Shown here: positions 1 to 64,000 of the stretch, piece after piece
Layout of the letters: each line of letters begins with the position of its first letter
Numbering within the stretch: the stretch's first letter is position 1
DNA from: Synechococcus sp. CC9902
GTDB lineage: Bacteria > Cyanobacteriota > Cyanobacteriia > PCC-6307 > Cyanobiaceae
Direction of reading: 5' to 3'
Assembly (NCBI RefSeq): GCF_000012505.1
Contig: NC_007513.1
Coordinates: 1,302,001 to 1,366,000 of the forward strand
Length of the DNA: 64,000 nucleotides
Translations under genes and position numbers: made by a program
Notes under the pieces: generated by a model
Databases searched by the model: none
What the model was told of the DNA's origin: nothing
What the model saw: the letters and a program-made list of their open reading frames with translations, nothing else

Positions 1-1
1 T

Positions 2-436
2 GACGGTGCAACCACGAAGCACCAGCTGCGTGAAGCCGTAAGCAAGGAGCACATCAACTGGCTGGCATCGCTGCAGTTCGGCTTCATCGAACTGGACTGT
101 GGACTGATCCATGGCAGCTCAGCTGATGTTGGTGATCCGTTGAAAGAAACCACCTCGCCCTTGATCCTTTTGGATCGACTAACACGCCTGGATGTGAACC
201 GACTGTTCACCGCTCGCAGTGGCCAGCAATTCCGATTGCAACTCACAGGGGGCCAAATTCAGTCCAAAGTGAAAGATCCCAGAAGCGAACAACAACGCGA
301 ACAAGCAGTGCCCAAACGCAGTGTGATCGGAATCGGATCTGGAGAGAATTACACCTTGTATGACCCGGCCAGCGATCGTGTTGAATTTCTCAGCGCTGCC
401 CTGAGATCACGACTAACGAACCTTGGCTTTGGCTGA
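2..436 (+). CDS. C-terminal part of a metallophosphoesterase-like protein (5' truncated)
   Basis: The reading frame is open from the first bases of the window and ends at TGA 434-436, so only the last 144 residues are visible. Residues 34-40 of the visible part read GLIHGSS, followed by a short acidic stretch. This resembles the late histidine motif (HG) of calcineurin-like phosphoesterases, where the histidine binds a catalytic metal. The N-terminal metal motifs (DxH, GDxxD, GNHD) would lie outside the window, so the family call is an inference from one motif. A TTG at 140 could pose as a start but cuts the motif off. Confidence 0.5.
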   Translation, partial: DGATTKHQLREAVSKEHINWLASLQFGFIELDCGLIHGSSADVGDPLKETTSPLILLDRLTRLDVNRLFTARSGQQFRLQLTGGQIQSKVKDPRSEQQREQAVPKRSVIGIGSGENYTLYDPASDRVEFLSAALRSRLTNLGFG

Positions 437-468
437 AACCGCGCACAAGCATGCTGAACGCGATGCGA

Positions 469-1152
469 CTAGGCGCAACGATCTTCTAATCGCGAAACAT
501 TCCAACCGATTGGCATCGGAATGACTTTCCGATGCGGCATCAGTAATTCGATCTCATCACAAGCTTTCGAATAGGCATAAAACCCAGACATTCGTCGCCG
601 ATCAGAGCGTCCATTTTTTGTAACGGCACGATCAACAGTGACACCCTCCGTTTCCGCATTTTCAAACGCATTTAAGAGCGGGATTTCCGTGCGAAGAACC
701 TCAATATCAAAGCCCTCCAAGATTTCTCTAGCGATTTGAATGGATGATTTTTTCCTTGTATCGGCCTTCACGATGAGTGCTGCATAAGGGATATCGAACT
801 TATTCAGCATGCATGCCATTTCAACAGTGAGCTCAATGGATCGGCTTTGTGCAGTCGTCGGAAGAACAATAAAGTCCGAACCCTCAACTAAATTCTTCAG
901 CTCTTCTTCGTTGCTACTGGCCTGACCATCCGTCACCACAATATCGGCACTTCTTGTTGCTTTTGCCGCTGCCTCCATCGGAACAACTGCATAAGGAAGC
1001 AAACCTCTTGAGGCATAGGCGGTGGCTGATCGATTCCGATCCGCATCAACCAGGACAACCGACCGGCCAGCATTCGCCCAATGCGCTGCAAGGTGAATGC
1101 TGGTACAGGTTTTAGCTACGCCACCTTTTTGCCCAAAAGTTGTGACAAACAC
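469..1152 (-). CDS. ParA/MinD-like ATPase, orphan
   Basis: The 227-residue protein starts with a deviant Walker A motif, KGGVAKT at residues 9-15, preceded by a short beta strand as in the ParA/MinD/Soj family. A second motif, VLVDAD, follows near residue 33. The usual DxDPQ switch I is replaced by DADRN, which differs from typical plasmid or chromosome ParA. These ATPases dimerise with ATP and position DNA or protein cargo. No ParB-like gene or parS-like repeat is next to it, so it is an orphan copy. Its cargo cannot be read from the sequence. Confidence 0.8.
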   Translation of the reverse strand: MFVTTFGQKGGVAKTCTSIHLAAHWANAGRSVVLVDADRNRSATAYASRGLLPYAVVPMEAAAKATRSADIVVTDGQASSNEEELKNLVEGSDFIVLPTTAQSRSIELTVEMACMLNKFDIPYAALIVKADTRKKSSIQIAREILEGFDIEVLRTEIPLLNAFENAETEGVTVDRAVTKNGRSDRRRMSGFYAYSKACDEIELLMPHRKVIPMPIGWNVSRLEDRCA

Positions 1153-1264
1153 AATGAGATTTCACAGTGATAACCACTTCTACCTCATTATTTGATGCGC
1201 GCAAGAGGGCGATAAGAGAATTCAAAGGGCACGGCACATTCCCCTTGAGATTGAGACCTAGAGA

Positions 1265-1369
1265 ATGAAAATGATGTTCACCTTGATGGCACAACTTCAA
1301 GGTGTCTACGTTCCTGGTGGGTCTTTACGACCCGTTCAGACGGTTCTCCTCATGCTCAAAACCAGTTGA
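1265..1369 (+). CDS. possible small protein (34 aa), unknown
   Basis: An ATG at 1265 opens a 34-codon frame ending at TGA 1367-1369. The peptide is rich in Met and hydrophobic residues with a central PGGSLRP. It lies just upstream of a strong terminator (1407-1446), which suggests a short transcription unit. No clear Shine-Dalgarno sequence is visible and no family is recognised. It may instead be an untranslated small RNA. Confidence 0.3.
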   Translation: MKMMFTLMAQLQGVYVPGGSLRPVQTVLLMLKTS

Positions 1370-1406
1370 TTGAAAGAGAGTTAACCCACGTCATGAGAGG
1401 GCGGGC

Positions 1407-1446
1407 AAGACCTCTGGGGAGTGGATTCCCCAGAGGTCTTTTTTTG
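1407..1446 (+). terminator. strong intrinsic terminator
   Basis: A perfect 13-bp inverted repeat (1407-1419 with 1428-1440), an 8-nt loop and a run of T residues at 1439-1445. It ends whatever transcript covers 1265-1369. Confidence 0.9.
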
Positions 1447-1454
1447 ATCTCCTA

Positions 1455-1500
1455 ACCCAGCAGCAATTTTGTACTCATCCCTACAAGGGTTCTTGAGCCA
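1455..1500 (+). pseudogene. decayed copy of the small ORF at 2007-2105
   Basis: From 1470 to about 1487 the frame reads CTHPYKG. This aligns with GTRPYKK of the intact small ORF at 2007-2105, and three of the codon differences are synonymous. The downstream DNA also aligns, including a hairpin and terminator at nearly the same distance (78 versus 80 nt from the shared GTA). The frame has no start codon before an upstream stop and runs back through the 1407 terminator. It is therefore read as a degenerate duplicate or conserved RNA tail rather than a working gene. Confidence 0.35.
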
Positions 1501-1548
1501 GTGCATAACAATTACATCGTCACCGCAGGGGTGACGGCGTCGAGCGTG

Positions 1549-1576
1549 GGGAGGTCTGGGGAGACCTCCCTTTTTT
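1549..1576 (+). terminator. intrinsic terminator, copy A
   Basis: A 9-bp stem (1549-1557 with 1562-1570), a 4-nt loop and six T residues, followed by ATGGG. A smaller hairpin (1519-1524 with 1530-1535) precedes it. The arrangement is repeated at 2148-2175. Confidence 0.85.
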
Positions 1577-1707
1577 ATGGGAAAGATCCGTTCTCCCAAT
1601 GGGATGTACGGGACACCAGCGATGCATTCAATGGCTGCAATGCTGCACCACCAATCAGGTCACCCCTTTGTGTCAAAGGGAGCGAAGTGCCCCCTTGGCG
1701 AGCAGAT

Positions 1708-1875
1708 TCAGTTGGTCTCGGTGACTGCGGCTGGCGCTGCACTCTTACCTGACATCTCTTTGAGCGAGTCAGCGGCGCAGAGGCTGGAGAGAGCGATAAC
1801 AACGAGGGCAACTGTGTTGACAACGTTGAGGACAACAGGCAGATGCGTGTTGACCATGTCACGGACGTTGGACAT
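1708..1875 (-). CDS. small single-pass membrane protein (55 aa), unknown
   Basis: A minus-strand frame runs from ATG 1873-1875 to TGA 1708-1710. It is the first ATG after an in-frame stop. The peptide has a short polar N-terminus (MSNVRDMVN), a hydrophobic segment of about 20 residues rich in Val/Leu/Ala, and a polar Ala/Thr-rich tail ending AVTETN. This is typical of small membrane proteins in picocyanobacteria. No family is recognised. It is too short for most ORF callers, and its composition argues for coding more than the opposite-strand frames do. Confidence 0.5.
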   Translation of the reverse strand: MSNVRDMVNTHLPVVLNVVNTVALVVIALSSLCAADSLKEMSGKSAAPAAVTETN

Positions 1876-2006
1876 CGGAAAAGTTCAGAGCGAACATTCC
1901 CATGGTGCAAGGTCCGTCAAGCCAAGCAGACTTAAAAGAGTGCGCAGCATTGAATCCAACTCCAAGCGTTTCAGACGACTCCTGATCAATCAGAAGGAGT
2001 CTGTTG

Positions 2007-2105
2007 ATGAGACAGATCGATAGTTTTGGGGGCCATTGCCCTGAGATCCACGGCAAAACCTGGATTGGTACCCGTCCTTACAAAAAAGTTCAGAAGGATA
2101 CATAA
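2007..2105 (+). CDS. small protein (32 aa) with a good ribosome binding site
   Basis: ATG 2007 is preceded by AGAAGGAG with about 8-nt spacing. The frame ends at TAA 2103-2105, and a terminator follows at 2148-2175. The peptide is basic and aromatic, with core WIGTRPYKK near residues 19-27. A partial copy of its C-terminal codons lies about 600 bp upstream, with silent changes, which supports translation. The family is unknown. Confidence 0.5.
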   Translation: MRQIDSFGGHCPEIHGKTWIGTRPYKKVQKDT

Positions 2106-2147
2106 AAATAATTAGGTCCCTGAGGGAACGGGGATGCGTCGTACTTG

Positions 2148-2175
2148 GGAAGGTCTGGGGAGGCCTTCCTTTTTT
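2148..2175 (+). terminator. intrinsic terminator, copy B
   Basis: A 9-bp stem with one G-U pair (2148-2156 with 2161-2169), a 4-nt loop and six T residues, followed by ATGGG. It serves the small ORF at 2007-2105. Confidence 0.85.
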
Positions 2176-2204
2176 ATGGGCTGAGCCCTGTCGCAGCACA
2201 CCAA

Positions 2205-3851
2205 TTAGCTCGACAGCCAGGGCCACTGAATCCCAAGGGATTCGATCGGATCCATCATCAGTTTGTTAAGCGCACGGCCAAGCACCACTTGCGGTTCATC
2301 GGCTCGGATAGGGAGTACTGAGTGCTGAACAGCAGATAAGTGAGTGCCTTTCACGATCCCGCGGCGAAGCAGTGAGTTACCTGCTTCCAGCCCGCATACG
2401 TAGGCACGCTCTTGGCAAAGGCCCTTGGCTCCGTGCTCTCTCACACCCATCCGTACCCAATCTCCAGCGCAGACCACGGACGCCAAAGAGGTTTCTAGTG
2501 GAGGCCGCTGACTAAAGCTTCCTGGCGAAAAGAGAGACACCGATCTGGGGTAACGCCGCACCTCGTAGTCCACAACCACAGCTTCATGGAAGGCGGGATG
2601 CGCCATCGGCAGGAGATCCTGCATCAGGCAATCGACAACCTCCTGATCACTGAGTTCAGCGATGGCGGAGGCGTTGTAAAAGTCGCTGGCGATCACCGAA
2701 CCCTGCACGGGCTGATCCCCCCAGAGCGCCTGCTCCGTTTCATGTTGCAGTTGATCCAGCATGAAGAACGTGGCTCCAGCTCCCTTCATTGCACTGAACC
2801 GCGAAAACACATTCGCGGGGTCGGCGACCGGAACGGTGCGATCCAGCCACAAACGCACCGACACCACATCGATCGCATCGAGGTTGCCGGCCCGCACCAG
2901 CTCTGGGGTGAGCGCCGCGCACTCCGGCGAGTGGGCCATCAACGCCCCCATCCCCTTGGCACCTACGGCCAACACCACGGCATCGACGTTGTCGATGACA
3001 CCACGACTTCCAGTTGCTATCGATCTGGTCTCGATTGACCGCACGCTGCAGGTGTCGGTGGACATGTTGAGTCCAGTAGCCAATGTGCCGCCGATCACCT
3101 GCAGCTGATGCTCTTCCTGAAGCCGCTCACTCAGGGGAGCTAACAACTGCTCCGCAATGCTCTTGCTCTTGATCCAGCGCACATCAAACGAATCCTGATG
3201 CGCCAGCGCGTAGTAGTAGAGAAGCTCCATCGTCACGGCTGCCGACAGCTCCTCAGGCGGCTTGAACAAGCCCACCAACAGAATCGGCCGCAGAAAGTCA
3301 TCAATCATGCGGTTACTGATGCGGAGCTGCTGGAACAGCGTCAGCGCACTAATACCGTCGTACTTGCGATAGACCGCATCGCTGCGATTGAGATCGAGGA
3401 TTGCGTAAAGCAGGCCCGCAATACTGAGTCGATCCTGAACGGGTAGGCGCTTGAAATTATTGACCGTTGCAAAGGCCTGCCCCAAAGGACTCGGCAACGC
3501 AGCGGCATCCCCGAAGACAGGAGCCGTCGCCTCCAGCCCCTCAGGCGACCAGAACGCACTAGTCGTGAACTCGGTGAACACGTTGCTGAGACCCAACTCA
3601 GCAGTGAGCGCATTGATATTGGGATAGTCCTTCCAAAAGCCCCGAGTACCGGCCTCAAACGGCTTGCCGCTCGCGGTCGTGACGGGCTCGCTGCCGGTTG
3701 GATCAGGCATCCCATCGATCAAGGTGACGCGAACACCGGATTCACAAAGAGCTTTTGCCGCACCCCAACCTGCCCAGCCAGCCCCGATAACCACCACGTG
3801 GGATTGCCCGCTGCCGAAACCAACTCGATCGGCCATGGAGCTGTGTTGCAT
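2205..3851 (-). CDS. FAD-dependent amine-oxidase/phytoene-desaturase-like oxidoreductase
   Basis: The protein has 548 residues. A Rossmann nucleotide-binding motif (GAGWAGWGAAKAL, about residues 23-35) lies near the N-terminus, ending in an acidic residue that would bind the ribose of FAD. The C-terminal part has the second FAD motif (VCAGDWVRMG) near residue 465. This is the layout of the flavin amine oxidase / carotenoid desaturase superfamily. Length and architecture resemble cyanobacterial desaturase-like proteins of unknown substrate; a role in pigment metabolism is only an inference. An alternative ATG at 3836 would remove five residues. The gene is divergent from the DUF3721 gene. Confidence 0.75.
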   Translation of the reverse strand: MQHSSMADRVGFGSGQSHVVVIGAGWAGWGAAKALCESGVRVTLIDGMPDPTGSEPVTTASGKPFEAGTRGFWKDYPNINALTAELGLSNVFTEFTTSAFWSPEGLEATAPVFGDAAALPSPLGQAFATVNNFKRLPVQDRLSIAGLLYAILDLNRSDAVYRKYDGISALTLFQQLRISNRMIDDFLRPILLVGLFKPPEELSAAVTMELLYYYALAHQDSFDVRWIKSKSIAEQLLAPLSERLQEEHQLQVIGGTLATGLNMSTDTCSVRSIETRSIATGSRGVIDNVDAVVLAVGAKGMGALMAHSPECAALTPELVRAGNLDAIDVVSVRLWLDRTVPVADPANVFSRFSAMKGAGATFFMLDQLQHETEQALWGDQPVQGSVIASDFYNASAIAELSDQEVVDCLMQDLLPMAHPAFHEAVVVDYEVRRYPRSVSLFSPGSFSQRPPLETSLASVVCAGDWVRMGVREHGAKGLCQERAYVCGLEAGNSLLRRGIVKGTHLSAVQHSVLPIRADEPQVVLGRALNKLMMDPIESLGIQWPWLSS

Positions 3852-3923
3852 CAGCCCAAGCTAAGGACATTGATCAATGGTTTGATACTTAAAACCAACC
3901 AGTTAGCAATCGCTTTGGGCGCC

Positions 3924-4172
3924 ATGACGATCGCGAAGCAACGACCGCTCAGCCTCTTAATCAACCCGTACACAGCAATCATGGTTGCTCTGATGGTTGC
4001 CCCAGCAATGTCATCACCAGCTCAGGCCCATGGCAAAGGGATCTACGCAAGTGAAGCTGAAGCACTCACGCAAGCTGAAAAAATTGGTTGCACTGAGGCT
4101 CACCAAAACAAAGGCCGCTGGATGCCCTGTGCCAATGAACGTGAACTGCATCAACAGATGAGACGCCAATGA
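3924..4172 (+). CDS. small exported DUF3721-like protein
   Basis: The 82-residue product has a signal peptide ending near AQA (about residues 33-35). The mature part contains GCTEAH followed by GRWMPC, the pattern I associate with DUF3721, a short cyanobacterial domain of unknown function. The two cysteines may form a disulfide or bind metal after export. The ATG at 3924 is chosen because a longer in-frame start near 3798 would run into the divergent neighbour. The stop overlaps the next gene's start by 4 nt (ATGA), so the two are translationally coupled. Confidence 0.7.
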   Translation: MTIAKQRPLSLLINPYTAIMVALMVAPAMSSPAQAHGKGIYASEAEALTQAEKIGCTEAHQNKGRWMPCANERELHQQMRRQ

Positions 4173-4444
4173 AAGGTCGATCCACATCCACCCAACGCCG
4201 AGCCAGGCGCCTCCACCGATGGGTGGTTCCTCTAGCCGCCGCCCCCTTGCTGATCACGGCAGCGACAGGATCGCTGTACAGCCTTCTGCTCGAACAAAAT
4301 ATCGACGCCTTTTGGTTACTCAGAATTCATACCGGACAATTCGGATGGTTCAACCTTCAGCCCTTTTACCCAATCGTGTTAGGGATTCTCACAATCCTGG
4401 TGAGCATCTCAGGCCTTGCCTTACTCCTGAGACCAAACACCTAA
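4169..4444 (+). CDS. small PepSY-TM-like membrane protein
   Basis: The protein has 91 residues and two predicted membrane helices (about residues 18-40 and 66-87). The first begins with LHRW and ends with ATGSLYS, as in the first helix of PepSY-associated transmembrane proteins. It appears to be a shortened two-helix version of that family. It overlaps the DUF3721 gene by 4 nt, so a joint role at the membrane is likely. The function is unknown. Confidence 0.6.
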   Translation: MKGRSTSTQRRARRLHRWVVPLAAAPLLITAATGSLYSLLLEQNIDAFWLLRIHTGQFGWFNLQPFYPIVLGILTILVSISGLALLLRPNT

Positions 4445-4587
4445 GCCTGCAATTCTGAACAAAAAAATCATTAGACCAGAAGCCAAGTTCAAAATAAACA
4501 ACTCATCAAGATTGAGCACAGCCTGCAAAAATAAATCAGGCTTCCTACAAACATCGGCCTCATCTTTCGTATTTAAATCCCAACAGC

Positions 4588-5070
4588 ATGAGCATGGAGA
4601 CAGTCACCGCCCGGAGCCTGCATCAATGCGAGTTTGAACAGTTTGGCACTGCGATTTTGCCGATTGACGATATGACACCCCACAGCAGCTGTGATGCCGA
4701 ACTGAAGTTCAACGGTGACAATTTGCGCTACTACGTGATGCGTCTTCGTCGACGCGCGGCAGTACTCGGGAGCATGACTCGACACAGCCAGGCAACCCAA
4801 TGCTTGGGATCTGCGGATGCCCAACCATGGTGGCTAGCCGTAGCTGCAGCAAAGCTTCGATCCGAACAGCTCGACGACAGCACCGTGAAATTGGTGAGAG
4901 TCGAACCCGGTGAGGCCGTGAAACTGCATCAAGGCACTTGGCACGCGGGTCCATACTTTGTCGCTCCAACTGCCCTATTTTTCAACCTTGAATTAAGCGA
5001 CACTAATCTCATAGACCACAATTCTCAACCTCTCAAAAAGAAACTCAAATTGAATCTCAGCAGCGATTGA
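4588..5070 (+). CDS. ureidoglycolate-lyase-like (AllA family) cupin protein
   Basis: The 160-residue protein contains LHQGTWHAGPYF near residues 113-124, matching the conserved GTWH motif of the ureidoglycolate lyase family, whose beta-barrel fold cleaves ureidoglycolate to glyoxylate and urea in purine breakdown. No other allantoin-pathway gene is nearby, so the real substrate is uncertain. A second ATG two codons downstream (MET) is also possible. The C-terminus is lysine-rich. Confidence 0.6.
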   Translation: MSMETVTARSLHQCEFEQFGTAILPIDDMTPHSSCDAELKFNGDNLRYYVMRLRRRAAVLGSMTRHSQATQCLGSADAQPWWLAVAAAKLRSEQLDDSTVKLVRVEPGEAVKLHQGTWHAGPYFVAPTALFFNLELSDTNLIDHNSQPLKKKLKLNLSSD

Positions 5071-5114
5071 GTCGATCAAACAAATGAGAACGAAGGACAT
5101 CCGAATCAATCTTA

Positions 5115-5270
5115 TTAGCTAGGCTGCAAATCATTTTCAAACTCAAGATACAACGCACGAGCATCCTTTGGCCGTTTTTCGTCCACTAGTAATTCGAGGC
5201 GGTCTTTCCACCAAAACCCGATCTGCTCATCACGCTCAGCCTCAGGGACCTCACCAAATGGAATCGTCAT
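5115..5270 (-). CDS. small acidic protein (51 aa), unknown
   Basis: The frame runs from ATG 5268-5270 to TAA 5115-5117. The peptide is acidic and aromatic, with GFWWKDRLELL near residue 18 and a predicted helical second half (RPKDARALYLEFEN). Normal amino acid composition and lack of rare codons support coding. It is followed on the same strand by another small ORF at 5369-5536 (upstream in transcription). No family is recognised. Confidence 0.5.
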   Translation of the reverse strand: MTIPFGEVPEAERDEQIGFWWKDRLELLVDEKRPKDARALYLEFENDLQPS

Positions 5271-5368
5271 GGGCAATTTTTGCGATGAATCGATATTAGA
5301 AAAAAGAGGCAGTCGCTGTGGAGAGCCTCATTGCGATTCAGTAGTAATCACTACAAGGTTCGCGACAA

Positions 5369-5536
5369 TTAGAGCCCGTTGTGATCGACATTAGCTTCAA
5401 CTCCAAAGCGCTGCAATGGATCTGGTTCACCGAGGGAAATCGCACGAGCTCTTTGATAAAACATCGTTTCTGTCAAACCAGCAGCCTCCAACTGTGCTGC
5501 AACACGAATCCAATTGTTGATTTCTGATTGATGCAT
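5369..5536 (-). CDS. small protein (55 aa), unknown
   Basis: The frame runs from ATG 5534-5536 to TAA 5369-5371. The peptide looks like a short helical protein (NNWIRVAAQLEAAG, then FYQRARAISLGEPDPLQRFG). Its composition is that of a normal soluble protein. It lies about 100 bp upstream of the small ORF at 5115-5270 on the same strand, so the two could be co-transcribed. No family is recognised. Confidence 0.5.
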   Translation of the reverse strand: MHQSEINNWIRVAAQLEAAGLTETMFYQRARAISLGEPDPLQRFGVEANVDHNGL

Positions 5537-5655
5537 CTCAATCCCAGGAATTCAATGAATAAATGAAACCAAGAACACAACCAACCATCAGTAACACAGG
5601 CAACACTCTCTCCTGTAAATCAGCATTTCGAAAAATAGTGCCACACAAAAGTAAG

Positions 5656-5674
5656 CCTTGAAACAATTTCAAGG
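5656..5674. repeat. 8-bp inverted repeat upstream of the RlpA-like gene
   Basis: CCTTGAAA at 5656-5663 pairs with TTTCAAGG at 5667-5674 across a 3-nt loop, about 80 nt before the RlpA-like start. It has no T-run, so it is more likely a regulatory or RNA-structure element than a terminator. Confidence 0.3.
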
Positions 5675-5751
5675 GGTAGGAAATAATGATCGATGGATTG
5701 TCAATCAAGTGATTATCGATACGGTTAGGGCAATCTTTCCATTAGCTCAGC

Positions 5752-6240
5752 GTGAAGGATCGACTCCTGCTGCTCCTCTTAATTGCAGCACCAGCCTTCG
5801 GCAGCCCCTCTCGCGAAGAATTCGTTGTCGAACAAGTCATGCATCAATCACAGCCAATCTCAGAGCGAACACAATCCAAACTATTGGTAAAAGCTATTTT
5901 TCAAGAGTCTTACCTCCAAGAACCAAACAATCCAGCATTCAACATCAAACATCTCGGGATTGGAGTTGCGAGTTGGTACGGGCCTGGCTTTTATGGACGC
6001 CGAACAGCCAACGGTGAAATATTTCGGAAAGGAACTTTAACGGCCGCACATCGCACTCTTCCCTTTGGAACAATTGTTCGCGTGATCAATTTAGAAAATG
6101 GAAGATCCGTTAATGTAAGAATCAATGACAGAGGCCCATTTAAATATCACCGCGTGATTGATCTCGCCCACGGTGCAGCAAGTGAATTAAACATGATGCA
6201 TGCCGGCGAAATCAACGTCAGACTTGAAGTCATTGATTAA
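5752..6240 (+). CDS. rlpA: RlpA-like double-psi beta-barrel protein, exported
   Basis: The 162-residue product starts at GTG 5752 with a hydrophobic signal peptide (LLLLLLIAAPAFG). Residues from about 72 carry the RlpA signature: ASWYGPGFYGRRTANGE, then AHRTLPFGT, VRINDRGPF and RVIDLAHGAA. This is the double-psi beta-barrel that in Pseudomonas RlpA acts as a lytic transglycosylase on naked glycan strands at division sites. The protein is short and lacks a SPOR domain, so how it would reach the septum is not clear. Confidence 0.85.
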   Translation: MKDRLLLLLLIAAPAFGSPSREEFVVEQVMHQSQPISERTQSKLLVKAIFQESYLQEPNNPAFNIKHLGIGVASWYGPGFYGRRTANGEIFRKGTLTAAHRTLPFGTIVRVINLENGRSVNVRINDRGPFKYHRVIDLAHGAASELNMMHAGEINVRLEVID

Positions 6241-6244
6241 GTAA

Positions 6245-7072
6245 TTAGGAGCCAAATAGGCGCCTTCTCACCAAAACATCCCAGAGCCCTGCAGGCACAA
6301 ACGGTTGAAGCAGCACCGCCTCAGACTCACTTCCGCACAAATAGCGAGATTTCGGCTGATTGGTTTCAAGCGCCGTTGAGATGGTTCGTGCCACCAGCTG
6401 GGGGTCTGAACCCTTGCGGAAGCTCTCAGCCCATCCGGCGGCCACCCGTCGCATCATCTCTCCCCAAACAGGATCCTTCCCCCCCTGATCCATCGACTCG
6501 GCCGATGCCTGCTCGAATCCGGTGCGGATTAAACCAGGCTCCACGAGCACCACTTGAATACCAAATTGATGCAGCTCGAGACGCATGGCATCACTGATCG
6601 CTTCCACGGCGTGCTTACTGGCGCAGTACCAGCCGGCGCCGGGAGTCGCGAAACGACCAGCAATGGATGACACGTTGACGATGCGGCCACGACGGCGATC
6701 TCGCATGGCGGGCAAAACCAACTGAGTAAGGCCCATCAACCCAAACACGTTGACTTCGAACATGGATCGGGCCCGCTCCAACGCCATCGTTTCCATTGGT
6801 CCCACCTCCCCATAACCAGCGTTGTTAACCAAGGCATCCAGCCGTCCACCGGTCCTGTCGTGAATCTCTGCAGCGAGATCTTCCCGGGATTGAGCGTCAG
6901 CAACATCCAGGGGAAGAACGACAGCTCCACGACGTTGAAGCTCGTCCATCGCCCCCTGACGCCTTGCTGCAGCAAACACGTTCCAACCTTGATCCAACAG
7001 CAGATGCGCGGTGACACAACCGATGCCGCTGGACGCACCGGTGATCAAAACGGTGCGGCGGGAATCTGCCAT
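6245..7072 (-). CDS. short-chain dehydrogenase/reductase
   Basis: This is a classical SDR of about 275 residues from ATG 7070-7072. It has the cofactor motif TGASSGIG near the N-terminus, NNAG in the middle, and the catalytic Ser (NVSS), Tyr and Lys in YCASK. Specificity cannot be read from sequence. The frame can be extended upstream to 7129, but that part does not look like SDR sequence. The stop lies 4 bp from the convergent RlpA-like gene's stop. Confidence 0.85.
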   Translation of the reverse strand: MADSRRTVLITGASSGIGCVTAHLLLDQGWNVFAAARRQGAMDELQRRGAVVLPLDVADAQSREDLAAEIHDRTGGRLDALVNNAGYGEVGPMETMALERARSMFEVNVFGLMGLTQLVLPAMRDRRRGRIVNVSSIAGRFATPGAGWYCASKHAVEAISDAMRLELHQFGIQVVLVEPGLIRTGFEQASAESMDQGGKDPVWGEMMRRVAAGWAESFRKGSDPQLVARTISTALETNQPKSRYLCGSESEAVLLQPFVPAGLWDVLVRRRLFGS

Positions 7073-7399
7073 AACGACCCTTTCAAGCGATTCACTCTGG
7101 CGCGAGAACAAGAGGTCTGACGACTCCAACTTGATTTCCCAACGCCAAACCCGAAGGATTGGCCCCTTGACGCCCCAGAAGAATTAAGCAAAGGCAAGGC
7201 CTTCAACGGAGAGTGATCCCAATCATCTCTTTAAGAATTAGCAAAATTTTGATTAGGTTTAAAACAGACACCGCTCAGCAATTGAGGTTTTTAGCAAGAC
7301 ACTGACGAAGTATAGAAATACAGTCTAAGACCAAATTATTCCAACCAAGTAGAACTCAAACCAAAGATTGTCGGCCAATTGAATAGATCGAATCCACAC
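7073..7399. other. intergenic region with no gene seen
   Basis: About 330 bp between the SDR start and the DUF411 stop. It is AT-rich in its middle. No convincing small ORF, hairpin terminator or RNA gene was seen on either strand. It may hold the SDR promoter. Confidence 0.5.
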
Positions 7400-7948
7400 T
7401 CAGTTCGACCCATAAGAATCAAATTCAACCATCGTGCCGTTTTTAGCAATGGAAAAAACAGAAAAAGGATCGGCAGTCATCCCATCAACCTCCATCCCAG
7501 GAGAACCCATGGGCATCCCTGGAGCCGCCAGACCCTTGATCTCAGATCGCTCCCTCAGCATCCGTTGGATTGATGCCGCAGGAACATGACCCTCCACGAC
7601 ATAACCGGCCACACTCGCGGTGTGGCACGAGACCGCTTCTGCCGGCACTCCCATTGCTTCTTTAATACCGTCGATGTCGTCAGCGATATGGTCTTGAACC
7701 ACAAATCCAGCCTCAGCCATGTGGGATTCCCATGCTTCACAACATTCGCAATAGGCTGAACGAAACACCACAACCTTCTCAGCAGTCGTGGCAGCCATTG
7801 CCGCAGCAGGACACCCAGAAGCCACCACCAAAGTTGCAATAATCCAGATCAAACATTCTCGCAATCGTGTTGTCACACAATTAGTCAAGGCTGGGAGAGA
7901 CCAGGGGAAAAGCATATTTGTTTGACTCAATAAAATCAAATTAGCCAT
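7400..7948 (-). CDS. DUF411 metal-binding protein, exported
   Basis: The protein has a long hydrophobic N-terminal segment consistent with a signal peptide, ending near AMA. The mature domain begins VVVFRSAYCECCEAWESHM, the CxCC motif of DUF411. It continues with VSCHTASVAGYVVEGHVP and GLAAPGMPMGSPGME, both typical of DUF411. Some family members are linked to copper or other metal resistance in bacteria. Start choice is uncertain: an internal Met at about residue 12 also gives a signal peptide. No other metal gene is adjacent. Confidence 0.8.
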   Translation of the reverse strand: MANLILLSQTNMLFPWSLPALTNCVTTRLRECLIWIIATLVVASGCPAAAMAATTAEKVVVFRSAYCECCEAWESHMAEAGFVVQDHIADDIDGIKEAMGVPAEAVSCHTASVAGYVVEGHVPAASIQRMLRERSEIKGLAAPGMPMGSPGMEVDGMTADPFSVFSIAKNGTMVEFDSYGSN

Positions 7949-8027
7949 GAAATTTATTGCATCGGACTACTGAATTCCTTTCGGGGTGTTCAGGAGCAAA
8001 GGCCATAAAAGCATCCAACAAAGCCAG

Positions 8028-8270
8028 TCATTCGAGCTCCTCTCCGCCCATAGGTCTTGCATGAAAATTCCAGCTTTCACCATCTTCAAGCCAAAGCTCC
8101 CAAGCGAATTGTGAGCCATCCTTCAAGAACAACTTTCCGCCAAACCCCGCCGGTGATGGTTGATATAAATCTTCGATGGCCAACGCAGTTATTCCATCTC
8201 TTGTGCAGAGAGAGTCGACTGTCTTTCCCAGGCGAGACGTGAGATCAGCCTTTAAATCATCGAGCGTCAT
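8028..8270 (-). CDS. small soluble protein (80 aa), unknown
   Basis: The frame from ATG 8268-8270 encodes an 80-residue acidic protein. The N-terminus is helical (TLDDLKADLTSRLG), followed by a beta-rich part with FGGKLFLKDGSQFAWELW. No family is recognised. Composition and length look like a real conserved small protein of picocyanobacteria. Confidence 0.55.
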   Translation of the reverse strand: MTLDDLKADLTSRLGKTVDSLCTRDGITALAIEDLYQPSPAGFGGKLFLKDGSQFAWELWLEDGESWNFHARPMGGEELE

Positions 8271-8423
8271 TGACTACGAGGGATCAAGGTTCTAACGCTT
8301 CAATCAAGCTTTGAAAAGCATGCCCTGATCTCCCCGACAGCGGACACATGCACCCTGTTTCTTCCAGATTCTTTTTAACGACCTGGTAACTCCCCTCGGC
8401 AGTATGGAGATAAGAACAAGGCT

Positions 8424-8912
8424 GTGATGCTGAACCGACTGCAAGCAGCACTGATCAGCCTGATGGCGTCGCTGCTCATCCTCTGGGGAATCCAGCCCGC
8501 TCAAGCCTGCGTTGAAGGATTGGAGTGGGGCATGCCCCTCGACCAGGTTCACGCTCATCTCGGTGAGGTCCATCAAGCCAATACAACGCATCCAGAGCGC
8601 TTCTTCGCGCGCAACGTGATGCTGGATCGGCTGCCCGTGTCGCAAGTGACATTTGATCTCACCCCAGACGCCGGCCTCCAGTCGTTGGCCTATGAATTCG
8701 CCATCGACGACATGACGGAAGTGTTAGCAGGACTTCGTGCTCGCCACGGATCTCCGCTCAGCACCAGCTCAATGGATCCAAAACAGAATGAACAAATATG
8801 GGTGTGGAACACCGGTGAAGACCTCATCACTGCTGTTAAACACGACGGCACAACACATCAACAATTTGTGATTGCTTATCGCCCAAGCCGGCTTCGACCA
8901 GAAACCCTTTAA
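8424..8912 (+). CDS. exported protein of unknown function
   Basis: The 162-residue product has a signal peptide (hydrophobic residues 8-23, then PAQA before Cys29). The mature part is a mixed alpha/beta domain with WGMPLDQVHAHLG near its N-terminus, a pattern seen in small periplasmic proteins that track a lipid or protein partner. The family is not recognised. GTG 8424 and ATG 8427 are adjacent possible starts. Confidence 0.55.
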   Translation: MMLNRLQAALISLMASLLILWGIQPAQACVEGLEWGMPLDQVHAHLGEVHQANTTHPERFFARNVMLDRLPVSQVTFDLTPDAGLQSLAYEFAIDDMTEVLAGLRARHGSPLSTSSMDPKQNEQIWVWNTGEDLITAVKHDGTTHQQFVIAYRPSRLRPETL

Positions 8913-8935
8913 AGATCCCAACCGCCAACCGTTTT

Positions 8936-9106
8936 TTAATTCTTTTGGCCCGGAAACATCCGATTAAGCCTTTTTCGCATACGACGCATTTGGGTTCGTT
9001 GAATCTCATGACGCGTTGTCCGTGTAGCTCCGTACAACAGCACCGTGGCCGTTGATGCCAAAGCAACGCAGAAGAGCGAGATCGAAATGGGATCAAAATC
9101 GTCCAT
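8936..9106 (-). CDS. small membrane-anchored basic protein, unknown
   Basis: From ATG 9104-9106 the protein has about 56 residues. An N-terminal hydrophobic helix (about 18 residues, SISLFCVALASTATVLLYG) is followed by a highly basic tail (RMRKRLNRMFPGQ). A longer frame starts at 9139. The gene is divergent from the pterin dehydratase gene. No family is recognised. Confidence 0.45.
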   Translation of the reverse strand: MDDFDPISISLFCVALASTATVLLYGATRTTRHEIQRTQMRRMRKRLNRMFPGQKN

Positions 9107-9148
9107 GCGATGCAGACTAAGAAGTGACCACAGATCCACCGGTACATT

Positions 9149-9484
9149 TTGGACTTAGCGCATCAGTCATGTACGCCATGCCAAATCGGTGCTCCCACAC
9201 TTACCGCCACGGAACTCGAGGCGGCACTGCCGGAACTCCCCGGATGGTCGGTTATCGACAACCACCATCTCAGCCGAACACTTCGGTTTAAAGACTTTCA
9301 AAGTGCACTTGATTGGGTGAATGCAGCAGGTCGGATTTGCGAGCAGGAAGGGCACCACGCTGAATTCAGCCTCGGCTGGGGACGTGCTGATGCCACGATT
9401 TACACCCATAAAGTGAATGGATTAACGCAAGCTGATTTGGTGCTCGCGGCAAAATTTGTGGGAATCACATCCTCGCAATTCTGA
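9149..9484 (+). CDS. phhB: 4a-hydroxytetrahydrobiopterin dehydratase (PCD/DCoH)
   Basis: The 111-residue protein matches the pterin-4a-carbinolamine dehydratase family. It has ELPGW near residue 30, FKDFQSALDWVN, the EGHH pair that forms the active site, and the C-terminal IYTHKVNGLTQADLVLAAK. The enzyme regenerates dihydropterin after aromatic amino acid hydroxylation and may scavenge oxidised pterins. A TTG start at 9149 is used because no ATG lies in frame nearby. An extra N-terminal segment with CTPC is unusual. Confidence 0.85.
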   Translation: MDLAHQSCTPCQIGAPTLTATELEAALPELPGWSVIDNHHLSRTLRFKDFQSALDWVNAAGRICEQEGHHAEFSLGWGRADATIYTHKVNGLTQADLVLAAKFVGITSSQF

Positions 9485-9533
9485 GCAGAGCAAGACCGAC
9501 TTACACCGCAATACTTCATCCCATCGTTAAGTC

Positions 9534-9857
9534 TTAACAGTGCTCAAAAACACCAACAGTCATATCACTTGCATGGCTGGTTTGTTGACGGCCGTGAGCG
9601 ATAAAAGCATCATCAGCCTCCTTTAAAGTTTCGTCATCATCGTGAAAACGACAGCGATACATCAAATGAATAATGCGATCAACATCGAGATTTCGATCAG
9701 CAACATGCTGCCAAAGCCGTTGCGTGAGTTCCTGGTCAGCCAGCTGGAATTGGGCCAGCACCAAATCGCGAGCACAACTGAAATACTCGTCCCGGTTTGA
9801 TTTCACCGGAGAGTTGTATCGGAGCAGACTGCTTTGAAGGGTTTGCAGAAATGCCAT
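9534..9857 (-). CDS. small cytosolic protein (107 aa), unknown
   Basis: From ATG 9855-9857 the protein has 107 residues. It is mostly helical and charged, with DEYFSCARDLVLAQFQLADQELTQ in two helices, then a His/Asp-rich loop (FHDDDETLKEADD). A frame extension to 9923 adds 22 hydrophobic residues that look less coding. No family is recognised. Confidence 0.45.
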   Translation of the reverse strand: MAFLQTLQSSLLRYNSPVKSNRDEYFSCARDLVLAQFQLADQELTQRLWQHVADRNLDVDRIIHLMYRCRFHDDDETLKEADDAFIAHGRQQTSHASDMTVGVFEHC

Positions 9858-9956
9858 ACAACAAACATCGCTAACAACAGACTGCGCCAAAACAGCACGT
9901 AAGGCGCGCAGCCTTAATACCAAAACAATGATTGCGCCCTCAACGCAATTGAAGCC

Positions 9957-12900
9957 TCAATCAGCTCGATCCCCAGCCTGAACGGATGCTCCATAACCAC
10001 CACCACCGGGCGTCAACATTTGGATCGCCTCCCCAGCCTTGAGCTCCAACTGAACCGAACCAGGCAATCGCTCTTCCGTTCCATCGGCACGAATCAACTG
10101 ATTCTCGCCGCAAGCACCGCTCAATCCTCCATCGAGTCCAAAGGGCGCCACTCGCCGTGACCCACTGATCAGGGACAGGCTCATCGGTTCGAGGAAACGG
10201 ATGGTGCGCTCCAGTCCATCACCGCCACGCCAGCAGCCATCACCACCGCTGCCGGAGCGGATTCCAAAACGTTCCAAACGCACTGGGTAACGGGCTTCCA
10301 ACACCTCAGGATCCGTCAGTCGGGAGTTCGTCATGTGCGATTGCAAACCAATCGATCCCGTAAATCCCTCGCCAGCGCCACCCCCACCAGCCACCGTTTC
10401 GTAGTACTGGCAACGGCCATTGCCAAAGCTGAGGTTGTTCATCGTGCCCTGACCCGCAGCGAGCACACCAAAGGCACCAAACAGCAAGTTGCAAAGGGCT
10501 TGGGACACCTCCACATTCCCAGCGACAACGGCGGCAGGAGCCTCCGGATTCAATAGGCAACCCTGCGGAACGCGTAGCTCCAACGGAGCAAAGCAACCTT
10601 CGTTCAGTGGAATGTCGTCGTCGAGAAGACAACGAATCACATACAACACAACCGCACGGGTAACCGAAAGCGGTGCGTTGAAATTCCCCGGCTGTTGCTG
10701 CGATGTTCCATGGAAATCCAGCAGAAGTTTCTGTTGATCGCGGTTATTCGGATCGCGGTTCACGCCAATCCGCACCGCCAGGGTGGCGCCATCATCCAAC
10801 TGCAGCGCATGGCTCGTATCAGCCAAATCAGAAATCAGACGCCGAACACAGTCGGCCGCGTGATCTTGCAACCCCTGCATTTGTTGCTGCACCATCGCTT
10901 CTCCCTCCCGTTCGACCAAGCGTTGGAGCCCTTCAATACCCGCCTGGTTGGCGGCCACCTGCGCCCGCAAGTCGGCGAGTAATTCCTGCGGATTGCGTGG
11001 CGGGATCGCCATCCCTCGGAAGGATGCCTCCCAGCTTGAGATGTTGATCGCACCATCACGTACAAACAACAGATTGCGCAGCAACAGACCCTCCTCATCA
11101 ATGCTTGTGCTGAACGACGGCATCGAACCGGGGCTGATCCCACCAACATCCGCATGGTGACCGCGGCTCGCCACAAAGAAGCTGGGAGTCACCCCACCAC
11201 AAAACACCGGTGTAATCGCCGTGATATCTGGGAGATGTGTACCGCCATGGAACGGGTCATTGCTCAACAGGGTGTCGCCAGGTTGCAACGGCAGCACCGC
11301 GCCAGCCGCCACCTGCTCGAGCAGATCACGCACGCTGTCTCCCATCGAACCGAGGTGTACGGGAATGTGCGGTGCATTGGCGACCAGCCCACCGTGGGAA
11401 TCAAACAACGCACAGGAGAAATCAAGCCGTTCGCGGATATTCACCGAGCGACTCGTCTGGCGAAAGCGCTCCCCCATTTGCTCAGCGATCGCCATGAAGC
11501 GATGGCGAAATAACTCGGCCAGCACAGGATCGTCCTGCTTCAACGCTGGCTTCTCAGCCTCTGATTTTTCAGCCTCTGAACCAGTGATCAGCCCATGCTC
11601 CAAGACCAAGGCGTCGACACGATCCACCCGCGCCGTCCAACCGTCCTCCACGACGACGCAACCCGTGGCCTCAGCGATCAGGGCAGGCCCCTCGATGCAG
11701 ATCCCAACGGGCAACGTGTCCCGATCGAACAAGGCAACGCTCTGCCAACCCGTGCGCCGTAGATGCATAGGTACGCGCTGGGGCGTTCCATCCCAAGTTG
11801 ATTGGCGAGCGGTGGCGTTCCTCTCTGGCGGTTGAAACTGTTGGGGGGCGACCACCTCCACATTGAGCATCTCCACAATCAACAATTGCTCAGAACGGAT
11901 GCAGTAGCCAAAGCGCTGCTGATGCCTTTCCTGAAATGCCGTTATCAATGCAGATGGCTTCACCCCCTTCTCGAACGGCAGCATCAGGGTCTGCTCAGCA
12001 CCGGGATAACGCAGCTCCAAAGACAGCCAAACCACGGCTTGGTTCTGGGAGCCATCCACTCCATCCCCCCGGTCGATCAACTGTTGAAGGGCTTTTTGCG
12101 TCAGCTCATCAACCCGCTGGAACAGCTCGACAAGCACCGCGTCCGAGAGCTCAGCTCCAAAATGGAGCTGCATCCGTCGACGTTGGCGGGCCTGTCCCAT
12201 CCCGTAGGCAGACAACACGCCAGCCATGGGATGCAGCAATACCGAAGCGAGTCCAAGTTCCTCGGCCAGCCGGCAAGCATGCTGTCCACCGGCACCGCCA
12301 TAGGCCACCAACACGCCGCCACGGATATCCTGCCCGCGATGCAGGGACACACGACGAATCGCGGCAGCCATTCGCTCGATCGCCAGCTGTAAAGCCCCCT
12401 CCGCCAGCTGCTCCGGGCGTTGGCCCAGATCGTTTGCTAACGCCCCAAACTGCTGTTGCACCACCCCAAGGTCGGGTGGTTGATCGCCCTGCTCACCAAA
12501 CACGCTGGGGAAACGATGAAGCTGAAGCCTCCCCAGCAGCAAATTGGCATCGGTGATCGTGAGTGGCCCTCCCGCTCGATAGCAAGCGGGTCCAGGCCGA
12601 GCCCCCGCCGAGCGTGGTCCCACCCGCAAGCGATCGCCATCCTTCTGCAGCACCGACCCCCCACCAGCAGCAACCGTTTCAATCGGTAAGCGCGGCGCTA
12701 ACAGTTGGAGGCCAGCGATGTCGGTTTGCTCCTGCACGAGACGCAAGGCCGCATCTTCAGCCGCCTCAACACAAAACACGTCCGTCGACGTTCCACCCAT
12801 ATCGAACCCCAAGACGGGCAATCGCTCAAAGCCGGAGGCCCGCGCCGCTGCGATCGCCCCCACCATCCCGGCAGCGGGGCCCGAAAGGATGGTGTCTTTA

Positions 12901-13652
12901 GCCATCAGGTCCTTGATGGATTGCAAGGCTCCACTGGAGGTCATCACCCGGACGGGCGTCGATGAGCCAAGCGCCGTTTGCACCTGTTGCAAATAACCAT
13001 GCAGCAGCGGAGTTACAGCCGCCTCCACCAGCGCCGTCTGACCACGGGGCACCAGGCGTGGCTTGACGCTGACCTGATGGGAACACACCACCCTGGAGAA
13101 ACCCACTGTCTTCAGTTCATTGGCGCACTGCAACTCATGGGCAGGATTGCGTTGGGCATGCAACAACGCCACCACCACATCCTCAAAACCATGGCCCCGA
13201 AGATCCGCAAGTCGGTTGCGTAAGTCGTCGTTCCAGAGGGCCGACTCCAACTCAGCGCCATGGGCATCCAAACGGCCTGGAACTTCGACCACCTCACTCG
13301 CCAAAAATGGGCGCTCCGACTGAACTAACGCAAAGAGATCAGCGCGATGTTGATCCCCGATGCGCAGTAGATCAGCCAATCCGCTGTTGGTGAGCAACAC
13401 CAACGGTGCACCGCGACGCTCCAACAAGGCATTCGTGGCAACTGTGGTCCCCAGCCGGACGCTCTCAATCTGTGCGGCCCCAATGGGTTCCCCGCTAGGG
13501 ATCCCCATGAGCTCGCGCATCGCTTGTACGGCTGGATCTCCCTCAACCCCTTCGGAGAGCACTTTTCGGATGTGCAGTATCCCGTTCGGGTCACAGCCGA
13601 TCAGGTCGGTGAAGGTGCCGCCGCGATCCACCCAAAAGCGCCAAGCAGCCAT
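9957..13652 (-). CDS. oplAH: 5-oxoprolinase / hydantoinase A-B fusion
   Basis: From ATG 13650-13652 the product is about 1230 residues. The N-terminal half has the HyuA-type ATPase motifs DRGGTFTD (about residue 9) and FDMGGTSTD (about residue 285). The C-terminal half from about residue 710 is HyuB-like, ending with the LTPGGGGYG signature. The fused form cleaves 5-oxoproline to glutamate with ATP, recycling glutathione-derived pyroglutamate. Related fused hydantoinases act on other lactams, so the substrate is not certain. It is divergent from the permease operon at 13733 with 80 bp between starts. Confidence 0.85.
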   Translation of the reverse strand: MAAWRFWVDRGGTFTDLIGCDPNGILHIRKVLSEGVEGDPAVQAMRELMGIPSGEPIGAAQIESVRLGTTVATNALLERRGAPLVLLTNSGLADLLRIGDQHRADLFALVQSERPFLASEVVEVPGRLDAHGAELESALWNDDLRNRLADLRGHGFEDVVVALLHAQRNPAHELQCANELKTVGFSRVVCSHQVSVKPRLVPRGQTALVEAAVTPLLHGYLQQVQTALGSSTPVRVMTSSGALQSIKDLMAKDTILSGPAAGMVGAIAAARASGFERLPVLGFDMGGTSTDVFCVEAAEDAALRLVQEQTDIAGLQLLAPRLPIETVAAGGGSVLQKDGDRLRVGPRSAGARPGPACYRAGGPLTITDANLLLGRLQLHRFPSVFGEQGDQPPDLGVVQQQFGALANDLGQRPEQLAEGALQLAIERMAAAIRRVSLHRGQDIRGGVLVAYGGAGGQHACRLAEELGLASVLLHPMAGVLSAYGMGQARQRRRMQLHFGAELSDAVLVELFQRVDELTQKALQQLIDRGDGVDGSQNQAVVWLSLELRYPGAEQTLMLPFEKGVKPSALITAFQERHQQRFGYCIRSEQLLIVEMLNVEVVAPQQFQPPERNATARQSTWDGTPQRVPMHLRRTGWQSVALFDRDTLPVGICIEGPALIAEATGCVVVEDGWTARVDRVDALVLEHGLITGSEAEKSEAEKPALKQDDPVLAELFRHRFMAIAEQMGERFRQTSRSVNIRERLDFSCALFDSHGGLVANAPHIPVHLGSMGDSVRDLLEQVAAGAVLPLQPGDTLLSNDPFHGGTHLPDITAITPVFCGGVTPSFFVASRGHHADVGGISPGSMPSFSTSIDEEGLLLRNLLFVRDGAINISSWEASFRGMAIPPRNPQELLADLRAQVAANQAGIEGLQRLVEREGEAMVQQQMQGLQDHAADCVRRLISDLADTSHALQLDDGATLAVRIGVNRDPNNRDQQKLLLDFHGTSQQQPGNFNAPLSVTRAVVLYVIRCLLDDDIPLNEGCFAPLELRVPQGCLLNPEAPAAVVAGNVEVSQALCNLLFGAFGVLAAGQGTMNNLSFGNGRCQYYETVAGGGGAGEGFTGSIGLQSHMTNSRLTDPEVLEARYPVRLERFGIRSGSGGDGCWRGGDGLERTIRFLEPMSLSLISGSRRVAPFGLDGGLSGACGENQLIRADGTEERLPGSVQLELKAGEAIQMLTPGGGGYGASVQAGDRAD

Positions 13653-13732
13653 CGAGCCCAGAGCTATCTGCAATCCAGGATGAAGCCTTGCCGCTTTTCA
13701 TTTCGCAAACGACCTGAGATGGTGAAGAGACC

Positions 13733-14704
13733 TTGTTGCCGCAGAGCTTGGAGAAACTCTCCACCGCCTGGGCGATCTTCCAGGGCCTCCTGCTGGAAGC
13801 CATTCCCTTCCTCTTGCTGGGAGTTGCGATTGCAGGGCTGGCGCGCTGGCTCGTTCCCCAGACCGCTTGGGTCCAACGGCTTCCCAAAAATCCACTGATA
13901 GCTCCAATCACAGGGGCCTTGATGGGATTCGCCTTACCGGCCTGCGAATGCGGAAACGTTCCAGTTGCCAGAAGGCTCCTGGCCAGCGGTGCTCCCATGG
14001 GTACAGCTTTTGGCTTCCTGTTTGCAGCGCCGGTTCTCAACCCAATTGTCTTGGCGAGCACCTGGGCTGCTTTCCCCGATCAACCCTGGCTGTTGATTGC
14101 ACGGCCACTGGGGGCCTTTGTGATTGCCGTTTTGCTGAGCTTGCTGCTGGTTCAGCTGCCGGAAACCCAATTGCTGGAATCCGCCTTACTCAGCGAACGA
14201 AGGATGAGCCAACCCCTAAGCAAGATTGGGCTGCTGGAACGCAGTGGCGGTTTAATTGGTGATCCCATCGGGGAAATTGCACCAGCAGAGCCCACTCGTC
14301 CCAGAGCCATGGACGTGCTGGACCAGAGCAGTCGGGAATTTTTGGATCTTTTGGCTCTGCTGGTGCTGGGATGCCTGATCGCTGCCCTTGTTCAAACCTG
14401 GCTACCGCGCAGTTGGTTGCTGGCCGTGGGTGGTGCCCCAACGGGATCAATTTTGGCGTTGATGCTGTTGGCCGTGGTGGTGTCGGTGTGCTCCAGCGTC
14501 GATGCCTTTTTAGCGTTGGGATTTGCAGCGCAGGTCACCCCCGGTGCACTGCTGGCGTTCCTGCTTCTTGGGCCAGTGGTCGACCTAAAACTGGCCGGAC
14601 TGTTCACTGTTTTGATGCGTCCGCGCGCCATTGCGATCACGGCCATGGCCGCCAGCCTTGGCGTGCTCCTGATCGGCCAATGGGTCAATCTCTGGCGGCT
14701 GTGA
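13733..14704 (+). CDS. UPF0718/ArsP-like membrane permease
   Basis: The 323-residue protein has about eight membrane helices. It contains the family motif ACECGNVPVARRLL around residue 70 and a second repeat-like motif (VCSSVDAFLALGFA) in the C-terminal half. Related permeases include ArsP-type and B. subtilis YcgR-like proteins paired with a TIGR03943 partner. The cysteine in ACEC is a candidate metal or substrate contact. The TTG start at 13733 (TTG TTG CCG) is the only one covering the first helix. The next gene starts 10 bp after the stop. Confidence 0.75.
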   Translation: MLPQSLEKLSTAWAIFQGLLLEAIPFLLLGVAIAGLARWLVPQTAWVQRLPKNPLIAPITGALMGFALPACECGNVPVARRLLASGAPMGTAFGFLFAAPVLNPIVLASTWAAFPDQPWLLIARPLGAFVIAVLLSLLLVQLPETQLLESALLSERRMSQPLSKIGLLERSGGLIGDPIGEIAPAEPTRPRAMDVLDQSSREFLDLLALLVLGCLIAALVQTWLPRSWLLAVGGAPTGSILALMLLAVVVSVCSSVDAFLALGFAAQVTPGALLAFLLLGPVVDLKLAGLFTVLMRPRAIAITAMAASLGVLLIGQWVNLWRL

Positions 14705-14714
14705 GGGGCAAGAC

Positions 14715-15368
14715 ATGATTCGAGGCGCACTTCTGATTACTTGGGGCTGGATTGTGCTCTGGAGCGTCATCTCCGGACGCCTCGACCTGCTCCTTCGTGG
14801 CGTGTTCCATGGCCTGGTTGGGATCTCGGGAGCTGCGCTGCTCCTAGCGGGAGTTGTCTTGTTAATCCGCCAGCGCGGTCGATATGAACGGTTGCCATGG
14901 GCCTGGTGGAGCAGTGCAGCCATTGCACTCCTTGTCTTACTCGTACCGCCCAATCCATCCTTCAGTGATCTCGCCGAAAGCCGACCGCAAGGATTGCCGG
15001 AGCCCCCTGAACTTGCCTTCGTCTTACCACCAGAACAACGAACCCTGACGGAATGGGTTCGACTCCTGCGAAGTCAACAAGATCCCGATCTCGTGGACGG
15101 AAACCCAGTCAACATCAGCGGCTTTGTTTGGACACAGCAAAGCGGACCACCGCTGATTGCCCGCCTGACCGTGCGGTGTTGTCTGGCCGATGCCACCCCA
15201 GCCGGCTTACCGGTGCATTGGCCAGAGGGGTTCATTCCAAACACCAACCAATGGTTGTCAATCCAGGGGGAGATGGTGGTGACCACGCTTGATGAGAAGA
15301 GGGTTGCAGTGGTGATGCCCAAAGCGATCACTTCGATATCCCGCCCCAAGCGGCCTCTTGAACCATGA
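14715..15368 (+). CDS. TIGR03943-type membrane protein paired with the permease
   Basis: The 217-residue protein has two or three N-terminal membrane helices and a C-terminal soluble domain with TVRCCLADATPAGLPV, the conserved CC-containing segment of the TIGR03943 (YcgQ-like) family. These proteins are usually encoded next to UPF0718 permeases, as here. In Bacillus the pair is thought to belong to a zinc-responsive regulon, which would fit the zinc genes 4 kb downstream. That link is an inference. The stop overlaps the next start by 4 nt. Confidence 0.7.
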   Translation: MIRGALLITWGWIVLWSVISGRLDLLLRGVFHGLVGISGAALLLAGVVLLIRQRGRYERLPWAWWSSAAIALLVLLVPPNPSFSDLAESRPQGLPEPPELAFVLPPEQRTLTEWVRLLRSQQDPDLVDGNPVNISGFVWTQQSGPPLIARLTVRCCLADATPAGLPVHWPEGFIPNTNQWLSIQGEMVVTTLDEKRVAVVMPKAITSISRPKRPLEP

Positions 15369-16684
15369 ACAAACGGCTGGGTCTCCTCCTTGGACTTGCA
15401 ACTGCAGGGGTGTTGGCACAGCAGCAGATCTTGCTGCGATTACCACCTCGGCTAGTACAACTCAGGCCACAGCACATTCATTCCGGGAGCGCTGGCCTCG
15501 ACCTGCGGTTCAGCAGGCCAATGGAACTGAAAACCGTCAAGGCACAGAGCGATCTCAAGCCTGCACTTCGCCATCGCTGGATCGGCAACCATGCTGAATT
15601 GCGGTTAATCCTCAATCCAACCAAGGCCATTGCTGAGCCCATTGAGCTCCAGCTGGCAGGCCACGATCTCAGAAGCCAAGGGCTGAAGCCACAAACTTGG
15701 TGGTGGGATCCCAGACCATGGCTGCTAATCAACCGAACCACGCAAAACGGACAACAATTACAGCTGCAGGATCGACAAGGCGAATGGACACCAATCGGTC
15801 CCCCATGGACACGGCTGAACAAGGTGGTTCCGCTCGGTAATGGTCGTGGTATCGCCATGGTGGCAAGCGACGACAACCGATCGGAGCAGATCTGGCTGCA
15901 ACCACTCGAACCGAACAGCATCAGCCAAAAGCACAGCTCACTCTCACCGCCTAGCCCCCAAACGATTCAAAGGTTGGCGAAAGGGAACGTTCTGTTCGCT
16001 CATCTCAGCAGCAACCTCAATGGCGACCTACTCATCCAAACCGGTGGTTTTCTACCGGATAGCGAAAAGAACGAGCTGTTCTTAGCCAATGGTCAACGTC
16101 AACGAATCAACGTACGCTCTGCCGGACCAATGGAGCTTCTTCCAGGAGGGGGAGGTTTGGTGGTGCCCACATACAACGGCATCAATCTGCAACCCTTGAT
16201 CAACAAAAACAATTCCGTTCAATCCCTACCGGGCAATCGCGAATTGGGCACATTCTGCGCAGCTTCCGGACGAGCCCTGTTGATCCGTCATTGGCCGGAC
16301 TATCGACGCTCGATCGAACTCATTCTTCCGGGAAGGGCACCCCGTCAACTTTGGCTTGGGGAAGAAGCTGTTTTGGGTGTGGCCTGTGATGCAAAGGGGG
16401 AGCGAATCTGGGCGGTGATCGGAACATGGACTGGAGATTGGGCACAGCACACGATCCTGAAAATGGATAGCAAGGGCAATGAAATCGATAGACGGCTCCT
16501 AGCCCCATGGAGGATGAAGGGGGGAACACCACTTCAATTGGATCCCGTGGGCAAGCGATTACTACTCACCGTGAGCAAAAAGGGGCAGAACTCAGCCAAT
16601 CCGGCCTTTATCGATGCAGCAACACTTCAGTGGAAAAAAATTATCCCGATCGACGTGGAAGAAGCCCAGCTACTAAATCCATGA
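15365..16684 (+). CDS. exported beta-propeller-like protein, unknown
   Basis: The 439-residue product has an N-terminal hydrophobic segment (LGLLLGLATAGVLAQQQ), likely a signal anchor. Repeated beta-strand-like units (e.g. GNVLFAHLSSNLNGDLLIQTGG, GRALLIRHWPDY, GERIWAVIG) suggest a beta-propeller. No exact family is recognised. It is the third gene of the permease operon (ATGA overlap), so it may be a substrate-handling or sensory partner. Confidence 0.55.
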   Translation: MNKRLGLLLGLATAGVLAQQQILLRLPPRLVQLRPQHIHSGSAGLDLRFSRPMELKTVKAQSDLKPALRHRWIGNHAELRLILNPTKAIAEPIELQLAGHDLRSQGLKPQTWWWDPRPWLLINRTTQNGQQLQLQDRQGEWTPIGPPWTRLNKVVPLGNGRGIAMVASDDNRSEQIWLQPLEPNSISQKHSSLSPPSPQTIQRLAKGNVLFAHLSSNLNGDLLIQTGGFLPDSEKNELFLANGQRQRINVRSAGPMELLPGGGGLVVPTYNGINLQPLINKNNSVQSLPGNRELGTFCAASGRALLIRHWPDYRRSIELILPGRAPRQLWLGEEAVLGVACDAKGERIWAVIGTWTGDWAQHTILKMDSKGNEIDRRLLAPWRMKGGTPLQLDPVGKRLLLTVSKKGQNSANPAFIDAATLQWKKIIPIDVEEAQLLNP

Positions 16685-16712
16685 CATTTCGAAAAAGATA
16701 GACAAAGAGGAG

Positions 16713-16744
16713 GTCCCTCCATCAATGATGAGGAAGGGACTTTT
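16713..16744 (+). terminator. intrinsic terminator of the permease operon
   Basis: A 6-bp stem (16713-16718 with 16735-16740) followed by TTTT, 28 bp after the stop of the beta-propeller-like gene. Confidence 0.6.
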
Positions 16745-16771
16745 AAATAGCACAACAACGAAATATATTGC

Positions 16772-17296
16772 TTAAATCATCTCTTGAAAATGAGCATGAG
16801 CATGGGCATGGGCTGCACCATGGTCATGGAACACTTGAGTCATCTCAGAATTCAAAAAGCTTAGATGCTCATAACCCAGTTCATTGATGCCAAGGGGAGA
16901 AATCTTGCTGTGATCATGGCTGCTGTGATCATGGGCAGCACTACCCTCTTCATAGGGTTTGGCAGTAATCAAGGCTGAGCTTGCAAAATCGATCAAATCA
17001 CCACGCTTCGTTTTACGAAACCCCTGGCTGAGTTTTCCACCAACAACCAAACGATCGGATCGATTCAAAATTCCATCATCATTAGCATCCAAATACATTT
17101 GAAACTGCTTATTATTTTTAGCTTTATTTTGGACGATAAATCCAGATTCACCATCTGAAAAGTCCCAAGTGTATTGAAATTTTCTACCCTTACTAGGCAG
17201 ATTTCTTTTACGCACGCGAGACCAGGTACCAATCGTTGTAGCTTCCATCGAAGAAGCCATGGAGCCAGATTCGTTCATCAAGAATAAATTGAGCAT
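16772..17296 (-). CDS. His-tailed protein with EF-hand-like loop
   Basis: The protein has 174 residues if started at ATG 17296; Met13 (MASSMEAT) is an alternative. Near residue 72 DANDDGILNRSDRL resembles a calcium-binding EF-hand/dockerin loop. The C-terminal third is His-rich (HDHSSHDHS, then FHDHGAAHAHAHAHF), typical of zinc or nickel buffering proteins. It has no signal peptide but may be secreted by another route. Its position 160 bp from the zinc operon suggests a zinc role. The family is unknown. Confidence 0.55.
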   Translation of the reverse strand: MLNLFLMNESGSMASSMEATTIGTWSRVRKRNLPSKGRKFQYTWDFSDGESGFIVQNKAKNNKQFQMYLDANDDGILNRSDRLVVGGKLSQGFRKTKRGDLIDFASSALITAKPYEEGSAAHDHSSHDHSKISPLGINELGYEHLSFLNSEMTQVFHDHGAAHAHAHAHFQEMI

Positions 17297-17394
17297 CTAA
17301 AGGATATCCAAGATGGCAAAAAGACCCGAAGAATGCAATTAAACACAATTATTTTTAATCAAACCATATAGAAAACAACATAACTCCACAACAA

Positions 17395-17424
17395 AAAGCC
17401 GCGAGTGGTTAAACGCGCGGCTTT
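17395..17424 (-). terminator. intrinsic terminator of the znuA/outer-membrane operon
   Basis: A 9-bp stem (17395-17403 with 17416-17424), GC-rich in its core. On the minus strand the stem leads into TTTTT (17393-17397). It lies just past the stop of the His/Asp-repeat gene. Confidence 0.8.
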
Positions 17425-17457
17425 CGATCAAAAAAGGGAGCTGGCTAAGTCACGAAA

Positions 17458-18537
17458 CTAGAAGCTAAATGTGACGCCAGTACCGATATGGTGCTGCCAA
17501 CCTTCACCCCAACCAGGTGCATTCACCGAGCTATACGTCGGTTGCCAATGGGCAAATAGTACGGCTTTCCCAACGGGTACAGATACCTCTAATTCTCCAG
17601 CAAAATCAGTACGCTGCTTCAATCCTGAGTAACTCCCAGGTGTATAGAAACGCGGACCGCCATCAAGCTTCACACTGATTTGATCACCACCGATGATGAA
17701 ACCAAACCCAAGACGAGGGTCCGTATAGTTCCCCATCCAAGTCCCGTCAGATTCCCAACCCTGACGATGCTCTAACGAAAGGAAGAGTCCGTCAGCAAGA
17801 CTTTCCAATCCATCACCAAGCGAGAAATTCAAATCGCCGTCACCGAGTGCCCAGACAACTTCCGCACCAATTTCATTCTTAAGACCCTGGATGTCATCCC
17901 CTTGATCTTTAGTGACGTAATAGGGCTTCCAATCAACAGAAACACTTAGGCGATCGTTCGGTGCATACCGAACCTGAAGAAACCCTCGGACATCGGTCCG
18001 TTTATAGGACGTATCTCCATGGTCATGGCCGGCATGGTCATGGCCGGCGTGATCGTCGTGGTCTTCGTGGTCTTCGTGGTCTTCGTGATCATCGTGGTCG
18101 TCATGATCATCGTGATCGTCGTGATCGTCATGATCATCGTGATCATCGTGATCGTCATGATCATCGTGATCATCGTGATCATCGTGATCATCATGGTCGT
18201 CATGATCATCAACATGGACCTTGCCGTAAAAGTGCTCCGCTTCGCCCCAAACAAAAGACGGTCCAACGGCAGCCTCAATGGACAAACTGCCACCGGAACC
18301 TAAACCCCACAGGAACACTCCACCAAACAATCCATCAAGGGCGTAATGCTTGGGTTTGTCGTCGAGATTCTGTTCAAAGCCACCATGCCCCTCGAGAGTC
18401 ACGACAGGCGTAAATTCGAATTCACCAGATTCGGGTACATCGCCACCGCCACCATGGGAGCCATGGGCAAAAGATGGCCTGGCTTGAATCAACGGCAGGA
18501 GAAGCAGGGCTAGAAGAAGAGTGCGTTTGCGAGACAT
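17458..18537 (-). CDS. predicted outer-membrane barrel with long His/Asp repeat, zinc-linked
   Basis: From ATG 18535-18537 the product is about 359 residues. A signal peptide (TLLLALLLLPLIQARPSFA) is followed by His/Gly residues. After a first barrel-like part comes a run of about fourteen DDH triplets, three EDH, then DDHAGHDHAGHDHGD. The rest consists of amphipathic strands with aromatic ends, finishing in TGVTFSF, a C-terminal Phe signature of outer-membrane barrels. The gene lies 53 bp after znuA on the same strand, so it is likely co-regulated by zinc. The repeat probably sits in an external or periplasmic loop and gathers zinc. Confidence 0.7.
   Translation of the reverse strand: MSRKRTLLLALLLLPLIQARPSFAHGSHGGGGDVPESGEFEFTPVVTLEGHGGFEQNLDDKPKHYALDGLFGGVFLWGLGSGGSLSIEAAVGPSFVWGEAEHFYGKVHVDDHDDHDDHDDHDDHDDHDDHDDHDDHDDHDDHDDHDDHDDHEDHEDHEDHDDHAGHDHAGHDHGDTSYKRTDVRGFLQVRYAPNDRLSVSVDWKPYYVTKDQGDDIQGLKNEIGAEVVWALGDGDLNFSLGDGLESLADGLFLSLEHRQGWESDGTWMGNYTDPRLGFGFIIGGDQISVKLDGGPRFYTPGSYSGLKQRTDFAGELEVSVPVGKAVLFAHWQPTYSSVNAPGWGEGWQHHIGTGVTFSF
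18043..18207. repeat. 9-bp tandem repeat encoding the His/Asp run
   Basis: Near-perfect 9-nt units of the type GTGATCATC, with silent variation (ATC/GTC, CAT/CGT), encode DDH triplets on the minus strand. The array is a likely site of replication slippage, so copy number may vary between strains. Confidence 0.8.
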
Positions 18538-18590
18538 AAGAAAAGACAGGTAAAAGTTCGAGAGGAGACGTGAAATTGAAGAGAGAAGAA

Positions 18591-19508
18591 TCAAATAGAA
18601 GCCCAACGATTAGCGAGGGCGGTTGCAGCAGCTTGGTCACAAGTTGCACCCTGGCCCTTCAAAATTGCACAAACATTTTTGGTAGCTGTAGAAACTGCAG
18701 ATTCACCGGGTGCAATCCCTTCTCCATAAAGAGGAGTCGAGGCAATGGGAAGACCCGAACGCTTACTAATACGTTTTAAAGACTTATTAGCAGGTAAATA
18801 GGATGAGAAGATCACCTTTGCACCAGAACCCGTAACAGCTCTTGTAATTGCATTCAAGCTTGAGGGCTTTAATGCACCGCCTGTTGTATAACTATCAAGC
18901 ATCGAGATTTCTTTAAGGCCATATCGGGACGCAAGATGGCTATAAGTTTGATGGTCAGTTACCAGCACTCTTTCTTTGGCAGGTAATTTTTCGAATTGAA
19001 CGGAAGCCCAAATGCCAAGGTCGTTCAACACACTCAGGGCTCGAGCGGCACGTGTAGCAAATGACGAACTTGCATCACCGGATAGGAGAGGTGAGAGACG
19101 ATCGGCAACCACAGACGTCATGGCCGCCGAGTTGGCGGGATTATGCCAAACATGAGGATCGTTGCCTTGATACGAAGGCAATGCCACCTCTCCTACAGCA
19201 ACAACAGGGCCTGGAACAGAGATTTGCTTAGCAGAAGGAGTGAGATTGAAGCCAACATGAACAACAAGATCTGCCTTCGATAAGGCTTGTCGATCACTCG
19301 GCTTTAGCCGATAACCATGGGGATCACCACCGGGTGGGATCAAACAGGTGACACGGATAGCTGTTCCGGCCAAGGTACGAGTCAAATCACAAAGAGTTCC
19401 ATCGACAGCGACGACAGATGGTTGCGACGCTTGGACAGGAAGATGGGCAAGGGAGATCGCTACGAGCGACGGCAACGAGCCCAACGCAATCCAAGAGGAC
19501 CGACGCAT
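18591..19508 (-). CDS. znuA: zinc ABC transporter substrate-binding protein
   Basis: The 305-residue protein has a signal peptide ending near VQA. It has the cluster A-I ligand pattern: His in GGDPHGYRLKP, His in NDPHVWHNP, and His in TDHQTYSHLASRYG, with a downstream acidic residue (LDSYTTGG). The His-rich loop seen in many ZnuA proteins is short or missing; the His/Asp-rich outer-membrane partner may replace it. It is divergently transcribed from znuCB across a likely Zur box. Confidence 0.9.
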   Translation of the reverse strand: MRRSSWIALGSLPSLVAISLAHLPVQASQPSVVAVDGTLCDLTRTLAGTAIRVTCLIPPGGDPHGYRLKPSDRQALSKADLVVHVGFNLTPSAKQISVPGPVVAVGEVALPSYQGNDPHVWHNPANSAAMTSVVADRLSPLLSGDASSSFATRAARALSVLNDLGIWASVQFEKLPAKERVLVTDHQTYSHLASRYGLKEISMLDSYTTGGALKPSSLNAITRAVTGSGAKVIFSSYLPANKSLKRISKRSGLPIASTPLYGEGIAPGESAVSTATKNVCAILKGQGATCDQAAATALANRWASI

Positions 19509-19522
19509 GTGACAAAACAGCG

Positions 19523-19539
19523 AGAATGGTTATCATTCT
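19523..19539. promoter_or_regulatory. probable Zur operator between znuA and znuCB
   Basis: A 6+5+6 palindrome, AGAATG-GTTAT-CATTCT, lies 15 bp from the znuA start and about 64 bp from the znuC start. It fits the AT-rich inverted repeats bound by Fur-family repressors, and both neighbours are zinc uptake genes. No other copy was seen near the permease operon. Confidence 0.7.
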
Positions 19540-19602
19540 TTCAGCGCGTCGAATTCCCGCAACCACCTTTCAACCGGCTTTCCAATTGCACCCACAGAGC
19601 TC

Positions 19603-20304
19603 GTGACAATGTCCGCCCTTGCCAACAATGAAGGGTTACGCGCGTCACGCGTCTGCTTTAGCTACGGCGATAGGCAGATCATTGACAACATCACCCTTGA
19701 ACTCAAGCCCGGAACTCTCACGGCACTCGTGGGGCCAAATGGGGCTGGCAAATCAACCCTGCTGCACCTCTTACAAGGGCGATTGCAAAGAGATAGCGGA
19801 CACGTGGAATGCAACAGCAGTATTACCGTCATGCCGCAAAGAGCCTCCATTGATTGGACGTTTCCAATCACCGTCAATGAGATGGTGCGTTTAGGCGGAA
19901 GAAATCACTCCCATCAACCAGGAGGGTTATTAGCGAAACAACTCCTAAGGCGAGTGGGCATGGAAAGGTTGGCTCACAGACGACTCAGTGACTTATCTGG
20001 AGGACAACAACAACGCGTTTTACTAGCAAGAGCCTTGATGCAACAAACCGGAGTCATCCTCCTCGATGAGCCGTGTAGCGCAATCGATCCGCCAACTCGT
20101 GAACATCTCCTGTCCGTCATGCGAGAACAAGCTGATGCAGGGCAAACATTGTTGATCAGCAGCCACGACTGGGGAAGTGCTCTCGATAGCTATGACAAAG
20201 TTCTGGTGCTTGACACAAAATTATTAGCTGATGGAACGCCATCAGAAGTCCGCGAGAAACTAAGTGATATGACATGCATGATGGGGAGCCATTGCTGTGG
20301 ATGA
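19603..20304 (+). CDS. znuC: zinc ABC transporter ATPase
   Basis: The 233-residue ATPase has Walker A GPNGAGKST (residues 44-52), signature LSGGQQQR, Walker B VILLDEP and H-loop SSHD. The GTG at 19603 is used; ATG 19609 is a close alternative. The C-terminus ends with a Cys-rich tail (MTCMMGSHCCG), which may bind metal. The next gene overlaps by 8 nt. Confidence 0.9.
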   Translation: MTMSALANNEGLRASRVCFSYGDRQIIDNITLELKPGTLTALVGPNGAGKSTLLHLLQGRLQRDSGHVECNSSITVMPQRASIDWTFPITVNEMVRLGGRNHSHQPGGLLAKQLLRRVGMERLAHRRLSDLSGGQQQRVLLARALMQQTGVILLDEPCSAIDPPTREHLLSVMREQADAGQTLLISSHDWGSALDSYDKVLVLDTKLLADGTPSEVREKLSDMTCMMGSHCCG

Positions 20305-21073
20305 AACTCAACTTTGGTGGCTTCTTCCACTTATCTTATCTCTATTAATTGGTATAATCTGTCCAGCAACAGGATCATTACTGATCACCCAACGACGCAT
20401 ACTGCTAGCCAATTTAATGGCTCATTCAGTACTGCCAGGTTTAGTAATAGCCTTAGCAATTGGCATTGACCCAACAGTCGGTGGTTTAATCAGTGGACTA
20501 CTTGGTGCCCTAGTAGCAGAACGGCTTAATCAGAGGTTTAAGGGTAGAGAAGAGTCGTCGATGAATACTGTCTTAGCAGGCTTTACGGCTCTTGGAGTAC
20601 TTCTGGTACCACTACTTCAAACCAGAGTTGATCTTGAAACCATTCTATTTGGTGATCTTCTCGCTGCAAGTGGTAGTGACTTAACCCGAACCTTGGTGGC
20701 AACATTTGCACTGGCCTTATTACTAATTACCCGCTATCAAGATTTAGTATTTATTGGTGTAGATCCTGATGGGGCCTATGCAGCCAAGCGACCGGTAACA
20801 CAAATTCGATTCATAGCAATTGTTATAACAGCATTAGTCATCATCAGTGCCATAACTGCAGTAGGAATCATACTTGTCATTGCTTTACTTTGCGCACCAG
20901 TTCTGATGCACATCGAAAAAAGTACCAGCCTTAAACAATTAATGGTGAAGTCAGCTGCCACTGGCTTGGCATTAACAAGTGGGGGAATGATGCTCGCAAT
21001 TGCTGTCGATCTACCTCCAGGGCCAGTGATCGGAAGCCTCTGCATGGTTGCTCTTATTTTAAAAAGATTCTGA
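20297..21073 (+). CDS. znuB: zinc ABC transporter permease
   Basis: This 258-residue ABC-3 family permease has about eight hydrophobic helices. It starts at GTG 20297, overlapping znuC by 8 nt. The segments LLANLMAHSVLPGLVIA and GLISGLLGALVAERL are typical of ZnuB/MntB-type permeases. With the adjacent znuC and divergent znuA it forms a complete importer. Confidence 0.9.
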   Translation: MDETQLWWLLPLILSLLIGIICPATGSLLITQRRILLANLMAHSVLPGLVIALAIGIDPTVGGLISGLLGALVAERLNQRFKGREESSMNTVLAGFTALGVLLVPLLQTRVDLETILFGDLLAASGSDLTRTLVATFALALLLITRYQDLVFIGVDPDGAYAAKRPVTQIRFIAIVITALVIISAITAVGIILVIALLCAPVLMHIEKSTSLKQLMVKSAATGLALTSGGMMLAIAVDLPPGPVIGSLCMVALILKRF

Positions 21074-21215
21074 ATAATAATTTTATTATGGCGAAGACAA
21101 GCGATAATTACTGATAGTTGAACAAATCACACCTCGAATAATTACAAACCCTAGGCCAAATTGTATACATAGGGAAGAGAAAAGATGGCACCACTCATCA
21201 AAATTACCAATACTT

Positions 21216-24200
21216 ATGCTGTTTTTGGCAATCGATGGGAAGCGATTAGGCGAAAAATATAAGCAAATCAAAAGTCAAGACCTTGAAGCAATTATACAGG
21301 AAAAAATCTTAAGCTTGAAAACAGTTGGACCCAAAGCGAGAAAGTCAGAGCCACTTAACATGCTATATTATAAATATATAGTTCAAGAAAACTTGGTTCT
21401 GAAAAACAAAGCCATTCATGAGGGATATATTTACATAGGGCCAGCATCTCTTTGCCCTTGCCCAGACATTAATTCTCCTCTCCTAGTCATCACAGGAGAT
21501 GACAACAAATACGCGGATATACTAATCCGAGAGCGCTCACGTACACACTTTCGCACAGATCCTAAGCTTGAAATAATTCATGGAGTTATAGGAAAAGAAG
21601 GAGGCAAAAGAACATGGTATACATTTAATAAAAGCTCGATGAATGGGATTTTTGCAAGCCCCCTTATCAGATGGTGCAATCCCTCCCAACAATTAGAACT
21701 ACTCCGAAGATCCGAAATTCAGTCACGTAAATTAGAAGCCTTCATTCAAGACTCCAGTCTTCTGAAAACGGGAACAAATAATTTTAATATCAGCATTGCT
21801 CAAGGAGACCCATTCCTCACAATAAAACGCTCAGACAAGATAATAAATTTATGTTCAACTATTGATCTAACACTTCATCCATTAGCACTGATCTGGAAGG
21901 ATTCCATTAGTCGATATCTAAAGAAGAAAGGTTTTTGTCAACTTATGGATACACAATTAATTTGGACTAAAGATTGGAAAAACAAATCATCAATCGTTCC
22001 TCTCTCCAATCCAAGTGAAAGCAATAAATACATTGATAAATCAATTCAGAGAATACTATATTTAATCGATTTCGATGAATACAAGAAAAAAAGTCAAGAT
22101 ACTAGCAACTTACTATTGGCGCGGCAAATAGTCTCAGGAGAGATTGAGTTATCAATAAAACACATCATATTGTCTGGCATTCGCAGAAGATTCCTTCAAA
22201 GAGAAAAAGGAATTGCAGTTGTAGACATAACCCGTCCCCCAAATGAAAATCAGGAGATCCAACCAGAGAAATCGGTAGGGTCGAAATTCAATCATCCGAT
22301 TGAACTATCAAAAAAGGTGGTGGGACATATCGATGGATTTAGTGAGTCGCAAAAGTTACATGGTTGGGCCGATGCAAATGAATTCGGTACAGATCCTTCT
22401 TTAATTCAAATATTTTGGATCGAGAGAAATCTAATCATTGGAGAGGCAGAGGCTTCGATCCCAAGGCCAGACCTACACAATATTGTTGCAGGGAAAATCA
22501 ATTGTGGATTCTCAGTGAATCTAAAGTTGTTCACTGATTTTTCGATATCTGAGTGGCTCGATCAACCTGTCACATTGAACATTATTGAAAGTAAAAGTGG
22601 TTTGCCCATAGCAGGATCACCTTGGACAGTTACCGACTCGATGAAGTGCCGTCTAGTCGAAGAGATAACATCTGAGAAAATATCGTCTGATCAATATGAA
22701 CAAATCACTGAGTATTTGTCTAAATCTAGTAATAGCCAGGCAACGAGCAGCATCAGAAAACGATTATTGGAAATCTCAGCACTTCGCTGTTGTGCTGGAT
22801 ATTGGAACAATCTTCCCATTGATTTAGCCATACAAAACCATACAAAAAATGTGGCCCTAGACTATGGAAGTAATAGTGAATCAGCAACAAGATTAGAGCT
22901 TATCTTAAAAGCTTTCACATATATAATTGCGTTTATAGATCAAAGTAAGATTCATGGCAATCACTCAGTTCATAACACTCAAGAGAGCCTTGAAGAATGT
23001 CTATTCAACATTAATTTGTTACTAAAGGAGCGAAGCTTCATTGGGCTTCAAAATTGGGAAAAAGAGATCTGGCGATCCTCATGCATCCCAATATCAGAGA
23101 TTTTAATTGCTACAATCTTTCTTCAAGATATTCCAAACCGATTAGGCAAAGCAGGCCCATTAGTTGATACAATCGCATCCATTGCGGCAGGAGTCTATGC
23201 AGACCAAACAACTTCATATTATTTGCGTTCAATTATTGAATGCAATCAGAGTAGTTCTTATAGTCAAGAGTTTATAGATCTTGCCCATAAACGAGGAGAT
23301 CGTTTCGGCTATCTAGCAGCAAATTATGCCAATAGCATTGTAGAAAATAAACCAGTTAATGATCTATTTTATTATGCAGCTGCAATCGATTTTTCAGATA
23401 AATCAGCTGAGATTCTTTGGTTACTGACCCAAAAACTTGGACAGACAATACCGCAGCATATAGAACAATATCCCCGTCAATCAGCTCCCCGTCATTGGGT
23501 AGACAGGCTGGGCTTTATTGCAAATAATTCAACACAAAGAACAATCGAAGCCATGCTTAATTTAAAATTTAGTCGTAAAAATATCATTTCACATCATGAG
23601 AAGATGATCTCTATCAAAGGATCTTTGGCTCAATTAATTTGGGAACCAATAATTAAAGCAGAGCAATCAACTACAAGCACAAAACCCAAAGAACTTAAGC
23701 GGTGGCTTATTGTTGGAGAAGAGAGCTTAAAACAATGTTGGTTATATAGAGTGGAGCAGAAAAAAAGACAGCTTGAAGGAATCGGCTGTGAAGTCAGATG
23801 CATGAATCACTTTGATCTTAATTTTTGGGAATGTAGTCATGATATTTTGTGGGCAGATGCCCTCGTTGTGTGCAGACTAGCCGCAACATATCCTGTTTTA
23901 AGGGCAATTTCATTCGCAAAGAATAGTGGTGTAAAGGTGTTTGCTGAGATTGATGACCTAATCTTCACACCTGAATATCCAGCAGCATATGAATCCTATG
24001 GTGGATCAATCTCCAATGATCAGTACAAGAATTTATGCATTGACTACCCCCTCAGGGTCGGCGTCTTAAATGCAGCAGACGAGGTAATTGTCTCCACATC
24101 TGTGCTCTCAGAATATTGTCGTCAATATTTGAGCGATTCCCAAAAACCCATCCACATCCTCAATAATCTTCCCCTTGATTCACTCATAACGGTCTCCAAC

Positions 24201-26042
24201 TCACTAAAAAATATTAGAAATTCCAGGAAAAATAATGAAGAAATTCAGATCGTTATCACGTCTGGAACTCTCTCACATAAACAAATTCTAAATGAGACGA
24301 TATTTCCGGTGCTTGCTAATATCTTAGCAAGTCACAGCAAAGTCAAATTACTAGTAATAGGCCATATTGATATTGGATCTGAACTTAAGAAGTTCGGCCA
24401 ACGCATCCAATCAATCCCATTTTCCGATTATTCAACGTACCTAGATCTTCTTACAACGAGTGATATTGCATTAGTTCCCCTCGAGGTACATCCTACGACC
24501 CACGGCAAAAGTGCCATTAAGTGGATGGAAGCCAGTTTATGTGGTGTGACCTGCATTTGTTCACCAGTTCGTGCGTACACCGATGTGATCAGCCATGGCG
24601 AAACAGGTCTGATCGCCGAAACAGCAGAGGAATGGCATCAAGCCATTATCCAATTGATGGAAGACCCATCAAAAATGCGCCGTATTGCAGAAAAGGCTCG
24701 AAACCACGCCAACAATTTGTTTGATAGTGAAATTGGGAGAGAGTTCTGGAGAAATCAAATATCGAAATCAATTTCAACGACGACGACGACTAATCGACCT
24801 TGTAAAAAAATTTTGGTGATGAATGTATTCTTTGCACACCAGAGTATTGGCGGAGCTACACGCGTCGCTCAAGACTACGTTCAAACAATGTTGACGGATG
24901 ATCAAACAAATTACGAGATAACAGTTTTATGCACCGAGTACAATAACTGGCAGTCTGACCCAGCCAATCTACAGAATTTAAAGGAAATCGAGCAAGAGCC
25001 TTTCCTCGCAGATTTACAGCATATTGATTATCAAAACTATCAACAAGAAGTACAAGTTGATGTCTCTCACTGGCGTGGAGCCAGAATTATTCGTCTTTCA
25101 TTGCCACCCAAAGTATGGTCTGAATATCATGATCCACTAGTAGAAGCCTTCTGTGAGGACCTATTCATAAGTGAATCATTCGATTTAGTTCAATGTCACT
25201 GCTGTCAACTTCTGACCGCCGCCCCATTGGTTGTAGCCCGGCGCCACAAAATCCCCTACGAAATCGTGATGCATGATGCTTGGTGGATGAGTCATCAACA
25301 GTTTTTGGTATCAGCGGCTGGACGACTGATCGATCCTGCAGATCCTCTCGGACATTTTGATCAGCAACCAAGCCCAGATGAAGCCCAACAAGCACTTCAA
25401 CGTCGATCCGATCTCTATCAACTTTTAGAGGGTGCTCAACGAAGAATTGCAGTTTCAGAAGCCTTCAAAAAGATTTGTGAGAGTGCAGGCATTAAAGATG
25501 TTGATGTTCAAGTTAATACAGCCACAGACATGGGGATACCAGCTGGAAGCAAAAAGTTGCCCTCTAAAGCTTCCATTAATAACTATAATTTATGCCATAT
25601 TGGTGGCATGAGCTTACACAAAGGTTACCAGTTACTGAGGCAGGCCGTTCATTACTTGCCGCAATCACTTCCCATACAATTCACCATTATAGATCATAGA
25701 TTATCATCCTCTAAAAATAATTATGAATCAATCTGGAATGGCTATCATGTTAATTTCATTGCCCCAATTCCAATGGATAAAATGCCAGAGTTCTACAGTG
25801 AACAGGATGTATTAATCGCACCATCCATCTGGCCAGAAAGCTTTGGACTCGTAACACGAGAAGCCCTTAGCGCTGGACTCTGGGTGATTGCTAGTGATGC
25901 AGGCGCATTGGCAGAGCCTATTTTGAACACACAGGAAAAAAATGGAACCGTCATCCAGCCAAATAATTTAGAAGATCTAGTAAAAGCACTAAGAGATCTA
26001 CCAAACTGTCTTGACACAACCAAACCGAATGTCAAAAACTGA
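21216..26042 (+). CDS. giant multi-domain glycosyltransferase
   Basis: The 1608-residue protein has several modules. Residues 1-330 are of unknown type. A domain near 375-480 (GWADANEFG... then INCGFSVNL) resembles a module often seen in bacterial polysaccharide enzymes. Residues 540-790 look helical. Two GT-B/GT4-like glycosyltransferases follow: about 826-1180 (FAEIDDL, then KWMEASLCGV) and about 1200-1605 (IGGATRVAQDY, GGMSLHKGYQLL, PESFGLVTREALSAG with the E-x7-E motif). The gene is clearly more AT-rich than the core genes. It probably assembles a surface glycan. A short ORF at 21185 ends at once, so ATG 21216 is preferred. Confidence 0.7.
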   Translation: MLFLAIDGKRLGEKYKQIKSQDLEAIIQEKILSLKTVGPKARKSEPLNMLYYKYIVQENLVLKNKAIHEGYIYIGPASLCPCPDINSPLLVITGDDNKYADILIRERSRTHFRTDPKLEIIHGVIGKEGGKRTWYTFNKSSMNGIFASPLIRWCNPSQQLELLRRSEIQSRKLEAFIQDSSLLKTGTNNFNISIAQGDPFLTIKRSDKIINLCSTIDLTLHPLALIWKDSISRYLKKKGFCQLMDTQLIWTKDWKNKSSIVPLSNPSESNKYIDKSIQRILYLIDFDEYKKKSQDTSNLLLARQIVSGEIELSIKHIILSGIRRRFLQREKGIAVVDITRPPNENQEIQPEKSVGSKFNHPIELSKKVVGHIDGFSESQKLHGWADANEFGTDPSLIQIFWIERNLIIGEAEASIPRPDLHNIVAGKINCGFSVNLKLFTDFSISEWLDQPVTLNIIESKSGLPIAGSPWTVTDSMKCRLVEEITSEKISSDQYEQITEYLSKSSNSQATSSIRKRLLEISALRCCAGYWNNLPIDLAIQNHTKNVALDYGSNSESATRLELILKAFTYIIAFIDQSKIHGNHSVHNTQESLEECLFNINLLLKERSFIGLQNWEKEIWRSSCIPISEILIATIFLQDIPNRLGKAGPLVDTIASIAAGVYADQTTSYYLRSIIECNQSSSYSQEFIDLAHKRGDRFGYLAANYANSIVENKPVNDLFYYAAAIDFSDKSAEILWLLTQKLGQTIPQHIEQYPRQSAPRHWVDRLGFIANNSTQRTIEAMLNLKFSRKNIISHHEKMISIKGSLAQLIWEPIIKAEQSTTSTKPKELKRWLIVGEESLKQCWLYRVEQKKRQLEGIGCEVRCMNHFDLNFWECSHDILWADALVVCRLAATYPVLRAISFAKNSGVKVFAEIDDLIFTPEYPAAYESYGGSISNDQYKNLCIDYPLRVGVLNAADEVIVSTSVLSEYCRQYLSDSQKPIHILNNLPLDSLITVSNSLKNIRNSRKNNEEIQIVITSGTLSHKQILNETIFPVLANILASHSKVKLLVIGHIDIGSELKKFGQRIQSIPFSDYSTYLDLLTTSDIALVPLEVHPTTHGKSAIKWMEASLCGVTCICSPVRAYTDVISHGETGLIAETAEEWHQAIIQLMEDPSKMRRIAEKARNHANNLFDSEIGREFWRNQISKSISTTTTTNRPCKKILVMNVFFAHQSIGGATRVAQDYVQTMLTDDQTNYEITVLCTEYNNWQSDPANLQNLKEIEQEPFLADLQHIDYQNYQQEVQVDVSHWRGARIIRLSLPPKVWSEYHDPLVEAFCEDLFISESFDLVQCHCCQLLTAAPLVVARRHKIPYEIVMHDAWWMSHQQFLVSAAGRLIDPADPLGHFDQQPSPDEAQQALQRRSDLYQLLEGAQRRIAVSEAFKKICESAGIKDVDVQVNTATDMGIPAGSKKLPSKASINNYNLCHIGGMSLHKGYQLLRQAVHYLPQSLPIQFTIIDHRLSSSKNNYESIWNGYHVNFIAPIPMDKMPEFYSEQDVLIAPSIWPESFGLVTREALSAGLWVIASDAGALAEPILNTQEKNGTVIQPNNLEDLVKALRDLPNCLDTTKPNVKN

Positions 26043-26868
26043 TAAAATGAATTGGAGATTTTGGCGAAAAAATATGCATCCTTCACTCGGATTCTTAATT
26101 TGTGGCCTTGAACATAGTGGAACTACAATGGTTTCTGATCTATTTCGAGAACATCCTGCAGCAGACTCAGGCTTTGAATGTGGTGTACTCCTATGCAACA
26201 CCCCAAGCGAATTTTTAACATTTGAACCTTTTTGTCGGCACATGTATGTGGGATGGGGAATAGACCATAACGACCTTTCCTATGCCTGCTCAGCACATTC
26301 CTTTCAAGATTTTTACCGTCGATTATTCGAACGTTCTGCAAGCATTAAAGATAAATCCCCCAGGATTATTTTTGATAAAACACCGCGCTATATCACGCGA
26401 TTAAGACAAGTTCAAATACGTTTCAACCAACCAGCAATCGCTGTAATTAAAGATCCAAGATCACTTGCTCTTTCCGATTTCAAACGCTCGGAACGTTCTT
26501 TAGATGAGATTGATTCGTGGTATGACGAATGGAAAAATCCCAAAATAGACTATATGCGTTCAGCTTATGAAGGCTATCTCTATGCTTGGAAAAATAAAAA
26601 CTGCCATGTTGTTCGTCTCGAAGACATCTGCTTTGACGCTAAAAATACCGTAAACAAAATGTTTGACTTTGTTGGCCTTAAATTTAAAAATGAATACTTT
26701 AATCTTAGCAATAAACGGTTTAATAATACGATTGAATGGTCTCGACAGTTTGGATCATCCATTAATGTAGGATCTTGCATGGCATTTATGGATGCACTTC
26801 CTACACGAATCCAAGAACGAGTGTGTTCTGACTTCTCAGAGTTCGACAAATGGTTTTATCCTTTTTAA
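26029..26868 (+). CDS. sulfotransferase family protein
   Basis: From ATG 26029 the protein has 279 residues. GLEHSGTTMVSDLF matches the 5'-phosphosulfate loop of PAPS-dependent sulfotransferases, and KDPRSLALSDFKRS matches the 3'-phosphate loop. It overlaps the end of the glycosyltransferase gene, so both probably act on the same glycan, adding sulfate. ATG 26047 and TTG 26011 are alternative starts. AT-rich like its neighbour. Confidence 0.75.
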   Translation: MSKTDKMNWRFWRKNMHPSLGFLICGLEHSGTTMVSDLFREHPAADSGFECGVLLCNTPSEFLTFEPFCRHMYVGWGIDHNDLSYACSAHSFQDFYRRLFERSASIKDKSPRIIFDKTPRYITRLRQVQIRFNQPAIAVIKDPRSLALSDFKRSERSLDEIDSWYDEWKNPKIDYMRSAYEGYLYAWKNKNCHVVRLEDICFDAKNTVNKMFDFVGLKFKNEYFNLSNKRFNNTIEWSRQFGSSINVGSCMAFMDALPTRIQERVCSDFSEFDKWFYPF

Positions 26869-26924
26869 TCTAGATGTTTTACATTAATAAAGTCTTTGCT
26901 TGAGAGATAGTCCCCAAATATCCA

Positions 26925-27155
26925 TCAAAGGGTGGCTAGAAATCCACCAAGAACAGCGGCAATAATTCCACAGGCCAAGACCTGAGAAACAATCTCGCGG
27001 CTATCTTGCTTTTGCCACTGGTCGATCGTTTTGCAAGCCATTTGATAACTTTCACAATTCACCTGAAGTTTATGAACATATTGATCAACAAATTCTTCCG
27101 ACAGTTCTAATCGACGTAGGCGCGACTTGATTTGATTGGTTTCGAACTGATTCAT
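26925..27155 (-). CDS. small membrane-anchored protein (76 aa), unknown
   Basis: The protein has helical charged residues 1-55 and a C-terminal membrane helix (VSQVLACGIIAAVLGGFLATL). The ATG overlaps the stop of the upstream GHL10-type gene by 4 nt, so the two are co-translated. No family is recognised. Confidence 0.55.
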   Translation of the reverse strand: MNQFETNQIKSRLRRLELSEEFVDQYVHKLQVNCESYQMACKTIDQWQKQDSREIVSQVLACGIIAAVLGGFLATL

Positions 27156-28309
27156 TGTTGTTCGAATTCACCTAATTCGTCGAAGAAACCGTAGCGACGT
27201 TGACGATCCCCCTGTGGGACATGCATGCCCCATAAGCCCTCCCAATAGAAAAAAACAACGCCATGACCACGTTCTCGAGCCAATCGAACTTTCTCTCGCA
27301 GAACGGGGATTGCCGTCGTCCGTGGGCCAAAACCAGCCAAAATCCCGATCTGAGTGGGGATCCGCCACTCACGTGCTTTGCGTAACGCAGGCTGATCCAG
27401 ATCACGGGCAAAGCCCTTCACTGAATGGGCATAGTTCTGCACCACAAGCTCATCGATGAGCTCACCCATCGCCCAAAGTTCCCAGTCCTGCAGCCAAATG
27501 TTGTACGCCTGTCGAAATGGACCGGGGGAAAGACTGATCCGTTGGGGCAATTGTTCTTGTTTCAGGCGGGCACGTAAATCCCGTAAAAGCGAGGTGAGCT
27601 GCCGCCGTCTCCAACGCATCCAGTAGCGATTGGTGTGATCGATGGGAGGCAACGTTCCCGTTTGCTCCTCATACAAGTTCGACGTGTAGCTGTCGTAGCC
27701 AAACGCCACAGGCCAAGCGAAGTGGTCATCCAATTGCAGGCCATCCATGGAGCATCGCTGAAGTAACTCCACCACCAACCCAATAAATCGTTCCCTCACC
27801 TCTGGGTGAGCTGGATTCAACCAAGCCATGCGATGCCGTCCGTGCATCGTCATCGTGTGTTCGCCATTCGCTTTCGCCAAAACCCAGTCAGGGTGATCTT
27901 TCACGACCTGAGCATCGGCCGGTTCCATCAGGCCATATTCAAACCAAGGCATCACCTTGATGCCGCGCTTTCGCCCTTCAGCGGCGAGCGTACAAATCGG
28001 ATCAATCTCAAGCCCAACCTTGGCTAAGGGTGGTTCCACCGGCGCAAACCGACTCCGGTGAAATGTGGTTCCACGACTCCAAACATTAGGGATCACTCGC
28101 GTAAATCCAGCCCGCTGCAGCTCTTCCATCGCAACCGCCATGCGACGGCGGTCGTAATACAAAGGGCTTGGGCTATTGGTGAGCCAGACCCCCATCGTGG
28201 TCTTGGTTCGCAACAACCGATCCAAGCGCGATTGCGACTGGGCGTTGAGCGTAAACACTCCAACAGAGGTGAGCCCCGCAAGGACGCCGCAGAGCAACCG
28301 TTGCAACAT
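27152..28309 (-). CDS. GHL10-type (DUF187) glycosidase-like protein, exported
   Basis: The 385-residue protein has an N-terminal hydrophobic segment (LLCGVLAGLTSVGVF). The catalytic-like domain has LTNSPSPLYYD, VIPNVWSRG, VMPWFEYG, WLNPAHPEVR, DGLQLDDHF and VQNYAHSVKGFARD. This is the GHL10 pattern (glycosyl hydrolase-like TIM barrel), common in cyanobacteria. The substrate is unknown, perhaps peptidoglycan or surface glycan. Length fits the family. Confidence 0.8.
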   Translation of the reverse strand: MLQRLLCGVLAGLTSVGVFTLNAQSQSRLDRLLRTKTTMGVWLTNSPSPLYYDRRRMAVAMEELQRAGFTRVIPNVWSRGTTFHRSRFAPVEPPLAKVGLEIDPICTLAAEGRKRGIKVMPWFEYGLMEPADAQVVKDHPDWVLAKANGEHTMTMHGRHRMAWLNPAHPEVRERFIGLVVELLQRCSMDGLQLDDHFAWPVAFGYDSYTSNLYEEQTGTLPPIDHTNRYWMRWRRRQLTSLLRDLRARLKQEQLPQRISLSPGPFRQAYNIWLQDWELWAMGELIDELVVQNYAHSVKGFARDLDQPALRKAREWRIPTQIGILAGFGPRTTAIPVLREKVRLARERGHGVVFFYWEGLWGMHVPQGDRQRRYGFFDELGEFEQQ

Positions 28310-28321
28310 CAGGGAGAGGCT

Positions 28322-29317
28322 TTAACGGAACATCGAGCTCACCGAGCTCTCTTCATGAATCCGCAGAATTGCCTCACCCAACATGTTTGCAGCGGAGAGA
28401 ACTTTGAGCTGCGGGAAACTTCCATCCAACTCAATGGGGAGGCTATTGGTAACAACCACCTGCTCAAAAAGACCTTCTGCCGAAAGACGTTCGCAAGCTG
28501 GTGGTGAAAAAACAGCGTGGGTGGCACAGGCGATCACCCGTTGCGCACCTTGTTGACGAAGCAGCTTCGCTCCAGCACAAATCGTGCCGCCCGTATCGAT
28601 CATGTCGTCGATCAAAACAGCCGTCTTACCCGCCACATCACCAATCACCGTGAGGCTTTCAGCCTGGTTATGACCGGTCCGTCTTTTATCAATAATCGCA
28701 AGAGGCGCATCATTCATTTGCTTGGCAAACGCTCGAGCCCGTGCCACTCCACCGACATCGGGCGACACGACAACAATGTCTCCGAGATTTTGCGTTGATA
28801 GGTAATCAACCAGCACCGGCGATCCATAAATGTGGTCACACGGAATGTCGAAGTAACCCTGGATCTGAGCGGAATGAAGATCCATCGCCAACACGCGATC
28901 CACTCCCGAAGTCACCAACAGGTTTGCGGTGAGCTTGGCGGTGATCGACTCACGACCCGCTGTTTTGCGATCAGCCCTCGCATAGCCGTAGTAAGGAACC
29001 ACTGCTGTGATTTGTCGAGCGGATGCGCGTCGACACGCATCCACCATGATCAGCAGCTCCATTAAGTGATCATTCACCGGAGCACAGGTGGGCTGGATCA
29101 GAAAGACATCACAGCCGCGGATCGACTCTTGGATTTGAACGTAGAGCTCCCCATCGGCAAACCGCTTCACAATCCGAGGGCCGTCAGGAACTCCCAGGTA
29201 TGCGGCAATCTCCCGAGCCAAGCCAGGGTTAGAGGTACCGCTAAAAAGTCGAAGCCTTGGACTTTCACCAGAAAGCTTCTCTTGCTCGGCCCGCGGTGCT
29301 GTCAGGAAGCTGGTCAC
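28322..29317 (-). CDS. prs: ribose-phosphate pyrophosphokinase
   Basis: From GTG 29315-29317 the protein has 331 residues, near the family norm. The family blocks are present: LFSGTSNPGLA, FADGELYVQIQESIRG, YYGYARADRK (ATP-contact region), DLHSAQIQGYFD, and the PRPP-binding loop VLIDDMIDTGGT. It makes PRPP for nucleotide, histidine, tryptophan and NAD synthesis. A longer open frame to 29779 exists but is not Prs-like and overlaps the next plus-strand gene. Confidence 0.92.
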   Translation of the reverse strand: MTSFLTAPRAEQEKLSGESPRLRLFSGTSNPGLAREIAAYLGVPDGPRIVKRFADGELYVQIQESIRGCDVFLIQPTCAPVNDHLMELLIMVDACRRASARQITAVVPYYGYARADRKTAGRESITAKLTANLLVTSGVDRVLAMDLHSAQIQGYFDIPCDHIYGSPVLVDYLSTQNLGDIVVVSPDVGGVARARAFAKQMNDAPLAIIDKRRTGHNQAESLTVIGDVAGKTAVLIDDMIDTGGTICAGAKLLRQQGAQRVIACATHAVFSPPACERLSAEGLFEQVVVTNSLPIELDGSFPQLKVLSAANMLGEAILRIHEESSVSSMFR

Positions 29318-29373
29318 GGCGGCCGCGGAACGAATTCTGCTGTAATCCGATGGTAGTGGTGAACGCGCCCCCC

Positions 29374-29904
29374 ATGTCCAAAGGTTTTCCGCTGATCCTG
29401 GGTGCAGGCCCCATCCCGGAGTTGGCCATGAGGCAAGCCTGTGAAGCCATCGCCGAATCCTGTGGATGTGGCCTGTTGAGTTATGCGTGCGGAGAATCTC
29501 CGCACAACGTGTTGGCATCGACAAAATCCACGCGCGATTTGGTTCGACTTTGCGGTGATGCCGCCCGGTTCCATCGCGATGGAGGCAGCTGGTTGGAAGC
29601 GCTTGCCGACTGGCGCCAACCCGTGCTGCTTTTGGTCCCAGGAGATGACGACGGCAGAATCCCTGGGGTCGGCCCGGCCTATGCCGCGCTCTGCCGCGAA
29701 TTAAAAGTGCCCTTGATTGGCTTGGTGCAGCTTCACGGGGCATGGGATACGACGGAACGCCGCAAAGATGGACTGCCATGGCGCGGCTGGATTCCAGCAG
29801 CAGAGCATCACGATCACAACGATGCCGTGGAAACGTTCAGTGTCTGGTTGCGTCGATCGCTCCTCAGTCCTGTGGCCACAGGGGCAACGTCTGATCAGGC
29901 TTAA
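29374..29904 (+). CDS. protein of unknown function, conserved-looking
   Basis: From ATG 29374 (MSKGFPLILGAGPIPE) the protein has 176 residues. It is mixed alpha/beta, with CGCGLLSYACGESPHN, PVLLLVPGDDDGRIPGVGPAYAALC and GLVQLHGAWDTTERR. No exact family is recognised. An alternative ATG lies at 29350. The 3' end overlaps the convergent LCP gene by 41 bp. Confidence 0.5.
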   Translation: MSKGFPLILGAGPIPELAMRQACEAIAESCGCGLLSYACGESPHNVLASTKSTRDLVRLCGDAARFHRDGGSWLEALADWRQPVLLLVPGDDDGRIPGVGPAYAALCRELKVPLIGLVQLHGAWDTTERRKDGLPWRGWIPAAEHHDHNDAVETFSVWLRRSLLSPVATGATSDQA

Positions 29905-30823
29905 CTTGTCGCAAAATCTGATTGTCCATACGCTCGGCCAGGGGCACCTGGGTGATGCGAACCGGTAGCGGACTCGCGATCAAAGCCGCCGCCAAACTCA
30001 ATTGCTCACGACGGCTGAGATTGGTATCCAACTCATCGTCCAACCGGCTCACCAGCAACGGCAGCGTTGAGATCACACTCGAATCCTTCACCTGATCAAC
30101 CAAGGCCAAGATCAAATCCTGCTGTCGGTTTCGTCGGTTGGCGTTATCCAGAGGAGTTGGTCGGTAACGGGCGAATTGTTCTGCCTTCTCCCCATTCAGT
30201 CGTTGCCGTCCGGCCTGAAGATTGATGCTGTAACCCTGAGACTGGTCGTTGTGCTGATAGGTCTGATCGAGAACTAAATCCACATCACCCAGACCATCCA
30301 CAAGGCTGCGTAATGCTGAGCGAGGCATCACGACATACCGCTGAGGTACCTGTTGCGTTGACCCAAGAATGTCTTGAATAGCATCGTTCAACAACGCCAC
30401 CCCACCGCGTTGCCAAAGGCTGGACAAACTGGTCGGTGAGTCGCTTCCTGGCAATTGCACGGCGATCTCGCTGGGAAGCTGCAGCACCTGCAGCGGCTCT
30501 TCGGCGCTAACGCGCAGCAGGAGCAGTGCATCGGCATTGGCTCGACCCAATGGTGCGGCTTGATTGGACGATTCACCAAGCTGATTGGCATCAATCCCCA
30601 CCACAAGCACCATCACAGGCGCGGAGGGGAACGGAGCCAAGTTAGTCATGGCTTCCGACTTGGTTGAAGCCTCTTTGGCGGCGCGATCTGGCTCGGGCCA
30701 AAGCACGCTGAGCAGCCAACCCGTCGCACCCACACCTAAGGCGATCGCTCCCAGGCGCAAGACTGTTCTCAATGGACGACGTCCAAACCAGCGCGTCAAG
30801 CGCGTCTCTTTGGAAGAGGTCAT
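29864..30823 (-). CDS. LytR-CpsA-Psr (LCP) family protein
   Basis: The 319-residue protein has an N-terminal membrane anchor (about residues 22-44). The LCP domain shows [60 protein letters not shown] and [13 protein letters not shown] proteins attach polyprenyl-linked glycans to cell-wall or other acceptors. This makes it a good candidate partner for the surface-glycan enzymes of the window. Confidence 0.85.
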
Positions 30824-30895
30824 CGTCCGCCGATTCCTGGGTTACACCAGACTTATCTTCACCCCGCTGTCCAGTCTTTAGCGTTGGGGCCTTGC

Positions 30896-31936
30896 ATGTC
30901 GTCCTTTATGCCCTTGCGCCACGACTTTCGAGAACGGCCTGCCGCAGACATTCGCGTCGTGGTGTTCGGCGCCACGGGCTACATCGGTCGGTTTGTCGTG
31001 AAGGAACTCGTCAAGCGGGGCTATCAGGTGGTGGCTTTTTGTCGAGAACGCAGTGGCGTTGGCGGACGTCAAAGCCAAGATCAAGCGGTGGCGGACTTCC
31101 CTGGAGCAGAGGTGCGCTTTGGAGATGTCACAGACGTGGACTCCCTGAACCAAAACGCTTTTCAGCAACCAGTGGATGTTGTTGTGAGTTGCCTCGCCTC
31201 TCGAACGGGAGGGGGACAAGACTCTTGGGCGATTGACCATCAGGCCAGCTTGAATACCTACACCGAAGGTCTGAAGGCTGGGGTTGCCCATTACGTTCTG
31301 CTCTCAGCCATCTGCGTGCAGAAGCCACTACTGGAATTCCAAAAAGCAAAGCTGGCCTTCGAGACAGCACTGCAGGCCGATACCGAGATGAGTTACTCCA
31401 TCGTCCGGCCCACAGCTTTTTTTAAAAGCTTGGGCGGTCAGGTGGAAAGTTGCCGCAAGGGGGGACCCTATGTGATGTTCGGCGGCGGAACACTCGCCAG
31501 CTGTAAACCGATCAGCGAGTCGGATTTAGCTGCGTTTATGGCCGACTGCATCACGGATCCGGAGAAACGCAACCAGGTTCTTCCCATTGGCGGCCCTGGA
31601 CCCGCCATGAGTGCCCTTGAACAGGGGGAAATGTTGTTTCGTGCCCTAGGGCGCCAACAACGAATGTTGTCCGTGCCAATCGCCCTGATGGACGGCCCGA
31701 TTGCACTGCTCGAGGGCCTATCGAAGCTGTTTCCAGGTCTTCAAGACACCGCTGAATTCGGACGAATTGGCCGTTACTACGCCAGTGAATCGATGCTGGT
31801 TTGGGATGCCCAAGAACAGCGATACGACGCCGATGCAACCCCCTCCTATGGAGAGGACACCTTGGAGCAATTTTTCGAGCGGGTGGTCCGCGACGGAATG
31901 GCAGGTCAAGACCTTGGGGATGCCAGCGTCTTCTGA
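30896..31936 (+). CDS. dvr: divinyl (proto)chlorophyllide 8-vinyl-reductase, plant type
   Basis: From ATG 30896 the protein has 346 residues. It matches the plant-type DVR/BciA family: [115 protein letters not shown] and a C-terminal EGxxxGQ-like end. It reduces the 8-vinyl group of divinyl chlorophyllide with NADPH. Its presence fits a marine Synechococcus making monovinyl chlorophyll a. Confidence 0.93.
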
Positions 31937-31975
31937 AGCAGGCATCCTGCAGCGATAGAGGAAGCACAACCGTTG

Positions 31976-33529
31976 ATGACCGAGGCAGCCACCCAGCGGG
32001 CCCGCACAAGCGGTGTGTTGCTCCATCCCACAGCACTGCCCGACAGCCCTGTCTGCGGAACTTTTGGTGAACCCAGCCGTCGCTGGCTCCATCAACTGGC
32101 CAACAGCGGCATCGGAGTTTGGCAAATGTTGCCGCTCTCACCGCCAGATCCGACTGGATCCCCTTACAGCTCCCCCTCCTGCTTTGCCCTCAACGCCTGG
32201 TTGCTCGACGCATCAGATCTGGCGAATGAACAATTCATCAGCCACGAGGCCCTGAATGGCCTGCCCGGAGCATCCGTGACAGCAGCCGAGGCAACGATGC
32301 TTGATTTCCAGCTGGCAAACCAACGCAGTAACGCCCTGGCCGATGCACTCCTTGAGGCGTGGCCGCAACAGACGTCAGAACAACACGAGGCCTTCCGGCA
32401 CTGGTGCAGCCAACAATCCTGGCTCGACGACCACGTGACGTTCAGCGTTTTGCATGCCCAACACAACAACGCATGGTGGACCTGGCCAAAGCCACTGGCC
32501 CAGCATCAACGTCGAGCACTCAAAGCCTGGGCAGCGGACAATCAAGCAGCGCTGATGAAAGAGCGCCTGATGCAGTGGCAGCTTGATCGCCAATGGCAAG
32601 AGATCCGACGACTGGCCCACGACCTGGGCGTGGTGTTGTTTGGCGATTTGCCCTTTTACGTGAGCACCGACAGCGCTGATGTGTGGAGCCATCGCAACCT
32701 ATTCACCGTGAAAGAATCCGGGGAACTCACTCTTCAGAGTGGGGTTCCTCCGGATTACTTTTCCGAAACGGGGCAACTCTGGGGGTCCCCCGTCTATCGC
32801 TGGGGACGACACCGCATCACCCGCTTCCGGTGGTGGCGAAACCGCATCAGCCGCCAACGGGAATTAGTTGATCTACTGCGATTGGATCATTTTCGCGCCC
32901 TCGCTGCCTTTTGGGCCGTTCCAGGGGGGGATACAACCGCTCAAAATGGTCAATGGCAATCATCCCCAGGCCATGCCTTGCTGGCCAGATTGCAGAAAGA
33001 CGCGGGCGGGAATTTGCCTTTAATTGCAGAAGACCTTGGCGTGATTACGCCAGATGTGGAAGACCTGCGTGATCAATTTGCCTTGCCTGGCATGAAAGTG
33101 CTTCAGTTTGCTTTTGATGGCCAAAGCGACAATCCCTATCTTCCAGAAAACATGGATGGCAGCCGCTGGGTGGTCTACACAGGAACCCATGACAACCCAA
33201 CAACCCTGGGCTGGTGGCAGCGTCTCGATAGCAATAGCCGAGAGCGAATTACGACACGGATTAATGGCGAAGTCTCTGCTCCCGCTTGGCATTTATTCGA
33301 TATGGCATTTGCAACACCAGCCACTCTTGTGGTTGCGCCCCTCCAAGATTTAATGCATCTCGACGACCGAGCCCGATTCAATACCCCTGGAACATGCACA
33401 GGAAATTGGAATTGGCGCCTCAGTCAGTTTGACAACACACTGGAGGGATCTCTGAAGGGATTTGGAGAACGCGCCAAGGTTTGGGGACGAAACCTTGAGA
33501 GCGCTACAGCGCTGCTAAACCATCAATAA
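31976..33529 (+). CDS. malQ: 4-alpha-glucanotransferase
   Basis: From ATG 31976 the protein has about 517 residues. It has family GH77 motifs: GVLLHPTALPDSPVCGTFG, WQMLPLSPPDPTGSPYSS, LFGDLPFYVSTDSADVW, DLLRLDHFRAL with the catalytic Asp, LPLIAEDLGVITP and YTGTHDNPTTLGWW. The enzyme moves glucan chains in glycogen metabolism. A weak terminator follows at 33593-33618. Confidence 0.93.
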   Translation: MTEAATQRARTSGVLLHPTALPDSPVCGTFGEPSRRWLHQLANSGIGVWQMLPLSPPDPTGSPYSSPSCFALNAWLLDASDLANEQFISHEALNGLPGASVTAAEATMLDFQLANQRSNALADALLEAWPQQTSEQHEAFRHWCSQQSWLDDHVTFSVLHAQHNNAWWTWPKPLAQHQRRALKAWAADNQAALMKERLMQWQLDRQWQEIRRLAHDLGVVLFGDLPFYVSTDSADVWSHRNLFTVKESGELTLQSGVPPDYFSETGQLWGSPVYRWGRHRITRFRWWRNRISRQRELVDLLRLDHFRALAAFWAVPGGDTTAQNGQWQSSPGHALLARLQKDAGGNLPLIAEDLGVITPDVEDLRDQFALPGMKVLQFAFDGQSDNPYLPENMDGSRWVVYTGTHDNPTTLGWWQRLDSNSRERITTRINGEVSAPAWHLFDMAFATPATLVVAPLQDLMHLDDRARFNTPGTCTGNWNWRLSQFDNTLEGSLKGFGERAKVWGRNLESATALLNHQ

Positions 33530-33592
33530 TTGTGGGAAAGCTGATGACGACTGCTCTTGCCAATGTTCGTTCAAAAGCTTAACTTATAGACG

Positions 33593-33618
33593 TTTCAATG
33601 ATAATTGAAAGCTTTTTT
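33593..33618 (+). terminator. intrinsic terminator after malQ
   Basis: A 7-bp stem (33593-33599 with 33604-33610) followed by GC and T6. It is AT-rich, so termination may be partial. Confidence 0.6.
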
Positions 33619-33871
33619 GCAGCCACCAAGATCTTCCTAAGAAACCAAATCGACCGCTGCAAAACTAATAAATGATTAATTTTCACCAAAAGCCCAATAT
33701 CTTCAAAACCACTCCCAACAATTAGCCAGAAAGAGGTGAGTAATTACGCCCATGGCACGGGAGAAGACGCACCCATAAGATTATTTTAAGGGAATGCATC
33801 AAAAGCGGCCTCACTCAGAGGTCGCTTTTTTATGGGAAATTCATATTAAATAGTGAGGAAAAGTCAGATCC
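33619..33871. other. intergenic region with a short unit and terminator
   Basis: No gene of normal size. A tiny 8-codon frame at 33752-33778 (MAREKTHP) precedes a terminator at 33805-33832. The latter may end a small RNA. Confidence 0.3.
33805..33832 (+). terminator. intrinsic terminator with ATGGG tail
   Basis: A 9-bp stem with one G-U pair (33805-33813 with 33819-33827), a 5-nt loop and T6, followed by ATGGG as in the terminators at 1549 and 2148. Confidence 0.85.
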
Positions 33872-34765
33872 TCAAAGAGAAGACTTCTCCACCCGGTATA
33901 CCCCTGAAAACTTGGGAACTTGCTTTAACGGAACACCGTTCCACTTCACCTGTTGGATCTCTTCAGGCGGTGGGGTCATGGTTAGGTCAATCGGTGCCCT
34001 CATCTGAAAGGTGAGCTGACCTTGCCCGGCAGCAAGCTGCACACGATCGCCACCCTCACTGTTGATCTTCAGTTGACTCGGTTGGTTGAACAACAGTTGC
34101 AACACTCCATCGTTTGGATTGACGGACGTGGCAACGCCTTTCAGCCAATCTTGAGGCAAACGCTGGCGAGCCTGCTCGAGGGGTCGCAAACCCTCAAAGG
34201 TGGATAAAGCCCCAGCCGTCGACGTGACAGGCGCTGACGAGACGACCTGAATGTTGGCTTTTACAGGCTGCAAGGCGAGACCGTTTTGACGAGCAAAAGT
34301 TTGCTGCTGACGATTCATCGCCACAAGGCTAAAAATCATGACGGCGCCATACACCACGCTCCCTTGCCAGGTCGTAAAGACATCAATACTTCCAGGGGTA
34401 AAGCGACCAAAACCGCGAACAGATTTCAGCTTCGAACGGGACACCGAAACTGGAAGAACCGGTTCCAAACAGCCAGGGGGGAGCTCCAGGCACCTCTCAA
34501 CCTGAGGAAGCATGGAAGCCAAATAGGTTCGCTCAGGCAAACGATCGATCCAGCCACGCTCTAGGGCTTCGAGAACTGGCGTTGTAATCCTGATCTGAGT
34601 TGCCAGATCTCTCAGCGTTAACCCCATCAACTCTCGACGTTCGCGAATCATCGACCCAAGAATTTGAGCCTGCTGTCCACGACTCACAGACTCAAGATCA
34701 GACCGCTTCAAGGCAAGCCCAGAACGCGTCCACCAACGCCTTGGGAATCTCAATCGCAGATTCAT
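33872..34765 (-). CDS. RodZ-like helix-turn-helix membrane protein
   Basis: From ATG 34763-34765 the protein has 297 residues. An HTH domain (about 30-100) contains LGSMIRERRELMGLTLRDLATQIRI. A membrane helix (about 150-170) follows, then a C-terminal domain with NDGVLQLLFNQPSQLKINSEGGDRVQLAAG, as in RodZ proteins. RodZ links MreB to the membrane and shapes the cell. The start overlaps the pseudouridine synthase stop by 4 nt. Confidence 0.75.
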   Translation of the reverse strand: MNLRLRFPRRWWTRSGLALKRSDLESVSRGQQAQILGSMIRERRELMGLTLRDLATQIRITTPVLEALERGWIDRLPERTYLASMLPQVERCLELPPGCLEPVLPVSVSRSKLKSVRGFGRFTPGSIDVFTTWQGSVVYGAVMIFSLVAMNRQQQTFARQNGLALQPVKANIQVVSSAPVTSTAGALSTFEGLRPLEQARQRLPQDWLKGVATSVNPNDGVLQLLFNQPSQLKINSEGGDRVQLAAGQGQLTFQMRAPIDLTMTPPPEEIQQVKWNGVPLKQVPKFSGVYRVEKSSL

Positions 34766-35505
34766 GATGGGTCCATGGACCGAGGTGCGTTCCCAACCAA
34801 GATGGTGCTCCACTCTCTCGCGTCAAGACGGCGCCAACAGCCCTCGGCCAAATCATCGAGACGAATGCCATCAATGGCAACCCGCTGCAAATCGATCACA
34901 GGATGACCAAGCAACTCAGCCACCCGTCGAATTTGGCGGTTGCGGCCTTCTTTGAGCTCAACTTCCAATAACGATGATGCGCCGCGTGACCGAAGACAAT
35001 GCACGCGAGCTGGTCGAGTCAGGCGTCCATCTAACAGCAAGCCATCTCGCCAACGACGAAGGGCTTGCGAACTGGGAATCCCTCTGACCAAAACGCGATA
35101 GGTCTTGGCGTGGTTGTAGCGGGGATGGGTCAACCGCAGCGTCAGTTCACCTTGATCAGTTAGCAGAAGAGCGCCACGACTATCAGCATCCAGTCGCCCA
35201 ACAGGGTGCAGACCTGAGCGTTCTTGATGGGGCAGACAATCCAAAACCGTGGCCCGGCCTTGAGGATCACGACAACTACAAATCACCCCGACTGGCTTGT
35301 TAAGCAAGAACACGCGTGGTTCTTGAACTGAAATCAAGGGAACGCCATCCACCTCAATCAGCTGAGAATTGGGATCGGCCTGATCCCCGAGGCTCGCAAC
35401 ACGCCCATCAACCGTTACGCGACCAGCTTGAAGCCAATCTTCTCCGCGCCGACGTGAACACAGCCCGGCAGCGGCCATCAATTTTTGAAGCCTTTGACGA
35501 GTCAC
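34762..35505 (-). CDS. rluB: RluB/RsuA-family pseudouridine synthase
   Basis: The 247-residue protein has an N-terminal S4 domain (LQKLMAAAGLCSRRRGEDWLQAGRVTVDG). The synthase domain has the catalytic Asp in GRLDADSRGALLLTDQGEL, plus KTYRVLV and EGRNRQIRRVAELLGHPV. The GTG at 35503-35505 is used. It modifies a uridine in large- or small-subunit rRNA; which one is not decided here. It is coupled to the RodZ-like gene. Confidence 0.88.
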   Translation of the reverse strand: MTRQRLQKLMAAAGLCSRRRGEDWLQAGRVTVDGRVASLGDQADPNSQLIEVDGVPLISVQEPRVFLLNKPVGVICSCRDPQGRATVLDCLPHQERSGLHPVGRLDADSRGALLLTDQGELTLRLTHPRYNHAKTYRVLVRGIPSSQALRRWRDGLLLDGRLTRPARVHCLRSRGASSLLEVELKEGRNRQIRRVAELLGHPVIDLQRVAIDGIRLDDLAEGCWRRLDAREWSTILVGNAPRSMDPS

Positions 35506-35799
35506 GCTATGAAATCGGGCTGATAATGTGCTTCAAATCAACGTTGAATTTACAAGACAGAAGCCAAAACCTCGACAAATGATCGCCTAAAAATAAAGAT
35601 CAATACTACTGAGGGAACTCAATTCGTATCCTGGCATTTAGGCAACAGATGTCTTCATCAAAAAAGACTATCGATCCAACTATATCAGCCAATAAGCTGA
35701 ACATGAACGAGAGATTTTACTTGAAACGACAACAACTAATCATATAAAAAATTGAAGATTTAGCTAGTAATTCCAAAATTATTCAAGGAGTTACTTTCA
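35506..35799. other. AT-rich intergenic region with no large gene
   Basis: About 290 bp between the pseudouridine synthase start and a tiny ORF at 35800. It is AT-rich and no further gene or clear hairpin was seen. Confidence 0.4.
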
Positions 35800-35853
35800 A
35801 TGCACTGGATCCAGTGGATCGTTAAAGCGGGAAGAGCAAAAAGAAAGGTCTAA
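35800..35853 (+). CDS. possible micro-ORF (17 aa) with strong ribosome binding site
   Basis: ATG 35800 follows AAGGAG with about 9-nt spacing. The frame codes MHWIQWIVKAGRAKRKV and stops at 35851-35853, overlapping the end of the convergent membrane-protein gene. The peptide is amphipathic and basic. It could be a functional small peptide or chance. Confidence 0.3.
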   Translation: MHWIQWIVKAGRAKRKV

Positions 35854-36269
35854 AAGAATTCGTCAAAGTTATCAAAATCAACTGCCTTGAAATTACCGCT
35901 CTCCACTTGTTGCATCAAACGCTCCAATTGTGCGAACAAAGCTCCTCCAGTGAGCAGAGAGAGCAACAGCGCAACCAAAAGAGCAGTCCCTGATGCGAAC
36001 CCAAAAATTTGCAAGCAGCACCCAATAAAGAGGGTTACACCAATCAAGGTGCCTGAAAAACTCAAAAAGATCTCAGCGGTGGCCAGAGGCAAAAGGGGTA
36101 AACGGTCTTCCTTCCAGCCATCGAGCTTGTTCTGAACAAGACGACCAAACGTCAGTCCACAGAGGACACCTATCAATAGGCCAACTCCAGCCATCAGGTA
36201 TGGCGGCTGAGGAAGAACCGCCATCATCAAGTACTGCTCAATCTGCTCGGCGGTGATCTCCTCAAGCAT
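35850..36269 (-). CDS. conserved-looking membrane protein (139 aa)
   Basis: The protein has three or four hydrophobic helices (e.g. VGLLIGVLCGLTFG, IFLSFSGTLIGVTLFIGCCLQIFG, ALLVALLLSLLTGG) and an acidic C-terminus (AVDFDNFDEFF). No family is recognised. It lies 42 bp downstream of the ABC1 kinase start region's stop and may be co-transcribed with that kinase gene. Confidence 0.5.
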   Translation of the reverse strand: MLEEITAEQIEQYLMMAVLPQPPYLMAGVGLLIGVLCGLTFGRLVQNKLDGWKEDRLPLLPLATAEIFLSFSGTLIGVTLFIGCCLQIFGFASGTALLVALLLSLLTGGALFAQLERLMQQVESGNFKAVDFDNFDEFF

Positions 36270-36311
36270 TGAAGCAATTCTCGAAACGGGACGTTGACCT
36301 TAGTGGATTCA

Positions 36312-37961
36312 TCAAGCTGCAACGAGGGGATTGAGCCGCTGCAAAAAGCCTCCCGCAATACGGCCAGGCCCAAACGTTCTGCCGATCAAGCCCGCAAGCG
36401 CACGCACATCGTCTGTATGAAGGCGATCGTCCCGGATCAAAGTGAGCAGGAGACGCTTCCTCAGATCAGCACCATCCCGACTGAACAAAAGTCGAAGACC
36501 AGCTCCTGCAACGGGTAACAATTCCACGCCTGGAGAGGGCGCACCTTGACCAACAACGTCTAAGAGACTTTCCAATCGCTCGAGACGCAGACGACCTGAT
36601 TCGTCGAAGATCACGTCCAACAACTTCTCTCGCATCTCACTGGTGTCGCCAGCCAGCAACCGTTTTGCCACATATGGATAGGCAACGGAAATAATTTTGA
36701 AATCAGGGTCGAGGCGCAGGGCGAGACCTTCTTGACTTACCACCGCACGGATAATCAATGCGAAACGAGCAGGAACACGGAACGGGTAATCGAACATCAA
36801 CTCTGAGAAGCGGTCGGTGATGGCTTTGAAGTTGAACGAACCAACCGACTCACCAAGGCTTCCACCAAGCACTTCTTCAAGGGCAGGAATGATCGGGGCA
36901 AGATCTGCGGTTGGACTTAAGAAACCAAGATTTTGGAAGTCTTCAGCAAGCCCAGCGAAATCACGATTAATGAGATGAACTACGGCACCGGTAAGCGTGA
37001 GCCGGTCGCTATCACTAATCGAATCCATCATTCCGAAGTCCACATATCCAACATGACCCATGTCACCGCTACGACCCTGCAGAGCAAAAAGGTTGCCCGG
37101 ATGTGGATCGGCATGGAAGTACCCAAATTCCAGCAGTTGCTGTAAGCCACAAATCACACCAGTGCGGATTAATGCGGCAGGATCTAAGCGTTGATCAATC
37201 AACTCTTGACTATTTCTCATTTTCGAGCCTTCAATCCACGTAGTTGTCAAAACGTGCGTTGAACTAAGCATGCGCTCAACACCGGGCACATAGACCGCTG
37301 GATTGTCAGCAAAAAGTTTCGCAAAGCGTTCTGCATTATCTGCTTCCTGCTCATAATCAATCTCTTCGAACAAGCTCCGCCCGAACTCGTCAATGATGCT
37401 TCCCAAACCGAAGCCAAGGTTGAGGGGAAGAAACGGTGCTGTAAGAACCCCGAGAGCCCGAATCAAAACAAGATCACGGCGAAGGATAAAGGTGAGGTTG
37501 GGCCGTTGAACCTTGACCGCCACCCAGGATTGACCTTCAAGTCGCGCTTTATAAACCTGTCCAAGACTGGCGGCGGCAATCGGTGCTGAGGGGAATTCCT
37601 CAAAGAGTTGTTCCGCTGGGGCACCAAGCTCCTGTTCGATGCGTGATAAGGCGATCGAATGAGGGAACGCCGGAAGATCGTCCTGCAAACGAGTGAGCTC
37701 CTCAAGCCAATCGCGCCGAACAAGATCGGGACGGGTGGAAAGAGCCTGACCAAGTTTGATAAAACAAGGACCAAGGCCAGTGAGGGTGTTGAGAATGCGT
37801 CGAGCCAGACCTCGCTGAACGTCAGCATCGGAACTCGAACCACGCAGCAGAAGAACGATGACCAAACCGCTCAGCGTCCAAAGCACCTGAATCAACCGCG
37901 GTATCGCAATCCATGGCCGAAGGAGCAACCACCAAAAGTCACGCCCGGAGTCGTACTGCAT
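36312..37961 (-). CDS. ABC1/UbiB (AarF) family kinase
   Basis: From ATG 37959-37961 the protein has about 549 residues. It has the ABC1 hallmark KLGQALSTRPDLV, AAASLGQVYKA (A-rich loop), VAVKVQRPN, and the metal-binding segments HADPHPGNLF and YVDFGMMDS. Cyanobacterial and plastid ABC1 kinases act on isoprenoid quinone and lipid metabolism. A longer start at 37997 is possible. Confidence 0.85.
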   Translation of the reverse strand: MQYDSGRDFWWLLLRPWIAIPRLIQVLWTLSGLVIVLLLRGSSSDADVQRGLARRILNTLTGLGPCFIKLGQALSTRPDLVRRDWLEELTRLQDDLPAFPHSIALSRIEQELGAPAEQLFEEFPSAPIAAASLGQVYKARLEGQSWVAVKVQRPNLTFILRRDLVLIRALGVLTAPFLPLNLGFGLGSIIDEFGRSLFEEIDYEQEADNAERFAKLFADNPAVYVPGVERMLSSTHVLTTTWIEGSKMRNSQELIDQRLDPAALIRTGVICGLQQLLEFGYFHADPHPGNLFALQGRSGDMGHVGYVDFGMMDSISDSDRLTLTGAVVHLINRDFAGLAEDFQNLGFLSPTADLAPIIPALEEVLGGSLGESVGSFNFKAITDRFSELMFDYPFRVPARFALIIRAVVSQEGLALRLDPDFKIISVAYPYVAKRLLAGDTSEMREKLLDVIFDESGRLRLERLESLLDVVGQGAPSPGVELLPVAGAGLRLLFSRDGADLRKRLLLTLIRDDRLHTDDVRALAGLIGRTFGPGRIAGGFLQRLNPLVAA

Positions 37962-38009
37962 ATTGCGGCTAAATACAGAGTGAGACTCTAAGGACAATCG
38001 CTCTGTGCA

Positions 38010-39425
38010 ATGGCCCTTTTGCCCCTGTTAAAAAAACGGCTCGGCAGGAGCTTGTTTTTGCCGGCTCATGGAAGAGGACAGGCGCTACCGAAGGTCTTCA
38101 AACGTCTTTTAAGGCAAAGGGCTGGAGCATGGGACTTACCGGAGTTGGCGGAGATTGGCGGGCCACTCGAACTCCATGGTGCAGTTGGAGAAAGTCAACG
38201 GGAATCAGCAGCCGCCATAGGGGCTGATCACTGCTGGTACGGCGTGAATGGGGCCACAGGATTACTTCAGGCAGCCCTGTTGGCAATCGCTCAGCCCGGC
38301 GATGCCGTTCTCATGCCTCGCAACGTTCATAGAAGCCTGATTCAAGCCTGTGTACTCGGAGACATCAAACCAATTCTTTATAACGTTCCGTACAGCAATA
38401 AATATGGGCATGCGACTCAACCAGACTGTGATTGGATGCAGTGCATTCTTAACGAGTTACCCACAGATAAGAAACGAATCAAAGCTGCAGTTCTCATTCA
38501 CCCCACCTATCAAGGCTACGCCGAGGATCCAAGCAAAACAATTCAACTTTTGCAATCACAAAATCTTGTTGTACTCGTAGACGAAGCCCATGGAAGCTAT
38601 TTTGCAGCAAAGGTGGATCCAGATCTACCGGCTTCAGCACTACATTGTGGGGCAGATCTAGTCGTCCATTCACTGCATAAATCAGCGGCAGGAATCGCGC
38701 AAACGGCGGTCCTGTGGCAGAAGGGACAGCGTGTAGATCCAGAACAAATCAATCGATGCCTAGGCTGGCTGCAAACAACAAGCCCAAGCTCTCTACTTTT
38801 AGCGTCGTGTGAGTCAGCAATACAAGAATGGACGAACCCAAAGGGCATAAACGAGTTAAAAAGACGAATCAACGAGGGGCGCTTACTTGCGGAGAAGCTA
38901 CGTCAATCTGGGATGCCATTGATCACCAATCAAGATCCACTACGACTCATCCTCCATACTGGTTCCATCGGACTGAATGGCTTAGAAGCTGACGAACAAT
39001 TCATGCAAAGGGGATTGATTGCTGAACTTCCAGAGCCCAGCACATTAACGTTTTGCCTAGGTATGGCGAAACATGAAGGCCTTTATCGACACCTCAAAAA
39101 TGCGTGGAAAGACATTGAGTCAACAACATTAGATAAAACACCTCAACCAACATTTTCAAATCCACCCTTACCATTAGTCCGGGAACCTGAGGTGAAACTC
39201 AGCACTGCATGGACAGCAGAAAATAGAATAGTTTCAATTGAGAATGCTGAAGGGGAAATTGCCAGCGAGCTGGTTTGTCCTTACCCGCCGGGGATACCAC
39301 TTCTCATACCAGGAGAGAAAATTGATCATGCAAGGATGAGATGGTTAATAGAACAAAGCATTGATTGGAAGAATGCAGTGCCTAACGAAATAAAGGTAAT
39401 GTTGAATGCTACAGGCAATTCATAA
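38010..39425 (+). CDS. Orn/Lys/Arg decarboxylase family PLP enzyme
   Basis: The 471-residue protein has the PLP motif HSLHKSAAGIAQTAVL with the Schiff-base Lys, plus HPTYQGYAED and VDEAHGSYF. It belongs to the fold-type I decarboxylase group, but is much shorter than enteric LdcC/SpeF. A role in polyamine formation is likely but the substrate is not known. It precedes the AT-rich MNIO cluster by about 150 bp. Confidence 0.8.
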   Translation: MALLPLLKKRLGRSLFLPAHGRGQALPKVFKRLLRQRAGAWDLPELAEIGGPLELHGAVGESQRESAAAIGADHCWYGVNGATGLLQAALLAIAQPGDAVLMPRNVHRSLIQACVLGDIKPILYNVPYSNKYGHATQPDCDWMQCILNELPTDKKRIKAAVLIHPTYQGYAEDPSKTIQLLQSQNLVVLVDEAHGSYFAAKVDPDLPASALHCGADLVVHSLHKSAAGIAQTAVLWQKGQRVDPEQINRCLGWLQTTSPSSLLLASCESAIQEWTNPKGINELKRRINEGRLLAEKLRQSGMPLITNQDPLRLILHTGSIGLNGLEADEQFMQRGLIAELPEPSTLTFCLGMAKHEGLYRHLKNAWKDIESTTLDKTPQPTFSNPPLPLVREPEVKLSTAWTAENRIVSIENAEGEIASELVCPYPPGIPLLIPGEKIDHARMRWLIEQSIDWKNAVPNEIKVMLNATGNS

Positions 39426-39514
39426 ATGACATTAAAATTGATCCGCACGTTCCCAAAAGAAATAAATCAACCAGCAATTAAGAGTGCCAACACCTACTGA
39501 ATCATGAAGTGAAT

Positions 39515-39571
39515 ATGAAAAACCCAGAAGACACCGAAAATACAGATAAGATAGAAAATATAGATAAATAA
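39515..39571 (+). CDS. possible leader peptide ORF (18 aa) before the MNIO gene
   Basis: ATG 39515 opens 18 codons (highly charged, NPEDTENTDKIENID) ending in TAA directly before ATG 39572. It is in frame with the MNIO gene but separated by the stop. It lacks cysteine, so it is a poor RiPP precursor. It may be only an untranslated leader. Confidence 0.2.
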   Translation: MKNPEDTENTDKIENIDK

Positions 39572-40459
39572 ATGAATTCATCCACAACATTGGCCCCACA
39601 ACGTCTATCAACCGGGCTTAAAAGAATGTCTGCCGGACTGAACCTGTGCCATGAGAATTCCCAAGAACTATTTGATCAAAGGCCAAATTTAGATTTTATT
39701 CAAATACATCCTGAGCACCTTCTGCAAGAGCAAGGCGGAACCTACAGGGAACACCTAGATATACTAAGACATCATTATCAAGTTATTCTTCATGGATTTG
39801 GCCTATCGATAGGTTCATCAGGCCCGCTTGATAAAGAATATCTGTTACTGATTAAAAACCTACTAAAAGAACATCCTGAAGCAGTCTTCTCAGATCACTT
39901 TTCTTGGAGCTCGCTATCAAAGCATCACTTCCACGACTTGATACCGCTTATTCAATCAGATGAAACAGTGCAATACATGGTCGAAAGGATCGATGAAGCA
40001 CAAGAAGCCATAGGGGCTCCAATCCTTTTGGAAAACATAAGCAGCTATATGCGCTACAAAGAATCAGAAATGTCTGAAATACAGTTCATCAATGAAATAA
40101 CAAAAAGGTCAGGATGCTTTGTACTGCTTGATGTAAATAACATTTGGGCCAATGCGATGAATTTCGGAGAAAATCCATGGGAAACGCTTAGTCAGATCAA
40201 TGCTGACAGTATTAAAGGGTATCATCTAGCAGGATGTACGGAGGAACAAAAAGGAAATGGGAAAGTCTATATCGATTATCATGGCGAGGCCGTGCACGAC
40301 GAAGTCTGGGATCTATACAAACAATGCTTAGAAAAATATGGGGCATGGCCCACACTTTTAGAATGGGAAAATAATATTCCACCGCTAACACGCACACTTC
40401 AAGAGGTTGAAAAGATTAGCGATTGCTTCAAAACACTCCAGGAAGGTGCAAATTCATGA
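39572..40459 (+). CDS. DUF692 family multinuclear non-heme iron oxidase (MNIO)
   Basis: The 295-residue protein matches DUF692 across its length: HGFGLSIGSSGPLD (H74), FSDHFSW (H109), ILLENISSYM (E154), LLDVNNIWANAMNFGENP (D187, N189), GYHLAGC (H218), DYHGEAVHDEVW and TLLEWENNIPPL (E264). These ligands place two or three irons, as in MbnB and TglH, which modify cysteines of precursor peptides. The next gene is the usual partner protein. AT-rich, unlike flanking genes. Confidence 0.92.
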   Translation: MNSSTTLAPQRLSTGLKRMSAGLNLCHENSQELFDQRPNLDFIQIHPEHLLQEQGGTYREHLDILRHHYQVILHGFGLSIGSSGPLDKEYLLLIKNLLKEHPEAVFSDHFSWSSLSKHHFHDLIPLIQSDETVQYMVERIDEAQEAIGAPILLENISSYMRYKESEMSEIQFINEITKRSGCFVLLDVNNIWANAMNFGENPWETLSQINADSIKGYHLAGCTEEQKGNGKVYIDYHGEAVHDEVWDLYKQCLEKYGAWPTLLEWENNIPPLTRTLQEVEKISDCFKTLQEGANS

Positions 40460-41307
40460 GATCACCACAAATCGTTCGCCTACAACAACAGTTCTTGGCA
40501 AGTTTGCATGATAAACCAAGGCAATGGCTACTCGATCAAATTGAACCCGCACCAGGCTTTAAAGACAGTGAAGAGGTCCTTGAGATTTATCTTCACCGTG
40601 CAATGGCACGAACAGTTGAACCACTGAAAGGTATCTACCAGTCCTTACAATGGGTACTTGGAGAGGACACATTCAACCAATTTGTACAGCAGTTTTATAC
40701 CGACTCCCTAGGAGAACCATTAAATGCACAAGCCCTCTCAACTGAGTTTGCTTCCTATGTTGGAAACATCGGAGAAGAACAGAGAGAACACCTAACAAGC
40801 ATCAATCGGGACTCGTCAAAAGACGATTACTCGACATCAACCATGGTCGAAGCAGCAGCAATGCTCGACTGGCGGATTCACTGGGTGACGCTAGTCGCCA
40901 ATAAAAGCAAAGCATCAGCTGAAGAGCTCATAAGAAACTTGAACCATCGAAATTCAATATGGTTAAGGCCTCGCCTTAATCGCGCCTCAAGGCTTTGTTA
41001 TTCCGGAGTCGACCTAAAGGAACTTCATCGACTAGCAGCAGAAAAAACAAAGGGCAGCTCCCCAACAAAATGTTCCGAAGGTGTGAGCACGTTTTTGATC
41101 TATGCAAATCAAAATCACAATGCAATTGTTAGGCCCTTAGACACTCAAGAGGCCAGGTTGCTCAATCATTGCGATGGAACACATACTATCGCATCACTAA
41201 TTCATGAAGGTAAGTTCTTCGATCAATCAAAGAGTCAAACATTGAAGTTGATCAAACAACTGATCGACGAAGGTGTAATTTGCGACCTTGAAGACAAGCT
41301 GATATGA
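40456..41307 (+). CDS. DUF2063 MNIO partner protein with PqqD/RRE-like C-terminus
   Basis: From ATG 40456 the protein has 283 residues and overlaps the MNIO gene by 4 nt. The N-terminal DUF2063 part shows LQQQFLASLHD, YLHRAMARTVEPLKGIYQ and MLDWRIHWV. The last 70 residues (RPLDTQEARLLNHCDGTHTI, then LIKQLIDEGVI) resemble a winged-helix/PqqD-type peptide-recognition domain. Partners of this kind bring the precursor peptide to the MNIO enzyme. Confidence 0.85.
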   Translation: MRSPQIVRLQQQFLASLHDKPRQWLLDQIEPAPGFKDSEEVLEIYLHRAMARTVEPLKGIYQSLQWVLGEDTFNQFVQQFYTDSLGEPLNAQALSTEFASYVGNIGEEQREHLTSINRDSSKDDYSTSTMVEAAAMLDWRIHWVTLVANKSKASAEELIRNLNHRNSIWLRPRLNRASRLCYSGVDLKELHRLAAEKTKGSSPTKCSEGVSTFLIYANQNHNAIVRPLDTQEARLLNHCDGTHTIASLIHEGKFFDQSKSQTLKLIKQLIDEGVICDLEDKLI

Positions 41308-41310
41308 ACA

Positions 41311-41436
41311 ATGTGCAAATATAATATTGCATTCGGAACATTAGTAAAGACCACAGAATTCAAACAAGGCCCGAAATATAGTCGCAAAATCTTTAAAGCC
41401 TTAGACGCCTATCCCATTAATTACTACTTTAGATAG
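41311..41436 (+). CDS. possible small peptide (41 aa) after the MNIO partner
   Basis: ATG 41311 lies in frame 3 nt after the partner gene's stop. The frame ends at TAG 41434-41436, 8 bp before the MFS start. The peptide is basic with one Cys near its N-terminus (MCKYN) and an aromatic C-terminus (YPINYYFR). It sits where a precursor might lie, but has no Cys-rich core, no signal peptide and no clear ribosome binding site. It may also be a former extension of the partner protein. Confidence 0.35.
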   Translation: MCKYNIAFGTLVKTTEFKQGPKYSRKIFKALDAYPINYYFR

Positions 41437-41444
41437 TTCAACAA

Positions 41445-42836
41445 ATGACCAACATAAATAAGTGGTGGCTATTAGTTCTCGTAGCCCTACCAACTCTCTC
41501 GACATGCCTAAGTACAAATGTGGTGATGTCTGCACTCGTGTCGATTGGGCAAACCTTTCCAGATGTTGCAGGCATTGGTGAATGGACTCTATTGATCTAT
41601 TCGATGACTGCAGCAAGCTTATCGATTTTGGCTGGAGTTCTCGGAGATAGATATGGTTTAAGAAAAATGTATACCATTGGTTTAATCATATTTCTACTTG
41701 GAGCATTAGGAGCATCATTCGCCACCACAGGAGAATCTTTATTGGTGTTTAGGAGTCTTTCAGGGATTGGCTCGGCAATCCTGGCTCCAGTTGCCTTAGC
41801 TTTCTTAAATAGAATTTTTAGTGGCGTAGAGAAGCCAATTGCGTTCGGGTATTGGGCAGCAACAATAACGATCGGAAATGTAATAGGACCATTTCTTGGT
41901 GGGTTGATTCAAAGTATATCGAGCTGGCGATTAACATTTCCAATTGCCGCTTTACCGGCATTAATTGCTTTGGCATTCGCAGGAATTCTTCCTGCCTATA
42001 AGCCTGGTAATACCAGGAAAAATATCGACATAAAAGGAATTGCATATCTCTCAGCATTGCCAGCAGTCATACTATTTACCCTTGCAATGGCGGGAAGATT
42101 AAATCCATCAAGCATCATAATATTCTTGTCGCTAATCGGAATCGGCTTTTTTACTTTCTGGAAACACCTGAATAAGACAGAGAATCCCGTCATTGATCTA
42201 CAAATATTAGAAAATTACAAATGGTGGAGACCATCAATAATTCAACTGATTATCCGTTGCCTATTCATGGCAATGCTGATTCTTTTGACAGGTTATTTCC
42301 ATTCCATTCAAGGACTAAGCGAATTAAACTCTTCGTCGGCACTATTCCCATTTTTGATATCAGTGGGAGTGATGGCATTTACAAGCGGCTACATCTGCAA
42401 ATCGATCGGGATTCGAAAATTAATGACAACAATGTTCTCTCTGGGGTTAGCAGGGGCTGTCATTCTGCTTTCAGTGCAACCGGATGGCTTTAGATTAATT
42501 GATTGGATAGCCATATGCTTTATTGGCCTACTTGCTGGAAGCACATCACAATTAAGTCGATTATCTATGGCAAATTTTGGAGTCAATGATTCCATGAAAG
42601 GGGCTTCGATTAACACTTTAATTATCAACGTTGGCATATCGATCGGGGCTGCCTACCCAACCTTAATTCGCTCGATCGTCTCAAAACAAGCCCATCTTTC
42701 AAACATCATTTCCAAAGAAAATTTATTACACATTATGCACGAAGAAGTGATGGTACTAATATTACTTTTCTGCATTGGCATATGGCAAGCAGGAAAGCTT
42801 CAGGATTTAACCGAACCAAAGACCCTAAGTACTTAA
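41445..42836 (+). CDS. MFS transporter, DHA2-like
   Basis: The 463-residue protein has about 14 hydrophobic helices. The MFS motif A-like GVLGDRYGLRKMY is in the loop after helix 2, and RSLSGIGSAILAPVAL fits motif C-type segments of DHA2 drug exporters. It directly follows the MNIO pair, so export of the modified product, or import of the metal-bound form, is possible. AT-rich. Confidence 0.8.
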   Translation: MTNINKWWLLVLVALPTLSTCLSTNVVMSALVSIGQTFPDVAGIGEWTLLIYSMTAASLSILAGVLGDRYGLRKMYTIGLIIFLLGALGASFATTGESLLVFRSLSGIGSAILAPVALAFLNRIFSGVEKPIAFGYWAATITIGNVIGPFLGGLIQSISSWRLTFPIAALPALIALAFAGILPAYKPGNTRKNIDIKGIAYLSALPAVILFTLAMAGRLNPSSIIIFLSLIGIGFFTFWKHLNKTENPVIDLQILENYKWWRPSIIQLIIRCLFMAMLILLTGYFHSIQGLSELNSSSALFPFLISVGVMAFTSGYICKSIGIRKLMTTMFSLGLAGAVILLSVQPDGFRLIDWIAICFIGLLAGSTSQLSRLSMANFGVNDSMKGASINTLIINVGISIGAAYPTLIRSIVSKQAHLSNIISKENLLHIMHEEVMVLILLFCIGIWQAGKLQDLTEPKTLST

Positions 42837-42949
42837 TACCAAAACAATGAAACTTTTAATCAGGCGAGCAATTGAAGCAAATTAAAGCATCATTAACTTT
42901 AGAGTACTGGCGCCTTGGCTAGCTAGAGTGACTGAAAGGGATTAAATCA

Positions 42950-45900
42950 ATGGCAGTCAATTATATTATCGGCAGTTTATTTCCAAAAAAAACTGATGGC
43001 AGTCCCAACATCAAATACTCTTCAAGCTTGGTAGCTAAAGGGACAGGATCAAACATCAGGCTTAGCAATAAAAGAAGACGAAATCAATCCTATAAAAACA
43101 AATTAGTTGCCAATATTGATATCACAAGTGATCCAATCAATATCAAAGGATCTTCGAATTTCGCCAAAGAATGGTTGATACCGCAAATCACAAATAAAAC
43201 AAAGAGTGATGGATCAATCAATTCCTCATCAATTTTTGGAGCAGTACAAAAAAAAGTCGTTAGCAAGTGGACAAAGCAGCCAAAAAATCAGTCGATGAAA
43301 AGTCTGATCATGCTCGGTTATATTGGACCTGGCTCGAGTGAAAGTGCTACAAATAATTCAACGTGGAATTCAGTCGGCTCTAAAAAAGATAAATATTATC
43401 AAGCAATACAGGACTTGGGCAACTATGATCCAAGAAAAATGTGGGCTAATTATAATAACAATTCTGTAGATGCTGATGTTATCAAGTCTGACTACGACGA
43501 AAGAAATCTCCTGCAAAATCTCAATGCAGAAAAATTGCAACTTGAGGAAGGTACTAATCCGAATCTCTGGTATCCAGCAATGCTTTATAGCTACGGCTTG
43601 CGTGGAGAAGGAACAAGTTATCCCGGACCAGTTTTAATTACGCAACCTGGCGATCAGATCCGACTCAATTTCAACAACGACATACGAATTGGAGAGTTAA
43701 ATAATTCACAAATTCAGCAAGCAACTCTTGTCCCAAATAGCACCTATGGAAATGGTGCAAGTGATGGACTTGGAGGAACGACATCTCTTAATTATCACCT
43801 CCATGGATCTCACACCAATCCCACTGGATTTGGGGACAACGTAGTTTCGAGATTTACGACAGGGCAGAAATGGACAACCATTATTGATTTACCAGAAGAT
43901 CATGGACAGGGTTCTTATTGGTATCACCCGCACTACCACCCCTCTGTTAATCAACAAGTCTACGGGGGTGCATCAGGTTTCATGCAAGTAGGGGATCCAT
44001 TAAGCAAGATACCTGCTTTTAAGGATATTCCACGAAATCTAGCTGTTCTAAAAATGCTAGATATTGGAATCGATACTGATACTGGATCATTACAACTAGC
44101 GGCCTACGACAATTACGGAGGTCCGCTTACCAATGCCATGACAATGGTGACGGTGAATGGTGAATTTCAGCCAGAAGCCGATGCAGGGAAAGGGGGATGG
44201 CAATCAATTACTTTCAGCAATCAAGCTAATCAAGCTTTCTACAATGCTAGCCTTATTCATCAGGAAACTGGAGAAAGACTCCCTTTATATATCTATGGCG
44301 AAGATGGACATCAATTCCCAAAAATACGAGCGGCTAAGGGGACACTAACAACCACAGACGATCCAGAAACATCTCTTCCTACGGAGTATAAGCAGCAGGA
44401 GAATGTCATCTCGCTGGCACCTGGCAAACGGGTTGATGTTCTGGCTTATCTTCCAGGGGGAACAACTGAGATCGTCTCTAACTATACATTTTCGGATGAT
44501 TCGGGCAATATATTTAAAACTGAAAATATGGGTGATTATCCAGACCTAAGCACAACAGCCAAGGATCTTAAGAGCGTCACGAATGGTCAAAGTGCGGGCC
44601 CAATGGCAACTTTTGTTGTTAACAAAAAGACAAAACTGCCATCACTTGGAAAACTCAATCGTGATATAAGAATTGCCAACAAAGGGATTGAAGTTCAAAA
44701 GATCAAACCATCAACAAAGCCTGAGGATTATGATACAAATGCTGTTCCAAGCATCAATTTATTTGATTCGAAAAAATCAAAATGGAAACCTCTACGAAAA
44801 AGAGAATTTAATTGGGCCAAAGGAGTGCTTGTTGGTGACAAGGATGAGTGGGATCTAGCTACGCAAGAACGAGTATCTGATTACAATAGCTCAGCAGACG
44901 TTAACAATCAGTTTGAACAATACGATGCTCTTTCAAAAATTACAAGCGGCTCTAACAACTGGTTTGGATACAATAATCCATTTCTAATTAATGATCATGT
45001 TTTTCCAAATGGTTCAATAACAATCGCCCAACTTGGGACAATGGAAGAATGGAACCTCCGCAATTGGAGTGTCAATGGAGGGACTAAATATATTGGGCAT
45101 CCTTTTCATATTCATATCAACGACTATCAGACAAAAAATAGCGACACTGAGCTTGACAAAAAAAGGAGCCTAGAAGATGTTACGATGCTTAACTCTTCAG
45201 GGTATAAGTATTACGATACCGATTTAGAAAAGAATGTAGAGCTAAAACCACTTCAAGGAAGGTTTCATGAAATCAGTGCTGCATTAGACAAAAATAAGGT
45301 CGATTCAATTGGCACCTGGGGCGCCAATGATCAAACTGTTAGAATGCTATTCCAAGACTATCTTGGGACATATGTTTTTCATTGCCACATACTTCCTCAT
45401 GAAGATGCTGGAATGATGCAGGTTATTACGATTGTCGAAAATACCGATAGTAGCTGGATTACAAACGCAGAATCTGACAACTATACAAATAAGGATGGGA
45501 ATATTACCTTACGTCAAGCACAGGACTTTAGTGAGCGCACACTAAAACCTGAGAATTCAAAATTTAAAATTGATAGGATGCAATCTGGTGATTTAAACTA
45601 CGATTTCACGCAAGATATAGTTTTAAGCCGTAGAGGCTCCAACTCTTCATCGGGTCATTTAGAAATTTATGATGGCGCTGCTGCATTAAAGAATAAAACG
45701 ACACTCTTGAGTAAAATTAAACCCTACAAATCAAAATATGCTCCCTGGGCGTTTATTGAAGACTTCACGGGTGATGGCAACCGCGATCTAGTTACGGCTG
45801 GGTTTTCTAAATCAAAGGCCGGCAACATCAATCTTCAGGACCTTCAAATTAAAGCCTGGACTTCCTCAAAGACTGCAAAACAATGGAAAAATGTTTTTGA

Positions 45901-47329
45901 CTTCAATCCGTTTGCCGATATCAGTACAATTATCAACGTTGATGATCAAGAATTAAAGCCAGTAGACGGATTAGATATTAATCAGGTTGGTGTTGCAATG
46001 GCTGACATGAATTTGGATAACTTCCAAGATATAGCGGTCAGCTATGCCGTAGACAGTGGATTGAGAGTTGTTGTTTTGGATGGTGCAGCAATGGCATTAA
46101 ACTATCAAACAGGAACCATGGAGGGTGGATATTTTCCCAATGATAATGTGCTTGCTGATGCTGTTATTCAAGACAAGAGCCTTCAAGATCTAAGCAAAGT
46201 TGTTTTAACTTCTGGCTTTAGTAGTTACGCGCAATCAGCATTGGAAGACCTAATTATCACAACCCATTCTGAATCCAACAAAACAAAGCAGGTCTTCACT
46301 ACTCAATTGCAAGCTGGTCACTTTATTGCCACTTCAGAGATGGAGTCGTCCATGGATGGAAGCACCCATAGTGGTCATGGAGCCATGGTCATGAAGGACG
46401 ATCGCATTGAGAATCTTCGTCACAACTCAATGCCTCTCTCCATTACTGAAACTGATCTTTATAGCGAATCAGGGCTTGCTACAACACCAGTCATTGCAGG
46501 TGTATTTGGGACCACCGGATTAATAACTGATGATCAATTAGTGATTGCACAAGGAGTCAGTAATGGAAAATACAGCTATGGAAATTCAGCTAGCAGCAAG
46601 GATTTATTCAATTCATCTCAACAGCTAGCTTTTAATCTTAATCAAATCAATAAGACAAATAGAACTGATTTAATTGGTGCCATAGACTCAGAGTTGTCAA
46701 CTACATTCAAAGCAAAAAGCACTCAAAAAAGAATCAATATGGCAAATTTAACGTATCAAGTTTATGCCAATCAAACCATGGCACCTGGCGATCTTGCGAC
46801 TGCCGCCGGAGCCATTCTTGGCCAAGGGCAAACAGCACAGCAGCTTGCTGAAGACCTCATCAATAATCCAAAATCTTCTAAATTAATTACAGCTAGCTAT
46901 GGCGGTTCACTGAGCACATTGCCGATCGCTGATGTTATTACCGGAGCGACAAAGAACCTTTATGGGAGAACCGCTACGAAGGGAGAAATACGCAAATGGA
47001 GTAATGCTGTGAAGAGCGGACTTGATCAAAGTTTGATTCCTCTATCTATTTTACAGAACACAGGCGATGACGACATTTATCGCACAGCATTGATGTCTTC
47101 AATAGCGCAATGGAATCAAGTTCAATGGAGCACAAATGCCAACCAGATGGGATCCTTTGGTCAAGGTCTTCAAAGCGATGAAGCTCGCTTTCAAAGCATC
47201 ACTTCACCCCTTGATGCAATTGGTAGTCTCAGCAATTGGAGGGCTGTAATGGAAGAGATGACGTCTTATACCCAGACGGCCCTCAACACCTTGATAGGCA
47301 CAGATATCTCAAAGTCGGGCTTCTTCTAA
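42950..47329 (+). CDS. giant multicopper oxidase with VCBS/FG-GAP-like and DUF4214-like regions
   Basis: The 1459-residue protein has a full copper oxidase core with all four motifs: HLHG (H283-G286), HPHYH (H326-H330), HPFHIH (H717-H722) and HCHILPHEDAGM (H811-M822). Residues from about 880 to 1030 have calcium-loop repeats (DFTGDGNRDLV, DMNLDNFQDIAV) like VCBS/FG-GAP. About 1240-1380 resemble DUF4214 (NLYGRTATKGE). No N-terminal signal peptide is seen, so secretion may use a type I system. It probably oxidises Cu(I), Mn or phenols at the surface. Confidence 0.85.
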   Translation: MAVNYIIGSLFPKKTDGSPNIKYSSSLVAKGTGSNIRLSNKRRRNQSYKNKLVANIDITSDPINIKGSSNFAKEWLIPQITNKTKSDGSINSSSIFGAVQKKVVSKWTKQPKNQSMKSLIMLGYIGPGSSESATNNSTWNSVGSKKDKYYQAIQDLGNYDPRKMWANYNNNSVDADVIKSDYDERNLLQNLNAEKLQLEEGTNPNLWYPAMLYSYGLRGEGTSYPGPVLITQPGDQIRLNFNNDIRIGELNNSQIQQATLVPNSTYGNGASDGLGGTTSLNYHLHGSHTNPTGFGDNVVSRFTTGQKWTTIIDLPEDHGQGSYWYHPHYHPSVNQQVYGGASGFMQVGDPLSKIPAFKDIPRNLAVLKMLDIGIDTDTGSLQLAAYDNYGGPLTNAMTMVTVNGEFQPEADAGKGGWQSITFSNQANQAFYNASLIHQETGERLPLYIYGEDGHQFPKIRAAKGTLTTTDDPETSLPTEYKQQENVISLAPGKRVDVLAYLPGGTTEIVSNYTFSDDSGNIFKTENMGDYPDLSTTAKDLKSVTNGQSAGPMATFVVNKKTKLPSLGKLNRDIRIANKGIEVQKIKPSTKPEDYDTNAVPSINLFDSKKSKWKPLRKREFNWAKGVLVGDKDEWDLATQERVSDYNSSADVNNQFEQYDALSKITSGSNNWFGYNNPFLINDHVFPNGSITIAQLGTMEEWNLRNWSVNGGTKYIGHPFHIHINDYQTKNSDTELDKKRSLEDVTMLNSSGYKYYDTDLEKNVELKPLQGRFHEISAALDKNKVDSIGTWGANDQTVRMLFQDYLGTYVFHCHILPHEDAGMMQVITIVENTDSSWITNAESDNYTNKDGNITLRQAQDFSERTLKPENSKFKIDRMQSGDLNYDFTQDIVLSRRGSNSSSGHLEIYDGAAALKNKTTLLSKIKPYKSKYAPWAFIEDFTGDGNRDLVTAGFSKSKAGNINLQDLQIKAWTSSKTAKQWKNVFDFNPFADISTIINVDDQELKPVDGLDINQVGVAMADMNLDNFQDIAVSYAVDSGLRVVVLDGAAMALNYQTGTMEGGYFPNDNVLADAVIQDKSLQDLSKVVLTSGFSSYAQSALEDLIITTHSESNKTKQVFTTQLQAGHFIATSEMESSMDGSTHSGHGAMVMKDDRIENLRHNSMPLSITETDLYSESGLATTPVIAGVFGTTGLITDDQLVIAQGVSNGKYSYGNSASSKDLFNSSQQLAFNLNQINKTNRTDLIGAIDSELSTTFKAKSTQKRINMANLTYQVYANQTMAPGDLATAAGAILGQGQTAQQLAEDLINNPKSSKLITASYGGSLSTLPIADVITGATKNLYGRTATKGEIRKWSNAVKSGLDQSLIPLSILQNTGDDDIYRTALMSSIAQWNQVQWSTNANQMGSFGQGLQSDEARFQSITSPLDAIGSLSNWRAVMEEMTSYTQTALNTLIGTDISKSGFF

Positions 47330-47432
47330 TTCAGAGGGCTGTCCAAACAAAGCTTTGAACACGAGGCTGTGAGTACAAGGCTTTGAGAGCGTTGAAGAGC
47401 GGTTGATAAGCTGATGGTCATCACGGGTTTGG

Positions 47433-48338
47433 GTGATCATCGAGGTCTATCCATCAGTTGATCAACCACGATCGACAGAGTCCTCACGCAAACGACTGTT
47501 AAGCGGATTAGCCGTTGGTGGTTTTGGCCTCGTTGTTGTCTGCCTTGGTGGGTGGTGGTTCACCGCAGCCGTCGGGATTCTGGTGCATCTCGGCCTGTTG
47601 GAATTTTTCCGCATGGCCCAATTCAAGGGGATGCGTCCTGCTACAAAAACCACCCTGGTGGCCTGCCAACTGCTGTTATTCAGCACCCAATGGGCAGCTG
47701 TATCTGGAGGATTGCATGCAGAGCTCTCCTCAGCCGTCTTGCCGATATCTGGAGCAGCCATTTGTGCATGGTTGCTTCTGCAGCCAGTAACTGGCTCTAT
47801 CGCCGATGTTGCAGCGTCAATCTTTGGTTTGTTTTATCTGGGATTTTTACCGAGTCACTGGCTATCGCTTCGGAATCTCACGCTGGTGGAACTCACGCCA
47901 GGCACCTCAGAACTCTGCACAAGTGGACTTGCAATCACCTTGTCGGCATGTCTGATGATTGTGTGCAGCGACATCGGCTCCTGGGCCTTTGGACGTCGCT
48001 GGGGGAGACGTCCGTTATCACCAATCTCACCTGGGAAAACAGTGGAAGGTGCCCTAGGCGGATGTCTTTGTGCCATGGCCATGGGGGAGGTTTGCGCCCT
48101 TGTGATGGGGTGGCCTTATTTCGGTTTACCCGGACTCCTCCTTGGCGCCCTCGTCGCCCTCATCGCCATGGTGGGGGACCTCACCGAATCCATGATGAAA
48201 CGCGACGCTGGCGTCAAAGATTCCGGTGATGTTTTGCCCGGCCACGGTGGAATCCTCGATCGAATCGACAGTTATTTGTTCACCCCAGCCGTGGTGTATT
48301 ACGTCGTGGCGCTGATTCAGCCTCTACTGGTTCGATGA
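47433..48338 (+). CDS. cdsA: phosphatidate cytidylyltransferase (CDP-DAG synthase)
   Basis: The 301-residue integral membrane protein has about eight helices and the CdsA signature near its C-terminus: GDLTESMMKRDAGVKDSGDVLPGHGGILDRIDS. It also has SPGKTVEGALGG. It converts phosphatidate and CTP to CDP-diacylglycerol for phospholipid synthesis. A GTG start at 47433 is used. Confidence 0.92.
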   Translation: MIIEVYPSVDQPRSTESSRKRLLSGLAVGGFGLVVVCLGGWWFTAAVGILVHLGLLEFFRMAQFKGMRPATKTTLVACQLLLFSTQWAAVSGGLHAELSSAVLPISGAAICAWLLLQPVTGSIADVAASIFGLFYLGFLPSHWLSLRNLTLVELTPGTSELCTSGLAITLSACLMIVCSDIGSWAFGRRWGRRPLSPISPGKTVEGALGGCLCAMAMGEVCALVMGWPYFGLPGLLLGALVALIAMVGDLTESMMKRDAGVKDSGDVLPGHGGILDRIDSYLFTPAVVYYVVALIQPLLVR

Positions 48339-48397
48339 ACCTAGGAGCCTCCTTGCGCAAAGGACAAAGATCACGATTAACGATCAAGGTGTATCAA

Positions 48398-49021
48398 TCA
48401 AGGTGTGACATCAGCACAACCTTGGAGATGGAGTTGTCCCCCCTGAAGAGACGCATGGGTGATTTTGATACCAGGATCCATCGGCAGCAGCATTGATGAG
48501 GCATCCTCAGAATCGTGTGATCGAAACCGCAACGTGTTGTCTGAGGCATCGATCTTGAAGCAACGACGCACGGGTTCTCGATGAGCCACCACTGAAGATT
48601 GGAGCTCCATTCGATCGTTCTGGATGTTTAAGGCACCCAGGGTTGTGAGGCCCATGAGCTGTTCAGCAAGCCAATCACCAAGCCAACGCCATGGCTCCGC
48701 CAGCAAGGCATCGTTCAATGCACCGCCACTGATCGACACATCTCCCTCCACTTGAAAAGTGTGCTGGAGAGCCAGCCTTTGCCCAGGACTAAGCACATTC
48801 ACATCCACAGTGATCGGACCACTGCGGAGTTGAACATGCTGAAGTGGCAAGCCCTTAAACCCCACATCACGGGCCTTCAATGTGACCCCTTCAAGGCGAC
48901 CACGCATCAACGTGAATGCTGATCCATGGAGGGTGAGGTCCAAACTGCCGAGCCGATCACAACGACTACGGACCCAAAGCTTTAGAGCTCCAGCCAGAAG
49001 CGTCATTAAAGGGTCAGCCAT
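48398..49021 (-). CDS. DUF2993 (LmeA-like) protein
   Basis: From ATG 49019-49021 the protein has 207 residues. It has the DUF2993 pattern GRLEGVTLKARDVGFKGLPLQHVQLRSGPI. Many members bind lipids; cyanobacterial ones are uncharacterised. The start overlaps the alpha/beta hydrolase gene by 8 nt, suggesting joint expression. Confidence 0.7.
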   Translation of the reverse strand: MADPLMTLLAGALKLWVRSRCDRLGSLDLTLHGSAFTLMRGRLEGVTLKARDVGFKGLPLQHVQLRSGPITVDVNVLSPGQRLALQHTFQVEGDVSISGGALNDALLAEPWRWLGDWLAEQLMGLTTLGALNIQNDRMELQSSVVAHREPVRRCFKIDASDNTLRFRSHDSEDASSMLLPMDPGIKITHASLQGGQLHLQGCADVTP

Positions 49022-49880
49022 GGTCAAAAAAAGTGAAACAGCGCTCGGCAACGCGTTGGGGGTGATCGAGGTGTGGCAAATGCCCACAGTCTTCAAACGT
49101 TTCCACGGGCTCAGCCAGAATCTCAAGGGCAGCCCGCTTTTGCGGTTCCCGCAGAATTCTGTCCTGCGCACCCCAGATCACATGGAGTGGTTGAGACGGT
49201 AAGGGCGAACCACTGCCAGCGAAGCCACCGCCGCGGGCAAAGGCTGCCAAAGCTTGGGCCCAACCGGGACATTGAAGATGGAGTGACGCAATTTGTTCTT
49301 CCGCGGCTCCCACCGAGGAGTCGGGATCAGCAAAGGCCTGTCGACACAGCCCACGCCGCACCCCAGGCCGACTCAAGAACCAAGCTCCAAAACGATCAAG
49401 GAGAGGTGGCACGGGCATGCGCCGACCCGACAAGCCAGCGGGGGCAAGGAGCAACAGTGACCGCACCCGCTCGGGAACACGACGAGCCAGTTCCACGGCC
49501 ACCGAGCCTCCCATTGATGCACCAATCACCGATACAGGGCCCGATGATGGCAACTTGTTTAGAAGAGCTTCCAAATGCAGCATGACCGGCTCAGTGCCGT
49601 AGGTGGCAGTGAGGGGGCGAGGCGAAAAACCAAAACCAAATAGATCCGGAATGATCAGTTGAAAACGACCGGATAACAATGGCGCCAAGCGCCGATACTC
49701 CAAAAAGCTGCTGTCGAAGCCGTGCAGGAGAAGAAGGGGATCACCCTCTCCCAAGACCGCCACAGGAAAGGGATCGTCGACACCCAAGGACGGGAGCGAC
49801 CACCATTCGACGGCATCGGTAAGGGCACCGGCTTGGGGATCCAACAAGCCTGGACGAAGCTCCTCTAGAAGACGTTTCAA
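49014..49880 (-). CDS. alpha/beta hydrolase
   Basis: The 288-residue protein has the oxyanion motif LLHGFDSSFLEY, the nucleophile elbow GASMGG, Asp in IWGAQDRIL and His in DCGHLPHLDHP. The substrate is unknown. It is in a run of overlapping genes from clpC to the DUF2993 protein. Confidence 0.85.
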   Translation of the reverse strand: MKRLLEELRPGLLDPQAGALTDAVEWWSLPSLGVDDPFPVAVLGEGDPLLLLHGFDSSFLEYRRLAPLLSGRFQLIIPDLFGFGFSPRPLTATYGTEPVMLHLEALLNKLPSSGPVSVIGASMGGSVAVELARRVPERVRSLLLLAPAGLSGRRMPVPPLLDRFGAWFLSRPGVRRGLCRQAFADPDSSVGAAEEQIASLHLQCPGWAQALAAFARGGGFAGSGSPLPSQPLHVIWGAQDRILREPQKRAALEILAEPVETFEDCGHLPHLDHPQRVAERCFTFFDHG

Positions 49881-50980
49881 GATGGCACTGGGCTGCGTTC
49901 AGACAGTCCAATCAAAGCGTCGACCAGCGCAGCAGGGGTCACCGGAAAAGGCAGATGATGAAGATCGGAACCGTCTTGACAGGCAAACTCACACACGGTT
50001 TGAAGATCGCTAGGGCTGGCGTTCGCCAGACCCAAATCATCAAGACACACAGGAAGACCGAGGCTCTCTAAAACGGGCTTGAGCTGACGGTGGGCCTGGG
50101 CGGCAAGCCGGTTGTTGCCGAGACGCTCCTCTAAACGCAGCTGCACCAAAATTCCAAATCCCACCTTTTCTCCATGCAGCATGTGATGGCAGGCAGAAAG
50201 TTGGGTCAGGCCGTTGTGCACGGCATGAGCTGCGACGGTGCGGCAGCGAGCACCACCAAGTCCTCCCATGACCCCTGCCGTTAAGCCACAGGATTCAATG
50301 GTGCGCTCCCAAGCAGCACTGGTGGAATCTGCAATAGCAACTGGGCTGTCGATCAACAATTGGTCGCGCAACACCCGTGCCATTTGCACCGCTTGCTGGA
50401 CCAACCCATCACGGCTATCCGCACTACTTACAGATGCCTCGTACCACTTCGCGAGAGCATCTGCGATTCCACTAGCCAATGTTCGCGGTGGTGCTTGGCG
50501 TACAAACGCGTGGTCAAACACCAATAAGTCAGGACAACGATCCAACACGACATCGCGCTCAAAGGCACCGTCTGGTGTGTAGAGATTGGCCAATGCTGTC
50601 CAGCCTGCACAGGTGGCAGCACTCAACGGAACCGTGATGCAGGGCAGCTTTAGACGATGGGCAAGAAGTTTTCCTGCATCGAGAACCTTTCCACCACCAG
50701 CAGCCAGGATTGCATCGCAGGATTGAGCTTCATCGGCAAGACGATGAAGATCGACTTCACAGCAATCAAATCGAAGGTTTGATGCTGTGACAGAGAGTCC
50801 AAGGAACTCAAGGTCGGAACTGAGTTGGTCTCGCAGTGGTTGTGTGGCCATGGAACGACCCAGTAACAAGGGGCGCTGACACAGCTGAGTGATGTAAGGC
50901 AGGGCTTCACCCCAGGCACCTTGCCCCCTCAACAGTGTTGTTGGGGCAATGGCCTGGGAAGAAATGGGCGAAACCATCAA
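49877..50980 (-). CDS. glycerol-dehydrogenase-like (iron ADH superfamily) enzyme
   Basis: The 367-residue protein has [14 protein letters not shown], the nucleotide loop of the GldA / dehydroquinate-synthase-like superfamily. [13 protein letters not shown] has the metal-binding Asp, and [14 protein letters not shown] has the metal-binding His residues. NAD-dependent polyol or phospholipid-backbone metabolism is likely. The gene overlaps the clpC stop by 4 nt. Confidence 0.75.
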
Positions 50981-53508
50981 ACGGCAGCACCGGCCAACTC
51001 AGGTTGAGAGTCAACACGGCCCTTGTGGCGGACAACAACCTTTTTGTTCTCGTCCACGTCAACTTCTGCGTGGTCACCGTCTTTAATGCGACCTGTCAGA
51101 ACTTCCTCGGCTAGGGAGTCTTCGAGCAGACGCATCACGGCGCGGCGAAGCGGACGTGCGCCATAGGCGGGGTTGTAACCCTCTTCCACCAAACGCTCCT
51201 TGAAGGCATCCGACACCGTAAGGGTGATGCCTTTCTCTCCCATGCGGCCAAACACTTCTTTGAGCATGATTTCGGCGATCTCTTTGACTTCCTCTCGATT
51301 GAGTTGGCGGAAGACAATGATCTCGTCGAGGCGATTAAGGAACTCAGGGCGGAAATATTGCTTGAGTTCTTCATTCACAAGGGAACGAATCCTTGTGTAT
51401 TGAGAATCTTCAGCACTTTCACCAGAGAATTCAAAACCAAGACCACCACCACCTTTTTCAATCACCTTCGAACCTATGTTCGAGGTCATGATGACCAAAG
51501 TATTTTTGAAGTCGACAGTGCGACCTTTTGAATCGGTCAGGCGGCCATCTTCAAGCAGCTGAAGCAAGAGATTGAACACATCGGGATGGGCTTTCTCAAT
51601 TTCGTCGAACAACACAACTGTGTAAGGACGACGACGAACAGCCTCGGTGAGTTGCCCACCTTCGTTGAAACCGACGTATCCCGGAGGAGAACCGATCAGC
51701 TTGCTGACGGTATGACGCTCCATAAATTCCGACATGTCCAGACGGATCATCGCTTCTTCACTGCCGAAGAAGTAAGTCGCGAGCGCCTTGGTGAGCTCTG
51801 TTTTTCCAACGCCAGTTGGACCCGAGAAAATGAAGCTCGCAATGGGACGATTTGGATTTTTCAAACCAACGCGCGCCCGTCGGATGGCCTTCGAAACAGC
51901 CTTGACGGCTTCATCTTGTCCAATCAAGCGTTGGTGAAGGGTTTCCTCCATATTGAGCAACTTCACAGACTCACTTTCCGTGAGTTTCTGAACAGGAACG
52001 CCAGTCCAAGACGCCACAATGTGAGCAATATCTTCTTCACTCACCATTGGAGTGGTGTCGACAACAGCTGGAGTCGACACGGCTGATTCATCGGAGGACC
52101 CTTCCTCAGAGGAAGAACGGCTGGTTTGCATCAGCGCACGGATTTTTTCACGCAGCTCAACTTCTTTTTCGCGTAATTCGCCAGCTTTGGCAAAATCCTG
52201 ATCGCGAACAGCGTCTTCTTTGTCCTTTTGGACGGTGCGCAATTCCTTATCAACTTCCTTTGCTTCAGGAGGAAGTTTGGAATTCATTAAGCGAACCCGG
52301 GAACCCGCTTCATCAATAAGGTCAATCGCTTTATCTGGGAGGAAACGATCGGAGATGTAGCGATCACCAAGCGTTGCTGCAGCCACTAACGCTTCATCAG
52401 TGATCTTGAGGCGATGGTGTTGCTCGTAGCGCTCACGCAAGCCTCTCAGAATTTCGATGGTGTCGTCGATGGAGGGTTCGCCAACATTGACGGGCTGAAA
52501 ACGACGCTCTAAGGCAGCATCACGCTCGATATGTTTTCTGTACTCATCGAGGGTCGTGGCACCGATGCATTGCAATTCGCCTCGAGCGAGTGCCGGCTTA
52601 AGGATGTTGGCGGCGTCGATGGCACCCTCAGCGGCACCTGCACCAATCAAGGTGTGAACTTCGTCGATCACCAAAATCACATTTCCGGCGGATTTGATCT
52701 CCTCCATGATCTTTTTGAGGCGCTCCTCAAATTCACCTCGGTACTTCGTACCTGCCACCAACAAGCCGATGTCCAGAGTCAACACTCGCTTGTCTTCGAG
52801 AATGTCTGGGATATCACCCTGCTGAATCCGTTGGGCCAAGCCCTCCGCGATTGCAGTTTTTCCAACACCAGGTTCACCAATTAAGACCGGATTATTTTTG
52901 GTGCGGCGACCAAGAATTTGAATCACACGGTCGATTTCGTTGTAACGACCCACCACAGGGTCCAACTTCGACTCGGTGGCCATTTGGGTGAGGTTGGTAC
53001 CAAACTCGTCCAACGTCGGAGTCTTGGTGGAGCCCTTTGCACCACCGCCACCGCCACCTGCAGTGACTTCGGCGGTTTCACCCAGCATGCGGATCACTTG
53101 AGTGCGAACCTTCGCAAGGTCGACACCAAGATTTTCCAGAACACGCGCAGCAACACCTTCACCCTCGCGAATCAGGCCAAGGAGGAGATGCTCTGTACCG
53201 ATGTAGTTATGACCAAGCTGACGAGCTTCTTCTAAAGAGAGTTCCAAGACACGCTTGGCACGTGGTGTGAAAGGAATTTCAACCGCTACAAAACCCGATC
53301 CACGCCCAATGATTTTCTCAACTTCAATTCGAGCGTCTTTGAGGTTGACGCCCATCGACTTCAAAACTTTGGCGGCGACACCTGTGCCTTCGCCGATCAA
53401 ACCAAGCAAAATTTGCTCAGTTCCGACGAAGTTGTGACCAAGCCTTCGAGCTTCCTCTTGGGCCAGCATGATCACTTTGATGGCCTTCTCGGTAAACCGT
53501 TCGAACAT
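50977..53508 (-). CDS. clpC: ClpC ATPase, Clp protease chaperone
   Basis: The 843-residue protein is a complete ClpC. It has an N-terminal double Clp_N repeat, a first AAA module (GEPGVGKTA), a middle domain with a UVR-like segment, and a second AAA module ([24 protein letters not shown]). It unfolds proteins for ClpP. The 5' leader has a 10-bp hairpin 20-48 nt upstream of the start. Confidence 0.97.
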
Positions 53509-53527
53509 CGCTAGGCCGATGTGAAGA

Positions 53528-53556
53528 TGACACCAAGCTATCAGGACTTGGTGTCA
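53528..53556 (-). promoter_or_regulatory. perfect 10-bp hairpin in the clpC leader
   Basis: TGACACCAAG pairs with CTTGGTGTCA across a 9-nt loop, 20 nt before the clpC ATG. It has no T-run, so it is not an obvious terminator for rimI. It may regulate clpC translation or stability. Confidence 0.5.
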
Positions 53557-53701
53557 CCTGTGAGGAATTGATCCAAACACCAACCAGCTTGTCTACGACT
53601 GGGTTTTAACAACACAAAAGTAACAACCAACTCGAAAAAATTGACGGTTTCTTTGACTGTCGAAGACGGGAAACCGAACAACAAAAATAAATGATATGTA
53701 G

Positions 53702-54145
53702 CTATTTCGACGGACTGATCCGACACCACTGAATCAGGGCATCGCTTCCATCGCTGTAGTACTTGGTTCGAGTGCCAGCGGATTGAAATCCGCCACTTGC
53801 ATAAAGGGCTATCGCAGCAGAATTGTGATTGGCCACTTCGAGAGTGGCGTGGATGGCACCTTGTTGCCGTGCCCGTTGCAACAGAGCCGACAACAATCGT
53901 TTGCCATGACCCCGACGCCTCACGGACGGATCGACGGCAACCACCGTGATATGCAATTCATCAGCGACAAGCCAGCCACAGGCCACACCTAACAACGACA
54001 TGTCCTCAGTCCAGCCAAGGCATAGGCGTCTTGGCTCCTCCAATTCGCGGCGCCATTGGTCTTCGGTCCAAAGACCCTGAAGAGCACAGCGATCAAGGGC
54101 CAAGCAATCGGCCAACCACGATGGGTCAAGTGTGATAACGGCCAT
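53702..54145 (-). CDS. rimI: GNAT acetyltransferase, RimI-like
   Basis: The 147-residue protein has the acetyl-CoA loop VDPSVRRRGHGKRLL and ATLEVANHNSAAIALYASGGF, typical of RimI, which acetylates ribosomal protein S18. It is divergent from lysA, with 57 bp between starts. Confidence 0.85.
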   Translation of the reverse strand: MAVITLDPSWLADCLALDRCALQGLWTEDQWRRELEEPRRLCLGWTEDMSLLGVACGWLVADELHITVVAVDPSVRRRGHGKRLLSALLQRARQQGAIHATLEVANHNSAAIALYASGGFQSAGTRTKYYSDGSDALIQWCRISPSK

Positions 54146-54202
54146 ACCGAAACCGACCGTTTCAGGATCAATTCCTACATTGCCTTCCTCTGCCCAACAT
54201 CC

Positions 54203-55582
54203 GTGACCCAGACCATCACCAATGCAAGGCCCTATGAGGCGGATCTGGATCCGGAGAGTCCCAACCGAAATCTCACACCCTTAACAACCTCATTGGATGG
54301 CGACGATCGGCTCGTCGTGGGCGACTGTCTCTTAAGTGATCTCGCCCAGCGCTACGGCACTCCGTTGTACGTGCTTGATGAGACAACCCTGCGCAGCACT
54401 TGCCGTGCCTATCGGGATGCTTTGAAGCGTCACTATCCCGGGCCATCCCTACCGATTTATGCCTCAAAGGCCAACAGCTCACTTGTGATGAGCAGCTTGG
54501 TGGCGTCTGAAGGTCTCGGCCTTGATGCTGTGTCTGCCGGAGAATTACTCACTGCACTCCGGGGCGGAATGCCAGGCAATCGGATGGTGTTGCACGGCAA
54601 CAACAAATCCGATGAAGAACTACTTCTTGCCTACAACAACAACGTGACCGTGGTGGTGGACAACCAGCACGACCTCGACCGCCTCTCAGCCCTCATTCCC
54701 CATGACGGCGCCCCCGTGCGGTTGATGCTGAGATTCACCCCTGGCATCGAATGCCACACGCACGAGTACATCCGCACGGGACACCTCGACAGCAAATTTG
54801 GCTTTGATCCCGACCAGGTGGAACCCGTCCTGCGCGGATTGGTTGGTCAGTCCTGGGCGAAATTGACGGGACTTCATGCCCACATCGGCTCACAAATTTT
54901 TGAACTCGAGCCCCACCGTGACCTTGCTGCGGTGATGGCCGACGCCCTCAAACTCGCCCGCGACCTCGGGCATCCCGTTGAAGATCTCAATGTGGGGGGC
55001 GGACTTGGCATCCGTTATGTCAAATCCGACGATCCACCAAGCATCGACCGCTGGGTGCAAGTGGTCGCAGAAGCCGTCATTGCCGCTTGCCAAGCACGGA
55101 GCCTCGACTTACCCCGACTGATGTGTGAACCGGGCCGATCCTTAGTTGCCACGGCGGGGGTGACCTTGTATACCGTTGGCTCAAGAAAAACGATTCCAGG
55201 CGTTCGCACCTACGTGGCCATTGATGGCGGCATGAGTGACAACCCACGGCCGATTACTTATCAATCGCTCTACACCTGCTGTGTTGCTGATCGTCCGTTG
55301 GCCGAAACGGATGAAACCGTGAATCTCGTCGGCAAACATTGTGAGTCGGGCGATGTCTTGCTCAAAGACCTCCCTCTTCCAAGCACCACAAGCGGAGATG
55401 TCATCGCCGTATTTGCCACCGGTGCCTACAACGCTTCGATGAGCTCGAACTACAACCGCATTCCACGACCAGCGGCCGTACTCGTCCATGACGGAGCTGC
55501 AGAACTGGTGCAGAAACGAGAGCAGCCGGATGATTTGCTGCGCTACGACGTGCTGCCGCAACGGTTCCACAAGGTACGTTAA
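54203..55582 (+). CDS. lysA: diaminopimelate decarboxylase
   Basis: From GTG 54203 the protein has 459 residues. The PLP Lys is K89 in YASKAN. Further motifs are GLHAHIGSQI, LNVGGGLGIRY, CEPGRSL, CESGD and YNASMSSNYN. It makes lysine from meso-diaminopimelate. It heads a lysA-cdaA-uppS-bioB run. Confidence 0.95.
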   Translation: MTQTITNARPYEADLDPESPNRNLTPLTTSLDGDDRLVVGDCLLSDLAQRYGTPLYVLDETTLRSTCRAYRDALKRHYPGPSLPIYASKANSSLVMSSLVASEGLGLDAVSAGELLTALRGGMPGNRMVLHGNNKSDEELLLAYNNNVTVVVDNQHDLDRLSALIPHDGAPVRLMLRFTPGIECHTHEYIRTGHLDSKFGFDPDQVEPVLRGLVGQSWAKLTGLHAHIGSQIFELEPHRDLAAVMADALKLARDLGHPVEDLNVGGGLGIRYVKSDDPPSIDRWVQVVAEAVIAACQARSLDLPRLMCEPGRSLVATAGVTLYTVGSRKTIPGVRTYVAIDGGMSDNPRPITYQSLYTCCVADRPLAETDETVNLVGKHCESGDVLLKDLPLPSTTSGDVIAVFATGAYNASMSSNYNRIPRPAAVLVHDGAAELVQKREQPDDLLRYDVLPQRFHKVR

Positions 55583-55605
55583 GTAAAGAGGGGAGTCTGG
55601 AGAGG

Positions 55606-56436
55606 TTGGACGTTTTCGCGGAGGAGAACCTGCGCATCGTCCTCGACGTTCTGTTTGCCTCTGCCATCGGTTTTTTAATGCTGTCCAGGGTTCGTGAGGC
55701 ACGAACCCTGTGGTTGTTGCGGGGATATCTGTTTCTTGTCGCGACAGCCTGGTTTGTTCAGCGATTTGCCAACCTCCCCCTCACCACCCAATTGGTGGAT
55801 GCGTTGGTGTTGGCCTGTTCCTTGTCTTTGGCCATCCTTTGGCAGGGCGAGTTGCGCCGCTTGATGGAACTCCTTGGAACTGGGCGGCTCGCTGTTTTGC
55901 TGGGTAATCCCCAAAAAGAATTCAAAGCGGCTGAAGGCACCATTGCCCAGCTCACTGAAGCCGCCGGACGGCTCTCTCAGCAGCGACGTGGCGCCCTAAT
56001 CGTGGTGGATCTCGGCAGCGACCTGCGACCAGAAGATTTTCTCAATCCAGGTGTCGCCATTGGCGCCCAACTCAGCCGAGAATTGTTGTTGAACGTGTTT
56101 GCCGCAGACACACCTCTCCATGACGGAGCCGTGTTGGTCCGAGGCAATCGGATTGAATCAGCTGGAGTGATCCTTCCCTTATCGCGTCACAGCGTGAGTC
56201 GTTACGGCACAAGGCACCTCGCAGCCCTTGGAATTACGGAACGCTTCGATCGCTGCATTTGCATCGTTGTGTCCGAGGAAACCGGAACTCTCTCTTTGGC
56301 CAATCAGGGAAAACTCGAACGACCAATCACCAGCAGCCGCTTAGAGACGCTGCTAAGGGAACTGTTCAGCAATACCGAGGCACGACAGCCAGCGAGGCGT
56401 ACCGTGGGTACCTCATCATCCGATTCGCTGACTTGA
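55606..56436 (+). CDS. cdaA: diadenylate cyclase, CdaA type
   Basis: The 276-residue protein has about three N-terminal membrane helices and a DAC domain with DGA (173-175) and RHLAA (203-207). It makes c-di-AMP, which controls potassium, osmotic and night-time metabolism in cyanobacteria. A TTG start at 55606 is used. Confidence 0.9.
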
Positions 56437-57215
56437 GCCGAACCCCGGCCACGAGCACCGATCTCACCGCTTCGTCGCTCTGCCCGCCGGAGCTTGATTC
56501 AGCTCGGCTACCAGCTCATGTTGCTGTGATCATGGATGGCAATGGTCGTTGGGCCAAGGCCAGGGGATTGCCGAGGGTGGTTGGCCATCAAGCCGGGGTT
56601 GAGGCTCTTAAATCCACCCTGCGACAGTGCAGCGATTGGGGAATTGGAGCGCTTACTGCCTATGCCTTTTCAACGGAAAATTGGTCCCGTCCAGGGGATG
56701 AGGTGAATTTTCTGATGACCCTGTTCGAGGGGGTCTTGCAGAAAGAATTGCGGTCGTTGGAAGAAGAACAGGTGCGGATTCGCTTCCTTGGTGATCTCGA
56801 TGGTCTTCCAGAGAAATTGCAGCACCTCATCGACAAAGCCACGGAACGAACAGCAAAGAACAGCGGTATTCATTTCAATGTTTGCACCAATTACGGAGGC
56901 CGCCGAGAGCTTGTACGCGCCGCCCAACGCCTCGCCAAACAAGCAGCCTCTGGAACGCTCGATCCAGAGGAAATCGATGAAAACAGCTTTGCGAGAGAGC
57001 TTTTCACCGCTGGAGATCAGGATCCAGACCTGCTGATCCGCACCAGCGGTGAGTACAGAATCAGCAACTTTTTGTTGTGGCAGTTGGCCTACGCAGAGAT
57101 CCACGTCACGGATGTGTTTTGGCCCGATTTCAACGCAGATGTCCTGAAACAAGCTCTACTGGATTACCAAGGGCGCAACCGCCGCTTCGGTGGGCTTGAT
57201 CCAATCACAACATGA
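56433..57215 (+). CDS. uppS: undecaprenyl diphosphate synthase
   Basis: From TTG 56433 the protein has 260 residues. It has [13 protein letters not shown] with the catalytic Asp35, TNYGGRREL and [24 protein letters not shown]. It makes the C55 lipid carrier for peptidoglycan and glycans. The start overlaps the cdaA stop. Confidence 0.93.
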
Positions 57216-58213
57216 CCATTACGACCCGTCACGACTGGACCACCGAAGAGATCCAAACGCTGCTGGAATTGCCTCTGATGGATTTGCTGTGGCAAGCACA
57301 AACCGTTCATCGGGACGCCAACCCTGGCTACCGCGTTCAACTGGCCTCCCTATTGAGCGTCAAAACCGGCGGATGCGAAGAGGATTGCTCCTACTGCTCG
57401 CAGTCGATCCACAACAGCAGCGATGTGTCTGGCTTCGAAGCTCAAATGCGTGTGGAGCCTGTGTTGGAGCGGGCCCGCGCCGCCAAGGAGGCTGGAGCAG
57501 ACCGGTTCTGCATGGGATGGGCTTGGCGAGAAATTCGCGACGGCGCTCAGTTTGAAGCGATGTTGGAGATGGTGCGCGGTGTGCGGGGCATGGGCATGGA
57601 AGCCTGCGTGACCGCAGGAATGCTCACGGACGATCAGGCCGGACGGCTCGCCGAAGCAGGCCTCACCGCCTACAACCACAACCTCGATACAAGCCCAGAG
57701 CACTACGAAAAGATCATTTCTACGCGGACCTATGAAGACCGCTTAGAGACGCTTCAACGGGTGCGTAAGGCGGGCGTGACGCTCTGCAGCGGTGGAATCA
57801 TCGGTATGGGAGAAACCCTCCGGGATCGAGCCTCGATGCTGCAGGTATTGGCGAGCATGAACCCCCATCCAGAAAGTGTTCCGGTGAATGGGCTAGTTGC
57901 CGTGGAAGGAACGCCCCTCGAGGAGCAACAACCTTTTGAACCGCTCGAATTGGTTCGCATGGTGGCCACCGCGCGAATCTTGATGCCGCACGCCCGAGTT
58001 CGCTTGAGTGCTGGACGCGAGCAGTTGAGTCGGGAAGCGCAAATTCTCTGCTTGCAAGCGGGGGCCGATTCAATTTTTTACGGCGACCTCTTGCTCACCA
58101 CAGGAAACCCCGATGTGGAGGCCGATCGTCGATTGTTGGCCGATGCCGGAGTCCAAGCCAACTGGCAAGAAAACGCCAGTTCCTTGGCAATCAAGGCTCC
58201 CGCATCAACCTGA
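57212..58213 (+). CDS. bioB: biotin synthase
   Basis: The 333-residue radical SAM enzyme has CEEDCSYC (C55, C59, C62), [12 protein letters not shown] and AGRE near the C-terminus. It inserts sulfur into dethiobiotin. It overlaps uppS by 4 nt. Confidence 0.95.
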
Positions 58214-58267
58214 ACAAAGTGCCCAGACAACGTGCTTTAAGTTGCCCAAGACCCTGTTAACAGCAGC

Positions 58268-59185
58268 ATGAGTCGGCTGCAGGTAGCTGCCTTTTATGCC
58301 TTCACGCCGCTGAATGAACAGCAGCGTGCGTCGCTTCTCAGCGACCTGCCAGACATGGCAATGACAAACAGTGTGTTGGGTTCAATTCTGGTGGCCCATG
58401 AAGGGGTGAACGGCACGATTAGCGGCCCTGAAGCGGGGGTTGAAGCGTTGTTGCAGAGCCTGCGTACGTCGCTTGCCTTGGGTTGCGAGCATTTTGAAAG
58501 GCTGGAGGTGAAACGCAGCTGGGCTGATCAAGCCGTGTTCCGTCGTTTTAAGGCCAGAGCGAAAAAAGAGATCGTCACGATGGGGGTGACGAGCGTGAAT
58601 CCAAGGCAAAACGTTGGCACCTACGTGGATCCCAAAGATTGGAACGACCTCGTTGATGATCCCGACACCCTGGTGATCGACACCCGCAACAGCTACGAAA
58701 CCGCCATCGGCAGCTTTGAGGGCTCCCTCGACCCCAGCACCGAGAGCTTTCGAGACTTCCCAGCATGGGCCGAGGCAAGCTTGCGCCCCCTCATGAACGA
58801 CCAATCACCCAAACGAATCGCCATGTTTTGCACCGGGGGGATCCGCTGCGAAAAAGCAAGCAGCTACTTACAAAGCAACGGATTTGGTGAGGTTCTCCAC
58901 CTCCGCGGCGGCATCCTCAACTATCTCGGGGAGATCCCAGAACAGGAAAGCCGATGGCAGGGCGAGTGTTTCGTCTTCGACCAGCGCGTTGCCCTCAACC
59001 ATCAGCTGGAACCCGGTGTGCACAGCCTGTGCCATGCCTGTGGCCTTCCGCTTTCACCCAGCGATCGCGCCGACCCGAGCTACATCAAAGGTGTGCAGTG
59101 CATCCATTGCATAGATCGCTTCAGCGAATCAGACCGGGCCCGCTTCTTGATGCGGCAACAGCAATTCGATCAGACGCCGACTTAA
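58268..59185 (+). CDS. trhO: rhodanese-type tRNA uridine hydroxylase TrhO
   Basis: The 305-residue protein has the TrhO (YceA) pattern: VAHEGVNGTISG, VDPKDWNDLV, VIDTRNSYE and the active-site loop MFCTGGIRCEKA with Cys188. A C-terminal Cys-rich part (CHACGLPL, CIHCIDRF) is typical. It forms 5-hydroxyuridine at the tRNA wobble position using prephenate/oxygen. Confidence 0.9.
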   Translation: MSRLQVAAFYAFTPLNEQQRASLLSDLPDMAMTNSVLGSILVAHEGVNGTISGPEAGVEALLQSLRTSLALGCEHFERLEVKRSWADQAVFRRFKARAKKEIVTMGVTSVNPRQNVGTYVDPKDWNDLVDDPDTLVIDTRNSYETAIGSFEGSLDPSTESFRDFPAWAEASLRPLMNDQSPKRIAMFCTGGIRCEKASSYLQSNGFGEVLHLRGGILNYLGEIPEQESRWQGECFVFDQRVALNHQLEPGVHSLCHACGLPLSPSDRADPSYIKGVQCIHCIDRFSESDRARFLMRQQQFDQTPT

Positions 59186-59221
59186 GCGATCGCCAACGCT
59201 TACTTCCATCAGGAGCAATTC

Positions 59222-60193
59222 ATGCTGCCAATCCTTTACAGCTTCCGCCGTTGCCCTTTTGCGATGCGGGCCCGCTGGGCCGTGCTCGAAGCAGGCCTGG
59301 TGGTGCATTGGCGAGAAATCGAACTGAAGCGAAAACCAGTGGAGATGCTGGAGTGCTCTGCCAAGGGAACGGTGCCGGTCATGGTGCTGCCCGATGGCAC
59401 AGTGATCGACGAAAGCGAAGCGGTGATGCGCTGGGCCCTGGCCCAAGCCGATCCCCGCGGGTTGCTCCTCAGGGATGATGCTCCAGCTTTGATCTCCGAG
59501 AACGATGAGGTGTTTAAACACCATCTGGATCGGTTCAAGTACACCGACCGCTACCCCGGTGAAAGCCGAGATGAGCATCGTGATGCCGGGCTCCGCATTC
59601 TTGTCGGCTGGAGCCAACGACTTGAGCAACACCCTTGGCTACTCGGACCGGCCATCTCCCTAGCGGATGCTGCCCTGTGGCCGTTTGTGCGTCAGTGGCG
59701 TCTTGCCGACCCGGACGGATTTGAGGCCAATGGGGAGCTGGGACCGCTGCGCGTATGGCTGAATCGATTTCTGGAGGATCCAAGCTTCGAACGCTTAATG
59801 CAACGCGCCGACCCCTGGTGTGCGGGGGGCCTACAGCCCTTATTTCCAGCCGATGCCACCGCCGTACCCCTCGATGAACCCCTGTTTCACCTCGCCCTAA
59901 AGGACGACTGGGAGCAAGCTCAAGACACCAGCAAATATCAATGGTCTACAAGAGGCATGCGCTTGGACCAGGTGGGATTCATCCACTGCTCATGGCAAGA
60001 GCAGGTGGCGAAAACATTTGAACGCTTTTACGCCGATGCAGGGGATGTGTTGCTGTTGGAGATCGACCCAAAACGCTTGACCGCACCACTTCGGGCCGAT
60101 GCCGTCCCGACCGGCGAACTCTTCCCACATCTGTATGGTCCCCTGCCAATCGAAGCCGTGCGTTCGATCACTCCCTACGGCAGCGATGGCTAA
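59222..60193 (+). CDS. glutathione S-transferase fused to DUF952
   Basis: The 323-residue protein joins an N-terminal thioredoxin-like GST domain (FRRCPFAMRARWAVLEAGL, GTVPVMVLPDGTVIDES), a helical GST C-domain, and from about residue 215 a DUF952 domain (LALKDDWEQAQ, FIHCSWQEQVAKTFERFY, LLLEIDPKRL). DUF952 is related to ADP-ribose-transferase-like folds but its role is unknown. A good SD (AGGAGC) precedes ATG 59222. Confidence 0.8.
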   Translation: MLPILYSFRRCPFAMRARWAVLEAGLVVHWREIELKRKPVEMLECSAKGTVPVMVLPDGTVIDESEAVMRWALAQADPRGLLLRDDAPALISENDEVFKHHLDRFKYTDRYPGESRDEHRDAGLRILVGWSQRLEQHPWLLGPAISLADAALWPFVRQWRLADPDGFEANGELGPLRVWLNRFLEDPSFERLMQRADPWCAGGLQPLFPADATAVPLDEPLFHLALKDDWEQAQDTSKYQWSTRGMRLDQVGFIHCSWQEQVAKTFERFYADAGDVLLLEIDPKRLTAPLRADAVPTGELFPHLYGPLPIEAVRSITPYGSDG

Positions 60194-60252
60194 CCAGCGC
60201 CTCAACCGAGTGATCTGCTGCGGTGATGATGGTTTGATCACTCCCGAGCCTG

Positions 60253-60750
60253 ATGCTTGAGCACTTAGAAGCACAGGCCCGTGACCGTGGCTTGCTACTG
60301 CGAGTACAAGTCGGACGTCCGCTCGGCCAGTGGAGTTTGCGGATGGTGGTGGCGCGTCCGATCGATGCGTCGCGCGTCCAGCTGTTGGGTGAGATGAAGG
60401 GCTGGGCTTACAACGCCGAAAAGGGCCTTCAACTCGACACGATGCGGGTGATTCCCTCCCGATCGGTGGGAGTTGGGGATCTGATCTGGGCCGCCACGAT
60501 GGCCTGGGCCTTGGAGAACACCCCATGCCGCCAAGCCCGACTCTTGGCCATCCGTGATGACGAACGGCAACATCGACGACTCAAGCGTTATTTCGAACAA
60601 CGCGGCTTCAACACCGTGCGGGAGGTGGAAGCTGCGCTGTGGGATTTGCCGCTCCGGATGATCTGGGGAGGGGCCGGAGCGTTGATGACTGGGACCGTGG
60701 AGACCGTGCTGCAGCGCAGCATTCGCGGCTGGGATCAATCCGCAGCGTGA
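60253..60750 (+). CDS. GNAT-like protein, unknown
   Basis: The 165-residue protein has an N-terminal beta-rich part and a possible acetyl-CoA-like region ([30 protein letters not shown]) reminiscent of GNAT folds. The C-terminus ([12 protein letters not shown]) is hydrophobic. The family is not certain. The 3' end overlaps the convergent lipA by 16 bp. Confidence 0.5.
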
Positions 60751-61634
60751 TAGCTACTCCGCACCAAGGGACCGCTGCGCACCTGGGCAAAACCCAGCGA
60801 TTGAGCAACCTCCCCCAACTCATCGAATTCCTCGGGAGTCCAATAGCGCTGCACGGGCAAGTGAGCCAAAGAAGGCCGTAAATATTGGCCCAGGGTGAGG
60901 CGCTGACAATCCACCGCACGGAGATCGTGCATCGCAGCAATCACTTCCTCTCGCGTTTCACCCAAACCCAACATCAAGCCTGATTTAGTGGGGGTGGACG
61001 GTGCCAACTCACGGGATGCCGCGAGCAAGGCCAACGAGCGTTGGTAGGTAGCTCCGCGACGCACCTCGCCTTGCAACCGCTCCACCGTTTCGAGGTTGTG
61101 GTTGAAGCAGACCGGCTCAGCCGCAAGGACCGTGCTGAGCCGTTCCCGTTGGGCTACCACGGCACGATCGGCATCCGCTACACCGCCCCAAAAATCAGGG
61201 GTGAGCACTTCGATCAAAATGAACGGATTACGGGCCCGAATCGCTGCCATCGTGCTGGTGAACAGGTTGGCGCCGTGATCGGAAAGATCATCACGGGCAA
61301 CGGCCGTGAGCACCACATATCGAAGGCCCATCGACTCAACGGCATCGGCCACCCGTTCGGCCTCAGCTGGATCGACAGCCATGGGCGCACGGCCCTTCTC
61401 CACCTGACAGAAGGCGCAGCTGCGCGTGCAGATCGAACCGCCCAAGAGAAACGTTGCCGTTCCGGCCGCATAACACTCACCGCGGTTCGGACAGCGCCCT
61501 TCCTCACAGATGGTGTGCAGGCGATTCTCCTTAACCAACCCTTGCACGCGCTCCAATTGCGAGGCGTTACCAATCGGCCGACGCAACCACTCCGGCAGCC
61601 GTTCCGACGGCGCAATCGAGGAGTATTGGCTCAT
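60735..61634 (-). CDS. lipA: lipoyl synthase
   Basis: The 299-residue protein has both Fe-S cluster motifs: [12 protein letters not shown] (C43, C48, C54) for the auxiliary cluster and CTRSCAFC (C69, C73, C76) for the radical SAM cluster. FNHNLETV follows. It inserts sulfurs into octanoyl groups of lipoyl domains. Confidence 0.95.
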
Positions 61635-61707
61635 CTCAAATCACCACCTGCGGCCAGTCTGGTGAGCGAAACGGAAATTTGAAGCCGATCTGCTGGGGTC
61701 CGCATGA

Positions 61708-62286
61708 TCAATCCATCGGGCGGCGGCCTTCGAGGGCCCTGCTGAGGGTGACCTCATCGGCGTATTCGAGTTCGCTCCCCATCGGCAAGCCATAGGCGAT
61801 CCGGCTAACGGGGCAAAAGGGCTTCATCAACCGTGCCAGATACAAACTTGTGGTGTCTCCTTCAACGCTGGGCGTCAGCGCCAAGATCACTTCACTGATC
61901 CCATCCTTAGCGATGCGCTCGATCAAGGGCTTGATATGCAACAACTCCGGGCCGATGCCATCCATCGGAGAAATCAAACCACCGAGCACGTGATATTGCC
62001 CCTTGAACTCCCGCGTGCGTTCCAAGGCCAATAAATCCCGCGAATCAGCCACAACACAAATCAAACCGTTGTTACGTTCCGGTTTGCTGCAAATCTCACA
62101 GAGGGGATCGGCAGAGAGGTGAAAACAGCTCTGGCACTGGCCAACTTGAGAGCGGGCCGCCAACAAAGCGTCTGCAAATTGCTGAACCTGATCTTCGGGC
62201 TGGTTGAGCAAATGCAGGGCAAGGCGTTGCGCCGTGCGCGGGCCAATACCAGGCAAACGCTGAAACTGATCAATCAGCCGCGCCAA
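61708..62286 (-). CDS. recR: recombination mediator RecR
   Basis: From TTG 62284-62286 the protein has 192 residues. It has the HhH motif [14 protein letters not shown], the Cys4 zinc motif ([16 protein letters not shown]) and the Toprim domain ([31 protein letters not shown]). It loads RecA with RecF/RecO. The start is uncertain; the frame stays open to 62421, but the extension overlaps the divergent lipoprotein gene. Confidence 0.88.
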
Positions 62287-62341
62287 CGGTCGAGTAAAGC
62301 CGCTCAGGAATCTGGCGCTACTGGGGGCAACTCTAGGCAGA

Positions 62342-62920
62342 ATGGTTGAACTTGTTCTGGTTCTGATGCGGCTGCTCCGATCGCTCACCCGCTTGATCGC
62401 CTGCGTTGCGCTGGCGTTCACGTTGGGGGCTTGCGCTGCAGGACCAACTGCAGGGCTGCAGTCGTACCAAAGCCCCGATGGCCGTTTCGCCTTCCTCTAT
62501 CCAACGGGTTGGACCCAGGTGCAGGTGAGCAATGGGCCGCGGGTGGTGTTTCACGACCTGATCCACAGCGATGAAACCGTGAGCCTCATGGTGAACACGG
62601 TGGATGAAAACAACGACCTCACTGAACTGGGCAGCGCTGTTGCCGTAGGCGAACGGTTACGTCGCGAAGTGATCGCCACCGCTGGAAGCGGCCGAACCGC
62701 TGAATTGGTTGAGGCTGGTGAACGCGAGGTGAACGGCCACACCTTCTACGACCTGGAATATGCGGTGCACTTGGAGGATCGCGACCGGCATGAACTCGCC
62801 ACGGTGGTGGTGGATCGCGGCAGGCTGTACACACTGGCCACCAGCACCAATGAAGAGCGCTGGCCAAAGGTGCAGGATCTTTGCAACCGCGTAACGCACT
62901 CCCTCAACCTCCTGATATGA
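62342..62920 (+). CDS. PsbP-like (CyanoP) lipoprotein
   Basis: The protein has a lipobox (LGAC) after a hydrophobic signal sequence. The PsbP-type domain shows [39 protein letters not shown] and FYDLEYAVH. CyanoP is a minor photosystem II assembly lipoprotein on the lumen side. ATG 62366 is an alternative start. Confidence 0.8.
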
Positions 62921-63051
62921 GCCAGATCAAAAGAAACTGAATAAACATCACCTCTACAGCCTCTTTCAATTCCACAAAATTTGCGACTAAATATCTTTTT
63001 CAGGCAAACCAAAAAATAAGATCTTTATACCAATAATTCTGTTTTGATTTT

Positions 63052-64000
63052 TTAAGTTACTGGATCACTAATCACCATTGATGCACAGGGCAGCTGTTTG
63101 ATGAGCTTGCTCGTGCGATCGCTACCTGGAATCGGAAGACCGGCTACACGACGGCGCTGCGTACGCAAAATCACCAAATCATGCTCTCGACTTAAGCGAT
63201 GAATCGCTCCATCAATACCCGGTCCACGCACTAACACCGTGTGAAAGCGCTCTGCCGGGATAGCAGCTGGTCGCCAACGAATCAGTTGCTCTTCCATCCA
63301 GGTTCGATCTTGATGATCAGAACGAGGATCATGGACGTGCAGCAGAGTGATCCTCGTTCGATGCAAATTCGGGGAAGAATTAATCACACGTAGGGCTAAC
63401 TCAAACTGTTCGCGAGCACTCGCGGAAAGATCTTTTATAGGCACCAAAATTCGTCCCAAAGGTTGTTGGGGTTCTCGTCCCACATTCACCACAACAACAG
63501 GGCAGTGGGCGGTGCGACACACACCATCCACGATGTCCCCCATCAACCAAGCCCGCAGTTGATCAGTACGTCCCGCTCCAATCAACAACAAATCGGCCCC
63601 CTGCTCCAACGCCGACCGACTCATCCCTCCCGGGATGTCCTCATCCAGACGCAGCAGGGTTCGTGTTGGCACGGAGAGCTCGGTGCCAATCGCTTCGGCC
63701 GTCACTAGTCGGCCCCGTGCCGCGGCCACCGCACGCGTAAGGCCACCTCGCAACTCTTCCAGGCTGGGATTCACCAGAGCCAACGGCAACAACAGGCCTT
63801 CCCCCCCCGCAGAACCACGCACCAAGCGGGCCGCCATCCCAAGTAAACCCTGTTCGGTACCTGGGTTTGCCACAGGCACCACAATTCGCAGCGGCCGTTG
63901 CACCACCTCACTCACCCCATCCAGAACGGCGGCTTCCTCCCCAAAACTGGTGGGAACCATGCCAAGCGGAGCATCCATGAGCCGCTTCACCGAGCGTTCC
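63052..64000 (-). CDS. universal-stress-domain protein, probably antiporter C-terminus (5' truncated)
   Basis: The frame is open to the window edge, so the gene's start is missing. The visible 315 residues hold two UspA-like halves: LRIVVPVANPG, LLLIGAGRTDQLRAWLMGDIVD and CPVVVVNVG, then ILVPIKDLS. Tandem Usp domains of this kind often form the C-terminal part of cyanobacterial cation:proton antiporters, so this may be the tail of one. No membrane helix is in the visible part. Confidence 0.65.
   Translation of the reverse strand, partial: ERSVKRLMDAPLGMVPTSFGEEAAVLDGVSEVVQRPLRIVVPVANPGTEQGLLGMAARLVRGSAGGEGLLLPLALVNPSLEELRGGLTRAVAAARGRLVTAEAIGTELSVPTRTLLRLDEDIPGGMSRSALEQGADLLLIGAGRTDQLRAWLMGDIVDGVCRTAHCPVVVVNVGREPQQPLGRILVPIKDLSASAREQFELALRVINSSPNLHRTRITLLHVHDPRSDHQDRTWMEEQLIRWRPAAIPAERFHTVLVRGPGIDGAIHRLSREHDLVILRTQRRRVAGLPIPGSDRTSKLIKQLPCASMVISDPVT

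Follow-up and report, generated by a model that had tools for sequence, protein, structure and literature searches.

In the 64,000-nucleotide stretch of Synechococcus sp. CC9902 DNA analyzed here (the window), a DUF692 oxidase (MNIO) and its DUF2063 partner are encoded in a cluster with a 1459-residue multicopper oxidase (MCO). Comparison with other genomes shows that MNIOs of this clade recur in Cyanobacteria together with the DUF2063 partner and the long MCO, linked or unlinked, and that no adjacent precursor gene is detectable. We suspect that the target of oxidative modification by the MNIO pair is the MCO itself or something that the MCO requires. We propose, tentatively and with considerable doubt, that the pair serves this giant laccase-like MCO instead of an adjacent short peptide.

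An ORF check and profile searches confirmed the four ORFs of positions 39572 to 47329, all on the forward strand (Table 1). This agrees with a preliminary description of the window, in which a DUF692 oxidase and a DUF2063 partner overlapping by 4 nt were followed by an MFS exporter and the MCO. The overlap depends on the partner start: the listed TTG (40423) is too early, and the ATG at 40456, which is conserved among homologs, overlaps the stop codon of the MNIO gene by 4 nt (ATGA). The genes had also been called AT-rich and co-oriented, and they are: the GC content of the cluster is 40.8%, and that of the remaining window is 52.4%. The intergenic gaps contain no forward-strand ORF with two or more Cys residues. 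The longest forward-strand ORF in them encodes 41 amino acids (positions 41311 to 41436) with one Cys; it has no match in PHROGs, visual inspection of the gaps at other loci showed no counterpart, and we rejected it as a precursor.

Table 1. Genes of the cluster and its borders (window positions)
Feature	Position	Strand	Profile match
Left flank: Orn/Lys/Arg decarboxylase-family gene (ODC); conserved insertion-site border, outside the system	38010..39425	+	
MNIO (DUF692, MbnB_TglH_ChrH family), 295 aa	39572..40459	+	PF05114, E = 9.5e-91
MNIO partner, PME-type 1 (DUF2063 plus C-terminal region with weak winged-helix/RRE similarity)	40456..41307	+	PF09836
MFS exporter, DHA2/EmrB-like	41445..42836	+	MFS_1
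MCO, 1459 aa, laccase-like copper domains	42950..47329	+	Cu-oxidase_2, Cu-oxidase_3
Right flank: CdsA-like cytidylyltransferase; conserved insertion-site border, outside the system	47433..48338	+	

The MNIO matches PF05114 with 304 bits (cutoff, 25), which places it in the superfamily. Eight residues that we take to be iron ligands, as in the structures of MbnB and TglH (H74, H109, E154, D187, H218, D235, H237, and E264), are all present, and each is conserved without exception in the 38 aligned MNIOs that remain when the sequences of three genomes (G004, G005, and G283) are left out. The best NCBIfam match is BufB at 279.3 bits, below the equivalog cutoff of 310; for comparison, a bufferin-type MNIO from the same taxonomic family scores 379.9 bits. 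The protein also missed the cutoffs of HvfB (231.7 bits; cutoff, 360) and ApyH (60; cutoff, 400) and the equivalog cutoff of MbnB from the methanobactin system (39.5 bits; cutoff, 325). In a 41-row tree, it falls within a distinct clade of 11 sequences (support, 100/100) on a stem of 2.1 changes per column. The nearest clade consists of cyanobacterial bufferin MNIOs, with weak support (84/45) for the join, where the tree program warned of long branches meeting; G283 is a long branch in this tree.

The partner matches DUF2063 (PF09836) with 45.6 bits (cutoff, 27.2), consistent with PME-type 1. The preliminary description had pointed to a PqqD/RRE-like domain at its C-terminal end. What stands of this is a weak similarity: the end resembles the PKMT_2nd winged helix at an E value of 0.0077, under the cutoff, and HvfC of NCBIfam is matched, at E values up to 0.1, by five of nine partner homologs, whereas the window protein does not match it. 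Neither the partner sequence nor the partner profile found a match in the PDB, and the AlphaFold model (pLDDT, 41) was unfit for a fold search. An RRE domain is ruled out as a special feature of the cluster, as DUF2063 plus RRE is the usual PME-type 1 architecture according to PMC12452194.

The cluster had been read as a possible RiPP system, with a search for co-occurring short Cys peptides suggested as a check. We searched 11 clade loci and 18 bufferin-type cyanobacterial control loci for an ORF encoding a signal peptide and Cys upstream of the MNIO (within 600 bp) and for an NDC motif (within 1.5 kb, both strands); these tests reach Cys-containing ORFs of more than 20 to 30 amino acids near the MNIO. 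The controls gave 16/18 and 17/18, respectively, and all 18 were found by at least one test. At the clade loci, the first test found 0/11 and the second 1/11 (locus G264b), with two further NDC matches elsewhere in the 19-kb G264a locus. No NDC match falls inside an upstream ORF of the signal-peptide/Cys type, and we read all of them as chance. The EGKCG motif of HvfABC-type precursors is absent from all 11 clade loci examined, reading the gaps of nine of them revealed no precursor, and DUF2282 has no match in the whole window genome at an E value of 0.001, nor was one seen beside the MNIO. On these results we rejected the idea that the locus is a bufferin operon whose precursor had been missed. 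With no precursor found, no DUF2282 match, and the BufB, HvfB, and MbnB cutoffs missed, the RiPP label is unproven.

A precursor might instead be encoded elsewhere in the genome, as part of a bufferin-like copper-handling RiPP pathway. The MNIO and its partner would modify this precursor, and the product, exported by the MFS protein or Sec, would buffer copper or supply it to the MCO. This is the main rival to our proposal and the closest to the preliminary description, and we consider it possible, if doubtful. It would account for BufB being the best NCBIfam match of the MNIO and for the partner type, which accompanies Cys-containing precursors with Sec signals; precursor genes located apart from the MNIO are also known (PMC12452194). 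An MCO needs copper, and one clade-MNIO genome, G086, contains in addition a separate bufferin operon that includes a further MNIO. The lack of a DUF2282 match in the window genome, the missed BufB cutoff, and the absence of EGKCG motifs and signal-peptide/Cys precursors, the last two being results for the loci only, argue against it.

The link between the MNIO pair and the copper oxidase, at first only supposed, was borne out by comparing genomes. Every sampled genome in which the clade MNIO is ligand-complete (8/8) has an intact long MCO; these genomes span two cyanobacterial families and include two unlinked cases. Among 400 genomes of the family, clade MNIO ORFs occur in 8 and the long MCO in 14, with 7 in common (Fisher P = 9e-11, ignoring relatedness of the genomes); the eighth, G005, has an MCO remnant. 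In a set of 148 genomes from another order, only G662 and G680 have the long MCO, and they are also the only two with a clade MNIO (about 400 bits); the 19 other MNIO genomes have MNIO scores of at most 242 bits and no long MCO. Physical linkage varies: the MCO is more than 300 kb away from the nearest MNIO in G264 and G270, and in G662 and G680 a long distance separates the partner gene from the MNIO. Two inverted copies of one region on a single contig (L065/L066) were counted once. The MNIO-MCO association exceeds chance neighborhood.

The four genus members with the cluster carry it at one site, from ODC(-RlpA) to cdsA. Thirty genus members lack the MNIO; of 29 cdsA loci found, we inspected the neighborhood in four of these MNIO-less genomes, and in all four the site is empty. 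The preliminary description of an acquired unit therefore holds only in part: the shared site led us to reject recent acquisition by the window genome alone, and the cluster looks like an old, gained-and-lost unit. No viral relatives were confirmed, and the 351 plasmid records with relatives all show less than 60% identity (at most 40.5% for the best 15 of the 351). The single insertion site, empty elsewhere, and the low GC content would also suit mere co-location, in which the genes are passengers of one flexible island between ODC and cdsA with no functional link. We regard this as very unlikely, because co-occurrence holds when the genes are far apart (G264 and G270) and the set recurs in other genera and in a second cyanobacterial family, at sites unrelated to this one.

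The pattern of losses is asymmetric. An intact MCO is also found with a lost MNIO (G149, whose genome is only 74% complete) or a ligand-depleted MNIO (G004), and no sampled genome has a ligand-complete clade MNIO without the MCO, which fits a dependence of the MNIO on the MCO. Relatives keeping the MNIO without the oxidase and the MFS protein had been named as evidence that would count against the preliminary reading. For the MFS protein, such relatives exist (G004, G086, and G100); for the oxidase, the only one is G005, in which presumed iron ligands of the MNIO are lost, as they are in G004. By the simple Nei-Gojobori method, dN/dS of the MNIO is 0.19 for G004-G005, versus 0.03 for G270-G264a and 0.08 for G264b-G086; every other pair with a finite value involves G004 or G005 and has a dS above 1, and all remaining pairs are saturated.

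Copper enters the cluster through the MCO only. This protein matches Cu-oxidase_2 (PF07731; 48.2 bits; cutoff, 20.4) and Cu-oxidase_3 (PF07732; 24.1 bits; cutoff, 21), with copper domains at about residues 205 to 835, and all 12 presumed copper ligands are present in 15/15 aligned MCOs, as expected of a multicopper oxidase. The copper domains and ligands are shared with Thermus laccase (2xu9), phenoxazinone synthase (3gyr), and CueO. The window MCO differs from these laccase-like enzymes in its length, to which a long N-terminal region contributes, in its weak FG-GAP repeats, and in a conserved C-terminal tail ending in GFF, and it missed the CueO and CopA cutoffs. The AlphaFold model of its C-terminal half (pLDDT, 30) was unfit for a fold search. 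In a midpoint-rooted MCO tree, from which the partial MCO of G279 was left out, all MNIO-linked MCOs belong to an 11-member clade in which only G313 lacks both MNIO and partner. The four remaining MCOs, from genomes with no MNIO, form a separate clade.

The MFS protein matches MFS_1 with 125 bits (cutoff, 33.4), and its best NCBIfam match (109 bits) missed a cutoff of 230. Listed at first as part of the cluster, it proved to be a looser member. Homologs occur at the MNIO loci of G000, G033, G662, and G680 (about 40% identity between the window protein and those of the last two), and none was seen at the examined loci of G004, G005, G086, and G100 or at the second G264 locus; the G264 and G270 loci have a different MFS protein (26% identity). 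A flavin amine oxidase (PF01593) directly follows the partner in G033, G086, and G264, the only ones of the 400 family genomes with a match of at least 61% identity (five other matches are 32 to 34% identical), and remnants of it adjoin the MCO in G149.

These accessory genes raise the alternative that the MNIO, flavin amine oxidase, MFS protein, and MCO act in sequence to tailor a small molecule or peptide, with the MCO performing the last, extracellular oxidation. Phenoxazinone synthase is an example of such a last-step oxidation, and the O-aminophenol oxidase PhsA is the best partial NCBIfam match of the MCO (61.8 bits, far under the cutoff of 950). MFS genes lie in several clusters, and in MNIO-less clusters a GMC oxidoreductase (in G299, G169, and G235) and another MFS gene adjoin the MCO. 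We nevertheless judge this alternative improbable: the flavin amine oxidase has no match in the window genome at an E value of 1e-60 and is missing at most MNIO loci, and the partner protein points to a peptide or protein substrate.

A role tied to the MCO is favored because the co-occurrence survives unlinking (G264, G270, G662, and G680) and because the signal-peptide/Cys test separates clade from bufferin-type loci. In our proposal, the MNIO, guided by the partner, would modify the MCO polypeptide in the cytoplasm ahead of export. The conserved GFF tail is one candidate site, since the known targets of MNIOs include C-terminal Asp, Asn, and Cys as well as Phe (Table 1 of PMC12452194). Once exported, the modified MCO would oxidize phenols or metals extracellularly, and the MFS protein and, in some genomes, the flavin amine oxidase may handle associated small molecules. 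In its most far-reaching form, which we think rather unlikely, the proposal is that the MNIO pair has left RiPP precursors and now oxidizes the full-size cuproenzyme itself, perhaps at the GFF tail.

Several observations argue against modification of the MCO itself. Its sole Cys, C812, is the type-1 copper ligand, whereas the nearest-resembling bufferin MNIOs modify Cys. No N-terminal signal peptide was seen in the MCO, whereas PME-type 1 partners accompany precursors with Sec signals (PMC12452194). When nine MCOs with an MNIO (including G149, with an MNIO remnant) were compared with five without, with G004 set aside, only T289 and L1098 separated the groups, too few to weigh as markers of MNIO dependence, and the GFF tail is equally conserved in MNIO-less genomes. 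G004 and G149 keep an intact MCO although their MNIO is depleted of ligands or lost, respectively, and G264 carries two clade MNIOs (G264a and G264b) versus one MCO found.

Among known systems, bufferin BufABC (MNIO, DUF2063-RRE partner, and DUF2282 or Buf2 precursor; PMC12452194) shares the MNIO family and partner type with the window cluster, which differs in its missing precursor, subthreshold BufB score, long separate stem, and MCO instead. The captophorins of HvfABC, which are thiooxazole metallophores, share the MNIO-PME1 gene pair (PMC12668002), but no Lys-Cys repeat precursor was found at the window locus and the HvfB score (232) is below 360. In TglHI, ApyHI, MovX, and PbsCD, MNIOs modify C-terminal or non-Cys residues, which means that their chemistry extends beyond internal Cys (Table 1 of PMC12452194); these systems have short precursors, and the window MNIO is far from ApyH by score. 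Our literature search found no paper combining "MNIO" with "multicopper oxidase"; "DUF692" and "multicopper oxidase" came together in a single paper, apparently a Caulobacter copper-response study. A term search in PMC3744912 found neither multicopper oxidase nor DUF692.

Whether MNIOs act on full-size proteins besides peptides is a question raised in PMC12452194. The set described here offers a compact, testable case, as one large oxidase is, apart from the partner, all that constantly accompanies the clade in the loci seen. Our findings hint that an iron enzyme family known to modify small copper-binding peptides may have been redirected to a new target in some cyanobacteria. If the pair does serve the MCO, MNIO chemistry would be connected to cuproenzyme maturation in picocyanobacteria, and if the MCO itself is oxidized, the pair would be a system dedicated to protein maturation that arose from bufferin-like enzymes.

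The preliminary description had reported four co-oriented, AT-rich genes, the first two overlapping by 4 nt, and the sequence bears this out. The open reading frames (ORFs) for an MNIO (DUF692 family), its DUF2063 partner, an MFS exporter and a long multicopper oxidase (MCO) share one orientation; the MNIO stop codon overlaps the partner start codon (ATGA), a start common to the homologs; and GC content is 40.8% in the block versus 52.4% in the remaining window. The Synechococcus sp. CC9902 genome (G000 in our sample; a single contig of 2.23 Mb, window at C1:1302001-1366000) contains one MNIO match and one DUF2063 match. The MNIO keeps all eight residues that we take, from work on MbnB and TglH, to be iron ligands (H74, H109, E154, D187, H218, D235, H237, and E264), and these columns are invariant in 38 of 38 MNIO rows, leaving out genomes G004, G005, and G283.

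Positions of the cluster and of other features in the window and in loci (L numbers) fetched from sampled genomes (G numbers)
Feature	Position	Strand	Description
Four-gene cluster	window 39572-47329		
MNIO	first gene of 39572-47329		PF05114, E = 9.5e-91
MNIO partner	start ATG at 40456		DUF2063
Exporter	within 39572-47329		MFS_1
MCO	within 39572-47329		1459 aa
RlpA-like gene	window 5752-6240	+	lytic transglycolase (DPBB_1), ~33 kb from cluster
DUF411 protein	window 7400-7948	-	PF04214, presumably a copper-related family; ~32 kb from cluster
Metal-transport neighborhood	window 13733-21073		ArsP_1 permease, DUF1980_C protein, ZnuA, ABC-3 permease, probable ABC ATPase (by eye)
Second low-GC block	window 21216-26868		38-40% GC; 1608-aa protein with glycosyltransferase domains and a sulfotransferase
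MNIO ORF, G004	L058:12297-13178		open, beside open partner gene
MNIO ORF, G005	L059:11196-12077		open, beside open partner gene
Nif11-leader RiPP precursor gene, G018	L060:5517-5831		TIGR03798 above cut-off; ~0.26 kb from 3' end of MNIO-less long MCO
Nif11 gene, G264	L083:1247-1471		~3.7 kb from MCO

MNIOs occur in 4 of 34 genomes of the genus. PF05114 was matched in 20 of 400 genomes sampled from the family, 8 of which (G000, G004, G005, G033, G086, G100, G264, and G270) carry an ORF that the MNIO tree places with that of the window, in a clade of 11 sequences with support of 100/100 and a stem of 2.1 changes per column. Long MCOs were found in 14 of the 400, and seven genomes carry both (Fisher p = 9e-11 for MNIO/MCO co-occurrence, uncorrected for relatedness). 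Gene order differs among genomes: G000 has MNIO-partner-MFS-MCO, G033 has MNIO-partner-flavin amine oxidase-MFS-MCO, G004 and G100 have MNIO-partner-MCO, and G086 has MCO-MNIO-partner-flavin oxidase. In G264, which has two clade MNIO loci, and in G270, more than 300 kb separates the MCO from the nearest MNIO. Among the 400 genomes, the flavin oxidase (PF01593; query from G033) recurs in G086 and G264 (61 to 63% identical), all MNIO-bearing; five other matches at threshold, 32 to 34% identical, fall in one other genus. Contig C68 of G100 (L065 and L066) holds the MNIO-partner-MCO region in two inverted copies encoding the same proteins, either an assembly artifact or a true inverted duplication.

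In G000, G033, G004, and G005, the unit is flanked on one side by a decarboxylase-family gene, accompanied in some cases by an RlpA-like gene, and on the other by cdsA. These flanks adjoin directly in the four MNIO-less genus members inspected (G001, G002, G006, and G029), and the CdsA at the empty site of G002 is 97% identical. A gene similar to the RlpA-like gene of the window lies between the decarboxylase gene and MNIO or cdsA in G033, G004, and G001.

In a class-wide sample of 388 genomes, G662 and G680, which belong to another family, also carry the clade MNIO. Their MNIO (53% identical) and an MCO of 1624 or 1631 aa (~45% identical) are divergently transcribed, an MFS gene (~40% identical) follows a little beyond the MNIO, and the partner (27 to 29% identical) is at a distant locus. 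Some MNIO match was obtained in 21 of the 148 genomes of their order, yet only G662 and G680 have the long MCO.

Both G004 and G005 MNIOs carry D187N and H237R, with H109Y also in G004 and E264D and N190S also in G005; dN/dS between them is 0.19, compared with 0.03 and 0.08 for the two closest pairs with all ligands. Lacking presumed iron ligands yet still open, the two ORFs may encode decaying enzymes or pseudo-enzymes. The G004 MCO is ligand-complete, and only an MCO remnant persists in G005. G149 has an 84-residue MNIO remnant, and its intact MCO adjoins remnants of MNIO and flavin oxidase. A ligand-complete clade MNIO was accompanied by a ligand-complete MCO in all eight genomes that have one (G000, G033, G086, G100, G264, G270, G662, and G680). 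The recurrence, the co-occurrence of unlinked genes and the pattern of decay support the link between MNIO pair and copper oxidase that had been inferred earlier.

Six further genomes have the long MCO with no MNIO match: G018 (68% complete), G299 (68%), G279 (89%), G169, G235, and G313, the last also lacking a DUF2063 match. In a midpoint-rooted MCO tree, one 11-member clade takes in all MNIO-linked MCOs plus that of G313, and the MNIO-less G018, G169, G235, and G299 form another (support 100/100). In G169, G235, and G299 (L087, L088, and L086), the MCO goes with an MFS gene, a GMC oxidoreductase and a 121- to 126-aa protein, for which the single copy scanned gave no Pfam match; the partial G279 locus (L089) has a partial MCO and look-alikes, by eye, of the latter two, with no MFS seen. 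All 12 presumed copper ligands are present in the window MCO and in 15 of 15 aligned MCOs; its FG-GAP repeats are weak, under the Pfam cut-off. Of 16 MCOs whose C terminus was seen, 15, including that of the window, end in GFF (the exception is G313). In the loci available for this count, FF ends 16 of the 509 distinct ORFs of 200 aa or more, and these MCOs account for 15 of the 16.

The cluster had also been described as a possible copper-linked RiPP system, a label that the clade loci do not support. The nearest MNIO clade comprises 18 bufferin-type enzymes, although the join has support of only 84/45 and carries a long-branch warning. In identical tests, an ORF with a signal peptide and Cys lay upstream of the MNIO at 16 of 18 bufferin-type loci but at none of the 11 clade loci. 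The NDC motif was found at 17 of 18 versus 1 of 11, the single match being judged due to chance; the two bufferin-type loci missed by the first test (G086buf and G730) carry the motif. G086 has a locus of each type. All four bufferin-type precursors submitted to Pfam were DUF2282. At locus L160 (G761), one bufferin-type MNIO is preceded by two ORFs in tandem that, by eye, resemble DUF2282 precursors.

A precursor encoded elsewhere in the genome is a close second among our readings, and a tentative one; against it stand the failure to find an upstream precursor at any of the clade loci, the lack of any DUF2282 match in the G000 genome, and the scores of the window MNIO, below the BufB, HvfB, and MbnB cut-offs. 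None of the papers in the collection searched combined "MNIO" with "multicopper oxidase" or "multinuclear nonheme iron" with "laccase." The reading we favor, itself held with less than even confidence, is that the MNIO pair acts on the MCO or on something needed for it. Three points weigh against the MCO itself: its only Cys is C812, a type-1 copper ligand; it has no obvious signal peptide, whereas this partner type usually accompanies Sec precursors (PMC12452194); and the GFF tail is equally conserved with and without MNIO. The tie of the cluster to copper is through the oxidase only.
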